IMG/VR virus record: IMGVR_UViG_3300006947_000057
Coordinates: 1-29,580 of that record
DNA from: a virus
Length of the DNA: 29,580 nucleotides
Direction: 5' to 3' (one strand)
Positions within the stretch are counted from its first letter, which is position 1. Each line of letters begins with the position of its first letter. Positions 1 through 29,580 of this stretch are shown here, in pieces. The position numbers and the translations under genes are program-made. The notes below the pieces were generated by a model that was not told the DNA's origin, made no database searches, and saw only the letters and a program-made list of their open reading frames with translations.

Positions 1-792
1 AATAGGAAGGTCAAGCGTTACTCTCAAGTACATTTTAGGTTTAATAAAGGTATCTGCGTTGTCAATTAAGTTACTAAGTGTTACAGTACGGTACTTAGGA
101 CAGTTGGGCCAGTTAATAAACTCCGGCTCTTTGTTATTCTCTTTATCAAGTATCATCATACCACGGTCATCATCACCTACGTCAGCATAGTTGTGCGGAA
201 ATGCATTACCAATGTAATGAATAGCACCTTGCTTCTGACGTTTGTGGAAGTGTCCACTGAATACATACTCTTGATGCTTAAAGTGTTCAGGCTTTAGGTC
301 ACCATGATCAGGCATTCTAACCAATGCGTTCATATAGAAGCTAGGAAGTTCAAAGTGTCCAAACAAATACTTTGTTTCGATGTCTTTCATCTTCTTCCAC
401 TCGTCACCAACAAGCCACGGCACAAGTGCAACATCATCTTCAATGAAGATTTCGTCTATAAACGTAATGCCTGGAATGTGTTTTGCAAAAGCAGTACTGT
501 TAACGTCACGCTTGTCTTTATAATACAAGTCATGGTTACCATCAAAGAAGTAAAACTTCTCAAATGCAGCACCAAGCTTTTCCATACTTCTAATTGTTGC
601 GTCCATAGTGGTAAGATTGAGTGAATTACGATTATGATGCCAGTCTCCGCAAAAAATGCCAGTCTCGCAACCAGCAGCTTGTGCTTGTTCTATGTACCAA
701 TCAATAAATTCTTCGCAATCTTCGTTGTGTATACGACTGTTACCTTTCAGACCAAAGTGAATGTCCGTAAATACCGCAGCTTTTTTAAACAA
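1..792 (-). CDS. 47: gp47/SbcD-like recombination endonuclease subunit, metallophosphoesterase (3' end outside window)
   Basis: Reverse-strand translation gives 264 codons open to the window edge, so the C-terminus is missing (T4 gp47 is about 340 aa). The Mre11/SbcD calcineurin-like metal-binding motifs are all present in order: D10-x-H12 (TDIHFG), G49-D50-W-H-H53 (the GDxxH form used by Mre11), G85-N86-H87-D88, G145-H146-F-E and S179-G180-H181-F-H183. In T4, gp47 pairs with the ATPase gp46 to process DNA ends for recombination and to degrade host DNA; gp46 is probably just beyond the left edge, but this is not seen. I chose a TTG start at 790-792. It lies 8 nt after a GGAG (801-804), sits 9 codons before motif I, and no in-frame ATG precedes Met63. 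The gene has its own sigma70-like promoter, so it is probably early. Confidence 0.88.
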   Translation of the reverse strand, partial: MFKKAAVFTDIHFGLKGNSRIHNEDCEEFIDWYIEQAQAAGCETGIFCGDWHHNRNSLNLTTMDATIRSMEKLGAAFEKFYFFDGNHDLYYKDKRDVNSTAFAKHIPGITFIDEIFIEDDVALVPWLVGDEWKKMKDIETKYLFGHFELPSFYMNALVRMPDHGDLKPEHFKHQEYVFSGHFHKRQKQGAIHYIGNAFPHNYADVGDDDRGMMILDKENNKEPEFINWPNCPKYRTVTLSNLIDNADTFIKPKMYLRVTLDLPI

Positions 793-800
793 ATTTAGTT

Positions 801-804
801 CTCC
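801..804 (-). promoter_or_regulatory. Ribosome binding site selecting a TTG start for gp47
   Basis: The minus strand reads GGAG, 8 nt before TTG at 792-790. The only nearby ATG (806-804) gives the three-residue peptide MEN and a stop, and overlaps this GGAG, so the TTG is the plausible start. Confidence 0.7.
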
Positions 805-807
805 ATA

Positions 808-819
808 TGTACATGTACA
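808..819. repeat. Perfect 12-bp palindrome near the gp47 transcription start
   Basis: TGTACATGTACA reads the same on both strands. It falls just downstream of the predicted -10 box, around the expected +1 of the gp47 promoter. Its position suits an operator for a dimeric repressor, but no regulator is identified and a 12-bp palindrome in AT-rich DNA could be chance. Confidence 0.4.
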
Positions 820-848
820 AGTATATAGTAAAATGCAACAGTTGTCAA
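820..848 (-). promoter_or_regulatory. Sigma70-type promoter for gp47 (TTGACA-N17-TATACT)
   Basis: On the minus strand a perfect -35 box TTGACA (848-843) is followed by a 17-nt spacer and TATACT (825-820), five of six matches to the -10 consensus. It begins 2 nt after the gp55 stop codon. This would let host RNA polymerase start gp47 transcription independently of the upstream gp55 gene. Consistent with early or middle expression. Confidence 0.75.
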
Positions 849-849
849 C

Positions 850-1704
850 CTATTTCTTGGGTTTAAGTTCTGCAAACGCTGTGGCGCCTGCTTCTTCGTT
901 GCGCTTTACTGCTGCTTCCCATTCGCCTTGATTTTGTCTAGTATAACTTGGATTTAAGTCATTCATTTCCAAAATATCATCTCGAATGTTTTGATTACGC
1001 TTCTCAATATTAATAACACGAACAAAACTGTTAGTTACAGCGGCAGTATAGTAAGCAAACGGATTGTCTGACTTAGATTCATCAAACTGCAAGCCAATTT
1101 GTGCTAATTGTAGTATTGCTTGACCTTTCATTTCGTCATTATAAGTATACCCACGAACATTACCGCGAGTTGCATAACGATCAACAAGCTTTAACCACAT
1201 TAGCGCAAGCGTATTAGTTGCTTTACCATGTTGATGACTAAAATGTCCATTATCCATACCACCTACCCAATGACTTTTTCCAACTAATATAAGTTCGCCT
1301 TCGTCATTGTACTTGTAATGATGAAATGGTGGAAAGGGAAGCTTAACTCTTGTATCAGCAACAGTCTTTGGGTTCTTTTTACGACCTGGCTCTTCAGGAA
1401 TATGATCAAATGACATAATGCGAAAGATTAATTCTTCTTTTGTGATTTCAGTATATAATGTTTCGCATTCTGCTTGCTTAACTTTTTCACCTAACCCTTT
1501 CCTACGCTCGTATTCAGCTGAAGACATCTTCTTTGCCTTGTTACGCTTTGCTTCTGTAACAGTTAGTCTGTTAACTTTATCTAGTGTAGGCAAAATAATA
1601 TCATACTGACCGTATTCTGGTTCAGTATAACTGTTAAATTGATTCTTTGACTTATGTATTTCTTTAAGTATGTCTTTATTGTTTAAATAATTCTTGGGTT
1701 TCAT
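850..1704 (-). CDS. 55: Late-transcription sigma factor, T4 gp55-like, with enlarged N-terminal half
   Basis: The 284-aa product resembles T4 gp55, the small phage sigma that directs host RNA polymerase to late promoters. The C-terminal part (residues about 164-245) carries the family signature: an N-T-L-A-L-M-W-L-K-L helix, then G-Y-T-Y-N-D-E-M, Q-F-D-E-S-K-S-D-N-P-F-A-Y-Y-T, and the basic I-E-K-R-N-Q stretch. The N-terminus also matches (N-Y-L-N-N-K-D-I-L, against YVNNKELL in T4 gp55). The two matches are separated by roughly 120 more residues than in T4 gp55 (185 aa in total). I see no clear C-terminal hydrophobic sliding-clamp motif like that of T4 gp55. ATG at 1704 follows GGAGAA by 4 nt (GGAG by 6). 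A near-consensus sigma70 promoter lies directly upstream. The recognisable late-like motifs in front of the structural genes are presumably its targets. Confidence 0.85.
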   Translation of the reverse strand: MKPKNYLNNKDILKEIHKSKNQFNSYTEPEYGQYDIILPTLDKVNRLTVTEAKRNKAKKMSSAEYERRKGLGEKVKQAECETLYTEITKEELIFRIMSFDHIPEEPGRKKNPKTVADTRVKLPFPPFHHYKYNDEGELILVGKSHWVGGMDNGHFSHQHGKATNTLALMWLKLVDRYATRGNVRGYTYNDEMKGQAILQLAQIGLQFDESKSDNPFAYYTAAVTNSFVRVINIEKRNQNIRDDILEMNDLNPSYTRQNQGEWEAAVKRNEEAGATAFAELKPKK

Positions 1705-1727
1705 TACATTCTCCAGTTGTTATAACT

Positions 1728-1756
1728 ATTATAAACTACTATGTTAATTTTGTCAA
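1728..1756 (-). promoter_or_regulatory. Consensus sigma70 promoter of the gp55 gene (TTGACA-N17-TATAAT)
   Basis: On the minus strand, TTGACA (1756-1751), a spacer of exactly 17 nt, and TATAAT (1733-1728) match the bacterial housekeeping consensus at all 12 positions. The start would be near 1721, giving a leader of about 17 nt with a GGAG ribosome site (1714-1711). It should be a strong promoter for unmodified host polymerase, placing gp55 synthesis early. Confidence 0.85.
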
Positions 1757-1770
1757 CTAAATAGTAGTAT
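1757..1770 (+). promoter_or_regulatory. Late-promoter-like motif (CTAAATA) before the structural cluster
   Basis: CTAAATA at 1757-1763 resembles the T4 late -10 element TATAAATA, recognised by gp55. It ends 24 nt before the ATG of the first structural gene, with AGGAG at 1771-1775 between. It directly abuts the -35 box of the divergent gp55 promoter. Support comes from the same TAAATA motif at the other late-gene gaps near 10053 and 28933; there is no experimental evidence here. Confidence 0.6.
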
Positions 1771-1787
1771 AGGAGACAAGATAAATT

Positions 1788-2639
1788 ATGGCCTTTTCAA
1801 TAAAATCAGCAGCATCTAACTTTATGAGTAGTGTGTTATCTGATGTAAAAAATACTGTTAAAGACGCTGCATTAGGAGCAATAACCCAGAAGCTTGGCGC
1901 CCTTGGTCCGTTAGGAAAGTTAGCTGCTGACTTTGTAAGCCAGACATCAGGGTTTGGGTCAAATAATAACAGAACAATATCAAGGGCTATTATCTCAGCT
2001 GACAATTCATCTGCAGAAGCAGGCGACTGGCGAGTTAGTATAAGTGTTCCTGAAGTATTTTTAACAGGCGGCAACATATTAGCTCCATTACGTGAACCTT
2101 CTGCTCCATCTAGTCACTGGAATACTGGAAACAGAATGATATTTCCGTTTAACCCTACAGTATTATTGAGTCACAGTGCAAGTTACTCTCAAGTGCATCC
2201 AACACATACAAATTATGCTTATAATGCATATGAAAATAGTCAAGTAGATGCAATTACACTTACAGGCGATTTTTATCAAGAAAATGAAAATGATGCAAGG
2301 TATTGGTTAGCATGCCTACACTTTTTAAGAAGCGCAACAAAGATGTTTTACGGTAATAGCCAACCACTTGGCAATCCACCTGTTGTTTGCAGACTTAACG
2401 GTTACGGCAAACATGTATTAAATAATATTCCTGTTGTAATAACAAATTTTACAACAGACTTGCCTGTTGATGTTGACTATATTGAGTGTAGTGTAGACGG
2501 GCATCAAAACTATGTGCCTACACAAAGTTCAATAACAGTTACATTACAACCGCAATACGCAAGAAGATCAGCAGCAGGCTTTAGTTTATCTGCATATGCT
2601 AACGGCGGTCATATAAATGGACCGGAGGGATTTGTATAA
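1788..2639 (+). CDS. Baseplate tail-tube cap/junction protein, gp48/gp54-type
   Basis: The 283-aa product has a helical, hydrophobic, Gly/Ala-rich N-terminus (residues 1-60) followed by beta-rich sequence. The segment A-I-T-L-T-G-D-F-Y-Q-E-N-E-N-D-A-R-Y-W-L (about residues 156-175), the L-H-F-L-R-S-A-T-K-M-F that follows, and N-I-P-V-V-I-T-N-F-T-T-D-L-P-x-D-V-D-Y-I resemble the tube-like barrel of T4-type proteins that cap the hub and start the tail tube. T4 has two such proteins, gp48 and gp54, and I cannot tell which this corresponds to. It is the first gene of the plus-strand cluster, behind a late-like motif. Its stop overlaps the ATG of gp53 (TAATG, 2637-2641). The structural role is fairly sure; the exact T4 equivalent is not. 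Confidence 0.6.
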   Translation: MAFSIKSAASNFMSSVLSDVKNTVKDAALGAITQKLGALGPLGKLAADFVSQTSGFGSNNNRTISRAIISADNSSAEAGDWRVSISVPEVFLTGGNILAPLREPSAPSSHWNTGNRMIFPFNPTVLLSHSASYSQVHPTHTNYAYNAYENSQVDAITLTGDFYQENENDARYWLACLHFLRSATKMFYGNSQPLGNPPVVCRLNGYGKHVLNNIPVVITNFTTDLPVDVDYIECSVDGHQNYVPTQSSITVTLQPQYARRSAAGFSLSAYANGGHINGPEGFV

Positions 2640-2935
2640 TGAGAAACAATTTAAGTCCGTATGCAAATACGCCAGTAACTAATCAAGGTTATTTAGACAT
2701 ACTAAAACCACGACCAGTGCCAGTAAGTGGAAAAGATATTCTTTTTACAATAACTCCTGAATACACATATCGTCCTGACTTACTTGCACATATTACATAC
2801 GGCAGAAAAGAGTTATGGTGGGTATTTGCACAGCGTAATTTAGATGTATTAAAAGATCCTGTTTTTGATTTTATTGCAGGCACGAAAATATTCTTGCCTG
2901 ATCATTCTGCATTAAGAAACACTTTAGGAATATAA
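2639..2935 (+). CDS. 53: Baseplate wedge protein gp53-like
   Basis: A 98-aa protein with the compact signature of the gp53/LysM-like baseplate family: Y-T-Y-R-P-D-L-L-A-H (about residues 42-51), then Y-G-R-K-E-L-W-W-V-F-A-Q-R-N-L-D, then D-P-V-F-D-F-I-A-G-T-K-I-F-L-P. T4 gp53 (about 196 aa) joins wedges around the hub and carries a LysM-like fold; this version is half that length and consists of little more than the core. Its ATG overlaps the previous stop by one base, with GGAGG at 2624-2628 inside the upstream gene, implying coupled translation and coordinated amounts. Confidence 0.75.
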   Translation: MRNNLSPYANTPVTNQGYLDILKPRPVPVSGKDILFTITPEYTYRPDLLAHITYGRKELWWVFAQRNLDVLKDPVFDFIAGTKIFLPDHSALRNTLGI

Positions 2936-2936
2936 T

Positions 2937-5900
2937 ATGCCAGCGTTCAATTTAAATGCAGCAGTTAAGAGTACAGCTAATTCAGCAGTCAATACAGCAG
3001 TCAGCACAGTTAGTGCAAAAGTTGGAGCAAGCGTAGGCGGAAAAATACCAGGCGGTCTAGGCGGATCATTAAGTACTAATAAACTTGGCGCAGCATTACT
3101 AGGCGGCGTTGTAGGCGGATTACTTGATGGCGGAAAAGGCGCAGCTATAGGAGGGTTGTTAGGAGCAAGCGGCGTGTTAGGCGTACTTCAAAATAAACTC
3201 CAAGGACTAATAGGTGATGCCGAAGAGTTAACTGGATTACTTGATAACCCTTTAAAAATAATCGAGCGAGGAGCAGCTGACCTTGCAGGATTAACTGGAG
3301 AAGATACAGCATTACAATTATCACAGTATCGAGATCAGCTAGACAATTCTGCATACGATGAATTTGTAGATAATGCTTGGCCAGATCCGTATAAAGGTAA
3401 CGATTCTTCTGCTAGTAGAGTTCCTAATCCTTTACGAAATCATAATGGTGTTAATTATAAAATTTCACTAGGTATATTAAGTGCAGAAGAATATAATGAT
3501 CCTGGTGTAATTAGAACAGCAGGCGGTTTTAAAAGTTATATAATACAAAGCGGTGGCGGCAACTTAGAAAAACGATATCAAGTTGCTGACGAGGTAGCCG
3601 GCAACGTTGCAGGAAATCATCACAACGATGGCACAACAACCCATGCAGAATACTATATTGATGATCTAAACATAGAAGGCGTAATTGCTCCTAATCCAAA
3701 CACTAGGGTAACATTAGGAACAGCACTTACGTTTAATGTAACTGAACCTTATAGTATGGGAAATTTTATTCAAGCTGTTATTGGATCAGCTGCCGAATCT
3801 GGTGAATCTAATTATCTACAAGCTCCTTTTTGTTTAAGAATAGATTTTGTTGGCTGGAATTTAGACGGCTACTCAGATGCTAACTTTGTTACAGAGCCTA
3901 TTTTTATACCTATTAAACTTGTTAATATGGAATTTAATGTCTCCGGCCAAGGTAGTCGATATGCAGTTACAGCAGTACCAATGGCTGAAACAGGATTAGA
4001 TGATAATATTAATAAAATTAAAACATCAATTACAGCATATGGAAAGCAACTACACGAAATTCTTGAAACAAATGATGCGTCAATTACAGCAGGAATAAAC
4101 GGTCAAATACAAAACTTAGAAGAAGCTGGAGCACTTGCTCCTTATGATAGATATATTATAGCATTTCCAAAAGATGAAGCAGCAATACGAAATGCATTAA
4201 AATCAAAAACAATTGATGAAGAATCTTTTACTACTACAGCAGAAAAACAAGCTGCTGAAAAAGGCCAACATAAAAATCCTGATCTAAACGAATCTAATGC
4301 TACGCCAGAAAGTTTAGATAACATAGTAATTAAACAATCAACAAATATTTTTAATATAATTAAAAGCTTTGCTGAAAATACAGACTTAATGAATGAAATT
4401 GGTCTAAGTCCAGTAACAATTAATACAAATGCACCTGGCAACACACCAGCTGTAGATGCACAAGCAGTTACAGATGACGAAACCGGACTAGTTGATACTG
4501 CTGCCCAAGCAGCACAACCTTCAGGAGCAGTACGAGAACATCAATTTAAGGCTAACGAACAAATTACTACTATTATTGAAAAGTTAGTATTACAAACTGA
4601 ATATGCAATGGTTAAATCAACAGAGGAAACAAAAAATGGAATGTCTAAATGGTTTAGAATTGACACACAGGTTTATCTTGAAGAAAGTAAACTAACAGAA
4701 GCTACAATGGGCCGCAAGCCTAAAGTTTATGTGTTTAGTGTTGTTCCATACGAAGTTGATGAAGCTGTAACAGCAGCAAGTTCTGCTAAAGCATCTAATG
4801 CAGCAGGATTAAGAGCTGCCGCAGCTAAAGAATACAATTATATTTACACAGGTAAAAATGAAGATGTTTTAGCTTTTGATATTAACTTTAATAATGCATT
4901 TCAGCAAACAGCATTTTCAGATTTAGGTATGAACTCGGGTTCACGTCAAGATACAAACGTTGGTACAACGGCAACAGTACAACAAGATATGGATGCTGGA
5001 GCAACAATTGCTGATCCAAAAAACACCGGAAGTAACAACGATCCAGGTGGCGGCACCCAGCTAGAGACTAAAACTGCTTTATCTCCAGGATCTCATAGTT
5101 TAGACATACGTACAAGAATTGCAGAAAACTTTCATGATAGAATTACAAATTTAACAGCCGACATGATTACTGCTGAAATGTCTATTATGGGAGACCCGTT
5201 CTTCATCCCACAACAGACTGGAAACTACACATCCATGTCTAAAGATAAACCTAGTGTAGGATCTGACGGTACAATGATATATACTAGAGGACAAGTTTTT
5301 TGTGTAGTTAATTTCAAAACACCATTTGATTACCAAGTTAAAGGTGCAACTATGGAAATGCCGCAAACAGTACAAAACTTTAGTGGGTTGTACAATATTT
5401 GGGCAGTGGTTAATAACTTCTCTAAAGGGCAATTCACACAAACCCTTAAAATGGTTAGGCGTGTTGGACAAGATGATCCTGCTACAGAAGGATCTAAATC
5501 TAACGTAGAAGTTAGTAATGAATCTTCAATTAAAAAGGGAACAGTAGTTAGTGACGGAACAGTCGGAGCACAAAATCAAGGTATAGATTGTATACCAGCA
5601 CCAGCAAATGATGATATCACAAAGTTATTACCAGCAATACCATCTGACGAAGCTGATAAGTTATCAGCAGGATTTAAAGATCTTGAAGCTGCCGCGATGG
5701 GAGCTGTTACTAATGCTATACCGTCTGAAATTGCAGGTGTTGATTTTGGCCTAGTAAAAGCTCTTGATCTAAGTAAAATTATTCCAAAAGCAATAGGCGA
5801 TGTAGCATTTGGCGCAATAGCTGGTAAAATAGGCGGCGCCGGCGGCCTTGCTATTGCATCACTAGCAAGTGATGCAATAGGCGGCATTGGAGTTGCTGCA

Positions 5901-6071
5901 TCAGGAGGTTACACTCCTACTGGTCTCCAAGCTAGTCTTGCAACCGACCAACTCAATACTAATGCAGTAACAGCTTCACTTGCTGTAAATAGCATAGCAT
6001 CGACTAGCATAGCATCAGTTTCCGGTGCAGCAACTGACAAAGCTAAAAGCTTACTTAAAGGAGTTGGGTGA
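2937..6071 (+). CDS. Large structural protein, probable baseplate hub (gp27-position)
   Basis: The 1044-aa product is not assigned with certainty. Its place between gp53 and the gp5 spike suggests the hub role that T4 gives to gp27. The N-terminus (residues about 51-80) is a glycine-zipper-like run (G-G-V-V-G-G-L-L-D-G-G and similar), and a second Gly/Ala-rich hydrophobic run lies at about 950-995. Between them are mixed alpha/beta regions: beta-rich stretches near 240-350 with hub-like N-F-I-Q-A-V-I-G and F-C-L-R-I-D-F-V-G-W segments, and a central alpha-helical section with Ala-rich linkers. ATG at 2937 follows AGGA (2926-2929) by 7 nt and the gp53 stop by 1 nt. The end overlaps the next gene as TGATG. 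The 3' part contains a 13-bp perfect hairpin and a short direct repeat. It could instead be a marine-phage-specific structural protein. Confidence 0.55.
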   Translation: MPAFNLNAAVKSTANSAVNTAVSTVSAKVGASVGGKIPGGLGGSLSTNKLGAALLGGVVGGLLDGGKGAAIGGLLGASGVLGVLQNKLQGLIGDAEELTGLLDNPLKIIERGAADLAGLTGEDTALQLSQYRDQLDNSAYDEFVDNAWPDPYKGNDSSASRVPNPLRNHNGVNYKISLGILSAEEYNDPGVIRTAGGFKSYIIQSGGGNLEKRYQVADEVAGNVAGNHHNDGTTTHAEYYIDDLNIEGVIAPNPNTRVTLGTALTFNVTEPYSMGNFIQAVIGSAAESGESNYLQAPFCLRIDFVGWNLDGYSDANFVTEPIFIPIKLVNMEFNVSGQGSRYAVTAVPMAETGLDDNINKIKTSITAYGKQLHEILETNDASITAGINGQIQNLEEAGALAPYDRYIIAFPKDEAAIRNALKSKTIDEESFTTTAEKQAAEKGQHKNPDLNESNATPESLDNIVIKQSTNIFNIIKSFAENTDLMNEIGLSPVTINTNAPGNTPAVDAQAVTDDETGLVDTAAQAAQPSGAVREHQFKANEQITTIIEKLVLQTEYAMVKSTEETKNGMSKWFRIDTQVYLEESKLTEATMGRKPKVYVFSVVPYEVDEAVTAASSAKASNAAGLRAAAAKEYNYIYTGKNEDVLAFDINFNNAFQQTAFSDLGMNSGSRQDTNVGTTATVQQDMDAGATIADPKNTGSNNDPGGGTQLETKTALSPGSHSLDIRTRIAENFHDRITNLTADMITAEMSIMGDPFFIPQQTGNYTSMSKDKPSVGSDGTMIYTRGQVFCVVNFKTPFDYQVKGATMEMPQTVQNFSGLYNIWAVVNNFSKGQFTQTLKMVRRVGQDDPATEGSKSNVEVSNESSIKKGTVVSDGTVGAQNQGIDCIPAPANDDITKLLPAIPSDEADKLSAGFKDLEAAAMGAVTNAIPSEIAGVDFGLVKALDLSKIIPKAIGDVAFGAIAGKIGGAGGLAIASLASDAIGGIGVAASGGYTPTGLQASLATDQLNTNAVTASLAVNSIASTSIASVSGAATDKAKSLLKGVG
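5851..5880 (+). repeat. 13-bp perfect inverted repeat with 4-nt loop inside the hub gene
   Basis: The left arm CTATTGCATCACT (5851-5863) and right arm AGTGATGCAATAG (5868-5880) are perfectly complementary around the loop AGCA. The next base pair out (G/G) does not pair. No T-run follows, so it does not look like an intrinsic terminator. It encodes A-I-A-S-L-A-S-D-A-I, so it could also be a chance product of repetitive Ala/Ser coding. Confidence 0.75.
5990..6016 (+). repeat. 12-nt direct repeat, 15-nt period
   Basis: TAGCATAGCATC occurs at 5990-6001 and again at 6005-6016. In frame, the repeat unit encodes S-I-A-S twice near the C-terminus of the 1044-aa protein. Probably a small in-frame slippage duplication. 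Confidence 0.7.
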
Positions 6072-7075
6072 TGGTAGAGATAGATGACGACGAACCAACC
6101 GGCGAAACTGAAGACGAATCGGTAGCAGTCACTACAGAACCTGACCAAGGTTGGAGAACCGCAGACGGGTTTGTGGCGTATGATAACTATCATCAGGCGT
6201 TTGTTCATGAAGATGGCAAACCTCGAGTTATTATAATAATAAATAATCACGAACGCCATAGTGGCGTACCATTTCCAAATAATAAACATTATTTTGTTGT
6301 TGTTCCTGACTGGGAATTTTGGCGAATAACACCGTTGTGTATTGAGCTTAGTGAGCTGAAGATAACAAATGACGGAAGTTATGAGTTATTCATTGAATCT
6401 CTCTCTACAGCAACACTTTGGCCTCCAATAAACTCGGTATTACTTGATGACGACTGGTATGGCGTTCCGCTTTATGTACCTGACCCAAACGTAGACCATG
6501 CAAGACCGGTTACAGAAGTAACAAAAACTACTAGTGCTGTTACAGGAAATACTGTAGAAACTACAGTAGTAACTGATCCTAAAGCAGTAGGTCCTGTAAC
6601 TAGTAGCGAAGTAAAAGTAGGTATAGCTGACCAAGTTAACAATCTTAAAGTTGGCGACACAGCTACTCCAGAACAGATAAGATTTATGGCACAAGGGGCT
6701 AAACCTGATACTAAGGCTAAACTCAAGCTTGAACCTTGCATACCAAATGTTCCACCTGCAAACGAAGTTGCTAAAGGAGCAGGCTCAGCACCTAAAGTTA
6801 AAGGCCCGGATGACGTAATAGCAGAAGCAAGAAAACGAGCCGCAGAACGAGCAAATGTAAATCCAAATGTATCCGACGGAACTGCAAACCCAGGACCAGC
6901 TGCAGAAGCAACTAAGCCTCAACTTGTAACTCAAGACACAACAGTTAATCCAGTAAACGGTAAACCTTCTTCAGAAGCCTCAGTAACCGAAGGCGTGTAT
7001 GCATATAAACCAATGCGTACTGGATTTGACAGGTATGATTTTAACAGTGGTAAGAAATTATTCACAGCACCATAA
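6071..7075 (+). CDS. Uncharacterised protein in the hub-spike interval, disordered C-terminal half
   Basis: I do not recognise this family. The 334-aa product has an acidic N-terminus (E-I-D-D-D-E), a likely folded part to about residue 150 rich in aromatic residues and W (Q-G-W-R-T-A-D-G, V-V-P-D-W-E-F-W-R, L-L-D-D-D-W-Y-G-V-P-L), and a C-terminal half dominated by Thr, Pro, Ala, Val and Lys that looks disordered or extended. It ends in Y-K-P-M-R-T-G-F-D-R-Y-D-F. I chose ATG 6071 over an in-frame GTG at 6068: the ATG lies 7 nt after AAAGGAG (6057-6063), whereas the GTG lies only 4 nt away. The ATG overlaps the upstream TGA. Lying between hub and spike genes in one run, it is probably a virion or assembly protein. 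Confidence 0.6.
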   Translation: MVEIDDDEPTGETEDESVAVTTEPDQGWRTADGFVAYDNYHQAFVHEDGKPRVIIIINNHERHSGVPFPNNKHYFVVVPDWEFWRITPLCIELSELKITNDGSYELFIESLSTATLWPPINSVLLDDDWYGVPLYVPDPNVDHARPVTEVTKTTSAVTGNTVETTVVTDPKAVGPVTSSEVKVGIADQVNNLKVGDTATPEQIRFMAQGAKPDTKAKLKLEPCIPNVPPANEVAKGAGSAPKVKGPDDVIAEARKRAAERANVNPNVSDGTANPGPAAEATKPQLVTQDTTVNPVNGKPSSEASVTEGVYAYKPMRTGFDRYDFNSGKKLFTAP

Positions 7076-7094
7076 CTAGAGGACTACATTAAAC

Positions 7095-9566
7095 ATGGCA
7101 TCAGGAAACTATACAAGAACATCAGCAGGTATGACTACTGGATTTAAAGATTCAGGACCATATGAAGCAATTGTAGTTAATAACCTCGACAGTCGATATA
7201 TGGGCGGTCTTACTGTTGAATTGTTAAAATACACTCAAGCGGGTGGCACTCCGGAAAAATCAGGACAGCTACTAAATGTTAGATATTTAAGCCCTTTTTA
7301 CGGCACAACACCAAACTCAGCGTTAACAGCAAACGATGGTTACGAACATACACAAAAAAGTTATGGTATGTGGATGGTCCCTCCAGACATAGGTACTAAG
7401 GTACTTGTAATATTTGCAGAAGGCAATGCAAACTTTGGTTATTGGATTGGATGTATACCTGCAGACTATATGAACTTTATGGTTCCTGACGGCAAAGCAT
7501 CTACACAAAATACAACAGGTGTTACTCCTCCTGGTTTAAAAGGTAGAAAACTCCCAGTAGGCGAGTATAACAAAGCAATTGAAACTGGCGCAAAGGTTGA
7601 TCCTACACTTTTTGAAAAACCTTACAACAAAGACTTTACAGAATCCTTAGAAATTCAAGGGTTGTTAAATGACGAAGCCCGCGGCACAACTACAACTAGT
7701 GCAAGACGAGAAATACCTAGTATGGTATTTGGTATTAGTACTCCTGGTCCAAAGGATCGGAGAGACGGAGCACCTAAATCAGAAATAGGCACAGCTGGAC
7801 AAAAAGTAGCAGTACCGTCTAATAGACTTGGCGGCACATCATTTGTAATGGACGACGGCGATGAAAGATTTGTTCGCGCCACACATGCAGAAGATGGTCC
7901 TCCTATATATAAAAACAAAGGAAATAAAGAAGAGGGCGGTGATAGAACCATTCCGCAAAACGAATTATTCCGTATACGTACTAGAACTGGTCATCAAATA
8001 TTAATGAATAACAGCGAAGACTTAATTTATATAGGTAACGCTCGTGGAACAACTTGGATAGAAATGTCTAGTGATGGCAAAATTGATATTCATGCACAAG
8101 ACAGTGTTAGTATTATGACTGAAAATGATTTAAACATTACTGCTGAACGTGATATTAATATGGAAGCTGGCAGAAATGTTAATATTAAAGCTACTGGCAG
8201 AACAAAAGGCCAAGATACTGGCAGAGTACAAATTGAATCTGTTAACGATTTTAATTTACATGTTGGAGCTAATAGTAAAATTACTGTAGGAAAAGATCAA
8301 CATATAAAAGTAAAAGGATCGCAGCATTTAGATACTAATAATTTTTTGCATATTAAAACAGGTCAAGATAATAGATTAACAGCAGGCGGCTCAACACATA
8401 TTAACAGTACTAAAGAGCATAGAGAAACAGCAACATATGTGCATATGAATGGACCAACAGCTTCGATAGCAAATCCTTCGAAAGAAGTACAATCACTTGA
8501 AACAATCACGTTACCGCGTGTTGAGCCAGGTAGTGTAATATCAGGATACGAATCTATACTAGCAAGAGCACCGCAGCACGAGCCTTGGCCGCACCATGAA
8601 AACTTAGATCCGCTATCGTTTAAGAAAACACAAACAGATAGAGAAACACCAGGAGCACTCCCAACAGCAGATAGAGTAGTTACTCCGGATACGTTTGATA
8701 AAAACTTACAAGGACGTACAACAAGTGCGTATGTGGGCGGCTCAGGCGGCAACGTTACATCGGGATCAAGTGCAGGTGGACCCGGACACGGCCAAACTCC
8801 AGTACCACAAGGAGATTATACAAGCAACTTTGACTTTGACGGTACAGAAGCATTAGGATCATTAAGCGCAAGATACGAATCAAGAGGAAACCCAGCAACT
8901 ATTGGTTGGGATAGTACAGGTGGATTTAGTTACGGAACATATCAGCTTGCAGCAAACGTAGGTGTTATGAACGAATTCCATAATTGGCTAGCAAACGCAC
9001 ATCCTAATTTAGAGTCGCAATTATCCGCAGCAGGAGGAGCAACAGCAGCCCGCGCAGGAACTAAAGCATATAAAGCAGCTTGGGCACAAGTAATGTCTAC
9101 AGCAGAAGCAGCAGAAGCACAACACGAGTATGCAGTATTAGCGTACTATAGTCCAGGTGCTAGAAATATTAAAAGAAAAACTGCTCTTGACTGTAATTTA
9201 CGTTCTACAACTTTACAAAATGTTGTGTGGTCTTGTGCTATACAACACGGAGTTGGCGGCGCAGCAAAAGTATTCCGCAATGCTCTTGCATCTCTTGGAT
9301 ATCCAGGTAACCAACCATCTCTCACTGAACCAAGTGAAGCTGCTTTAATTAGAGCAGTTTATAAAGAGCGTCGAAATGTCAATAAGCATTTTGCTAGGAG
9401 TACTTCTGGTGTTAAAGCAAGTGTTGTTAAACGGTTCCATAATGAAGAAGCTGATGCATTAAAAAGTTTAGAACAGGAAATTTTACTAGCAAAACAAAAT
9501 ATAAAACAACAAGAGCCAACTGATAATAGTGCAGCACAACAACCAGCAGGTTCTTTAAGGGTATAA
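7095..9566 (+). CDS. 5: gp5-like baseplate hub spike with C-terminal lysozyme-like domain
   Basis: The 823-aa product has three recognisable parts. Residues about 20-135 look like the OB-fold N-terminal domain of T4 gp5 (Y-E-A-I-V-V-N-N-L-D, then G-T-K-V-L-V-I-F-A-E-G-N-A-N-F-G-Y-W-I-G). Residues about 299-450 are the beta-helix needle, with short repeating lines such as K-I-D-I-H-A-Q-D, D-I-N-M-E-A-G-R and N-V-N-I-K-A-T-G, as in gp5/VgrG spikes. Residues about 585-770 look like a lysozyme-type peptidoglycan hydrolase: A-R-Y-E595-S-R-G-N, followed by G610-F-S-Y-G-T-Y-Q617; E595 is the candidate catalytic acid. T4 gp5 has its lysozyme between the OB domain and the needle, so here the order differs. 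The spike trimer would pierce the outer membrane and the enzyme would open the peptidoglycan. AGAGGA (7078-7083) lies 11 nt before ATG. Confidence 0.82.
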   Translation: MASGNYTRTSAGMTTGFKDSGPYEAIVVNNLDSRYMGGLTVELLKYTQAGGTPEKSGQLLNVRYLSPFYGTTPNSALTANDGYEHTQKSYGMWMVPPDIGTKVLVIFAEGNANFGYWIGCIPADYMNFMVPDGKASTQNTTGVTPPGLKGRKLPVGEYNKAIETGAKVDPTLFEKPYNKDFTESLEIQGLLNDEARGTTTTSARREIPSMVFGISTPGPKDRRDGAPKSEIGTAGQKVAVPSNRLGGTSFVMDDGDERFVRATHAEDGPPIYKNKGNKEEGGDRTIPQNELFRIRTRTGHQILMNNSEDLIYIGNARGTTWIEMSSDGKIDIHAQDSVSIMTENDLNITAERDINMEAGRNVNIKATGRTKGQDTGRVQIESVNDFNLHVGANSKITVGKDQHIKVKGSQHLDTNNFLHIKTGQDNRLTAGGSTHINSTKEHRETATYVHMNGPTASIANPSKEVQSLETITLPRVEPGSVISGYESILARAPQHEPWPHHENLDPLSFKKTQTDRETPGALPTADRVVTPDTFDKNLQGRTTSAYVGGSGGNVTSGSSAGGPGHGQTPVPQGDYTSNFDFDGTEALGSLSARYESRGNPATIGWDSTGGFSYGTYQLAANVGVMNEFHNWLANAHPNLESQLSAAGGATAARAGTKAYKAAWAQVMSTAEAAEAQHEYAVLAYYSPGARNIKRKTALDCNLRSTTLQNVVWSCAIQHGVGGAAKVFRNALASLGYPGNQPSLTEPSEAALIRAVYKERRNVNKHFARSTSGVKASVVKRFHNEEADALKSLEQEILLAKQNIKQQEPTDNSAAQQPAGSLRV

Positions 9567-9572
9567 TTAGGG

Positions 9573-9578
9573 TAAATA
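9573..9578 (+). promoter_or_regulatory. TAAATA motif just before gp25 (weak late-promoter candidate)
   Basis: GTAAATATAG follows the gp5 stop and is shared in form with other gaps. It ends only 4 nt before the gp25 ATG, so T4-like geometry would put the start at or inside the initiation codon. It may be coincidental or may drive downstream genes. Confidence 0.3.
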
Positions 9579-9582
9579 TAGT

Positions 9583-10023
9583 ATGAGCCAATTAGAAAAA
9601 AATCTATACAAAAGAGTTACAATATCCAATCCTAAACAGACAGCAACGTCTGGTAGAACATACAGGGGTTTCTCTACAGTTGCAAATACTAAAACTTTTA
9701 GTATATATGACTTTGAACTTATTAAACAAGACTTAATAAATCACTTCCATATACGCCAAACTGAGAAATTAAGTGATCCTACATTTGGCACTATTATTTG
9801 GGATATTTTATATGAACCGTTTACTATCGAAGTGCAAGAAGCAATTATTGATGATGTTACTCGCATTGTTAACTATGATCCCAGAATACAAGCAAGTAAT
9901 ATTGAAATTGATACGTATGAGCAAGGAATACAAATTGATTGCGCTATAACGTTTTTACCCTTCGGTGTAACTGATCAGTTACGCTTCAGATTTGACAAAG
10001 ATAACGGACTACTCCAGCAATAA
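9583..10023 (+). CDS. 25: Baseplate wedge protein gp25-like
   Basis: A 146-aa protein with the gp25/GpW family pattern: D-L-I-N-H-F-H-I-R-Q-T-E-K-L-S-D-P-T-F-G (about residues 49-68), then I-I-W-D-I-L-Y-E-P-F-T, then V-Q-E-A-I-I-D-D-V-T-R-I-V-N-Y-D-P-R. It is slightly longer than T4 gp25 (132 aa) because of a basic N-terminal extension of about 35 residues. The protein belongs to the inner baseplate wedge, binding the gp6/gp53 core and helping start the sheath. The ribosome site is weak (AGGG at 9569-9572, 10 nt from ATG). The position directly before gp6 matches the wedge module seen in contractile injection systems. Confidence 0.88.
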   Translation: MSQLEKNLYKRVTISNPKQTATSGRTYRGFSTVANTKTFSIYDFELIKQDLINHFHIRQTEKLSDPTFGTIIWDILYEPFTIEVQEAIIDDVTRIVNYDPRIQASNIEIDTYEQGIQIDCAITFLPFGVTDQLRFRFDKDNGLLQQ

Positions 10024-10052
10024 AAATTAAATACACACATTATCATTTCAGG

Positions 10053-10066
10053 TAAATACATTAGTA
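10053..10066 (+). promoter_or_regulatory. Late-promoter-like motif (GTAAATA) before gp6
   Basis: TAAATA at 10053-10058 ends 23 nt before the gp6 ATG, almost the same spacing as at the start of the cluster (24 nt). The ribosome site AGGA is at 10071-10074. A second TAAATA at 10028-10033 lies in the same 58-bp gap. Likely a gp55-dependent late promoter by analogy with T4 TATAAATA. Confidence 0.5.
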
Positions 10067-10081
10067 AACAAGGAAAATGAT

Positions 10082-13000
10082 ATGTCTGCAAATGATCGAC
10101 AGTCGAGGCTTTTAGTAGCTGAGGACTGGAAAAGAATATACCAAAGCTTTAGGAATGCTGATTTCCAAAGCTACGATTTTGATAATCTAAGACGCACAAT
10201 GATTAACTATTTGCGTCAAAACTATCCAGAAGATTTTAACGATTACATTGAATCGAGTGAATACCTTGCGCTAATTGATATGATTGCTTTCCTTGGGCAA
10301 AACTTATCATTCCGTATTGATTTAAACGCTCGTGAAAACTTCCTTGAAACAGCAGAACGCAGAGAAAGTGTATTACGTCTAGCACGTATGTTGTCTTACA
10401 ATCCCCGCAGAAACCAAGCAGCTAACGGCTTGCTCAAATTTGACACAATTAAAACAACTGAAAATCTGTTAGATAGTAACGGGTTAAATATGGCAGGAAT
10501 TACTGTTAAGTGGAATGACCAAACTAACACAAATTACTTTGAGCAGTTTGTTAAGATTATGAATTCAGCATTACCGATATCTAATTCGATTGGTAATCCT
10601 TTAAAGTCTGCATTAATTGCAGATGTACAAACACAAAAATATCGCTTAAATGCTACAAATACTGGCACAGCAATATATCCGTTTACTAAGCGTATTGAAG
10701 GTGTAAGCACGGGCTTTGAAATTGTAAGCACAGATATGTCAACAGACGAAATATTTGAAGAAGCACCGCTTCCAGGTAACAGTCCTGCATTTTTATTCCG
10801 TGATGACGGACAAGGCGCTGGCAGTGCTAACACTGGCTTCTTTATGCACTTCCGTCAAGGTAAGCTTGAAACAGGAAACTTTAGTGTAACTAACCCTACG
10901 CCGAATCAAGCAATTCAAATTGATTCTGAAAATATTAATGATACTGATGTTTGGGTATTTGCAGTAAACAGCAGCGGCTACGAAAGTAACCAGTGGACAA
11001 AAATAGATTCTACTGAAGGCAACAACGTTATCTACAATAGCTTGTTTAATAAAACTAGAGATGTATTTGCAGTAACTACACGTATTGGCGACAGAATTAA
11101 CTTAGTATTCAGTGACGGTGTATTTGGTAATTTACCGGCTGGTGATTTTAGAGCATATTATAGATCTAGTAGTAACGTGAGAAGTGTAATAACGCCTAGT
11201 GCAATTAATACAGTAAGTATTGATATACCTTATCAGTCAAGAAACGGTACAGCACAAACACTTACACTTGGACTTAAATTAAACTATACTGTGTCTAACG
11301 GCACATCATCAGAAACTAATGCAGAAATTAAGCAAAATGCACCTGCAACTTATTATACACAAAATAGATTAATTACTGGCGAAGATTATAATATTGGCCC
11401 GTTGGCAATTAGTCAAGACATTATTAAAACTAAAAGTTCAAATAGAATTTCAAGTGGTATAAGTCGATTCTTTGACTTAAAAGATGCAAGTGGTAAGTAT
11501 TCAAATACAAGTTTGTTTGCAGATGACGGCGTAATTTATAAAGAAGAATTTGCCGAAAAACAATCATTTACGTTTGCAACACAAACTGACATTGAAGGTG
11601 TTATATATAACACTATCGAAAAAGTTTTAAGTAATATTAACACCCAAAACTTCTACCTTGCAAAATACCCAAAAATTATTGTTAGTGATCTTAGTGCGTC
11701 TTGGAACCAATATAGCACTAGTACAAACCAAACATTAGGACTATTACAAGATATCGATGCAAATCCTTATACAGTAGGTACGTTTACTGCAAACAGTTTA
11801 CGTTTACTAGAAGCTGGAACAATGGTAAAGTTTGTTGCACCGACAGGCAAACATTTTATGGCCGACGGTACGTTAATGGACGACGGCGCAGCAGGAGACC
11901 ACTTAGGTAAAACAAATTATAAATGGTCTAAAGTAATATCTATTATCGGAGACGGAACTACGTTAGATGCAGACGGAATTGCACCTATTGCACTAAGCGA
12001 TTATATTCCAACTGGCGCTGTGTTAGAACAAGTTATTCCTAATTATTCTAAGGTACTAATTAACGACATAAAAACACAATTAATTGATCAAGCGTTTGAG
12101 TACAAAGACTTTGCATTGCGTTACGACCAGTATGATAGACAGTGGAAAATTGTACTAGCAGAAGACATTAACACAATTGGCGCATTTGCAACAGGTAAAG
12201 CTGGGGATATAACAGCAGAAAATCTTGATGCAAGCTGGATGCTATACTTTAAAACAGACGGAGAAAAATATACAATTACATATCGTAATTTAAGATATGT
12301 AATAGAAAGTGCAGAGGAAATTAGATTCTTCTTTGATAGTGCTGATAAGATTTATGACCCATCAACAGGGCAAATTGTTAGAGACAAGATTGATGTATTA
12401 AACATTAACAGACAGCCTGGCGCGCTAGTTCCATTTACTAGAGACTTTAATTGGACAATTACTGACGCTTATAGAGACGCAGAAGGATACTTAGATAGTC
12501 GTAAAATTCAAATTCAATTTATTGACCTTGATGATGATGGTGTAGTTGATGATCCTGATATTTTTGAGCAAATAGTTGGCGAAGATAATACAGCAATACA
12601 AACTAAAGATAAATTAATATTCCAGAAGAAATATACAACAACAGATGCTGTGGAAGATTTTAAATATTTTGCAAACACAACTGCTGAAATAATTGTAGTA
12701 CAGAATGAACCAGCTATTGCTCCGTATAGTACACGTCTTGAAGGACAAATATTTTACTTAATTGACGAAGGCATTTTTAGAAAGCTTAATAAAGTACTAA
12801 ACAACACACAAATTAATACAGATTATAAAGCATACTTTGGTCGCGCTGATTTAAAATTCCATTACATCCATGTTGCAGATAGTGGATATAGAATAGATCC
12901 AAGTGCAAGTAATATTATTGATACATATGTTTTATCTAAAGCGTACGACACCCAGGTAAAACAGTATATTAGTGGAGTACTTTTAACACAGCCTAAGCCG

Positions 13001-13615
13001 CCAAGTAATGATGAATTATTTAGAAGCTACGGAACTGAAATTAATAAAATAAAAAGTATTAGTGATGAAATAATTTATCATCCTGTAAAGTATAAAGTAT
13101 TATTTGGTGACAAAGCAACACCTGATTTGCAAGTTAGATTTAAAATTGTTAAAAATGCAAATATAGTTATTAATGACAATGAACTTAAATCAGACATTAA
13201 CGAAGCTATTAATAAATTCTTTGATATTGAAAATTGGGACTTTGGAGAAACATTTTACTTCCAAGAGCTTAGTGCTTATATTATAAATCAGCTGTCTCCT
13301 AAACTGGTAAGTATACTAATAGTACCGCGCCAAACTACACAATCGTTTGGTAGCCTATTTGAAATAAAAAGTGAGCCAGATGAAATATTTGCAAGTGCAG
13401 CTAAAGTGACTGATATTGAAACAATAGATCAGATTACTGCAACAAATTTACAAGCCAGTGGCACAGTACTTAATACAGTGGCAACAGCTTCAACAGCAGG
13501 GATTACAAGCAGTGCATCAACAACTACAAGTACAACAACAACTACAGCTACAACAAGTAGTGGATCAAGTGGCAGTTCAAACAGCAGTTCTAACGGTGGA
13601 GGCTATAGTTACTAA
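10082..13615 (+). CDS. 6: Baseplate wedge protein gp6-like, enlarged
   Basis: The first 130 residues are typical gp6: D-W-K-R-I-Y-Q-S-F-R-N-A-D-F-Q-S-Y-D-F, then R-T-M-I-N-Y-L-R-Q-N-Y-P-E-D-F-N-D-Y, then E-S-S-E-Y-L-A-L-I-D-M-I-A-F-L-G-Q. A baseplate-J-like signature (F-S-D-G-V-F-G-N-L-P-A-G-D-F) lies at about 343-358. The region about 985-1120 (E-I-I-Y-H-P-V-K-Y-K-V-L-F-G, then N-W-D-F-G-E-T-F-Y-F-Q-E-L) resembles the C-terminal part of gp6. gp6 forms the iris-like ring joining wedges around the hub. At 1177 aa it is far longer than T4 gp6 (660 aa): roughly 500 residues lie between the conserved parts, and a Ser/Thr/Gly-rich tail (1134-1177) is added. The start has AGGA 7 nt upstream. The stop overlaps the next ATG as TAATG (13613-13617). 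Confidence 0.85.
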   Translation: MSANDRQSRLLVAEDWKRIYQSFRNADFQSYDFDNLRRTMINYLRQNYPEDFNDYIESSEYLALIDMIAFLGQNLSFRIDLNARENFLETAERRESVLRLARMLSYNPRRNQAANGLLKFDTIKTTENLLDSNGLNMAGITVKWNDQTNTNYFEQFVKIMNSALPISNSIGNPLKSALIADVQTQKYRLNATNTGTAIYPFTKRIEGVSTGFEIVSTDMSTDEIFEEAPLPGNSPAFLFRDDGQGAGSANTGFFMHFRQGKLETGNFSVTNPTPNQAIQIDSENINDTDVWVFAVNSSGYESNQWTKIDSTEGNNVIYNSLFNKTRDVFAVTTRIGDRINLVFSDGVFGNLPAGDFRAYYRSSSNVRSVITPSAINTVSIDIPYQSRNGTAQTLTLGLKLNYTVSNGTSSETNAEIKQNAPATYYTQNRLITGEDYNIGPLAISQDIIKTKSSNRISSGISRFFDLKDASGKYSNTSLFADDGVIYKEEFAEKQSFTFATQTDIEGVIYNTIEKVLSNINTQNFYLAKYPKIIVSDLSASWNQYSTSTNQTLGLLQDIDANPYTVGTFTANSLRLLEAGTMVKFVAPTGKHFMADGTLMDDGAAGDHLGKTNYKWSKVISIIGDGTTLDADGIAPIALSDYIPTGAVLEQVIPNYSKVLINDIKTQLIDQAFEYKDFALRYDQYDRQWKIVLAEDINTIGAFATGKAGDITAENLDASWMLYFKTDGEKYTITYRNLRYVIESAEEIRFFFDSADKIYDPSTGQIVRDKIDVLNINRQPGALVPFTRDFNWTITDAYRDAEGYLDSRKIQIQFIDLDDDGVVDDPDIFEQIVGEDNTAIQTKDKLIFQKKYTTTDAVEDFKYFANTTAEIIVVQNEPAIAPYSTRLEGQIFYLIDEGIFRKLNKVLNNTQINTDYKAYFGRADLKFHYIHVADSGYRIDPSASNIIDTYVLSKAYDTQVKQYISGVLLTQPKPPSNDELFRSYGTEINKIKSISDEIIYHPVKYKVLFGDKATPDLQVRFKIVKNANIVINDNELKSDINEAINKFFDIENWDFGETFYFQELSAYIINQLSPKLVSILIVPRQTTQSFGSLFEIKSEPDEIFASAAKVTDIETIDQITATNLQASGTVLNTVATASTAGITSSASTTTSTTTTTATTSSGSSGSSNSSSNGGGYSY
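13481..13612 (+). repeat. Low-complexity Ser/Thr/Gly tail of gp6
   Basis: This stretch is mostly ACA/ACT/AGT/AGC codons encoding runs of T and S, then S-S-G-S-S-G-S-S-N-S-S-S and N-G-G-G-Y-S-Y. It looks like a flexible tether, with the terminal aromatic residues as a possible docking end. It also contains GGAGG (13598-13602), the probable ribosome site of the giant gene. Confidence 0.8.
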
Positions 13616-16600
13616 TGGCTAAGAATGATCAAAACGAAAGCGCACTACCTGTTCCAGGACAGAATAATAAAATTACTGCAAGTGATTTTTTACCAAAGTT
13701 CTTTAGAACTCAAGCTAATAAAAAGTTTTTACAAGGCACACTTGATCAACTTATACAGCCTGGCGTTGCGGAAAAGGTAAATGGTTATTATGGCAGAACA
13801 ACTGCTAAAGCATATAAAGTAACTGACAACTATATTGATGATGTAACTGCTGATAGAACTAACTACCAGCTAGAACCTGCGACAGTTATTAAAGACAACT
13901 ATGAAAATGTAACATTTTATAAAGACTATAATGACTACTTAGGCCAACTTAATGTATTTGGCGCAAACACAGATAATCACAGTCGTTTAAACAGTCAAGA
14001 AACATATGCTTGGAACCCAAATATTGATTGGGACAAATTTGTAAACTTCCGCGAGTACTACTGGATGCCAAATGGTCCACTTAGTGTACAAGTTAGAGGA
14101 CAGAGCAGAGATGTTGTTAGCACATACACTGTAACTACTGAAGACCAAGGCGATAATATTGCTTACATATTCAACGATGGTTTAACAGTTAATCCAACGT
14201 TAAAACTTTACCGTGGACAAACATACCGTTTTGAAATAAACACTCCTGGACATCCGTTGTCAATTGCCCTTAGTAGAACTTTTACTCCAGGCACGACTGT
14301 TGACACTAATGTTAGTACATTGTATACTGACGGTATAACAACGTTTGATAAAGACGGCAACGCTACAATGCTTAGTTATGTTGAAGAAGGAACAATTGAA
14401 TTTACCATTCCATCAAACGCTCCTGATATACTATATTACATTAGTGAAAATTCTATTGATACAAGTAGCTATATTAAAGTTTACGACATTGAAGAAAATG
14501 CATTCCTTAATGTTACAGCAGACATTATAGGTAAGAAAACGTATACTAGTGCAAACGGTGTTGCATTATCAAACGGAATGAAAGTTAAATTCCAAGGCGA
14601 TGTACTACCTGCTATATACGAAACTAACGATTGGTACGTTGAAGGTGTAGGCGATAAAATTGTATTAATTAAAGACCAAAACTTAATTATTCCAGCTGCA
14701 TACAGTGACAGTAAAAGTGTAGCGTTTGATGCTGATAACTTTGACATACTACCGTTTGCTGATGCCACTGCATATGCAACAAATAAAGATTATATTGTTA
14801 TCAACAGAAGTACTCCAGATAGAAATGCATGGAGTCGTTATAATAAATGGCACCACAAAGATGTAATTTTAAAAAGTTTTGAACTTAATAAGTTACCAAG
14901 AGATGTTGATGAATCAGCCCGTGCATTACGCCCAATTATCGAGTTTGAAGCAGGACTAAAGTTAAACAACTTTGGAGCATATGCCAAACAGGATGTTGAC
15001 TTAATTGATACATTTACTACAGATGTGTTTAGTACTATTGAAGGACAAATAGGGTATAACATTGACGGCGTTGCACTTTCAGATAACATGCGTATTTTGT
15101 TTGCAGCAGATATTGATCCAAAAGTTAGCGGAAAAATATATAATGTTAAATTTGTTGAAATTGGAAATGTTAGGCAAATTAGTTTAATTGAAACTACTGA
15201 TACATTACCTATTGATCTCGAAACAGTGCTAATTACACAAGGTGTAAAAAATGCAGGTAAAAGTTATCATTACCACGGAGCAAAGTGGACTGCCGCACAA
15301 GAAAAAACAACTCGCAACCAAACACCAAAGTTTGAAGTGTTTGATGTAAATGGTAATAGCTTTAGTGACACTACTTACTACGGATCGACTAGTTTTTCTG
15401 GCACTGAGATATTTTCTTACGCTACTGGCACAGGTACAGTTGACAAAGAATTAGGGTTTGCGCTTGACTATAAAACATTAAATAATACAGGCGATATTGT
15501 TTTTGATTTTAATCTTTTAAATGACACTTTCCACTATCAAACAGAAACTGACTTAATAACACATAAAATTAATAGTGGCTATTTAAAGAAATATAAATCA
15601 CTTACTGCATTTTCTTATGTAAACGGATTTAGTAATACACCGTATCAAAGTAAGCAATATGTTATATCTGAATATGCTGCAACTGATTTACAGACTAATA
15701 AATTTGTAATTGATGTATATAAAGATTCTAGTAGTTTATCTGATTTACAGGTAATAGTATTTGTTAATAATAAATTACAAATAGCTGCAACATCATATAC
15801 CCTTGACAAAACTGCTGCTAATGTATCTGTTCTATTTAATACAGATTTAAAAGAAGGCGATGTTGTCAAAATTAAAACAGACAGTAAAGCTATTAAAAAT
15901 TCTAATGGATATTACGAGTTTCCGTATAACTTAGAACGAAATCCTTTGAACGATGATGTTAATCAATTTACATTAGGCGAAGTAGTTGACCATGTCGACA
16001 GTATGCTAGAAGATATTCCAAACTATGATGGTGTATATCTTGGATCAAGTAACCTAAGAGACTTAGGCGATTTAGATCGTTATGGCAAACGCTTTGTTAA
16101 ACACAGCGGCCCAATCAACTTGCCGCTGTACCACGTAACTAATAAAAGTTATAATATTGTAAAGGCATTAAAATATTCTAAAAGAGAATATTCAAGATTT
16201 AAAAAGACATTTTTAGATACTGCTTTAAACTTAGGATACGATGGTCCAGTTAAAGGACACGTAGATAAAATATTAAAAGAAATTAATGCTGATAAGTTAA
16301 CATCACAACCGTTTTACTTCTCTGATATGCTTCCATCAGGAGCAGCTAATAAACTAACGTACACTATATTAGATATTAGAACAACAGAATATCCAATTAC
16401 TAATAATTTCAACTTAACTAGTCTTAGTACAGAAAGTGTAATTGTTTATTTAAACGGATTACAATTAACACACGAAAAAGATTATAACTTTAATACTGCT
16501 GGATATATATCAGTAAGTTCAAACCAAAAAGAAAATGATTTACTTGAAATATACGAGTATGCATTAACTGACGGAAGTTTTATTGCTCCAACGCCTACTA

Positions 16601-19600
16601 AGTTAGGATTGTATCCTAAGTATTATCCAGAACTAACAATTGACGACACTGTACTTGCAGATGAACCAGAAACTACTGGTCCGTTTAAAGTATATGCTCA
16701 AGACGAAGCAACTGGCACTAGAGGTTGGTTCCATCCAGTGTATACTACCAAAATTGCGGCTGGCGCAGGTGCAACATCTAAGTCATATACGTTTAATGGA
16801 ATGAATAAAATATTCTACATACCAACAACAGGTGCAACACTAGGCGGCAATGATAACGTTGAAATAGTTGATTACCCAATAGGCGTTGCTTTTATTAGAG
16901 GTCACGACGGCAGTTATATTAAAGCGTACAAAGATTTTAGAGACGAATTGCTACTTGAATTAGAAAAAAGAATTTTTAACAATATTAAAGCTGCCTATTC
17001 AACTGATAGATTAGATGTTAATGCTTTTATCGGTGGCGAGTTTAGAACTAACGAATTCACAAAATTTGAAATTGATACTACTATGCTTGGCGACTTCCAG
17101 CAATGGATACAGCAAAATTTAAATAATATTTCGTTTACTGATAATAATTTTTATGATAGAACCAACAATTGGACATTTAACTATCAAGATACTACTTCTC
17201 CAGACGGTAATATAAATCCAGGACACTGGAGAGGCTTATATATACGAGCATTTGATACCGATCGTCCTCACAGTCATCCTTGGGAGATGCTTGGTATAAC
17301 AACTAAACCAAACTGGTGGAATACAGTGTATGGTCCAGCTCCTTATACAGGCGATAACTTAGTACTTTGGAAAGACTTAGAAAAAGGTCGTATTGCTGAT
17401 CCTACTAATACTAAAATTGATCTTAAATATGCCCGCCCTGGATTAACTAGTTTTATTCCGGTTGATGGTATTGGTAAACTATTATCACCATTAGATAGCC
17501 GATATGCTAAGAACTTCCAAATACAAAGTGCAACACAAAACTTTAAGTTTGGTGACGCTGCTCCAGTTGAAAATGCATGGCGCAGGAATTCAGAATATCC
17601 TTTTGCAGTATTAACAGCTATGCTATTAAACAAACCTGCAAAAACAATGAGTTTAGGTTTTGATGTTTCAAGAATAACTAAGAACTTAGCAAAGCAGTGG
17701 GTTAATACAGAAACAAACGCACCTATTGTTATTAAAGATTTAAAATTACCAAATACTATTAAATCAGCAACACGTACTATTACTGCTGGATTAGTAAACT
17801 ACATTTATAACTTAGTAGCAAGTGATATATTAACAGTATACACAGGATACCAAACTGAGTTAGCTACAATTAGTAACCAATTGGGTGTAAAAGTTGCAGG
17901 CTTTACAAGCAAACAAAAGTTTAATTTAATACTTGACAGTAGGTCACCAACTCAAGAACAAACTCAAGGCGGAATTTTTGTTCCGCAAGAAAACTATCAA
18001 GTATTTCTAAATACTAGTAGCCCCACTGAGCTTGCAATTTATAGCGGCTTGGTTGTAGAACGAGCTGAACTAGGATATGTTCTAAGAGGATACAATTTAG
18101 AAAAGCCTTACTTTGAATATTATGAACCGCACATAGGATCTACTAAAGCAGTAGTAACGGTAGGCGGCATCTCGGAATCAGTAAATGAATGGTCTAGTAA
18201 TACTTCTTATGTTAGTGGCGAAGTACTTTTAAACAATAGTGCTTATTATAGAGTTATTAACTCTTTTACATCCGGAGCATCTTTTGATCTTACTGATATT
18301 GTTAGGTTACCTGCTTTACCACTTGCTGGCGGAGTAACAGCAGAGTTTAAAAGAGACTTTGACTTTGGCGAACTTAAAACATTACAGTATGGCGCCCGAC
18401 TCAACACTGCTCAAGAAGTAGTTGACTTTATTTTAGGATATAGTCAACGCCAAGCACAGCTAGGCTTTAGTTTTGAAAATGTTATTAAAGGATCAAATGC
18501 AGTTGAAAACTGGGCAAGCTCTGCAAAAGAGTTTTTGTTCTGGACAACTCAAGGTTGGGCAAAGAGTGCGTTAATAGCATTAAGCCCAGGCGCAAACTTA
18601 TTAGAATTTAAAAGAGAATATTATGTAGTTGATAATATTAAAGATGAGTTTTATGGTTATAATATATTTAAAGCAGATGGACAGTTCCTAAGCTCTGAGT
18701 TTAACAGTTTATTAAGAGACCAAAATAGTTTTGGAATTCAAGTAGATGGAACTGACGAAGGATTATATCATGTATCACTTCCGTTAGTACAAAAGGAACA
18801 CGTTTTACTAATAGACAATAAAACAGATTTTAATGACAGCATCTACAATCCAAGTACAGGATATAGACAAGAGCGAATCCGTGTTAATGGTTACAGATCC
18901 GATGGTTGGAATGGCGGATTAAATATCCCTGGATTTATATATAATGATGCAAGCTTTACAGATTGGGCCCAGTGGAAAGATTATAAGATCGGCGATATTG
19001 TAAAGTACAAGCAATATTACTATGTGGCAACAATAAATGCTACAGGGTCACAGAGCTTTAATTCAACTAACTGGTATCAGTTAAGTGAAAAGCCTGAGTC
19101 ACAGTTAATGACTAACTTTGATTACAAAATTACACAGTTTACAGACTTTTATGATTTAGATTCAGATAGCTTTGATATTGAACAACAGAAGATGGCACAG
19201 CATTTAATAGGTTATCAAAAGCGCCAGTACCTTGCTAACATTATTAATGATGATGTAAGTCAGTTTAAATTCTACAGAGGCGCAATTGCAGACAAAGGCA
19301 CAATGAATGTGTTTACTAAACTGTTTGATGCACTAGGCAATACTGCTGATAACTTAGAATTTTACGAAGAATGGGCAATACAAGTTGGTCGTTATGGTGC
19401 AGTTGATGATGTACAGCAAGTAGAGTTTAACTTAAAGCAAGATAAAATGCAAGAGTCACCTCAGGCAATTGAATTGTTAAGCTCGTTACCAGCAACAAAC
19501 TTTGATAAGATTTATAGAATACTTCCAAATGAAGTATACGATAAGCCAGAAGGATATACACACTCACCGTTTCCTACCAAAACATTAGCTAATGAATATA

Positions 19601-22600
19601 TTAGAACTGCTGGATATGTAAACGAAAATAGTGTTGACTTTGTTGTTAACAACATTATAGATCTTGCGGCTATTGATAGTAACCAAATTTCTCTAGGAGC
19701 AACTATATGGGTAACTGATACTAGCACTACACAAGGCGGTATAATTAATCCTGTTGACTGGTCAGTATTACAGTTAATAAAAACTAAAGCTAACATAACA
19801 TCAGCATTAACAGCTATAGCTAGAGTATCAGAAAGTGGACTACAGTTAGTAGAACTAACACTTGATAAATGGGCAGACCAAGTTTTAAGTGTAGGCGAGT
19901 ATATTAGTGTACGCGGAGCAAATCAATATGCTCTTAATGGTATATATGAAGTAGATAGTATTAACTTAGATAAGATTCAAATCCAAGTTCCAATAACTAA
20001 CGAAATAATAGACTTTGAAGAAGAATCATTTACACTATCAAAATTAAGAACAGTTAGAGTACCAACTGTAGAATCACTAAATTCATTTATTAATCAAGAA
20101 CTTTACAATAAACAAAAGTTATGGATTGATACATACGGTGCTGAGTGGGCAGTATTAGAAAATAATCCTGTTTATTTAAATCAGCATACAATCACAAATC
20201 CAGCATTGTATGATAGTACTGATCAAGGATTTAGTGATAGTGTTGCAGTAACACAAAATAATAATAATGTTTTTGTATCATCGCCTAACGATGTTAACGG
20301 CAAAGTATCAGTTTATAGAAGAACTAGAGAACAGTCTGAATTAATATTAGATCAAGAATTATCACTTGACAACGATGACTTATATAGTAAGACAAATGCA
20401 GACTTTGGAAAAAGTATTGCAGTATCGCCAGATGGCGAATATCTTATTATAGGTGTCCCGCAAGCAAGTAGTGTTAAGACTAGATTAGCATATAAAACAG
20501 ATGCAAATACAAGCCTAAGTACATTTGACTTTCAAAGCGATGCAACTTATGTTAAGAGTGATATTGTGCGCTATAGAGAGAGCTTGTGGAAAGCTAACAG
20601 AGAAATCCTTCCACAGATTGGAAGCCAAGGATTTAGTACGTTTGACACATATGTAAACATTGCAAGCCAAGCAGATGCTGATAGTACAACAATAAACTTG
20701 TTAGTTTCAGGAGATCCAGGATTACAAAATAACATAACAAACCACTTGTTAGTACGTGCTCCAAAAGATATGTACATTGGTACAAAGCCCGGAGATTTAT
20801 TACGGTTAGCTTGGAACAGACGGAGTTATACATATCCTACATTAGCTAATTATCTTCCGTTTGATGGTGATATTTCTGAAATAACACCAGAATTCCTTGA
20901 TGCAGAACATACTATTGTTGAAAAAATTGATCATGTATTTTTTGTTGAAGCTTTTATAACATTGCCGACTGTAGGTAGTACAGTAACAACTGATACCGGT
21001 GCCGGCGTAGTATTTTATGTAGGCACTAGACTTGATAGTGCAGTAATATATATTAAAGATACAAATGGCATATTTCCGTTAACTGGAACTTTATATGTAA
21101 ATGGAGCAGACGTAGTTGGAGATTATACAGAACAAGCAACAGTTGCTACAACTAATGCAGTCGGCGGATATTGGTATATTAATACAGGATTTAATTATAA
21201 TAATGATGGTACATATTATGATCAAGGTCGCGGACTAGTTTATGCTGATATTAAAGTATCCGGATCAGCCCGTGCATTAAATGTGTACTCTAACATTCAA
21301 GAGACAGTTGGAACAATCGGTGTATATGTAACTAAGAAAAACCAAGCTAGTTACATTGCTCAATTATCTTATAGAGGTGACACTTCATTACAAGATGGAG
21401 CAGATGGTGCTGAACGTGATCTTCCGAGTAACAAGCTTGTTATCCGAGGAGCAAAGACATTTACAGATACATTAACAATAAGTGACGTACAGGAATTCCG
21501 TTTATACAATCTTGACAACAGAGTTATTGATCTTGCAAGTGCAGGACTTACATACGATATCCTAAACAAATCACAAACAATTGTTGATTTATGGGATGGA
21601 TATATTGATTTTAAATTAACTGAGTTTGACTTCCAAGGATTTGCATTTGAACCACAGGTTGGTGACATAATTGAAGATGTACAAATCCCACGAGATGGCC
21701 AAGGCGGACTTGCAGTAACTAGTATTACAACTAGTAGTGCTGAAGTTGTGTTTGTACAACGTAACTTTACTGATGTTAAAGTATATCTAAAAATTGTTGC
21801 AAATACAGATGGCACTACTGGAGATTGGACCGAACTATCAAATATTGGACGCTTTGGAATTTCACGTAGAGCAAACGTTGCACTACGAGGAGCAGCTGAT
21901 GTTAAGCGTACTATTGGCACAATAACAGATGTAAACAATAGTATTGCATTAGGTACTACACTAATTGGTAAGTTAATTGTACTAGAACATTCATCTAACT
22001 TTGATATTAGTGCTTCGCCAACAATAGTTGACGAAGAGTATTGGTTCTTTGGTGAAACTACTGAATCTGGTATTTCTAGATTGCCTAATCCTCCGTTTAG
22101 CTTAAACAAAGATTATACACAAGTTTATAATATTCCAGCAGATGCAACTGGCACTGCGCAAACATTTGCTAACGAAGGCGCGTATGTAATCTATAGAAAA
22201 TTAGATAACGGCAGCTATAGATACCAAACTACAATAATATCAGAACATAGAGCAGCAAATAGAAACTTTGGCTCTCAAGTTGCAATAGTACAAACTGGCG
22301 ACTACTATACATTACTAGTAGCTAGTAATGGTGTTACCGCAGCTGGAGAGTCATTTGATAATACCGGCAGACGAACAGACCCTGGATCAATTGAAATATT
22401 CCGTCATGGTACTAAAGCAACTGACAGTTTCAAAGGTGAATATAAACTAACAGCATTTGAAATAGGAGATATTGTAACATATAAAGACGGATATTATATT
22501 TGCCTTAAAGCAACAACAGTTTCTGATAATTTTATTACTGATCCAATTTATTGGAGTAATATTAGTTGGAAGCAAGCAAAGGATTCTAACTACAGAGGTA

Positions 22601-25600
22601 ATTTCGACAACACTTACTCTTATATAATAGGAAGTGTAGTTGCACAAAATAATGCACTATGGAAAGCAAAAACTAACGTAGCAGTTAATGCAGCAGCTCC
22701 AAGTGCTTCAAATAACTCTTGGGAAAGTATTACTACTGATGTTGATTACTTAGGATACTTGCCAAACTTAACTGCAAATGCATTTTACAATGAAAACGTA
22801 TTTGATCCTATTGAAAATATAGTAGAGTTTAGTAAGAGTTTTGATATTAGTAGTGATGCACAAGTTCTAGTTGTAACAAGTAAACAACAGACGGTAGCCA
22901 GTACATCAAATATAACACTTGCAATTTACCGTGCAGTTGGTGAAAAGTTCCAATTATCTCAAACAATAACAGCGCCTGACGATGTTACAGGATGGGGCGA
23001 CAAAGTTAGTTTAAATCCTGAAGGAACACAATTTGCAGTAAGCTCAATGCGAAATGATAATACTAAAGCTAATCAAGGTGTTGTGTATGTTTATACACAA
23101 GCAGCCGGCACATTTACTTTAACACAAACACTAACTCCGCCAAACAACGAAGAAAGCGAAGGCTTTGGATTTGGATTATCATACGGAACTGATAACTTAG
23201 TTGTATCAAGTTTAAATGGTGATCAAACAATTCCAACTACGTTTGACGTTACTACATTTACAACAACAGACGATACAGCAACTACGTTTGATAACTTGTT
23301 TACAAACTTTAGAAATATCAAACTTGATAAAGGAGCTGTATATGTTTACGAAAATATTAATAGTAACTTAATATATTCAGAGCAGTTTACATATCCGTTA
23401 ACACAAACTACGTTTGGCGAGAACATTTATACTAACGGAAACCATGTTTATATTGGAATGCCAGATCAACTTGTAGGAGCAATAGACGGCGCCACTCCAA
23501 GTGATGACGTTGCTGGATACAAAGGTGCATTAGTTGACTTTAGAAAAAATGCAACTACGTTTGCCTGGAGTGTTGTTAATGAAGGCATAACCCCAGTTGA
23601 TGTAGATAATATTCGCGGAGCGTTCTTATACAACAAGCGTGAAAATTCCATTGTAAGTTATATTGATTACATTGATCCAGTACAAGGTAAAATTGCTGGC
23701 CCAGCTGAGCAAGAAATTACATTTAAAACTCCGTACGATCCTGCTGTATATAACACAGGAGCAACTGCTGATAATACAGTTGATCCTAATAGAGCATGGT
23801 GCGAAACACATGTTGGACAAGTTTGGTGGAACATTAGTGTTGCTAAATTTGCACATGCTTACCAAGGGTCAACAACATTCCAAAAAAACACATGGAATAA
23901 ACTAATTCCTGGAGCAAGGATAGATGTGTTTGAATGGGTCGAAAGTAGTTTTATTCCAAGTATTTGGGATAGTGTAGCTGATACCCCTAATGGACTTACA
24001 GCTGGAATTAGTGGTGTAAGTTTATTTGGAGATAGCAAGTATTCAACTAAAATAGTGTATGATGATATTAGTCAGACGTTTAGTAACTTGTATTACTTTT
24101 GGGTTGTTAATAAAGTTACAATTCCTGTATTAGAAAACAGAAAGTTAAGCATTAGCGATATTGCAGCACTTATTGAAAATCCAAGAACACAAGGTTATCC
24201 ATTCTTAAGTTTACTTTCAGATAATAAATTTGTTCTTAATAACTTTGATACATTTGTTGATAACGATGATTTAGTTTTGAATATTAAATATTCAACGGGT
24301 CCTAAGAAAACACAAAATCTGCACAGTCAGTACAAGTTAATATCAGATGGATTAAGTACAAGTAAACCTGACCCAGATATTGAACGTAAATGGTTTGATA
24401 GTTTAATTGGCTTTGATGACAATAACAGAACTGTTCCTGATCCTACTATAACACTTAAAACTCGCTATGGTGTACAAAATCGCCCAAGACAGAGTATGTT
24501 TGTAAATAGATTTGAAGCATTAAAGCAAACCATTGAAAGAATAAATTTAAAATTAACTGAACACCTTATAGTTGATGAATATAATCTTACAGCATTAACA
24601 AAGAAAGATGCTGAGCCTACATTATTGTCAAGACAATATGATTTAACATCAGCTACAGTAGCAGAACTTACATATGTAAGTACAAACAAAATTACTTCTG
24701 CTATACTAACACCTATTATTACTAATGGTAGAATATCTAGAGTTGATATTGTCGATGCGGGACGTGGCTACAAAGTTGCTCCTACTTTTACAATTAATGG
24801 AACTGGCACAGACGCTGAATTTGATATTACTATTAATAACTTAGGACAAATAACAGCAGTTGTTATTGTTAACAGCGGAAAATTATACAATAGTAGTACT
24901 ACTATTACAGTTAGACCAGTTACAGTGCTAGTAACAGCAGACGAAACTATACAAAATAAATGGGCGTTATATTCATGGAACGGCATTGCTTGGTATAGAA
25001 GAAAACTTCAAAGTTATAATACAAATTCATATTGGCATTATATTGATTGGTATGCAACTGGATTTAACCAGTTTACAAATATTAACGACACTATTGCAGG
25101 ATCATATCAGCTACCAAGTTTAAATAATGCTATTGGCCAAATTGTAAAAATTGAAATAGTTGGTACAGGTGGATGGCTATTATTACAAAAAATAGATGAT
25201 GTAGACACTGAAGACTACACAGTTAACTATAATACAATTGGACGTCAAAACGGAACAATACAATTTAAAGATACATTGTATGACTACTCAAAGAACACTA
25301 TAGGATTTGATAACCGCAGCTTTGATAGTAATTTTTACGACAATAATCCAAGTGTTGAGTTAAGAAGTATACTTGAAGCAATTAGAGACGATATCTTTAT
25401 AGGCAATTTATCTGTAGAATATAATCAATTGTTTATGGCAGCACTACGATATGTAATGTCAGAACAGCAAGCAGTTGACTGGATGTTTAAAACTAGTTTT
25501 GTAAAATCTAAGCACAACAGAGGTTCGTTAAGTACACAGGATTTAACATTTAATAATGATAATCTTTCAAGCTACCAAGACTTTGTTGAAGAGTTTAAGC

Positions 25601-28600
25601 CTTACTCAACAAAGATAAGAGAATTTGTTAGTGATTATGCTGGACTTGAGCCTACTAATAGTTCTATTAGTGACTTTGATTTACAGCCACAGTATGATAA
25701 AACAACTAAGAAAATTAATGCAAGTAGTGCAAAGATTATTGATAATATTATTACTGATCAGAATCTTAACACAGCAGTATATCCACGTAAAAACTGGAAA
25801 GATAATCACGGATACCAAATAACTCAAGTTAAAATTGGTGATGCTGGCTCTGGCTTTACATATGAACCTACTGTACTATTTTCAGGAGGCGGCGGCACAG
25901 GAGCAGTTGCTAAAGCATACTTAGGATATGGAAAAGTTACTAGTATTGTAGTAACTAATCCAGGTAGTGGATACACTAGTGCCCCTACTATTACTATATC
26001 AGGCTCGCAAGTAACTGGAAGTACTCCGACAAAGGCGACAGCAGTATTAGGCAACGGTTTAGTAAGAAGCCCAAGTGTTAAAATTAAGTTTGACAGAACA
26101 AGTGGAGCATTTACTTTTAGTTCTTTAGCTAAGTCAGAGACATTTACAGGTACTGGATTTGAAGCAAGATTCTTCCTTGAATGGCCAATGGATCTTAACC
26201 TTACAAAAGTAAGTGTTTACATTGACAACATATTACAACTGCGTAGTAAATATACTTTTGTAAATGTTGATGACACCACAAAGTCTTATACTAGAGAGCA
26301 AGGTAAGGTTATATTTGTAACTCCGCCAAAACTAAATGCAGTTATAAAAATAGATTATAATATACCATTAAGTATGTTGAACGCATCAGACAGAACCCAG
26401 CTTGCATACAAGCCAATAGCAGGTATGTATGGTAATGATTTAGCACAGCTAATGACTGGAATTGATTACGGCGGCGTTGAAGTACGAAGCTTTGACTTTG
26501 CTGGCCCTAGTGGATTTGATACAGCAGGTTGGTACACCGATACATGGGACACATATGATAATACGTTTGAAGATGAAGTCTTTACAGCAGACGGATCAAC
26601 AATTGCAGTACAGTTAAGTGCTCCGCTCGAAGATGGTGTTGTTTATAATCTTTATAAAAACGGCGTAAGAATTGACGATCCTAACTTTAGTTTAGGATCA
26701 GCAACTAATGTAAATGCTATTGCAAATAGTATTACGGGTGACGGCACAACTGATATAATTTATGTACAAGACCTAGAAATAAGTTTATTAGATGGTGATA
26801 TATTTGTTGTAAGAAAGACTTCCAGTGACGGTAGTATACAGCCTGATGTAACTAGTTATGATACGGCGATTAGTGGAGGCGACTTAGCATATGCAACTGC
26901 TAAAGGAATAACAGCAGAAGAAATTATTATAGACGGCGATGGTTTTGTTACTCCTACAACAAGTAGCGGTCCTGAAGAAGTAGTTCCTGGACAAGTACTT
27001 GACACGCTTGATATTAAAGTGTTTACAAGAGATAGTGCAGGACAAGGCATTATTAATAGCCAAAGTTATACAATGAAAAACACAAATACTTACAATTTAG
27101 GTGTAACACCTAATAGCAGTGACGCAGTTATTGTAAAAGTTAGTAACGTTATACTACCACAGACTGATTATACAATTAATTGGGTAGCTAATACAATAAC
27201 ATTGGCTACAGTAGTTCCAGGAGCAGAACTTAGTATTGTAACAGTTGCCCAAGGCACCCAAAACATATTAGACTTTGGTCAATCTATGGGAGACGGCAAT
27301 AGGACTGAATTTGAAACAACAGTTGATTGGGAAACTGGAGCAAGTGTATATGCTAGTATTAACGGAGTACAACAAACAGTTGATGCATTTAAATCAGAGA
27401 CTGGACCTAAGACAGTTATTAGATTTAGTACAGCGGTACCCGTCGAAGGAGTAATTAACTATACTGTATTTGCATCAGATACACAAATTAATTATAGCCA
27501 AATTACTAAAGATACGTTTACTGGCGATGCAGCAACAACAGTGTTTACACTAGCAAATGCACCGTTGTATTCAACCCCTACAGAACATAATGTTATTGTT
27601 AAGGTAGATAACAAAATATTAAATGCAGGATATAATGTACAATATACAATACCAGCATCAGTTCAGCGTGAATTTGCATTAGAGATATTCCAAATGCCAC
27701 AAGGTAGTTTAAATGTTTCTGACATTAAAGTACTATTAAACGGTACAGAAATTACAACTCCAACACAATGGCGTTTTGAAAATGCAAATAGTAGTATTAC
27801 ACTAGCTGACGAAATTGGAGTAGCTGGTGACTTGCTTGAAATGTATGTAATTACAGATGGTGAATACAGAGTTACAGGAACTACAGTTACTTTAGACACA
27901 GCTCCAGTTGCTGGCGCTGTTATTGAAGTAATAAAGTTTACTAATCATAATTTACTAAAAATTGAACGTACAAATTACGAAGTTGTTTCAAGATCAACAT
28001 TAACAGAAGCAGATGTTGATTACGTTACTTACAATAGATTAACAGTTGGCGAAATAACGTTGCGCAAACCAGCAGCAGATGCTCAGTATGTTTGGGTTAG
28101 CGTAAACAACGAGCTGTTATCACCGAGTGTAGACTATTATATTACCGACGATAAGAAAAAGGTGCAATTAGTACGTCAGCCAGCGGCTGATGATGTTATA
28201 GATATTATTCACTTCACTGCTGATATTAGTGTACCTAAATTTGCTTATAGACAGTTTAAGGATATGCTTAATAGAACACACTTTAAACGCTTAGAAAAAA
28301 GTACAGCTAGGTTAGCACAACCATTAAATTATTACGATCTAAGAGTTGAGTTAGATGATGCAAGCGCATTGTCAGAACCGAATAAAGCGCAAAATTTACC
28401 AGGTGTAATCTTTATTGACGGCGAGCGTATTGAGTACTTTGTAAAAGAAAGTAATACACTGCGCCAGCTACGTAGAGGAACATTAGGTACTGGAGTTAAG
28501 AATACTTACACATTAAATACTAAGGTATACGATCAGAACATAAGTAAGACTGTTCCGTATAAAGATAGTACATTGGCATATAATGCTACAGCAGACGGTG

Positions 28601-28935
28601 TTATAAGTGCGTTTACAGTTAGTTACCCTGTAGCATCGATTAATGAAATTGAAGTATTTGTTGCAGGAGCACGTATGCGTAAGACAACATTAGATGTGTT
28701 TAACCCTGTAACAGCATTAGATAGCCCAGAAGGCGACACTACTGTTGTAGCAGACTTTACATTTGATGCTAATACTAATGCAATCACATTACTAGCAACA
28801 CCTGCAGAGAATACAAAAGTAACAGTAGTGAAAAAAGTAGGACAAAGTTGGACAACTTTCGGAGAATCACTGGGTGATACAGAAAATAGTATTGCAAGAT
28901 TCTTACGTGCAGGAACATCTGAGCTACCTGAATAA
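13615..28935 (+). CDS. Giant 5106-aa virion structural protein, probable peripheral baseplate/host-recognition protein in the gene 7 position
   Basis: One uninterrupted frame of 15.3 kb. The N-terminus (F-L-P-K-F-F-R-T-Q-A-N-K-K-F-L, then N-V-F-G-A-N-T-D-N-H-S-R-L, then W-N-P-N-I-D-W-D-K-F-V-N-F-R) resembles the very large structural proteins of marine T4-like phages as I remember them. Parts read from the translation: cupredoxin-like sandwich about 189-293; duplicated V-A-L-S module about 313-352 and 483-527; CBM5/12-like modules near 1522, 1781, 2300, 2942 and 2992; seven FG-GAP blades between 2202 and 3325; a C-E-T-H-V-G-Q-V-W-W segment near 3397-3405; GxGY repeat pairs near 3715 and 4077; repeated beta modules about 4195-5060; and a conserved R-I-E-Y-F then L-R-R-G-T-L-G-T-G element near 4940-4963. 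It follows gp6 where T4 has gp7 (1032 aa), so a peripheral wedge role is inferred. ATG 13615 overlaps the gp6 stop; GGAGG lies 12 nt upstream. There is no signal peptide or membrane segment at the start. Confidence 0.75.
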   Translation: MAKNDQNESALPVPGQNNKITASDFLPKFFRTQANKKFLQGTLDQLIQPGVAEKVNGYYGRTTAKAYKVTDNYIDDVTADRTNYQLEPATVIKDNYENVTFYKDYNDYLGQLNVFGANTDNHSRLNSQETYAWNPNIDWDKFVNFREYYWMPNGPLSVQVRGQSRDVVSTYTVTTEDQGDNIAYIFNDGLTVNPTLKLYRGQTYRFEINTPGHPLSIALSRTFTPGTTVDTNVSTLYTDGITTFDKDGNATMLSYVEEGTIEFTIPSNAPDILYYISENSIDTSSYIKVYDIEENAFLNVTADIIGKKTYTSANGVALSNGMKVKFQGDVLPAIYETNDWYVEGVGDKIVLIKDQNLIIPAAYSDSKSVAFDADNFDILPFADATAYATNKDYIVINRSTPDRNAWSRYNKWHHKDVILKSFELNKLPRDVDESARALRPIIEFEAGLKLNNFGAYAKQDVDLIDTFTTDVFSTIEGQIGYNIDGVALSDNMRILFAADIDPKVSGKIYNVKFVEIGNVRQISLIETTDTLPIDLETVLITQGVKNAGKSYHYHGAKWTAAQEKTTRNQTPKFEVFDVNGNSFSDTTYYGSTSFSGTEIFSYATGTGTVDKELGFALDYKTLNNTGDIVFDFNLLNDTFHYQTETDLITHKINSGYLKKYKSLTAFSYVNGFSNTPYQSKQYVISEYAATDLQTNKFVIDVYKDSSSLSDLQVIVFVNNKLQIAATSYTLDKTAANVSVLFNTDLKEGDVVKIKTDSKAIKNSNGYYEFPYNLERNPLNDDVNQFTLGEVVDHVDSMLEDIPNYDGVYLGSSNLRDLGDLDRYGKRFVKHSGPINLPLYHVTNKSYNIVKALKYSKREYSRFKKTFLDTALNLGYDGPVKGHVDKILKEINADKLTSQPFYFSDMLPSGAANKLTYTILDIRTTEYPITNNFNLTSLSTESVIVYLNGLQLTHEKDYNFNTAGYISVSSNQKENDLLEIYEYALTDGSFIAPTPTKLGLYPKYYPELTIDDTVLADEPETTGPFKVYAQDEATGTRGWFHPVYTTKIAAGAGATSKSYTFNGMNKIFYIPTTGATLGGNDNVEIVDYPIGVAFIRGHDGSYIKAYKDFRDELLLELEKRIFNNIKAAYSTDRLDVNAFIGGEFRTNEFTKFEIDTTMLGDFQQWIQQNLNNISFTDNNFYDRTNNWTFNYQDTTSPDGNINPGHWRGLYIRAFDTDRPHSHPWEMLGITTKPNWWNTVYGPAPYTGDNLVLWKDLEKGRIADPTNTKIDLKYARPGLTSFIPVDGIGKLLSPLDSRYAKNFQIQSATQNFKFGDAAPVENAWRRNSEYPFAVLTAMLLNKPAKTMSLGFDVSRITKNLAKQWVNTETNAPIVIKDLKLPNTIKSATRTITAGLVNYIYNLVASDILTVYTGYQTELATISNQLGVKVAGFTSKQKFNLILDSRSPTQEQTQGGIFVPQENYQVFLNTSSPTELAIYSGLVVERAELGYVLRGYNLEKPYFEYYEPHIGSTKAVVTVGGISESVNEWSSNTSYVSGEVLLNNSAYYRVINSFTSGASFDLTDIVRLPALPLAGGVTAEFKRDFDFGELKTLQYGARLNTAQEVVDFILGYSQRQAQLGFSFENVIKGSNAVENWASSAKEFLFWTTQGWAKSALIALSPGANLLEFKREYYVVDNIKDEFYGYNIFKADGQFLSSEFNSLLRDQNSFGIQVDGTDEGLYHVSLPLVQKEHVLLIDNKTDFNDSIYNPSTGYRQERIRVNGYRSDGWNGGLNIPGFIYNDASFTDWAQWKDYKIGDIVKYKQYYYVATINATGSQSFNSTNWYQLSEKPESQLMTNFDYKITQFTDFYDLDSDSFDIEQQKMAQHLIGYQKRQYLANIINDDVSQFKFYRGAIADKGTMNVFTKLFDALGNTADNLEFYEEWAIQVGRYGAVDDVQQVEFNLKQDKMQESPQAIELLSSLPATNFDKIYRILPNEVYDKPEGYTHSPFPTKTLANEYIRTAGYVNENSVDFVVNNIIDLAAIDSNQISLGATIWVTDTSTTQGGIINPVDWSVLQLIKTKANITSALTAIARVSESGLQLVELTLDKWADQVLSVGEYISVRGANQYALNGIYEVDSINLDKIQIQVPITNEIIDFEEESFTLSKLRTVRVPTVESLNSFINQELYNKQKLWIDTYGAEWAVLENNPVYLNQHTITNPALYDSTDQGFSDSVAVTQNNNNVFVSSPNDVNGKVSVYRRTREQSELILDQELSLDNDDLYSKTNADFGKSIAVSPDGEYLIIGVPQASSVKTRLAYKTDANTSLSTFDFQSDATYVKSDIVRYRESLWKANREILPQIGSQGFSTFDTYVNIASQADADSTTINLLVSGDPGLQNNITNHLLVRAPKDMYIGTKPGDLLRLAWNRRSYTYPTLANYLPFDGDISEITPEFLDAEHTIVEKIDHVFFVEAFITLPTVGSTVTTDTGAGVVFYVGTRLDSAVIYIKDTNGIFPLTGTLYVNGADVVGDYTEQATVATTNAVGGYWYINTGFNYNNDGTYYDQGRGLVYADIKVSGSARALNVYSNIQETVGTIGVYVTKKNQASYIAQLSYRGDTSLQDGADGAERDLPSNKLVIRGAKTFTDTLTISDVQEFRLYNLDNRVIDLASAGLTYDILNKSQTIVDLWDGYIDFKLTEFDFQGFAFEPQVGDIIEDVQIPRDGQGGLAVTSITTSSAEVVFVQRNFTDVKVYLKIVANTDGTTGDWTELSNIGRFGISRRANVALRGAADVKRTIGTITDVNNSIALGTTLIGKLIVLEHSSNFDISASPTIVDEEYWFFGETTESGISRLPNPPFSLNKDYTQVYNIPADATGTAQTFANEGAYVIYRKLDNGSYRYQTTIISEHRAANRNFGSQVAIVQTGDYYTLLVASNGVTAAGESFDNTGRRTDPGSIEIFRHGTKATDSFKGEYKLTAFEIGDIVTYKDGYYICLKATTVSDNFITDPIYWSNISWKQAKDSNYRGNFDNTYSYIIGSVVAQNNALWKAKTNVAVNAAAPSASNNSWESITTDVDYLGYLPNLTANAFYNENVFDPIENIVEFSKSFDISSDAQVLVVTSKQQTVASTSNITLAIYRAVGEKFQLSQTITAPDDVTGWGDKVSLNPEGTQFAVSSMRNDNTKANQGVVYVYTQAAGTFTLTQTLTPPNNEESEGFGFGLSYGTDNLVVSSLNGDQTIPTTFDVTTFTTTDDTATTFDNLFTNFRNIKLDKGAVYVYENINSNLIYSEQFTYPLTQTTFGENIYTNGNHVYIGMPDQLVGAIDGATPSDDVAGYKGALVDFRKNATTFAWSVVNEGITPVDVDNIRGAFLYNKRENSIVSYIDYIDPVQGKIAGPAEQEITFKTPYDPAVYNTGATADNTVDPNRAWCETHVGQVWWNISVAKFAHAYQGSTTFQKNTWNKLIPGARIDVFEWVESSFIPSIWDSVADTPNGLTAGISGVSLFGDSKYSTKIVYDDISQTFSNLYYFWVVNKVTIPVLENRKLSISDIAALIENPRTQGYPFLSLLSDNKFVLNNFDTFVDNDDLVLNIKYSTGPKKTQNLHSQYKLISDGLSTSKPDPDIERKWFDSLIGFDDNNRTVPDPTITLKTRYGVQNRPRQSMFVNRFEALKQTIERINLKLTEHLIVDEYNLTALTKKDAEPTLLSRQYDLTSATVAELTYVSTNKITSAILTPIITNGRISRVDIVDAGRGYKVAPTFTINGTGTDAEFDITINNLGQITAVVIVNSGKLYNSSTTITVRPVTVLVTADETIQNKWALYSWNGIAWYRRKLQSYNTNSYWHYIDWYATGFNQFTNINDTIAGSYQLPSLNNAIGQIVKIEIVGTGGWLLLQKIDDVDTEDYTVNYNTIGRQNGTIQFKDTLYDYSKNTIGFDNRSFDSNFYDNNPSVELRSILEAIRDDIFIGNLSVEYNQLFMAALRYVMSEQQAVDWMFKTSFVKSKHNRGSLSTQDLTFNNDNLSSYQDFVEEFKPYSTKIREFVSDYAGLEPTNSSISDFDLQPQYDKTTKKINASSAKIIDNIITDQNLNTAVYPRKNWKDNHGYQITQVKIGDAGSGFTYEPTVLFSGGGGTGAVAKAYLGYGKVTSIVVTNPGSGYTSAPTITISGSQVTGSTPTKATAVLGNGLVRSPSVKIKFDRTSGAFTFSSLAKSETFTGTGFEARFFLEWPMDLNLTKVSVYIDNILQLRSKYTFVNVDDTTKSYTREQGKVIFVTPPKLNAVIKIDYNIPLSMLNASDRTQLAYKPIAGMYGNDLAQLMTGIDYGGVEVRSFDFAGPSGFDTAGWYTDTWDTYDNTFEDEVFTADGSTIAVQLSAPLEDGVVYNLYKNGVRIDDPNFSLGSATNVNAIANSITGDGTTDIIYVQDLEISLLDGDIFVVRKTSSDGSIQPDVTSYDTAISGGDLAYATAKGITAEEIIIDGDGFVTPTTSSGPEEVVPGQVLDTLDIKVFTRDSAGQGIINSQSYTMKNTNTYNLGVTPNSSDAVIVKVSNVILPQTDYTINWVANTITLATVVPGAELSIVTVAQGTQNILDFGQSMGDGNRTEFETTVDWETGASVYASINGVQQTVDAFKSETGPKTVIRFSTAVPVEGVINYTVFASDTQINYSQITKDTFTGDAATTVFTLANAPLYSTPTEHNVIVKVDNKILNAGYNVQYTIPASVQREFALEIFQMPQGSLNVSDIKVLLNGTEITTPTQWRFENANSSITLADEIGVAGDLLEMYVITDGEYRVTGTTVTLDTAPVAGAVIEVIKFTNHNLLKIERTNYEVVSRSTLTEADVDYVTYNRLTVGEITLRKPAADAQYVWVSVNNELLSPSVDYYITDDKKKVQLVRQPAADDVIDIIHFTADISVPKFAYRQFKDMLNRTHFKRLEKSTARLAQPLNYYDLRVELDDASALSEPNKAQNLPGVIFIDGERIEYFVKESNTLRQLRRGTLGTGVKNTYTLNTKVYDQNISKTVPYKDSTLAYNATADGVISAFTVSYPVASINEIEVFVAGARMRKTTLDVFNPVTALDSPEGDTTVVADFTFDANTNAITLLATPAENTKVTVVKKVGQSWTTFGESLGDTENSIARFLRAGTSELPE
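14179..14491 (+). other. Cupredoxin-like beta-sandwich domain in the giant protein, copper ligands absent
   Basis: Residues about 189-293 read N-P-T-L-K-L-Y-R-G-Q-T-Y-R-F-E-I, then T-P-G-H-P-L-S-I, Y-T-D-G-I-T, I-E-F-T-I-P, and A-P-D-I-L-Y-Y-I-S-E-N-S. This is the layout of cupredoxin/YHYH-like modules, in which the last strand usually carries a Cys and His (L-Y-Y-x-C-x-x-H). Here those positions are Ser, Glu and Asn, so metal binding is unlikely and a structural or adhesive role is inferred. Confidence 0.5.
14551..15196 (+). other. Duplicated VALS module in the giant protein
   Basis: Two stretches align by eye: N-G-V-A-L-S-N-G-M-K-V-K-F-Q-G-D (about 314-329) with Y-V-E-G-V-G-D-K-I-V-L-I following, and D-G-V-A-L-S-D-N-M-R-I-L-F-A-A-D (about 484-499) with F-V-E-I-G-N-V-R-Q-I-S-L-I following. 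Shared pattern: G-V-A-L-S-x-x-M, F-x-x-D, then I-x-L-I. Function unknown. Confidence 0.6.
18178..18318 (+). other. CBM5/12-like module 1 in the giant protein
   Basis: Residues about 1522-1568: E-W-S-S-N-T-S-Y-V-S-G-E-V-L-L-N-N-S-A-Y followed by Y-R-V. This matches the chitin-binding-type pattern W-x(4-6)-Y-x-x-G-x-x-V-x-x-x-x-x-x-Y/W. Such small three-stranded modules often bind polysaccharide through exposed aromatic residues. Confidence 0.5.
18955..19092 (+). other. CBM5/12-like module 2 in the giant protein
   Basis: Residues about 1781-1826: D-W-A-Q-W-K-D-Y-K-I-G-D-I-V-K-Y-K-Q-Y-Y then Y-V-A-T, closing with S-T-N-W-Y-Q-L. This is the clearest of the five, with the closing W-x-L typical of the family. 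Confidence 0.6.
20512..20661 (+). other. CBM5/12-like module 3 in the giant protein
   Basis: Residues about 2300-2349: F-Q-S-D-A-T-Y-V-K-S-D-I-V-R-Y-R-E-S-L-W followed by K-A-N-R-E-I. It opens the long insertion within propeller blade 2. Confidence 0.5.
22438..22578 (+). other. CBM5/12-like module 4 in the giant protein
   Basis: Residues about 2942-2988: Y-K-L-T-A-F-E-I-G-D-I-V-T-Y-K-D-G-Y-Y then I-C-L-K-A-T, closing with P-I-Y-W-S-N-I. It lies immediately after the outer strand of propeller blade 3 and directly before module 5. Confidence 0.6.
22588..22740 (+). other. CBM5/12-like module 5 in the giant protein
   Basis: Residues about 2992-3042: Y-R-G-N-F-D-N-T-Y-S-Y-I-I-G-S-V-V then A-Q-N-N-A-L-W-K-A-K, closing with N-N-S-W-E-S-I. 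Tandem with module 4, between propeller blades 3 and 4. Confidence 0.55.
24727..26010 (+). other. Two pairs of GxGY beta repeats in the giant protein
   Basis: The pattern [DN]-x-G-x-G-[YF]-x-x-x-P-T-[FIV]-x-[IF]-x-G occurs at about 3714-3729 (D-A-G-R-G-Y-K-V-A-P-T-F-T-I-N-G), 4076-4091 (D-A-G-S-G-F-T-Y-E-P-T-V-L-F-S-G) and 4115-4130 (N-P-G-S-G-Y-T-S-A-P-T-I-T-I-S-G), with a degenerate copy at 3753-3765 (N-S-G-K-L-Y-N-S-S-T-T-I-T). Copies come in pairs joined by G-x-[IV]-T-[AS]-[IV]-V. Such repeats are common in phage fibres and adhesins. Confidence 0.65.
26197..28710 (+). other. C-terminal array of repeated beta modules in the giant protein
   Basis: At least eight copies of a loose motif V-x-V-x-[VIL]-[ND]-[GN]-x-x-[LI] followed by x-x-x-[YF] and a further strand: V-S-V-Y-I-D-N-I-L-Q-L (~4199), Y-N-L-Y-K-N-G-V-R-I (~4342), V-I-V-K-V-S-N-V-I-L (~4505), V-Y-A-S-I-N-G-V-Q (~4578), V-I-V-K-V-D-N-K-I-L (~4660), I-K-V-L-L-N-G-T-E-I (~4704), V-W-V-S-V-N-N-E-L-L (~4826) and I-E-V-F-V-A-G-A-R-M (~5012). 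Similar single copies occur near 712 and 941. They probably form a string of small beta-sandwiches in an elongated arm. Confidence 0.55.
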
Positions 28936-28946
28936 ATACAGTATAG
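28933..28946 (+). promoter_or_regulatory. Late-promoter-like motif (ATAAATA) before the 200-aa gene
   Basis: ATAAATACAGTATAGGA shares TAAATA plus a following GTATAGGA with the gap before the first structural gene. TAAATA (28933-28938) overlaps the stop codon of the giant gene and ends 19 nt before the next ATG. It is the closest match in the window to the T4 late element TATAAATA. Confidence 0.6.
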
Positions 28947-28957
28947 GAAAAAATTAA

Positions 28958-29560
28958 ATGAGCGATAACATGCAAGATACAAACGGAGTACTAGTTCAGG
29001 GACATATTAAGATATTCGACCCTGAATCACAAAAGGTATACATTGACAAGCGCAATGCAATCCATTACGAGAATATGAGTATTGCACTAGCAGATAGTTT
29101 AGCAAACGCTGGACAAGGGTTTATATATGAAATGAGCTTTGGAAACGGCGGAACAAGCGTCGACCCAACTGGTATTATTACATATCTAACACCTAACAGC
29201 ACAGGAACTAATGCAAGTCTATACAACCAAACCTATACTAAAGTTGTTGACGACAGAAGTGTAAATAATACTGACCCTGCAAGAAATAAACTTGAAACCC
29301 GACATGTAGCGGGTACAAATTATACCGATATTGTTGTAAGTTGTTTACTTGATTACGGCGAACCAAATGGACAAGATGCATTTGATACTGCAAGTGCAAC
29401 AGACAGTCCGTATGTGTTTGATGAGTTAGGATTACGTAGCTACAGTGCTGCTGGAACAGGAAGATTAATGACACATGTTATTTTCCATCCTGTACAGAAG
29501 TCGCTTAACAGATTAATACAAATTGACTACACTGTGCGTGTACAAAGTTTGGCAGGGTAA
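28958..29560 (+). CDS. 200-aa virion structural protein, probable baseplate component
   Basis: I cannot name the family with certainty. The product has a beta-rich start (V-L-V-Q-G-H-I-K-I-F-D-P-E-S), then a helical stretch (Y-E-N-M-S-I-A-L-A-D-S-L-A), then F-I-Y-E-M-S-F-G-N-G-G-T-S-V, and ends with hydrophobic strands (I-F-H-P-V-Q-K-S, then I-D-Y-T-V-R-V-Q). There are no transmembrane segments or signal peptide. Following the giant protein in the wedge module, it occupies roughly the gp8 position of T4, but it is much shorter than gp8 (334 aa) and I see no convincing sequence match, so I leave it unnamed. AGGA (28945-28948) lies 9 nt before ATG 28958, and a late-like motif lies just upstream, so it may be transcribed independently of the giant gene. 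Confidence 0.7.
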   Translation: MSDNMQDTNGVLVQGHIKIFDPESQKVYIDKRNAIHYENMSIALADSLANAGQGFIYEMSFGNGGTSVDPTGIITYLTPNSTGTNASLYNQTYTKVVDDRSVNNTDPARNKLETRHVAGTNYTDIVVSCLLDYGEPNGQDAFDTASATDSPYVFDELGLRSYSAAGTGRLMTHVIFHPVQKSLNRLIQIDYTVRVQSLAG

Positions 29561-29570
29561 GGGATAAAAT

Positions 29571-29580
29571 ATGCCATATA
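29571..29580 (+). CDS. Start of a further gene, cut by the window edge
   Basis: ATG at 29571 begins M-P-Y and runs off the window. It follows the previous stop by 10 nt, with AAGGGA (29559-29564) as a possible ribosome site. The tight spacing fits the operon. Nothing can be said of function. Confidence 0.45.

Follow-up and report, generated by a model that had tools for sequence, protein, structure and literature searches.

A sigma70-type early promoter of gp55 in contact with a divergent late box: a conserved composite at the early/late boundary of uncultured marine phages

When the early promoter of a late sigma factor gene touches, on the opposite strand, a box of the kind that this sigma factor should recognise, does the start of late transcription shut the sigma gene off? 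The question was raised by the 29.6-kb virus record IMGVR_UViG_3300006947_000057, analysed from position 1 to 29,580 (the window). Its sequence across the junction of the two promoters is ATTATAAACTACTATGTTAATTTTGTCAACTAAATAGTAG; the features of the locus are as follows.

820–848, minus strand: early promoter of gp47 (SbcD-like), TTGACA-N17-TATACT; internal comparison promoter
850–1704, minus strand: gene of a gp55-family late sigma factor, 284 aa (phrog_12791, 1.5e-73; phrog_234, 4.9e-22)
1728–1733, minus strand: −10 hexamer TATAAT of the gp55 promoter; TATAAT in 33/40 gap-0 clade representatives
1734–1750, minus strand: 17-nt spacer of the gp55 promoter, unusually well conserved (22.3 bits in the clade; 8.6 bits for the equivalent spacer of gp47 in these phages)
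1751–1756, minus strand: −35 hexamer TTGACA of the gp55 promoter; TTGACA in 36/40 and TTGACT in 4/40 gap-0 clade representatives
1757–1763, plus strand: late promoter box CTAAATA, its first base adjoining the −35 box of the gp55 promoter; 24 nt before the gene at 1788
1769, plus strand: predicted late transcription start, with the box at −12 to −6 by T4 geometry (PMC1524935)
1788–2639, plus strand: virion structural protein, whose gene opens the late operon (phrog_12050, 4.4e-40)
2639–2935, plus strand: baseplate wedge subunit, following the virion structural gene (phrog_7145, 2.4e-21)

By tblastn the gp55 of the window shared 35–46% identity with late sigma factors annotated in cultured jumbo phages, its nearest annotated relatives being those of MIJ3/PA5oct, Phosso, Atu_ph07, 121Q, RaK2 and GAP32; the gp55-family sigma factor that goes with T4-type late promoters is thus encoded by this phage (phrog_12791, phrog_234). 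Elsewhere in the window, an ORF of 5106 aa (13615–28935, plus strand) fills half of its length and gave a marginal FG-GAP repeat and nothing else in Pfam; a baseplate hub/tail lysozyme protein (7095–9566, plus strand) carries a C-terminal type VI secretion VgrG3-like domain (PF21277, 8.4e-28).

The first-pass annotation had placed gp55 behind a perfect minus-strand promoter of sigma70 type, and this reading was borne out: TTGACA-N17-TATAAT (1756–1728, minus strand) matches the consensus at 12/12 positions, lies 23 nt upstream of the start codon of gp55 (phrog_12791) and is the only 12/12 site of this type in the window (ca. 0.06 expected by a composition estimate). The arrangement of a sigma70-type early promoter, TTGACA-N16–18-TATAAT before an early gene, is found here; genes sampled behind TTGACA/TATAAT promoters included those of DNA polymerase, helicase, exonuclease and enzymes of nucleotide metabolism. 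The −10 hexamer of gp55 is nearer to consensus than that of gp47 (TATAAT in 33/40 vs 11/40), and the base that precedes TTGACA in early promoters is most commonly G (35/69). The conservation of the gp55 spacer is odd; it would be accounted for by an additional binding site or by selection for strength of the early promoter.

The neighbouring CTAAATA had been taken for an element of the gp55 type, and it could be upheld as a variant of the late box. Within the window alone the heptamer is not enriched (4 matches vs 11.5 in shuffles); it goes beyond chance by its position and conservation and not by its count. Across 224 upstream regions, drawn from the window and eight related contigs, ATAAATA was observed 84 times and CTAAATA 23 times, with 2.0 expected for each; genes sampled behind late boxes were those of tail sheath (GCTAAATA), baseplate wedge, head-tail adaptor and tail fibre, and in relatives CTAAATA itself stands before genes of the tail sheath and the baseplate wedge. 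Because it is enriched upstream of genes and stands before structural genes, CTAAATA is, on this sequence evidence, a genuine late box, the minority variant of ATAAATA. It also has the make-up of a T4-type late promoter: a −10-like box, TATAAATA or a variant of it, stands before late genes (CTAAATA, 1757–1763), and the adjacent TTGACA belongs to the opposite strand; 103 other late promoters held 0.05–0.40 bits upstream of the box, i.e., no −35 consensus. A late start near 1769 is plausible on T4 geometry. The clamp family of gp45 (PF02916) gave no match in 9 related contigs, nor in any control genome. Two further late-type boxes were seen: AATAAATA at 28931–28938 (plus strand), ca. 20 nt upstream of the gene at 28958, which resembles a late promoter and would be the window's second, and, in L102 (11813–11856, gene in G006), a same-strand GCTAAATA late box overlapped by the −10 of an early promoter TTGACA-N17-TATACT, a tandem early/late fusion.

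The contact of CTAAATA with the −35 box of gp55 on the opposite strand, also noted at first pass, was confirmed (1756/1757). In a tree of gp55 (153 representatives; IQ-TREE, quick mode) the window belongs to a clade of 43 members (SH-aLRT 98), and the boxes abut in 43/43. Forty of these read TGTCAACTAAATA, with TTGACT as −35 in four; the other three read TGTCAATAAATA (gap −1), a single change on the tree, which looks like the loss of one C from TGTCAACTAAATA, by which the box turns into ATAAATA and shares its last A with the −35. Since the C of CTAAATA pairs with the G that is commonest before TTGACA, it appears to work for both the early and the late promoter. Among the 40 non-redundant gap-0 representatives GTCAACTAAATA was kept in 40/40 at all 12 columns, with flanking leaders near saturation (near random) and 19–33 nt (gp55) or 12–24 nt (late) long. 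In 79/79 of the relatives listed, CTAAATA is kept at its place or, where a second early promoter has been inserted, the composite is kept further upstream. A DNA-pattern search blind to gp55 gave at least 80 loci with the composite, and 80/80 checked lie beside gp55 (77 by tblastn; 3 at a contig end, showing gp55 start codons); the exact composite occurs once per related contig, at gp55. Sequence comparison thus confirmed a conserved composite of two known promoter types at the early/late boundary, and TGTCAACTAAATA serves, at the least, as a reliable DNA signature of this boundary in many uncultured marine phages. The intergenic region itself gave weak matches only to cultured phages (blastn; E ca. 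9 among the matches listed).

The wider family was surveyed by consensus scoring in a fixed 220-nt region, so that single pair calls may be wrong; a region limited at the nearest divergent ORF had missed the late boxes of 121Q and Atu_ph07. Both boxes were detected in 116 representatives, with a gap of −1 to 1 bp (abutting) in 49, 2–5 bp in 7 (121Q, RaK2, GAP32, XaC1, Munch and kin), 6–27 bp in 20 and 28–75 bp in 40 (mode 48). Seven jumbo phages of enterobacterial and Xanthomonas hosts keep a gap of 2–4 bp, but in different letters; in PA5oct/MIJ3 the gap is 22 bp. Conserved abutment across related phages, named beforehand as support for a switch, was therefore found throughout the window's own clade (43/43) and not family-wide (49/116), and with gaps of at least 28 bp in 40/116 the occluding geometry is not conserved across the gp55 family. 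The divergent layout of gp55 and structural genes is kept far outside the abutting clade. Atu_ph07 carries the letters TGTCAACTAAATA; its best-scoring early promoter lies elsewhere, and it was left out of the count of abutting cases. Consensus scoring gave no [AC]TAAATA/early pair in 37 further representatives, some of which use TTAAATA or GTAAATA; one sister clade has different elements. In a sister gp55 clade of 25 representatives (L249, L349, L363 and kin) paired TGCGCCTA...TGCCTATAAATA blocks were seen upstream of gp55, and a conserved TGACCACAAACAGGTC upstream of gp55 in 15/25. As to an internal control, no divergent pair of a strong early promoter and a late box other than that of gp55 was present in 9 sequences.

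The reading we prefer, at a probability of about 0.5, is that of a composite divergent promoter in a T4-like marine phage akin to cultured jumbo phages, at which the two polymerases compete and late initiation damps the synthesis of gp55. Host sigma70 polymerase would transcribe gp55 leftwards, early; gp55 polymerase would then take the abutting CTAAATA and move rightwards into the first structural/baseplate operon. With late box and early −35 in contact, there would be no room for both polymerases at once, and each start site would compete with the other; new synthesis of gp55 would be lowered by late initiation without being abolished. The footprint of the basal late complex reaches to about −40. 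T4 late promoters do without a −35 element; their open complexes reach past the TATA box on its upstream side, and the clamp carries the late complex 13 bp beyond the upstream limit of the basal one (PMC2988020). On these T4 footprint figures, binding of the two polymerases is likely to be mutually exclusive at gaps below ca. 28 bp; a late polymerase sitting at 1757 would lie over the early −35 and most of the spacer, and the late box in turn would be hidden beneath a host polymerase at the gp55 promoter. Points that weigh against competition and damping are these: the family can do without abutment (gap of 6–27 bp in 20/116, at least 28 bp in 40/116), the fixed gap may reflect a near-zero tolerance of indels between touching boxes, and eight relatives have a second early promoter ca. 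39 bp from the late box.

The stronger proposal of the first-pass annotation was a strict self-limiting switch, in which late initiation occludes the −35 and gp55 is off once late transcription begins. The geometry of the boxes and their conservation in 43/43 clade members speak for it, but members of the same clade speak against it. In 8/40 gap-0 representatives the gp55 strand carries a late-type box; in 7 it overlaps the −10 of gp55, and six of these read TATAATAAATA. Fused in this way to gp55's own −10, the late box would keep gp55 on, and it is possible that gp55 is transcribed there by its own product, i.e., by positive autoregulation. This box is absent in the window itself, is limited outside the gap-0 group to one dubious case in 113, and requires ca. 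8 changes of state on the gp55 tree. (Fusions of the late box to the −10 of gp55, TATAATAAATA, were noted in L045, L046, L055, L062, L063 and L078, and also in L039, L040, L048, L052 and L076.) In eight close relatives an additional early promoter lies nearer to gp55, and its −35, ca. 39 bp from the late box, would be outside the basal footprint and marginal with the clamp. Most of the wider family, furthermore, is without abutment. That late initiation turns gp55 off was accordingly not supported as stated, given the fused late boxes (7/40), the extra promoters (eight relatives) and an abutment limited to the clade and scattered cases; a strict switch is quite improbable for the locus and unlikely as the general purpose of the abutment. 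It is rather doubtful, too, that the late sigma factor of the clade limits its own synthesis by displacing host polymerase, the fused box flipping the loop to positive feedback in some members.

Other explanations do without damping. The locus may be a compact early/late boundary of no regulatory consequence, at which two independently needed promoters are packed and cannot easily drift apart; we hold this as a tentative alternative, somewhat on the improbable side. The divergent synteny of gp55 and structural genes far past the abutting clade agrees with it, as do a family clade that holds steady at a gap of ca. 48, the single site for neutral insertions between touching boxes (vs about 20 in each leader), and the sole change seen, the loss of C (CTAAATA to ATAAATA), which preserves both boxes. 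Packing alone, however, does not require that the spacer, −35 and −10 of gp55 be kept nearer to consensus than those of gp47 (TATAAT 33/40 vs 11/40; 22 vs 9 bits). That spacer conservation, together with almost none upstream of the 103 other late promoters, would suit a further regulator which binds the block of spacer, −35 and late box and chooses which promoter fires, as p4 of phi29 does; by eye no palindrome or repeat stands out in the block, no candidate regulator came to light, and some of the spacer conservation may just tune the strength of the sigma70 promoter. Such a regulator is quite improbable. Least credible of all, and very improbable, is that CTAAATA extends the early promoter upstream (TATTTAGTTGACA) and is not a late promoter. 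In favour of this, no gap-0 member has lost the C, whose complement, G, most often precedes TTGACA (35/69); but TATTTA is missing before other early promoters, including that of gp47 in the same phages, CTAAATA/ATAAATA stands before structural genes without TTGACA, and ATAAATA takes its place in the gap −1 members. TATTTAG as a general extension of early promoters was rejected, the other early promoters, including that of gp47, being without it.

If gp55 does limit its own synthesis with a sign that the fused box reverses, the clade would hold natural feedback variants of opposite sign. In T4, late transcription depends for its timing on replication and on global competition between sigma factors; feedback on a late sigma factor at its promoter would offer control that is simpler and local. 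The natural variants (gap 0, −1, 2–4, 22–27 and ca. 48; with or without a late box toward gp55) make the effect of promoter spacing directly testable.

A description of a late box abutting the early promoter of gp55 was not found in the literature searched, and the parts of the locus can be set beside known systems. In phage Aeh1 the late box is CTAAATA, according to PMC1524935. As at T4-type late promoters (TATAAATA), there is a −10-like box only, a gp55-family sigma factor and structural genes behind; unlike T4-type phages and Aeh1, the relatives of the window use mostly ATAAATA, with CTAAATA the minority variant. Against a strict switch it may be added that T4 curbs −35-dependent transcription by host sigma in other ways, such as through AsiA (PMC2988021). 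For the jumbo phages CBB and GAP32, PMC5259590 gives three predicted promoter classes. One of them is a late ATAAATA motif found ahead of structural genes; the gp55-like gene has a predicted promoter of TGAAACG/TATA type. The window resembles these phages in its late ATAAATA class and in a predicted promoter before the gp55-like gene, and differs in the type of the latter (TTGACA-N17-TATAAT). By consensus scoring the late box of GAP32 lies 4 bp from its −35 region, a spacing on which no comment was found in the passages of PMC5259590 consulted. In the A2b-A2c/A3 switch of phi29, adjacent early and late promoters on opposite strands combine early repression and late activation in one place (PMC3100819); the early and late promoters of the window are likewise adjacent and on opposite strands. 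Phi29 relies on p4, a DNA-binding protein, together with p6, and host sigma serves both of its promoters (PMC3100819), whereas the later promoter of the window would use the product of the early gene as its sigma factor.
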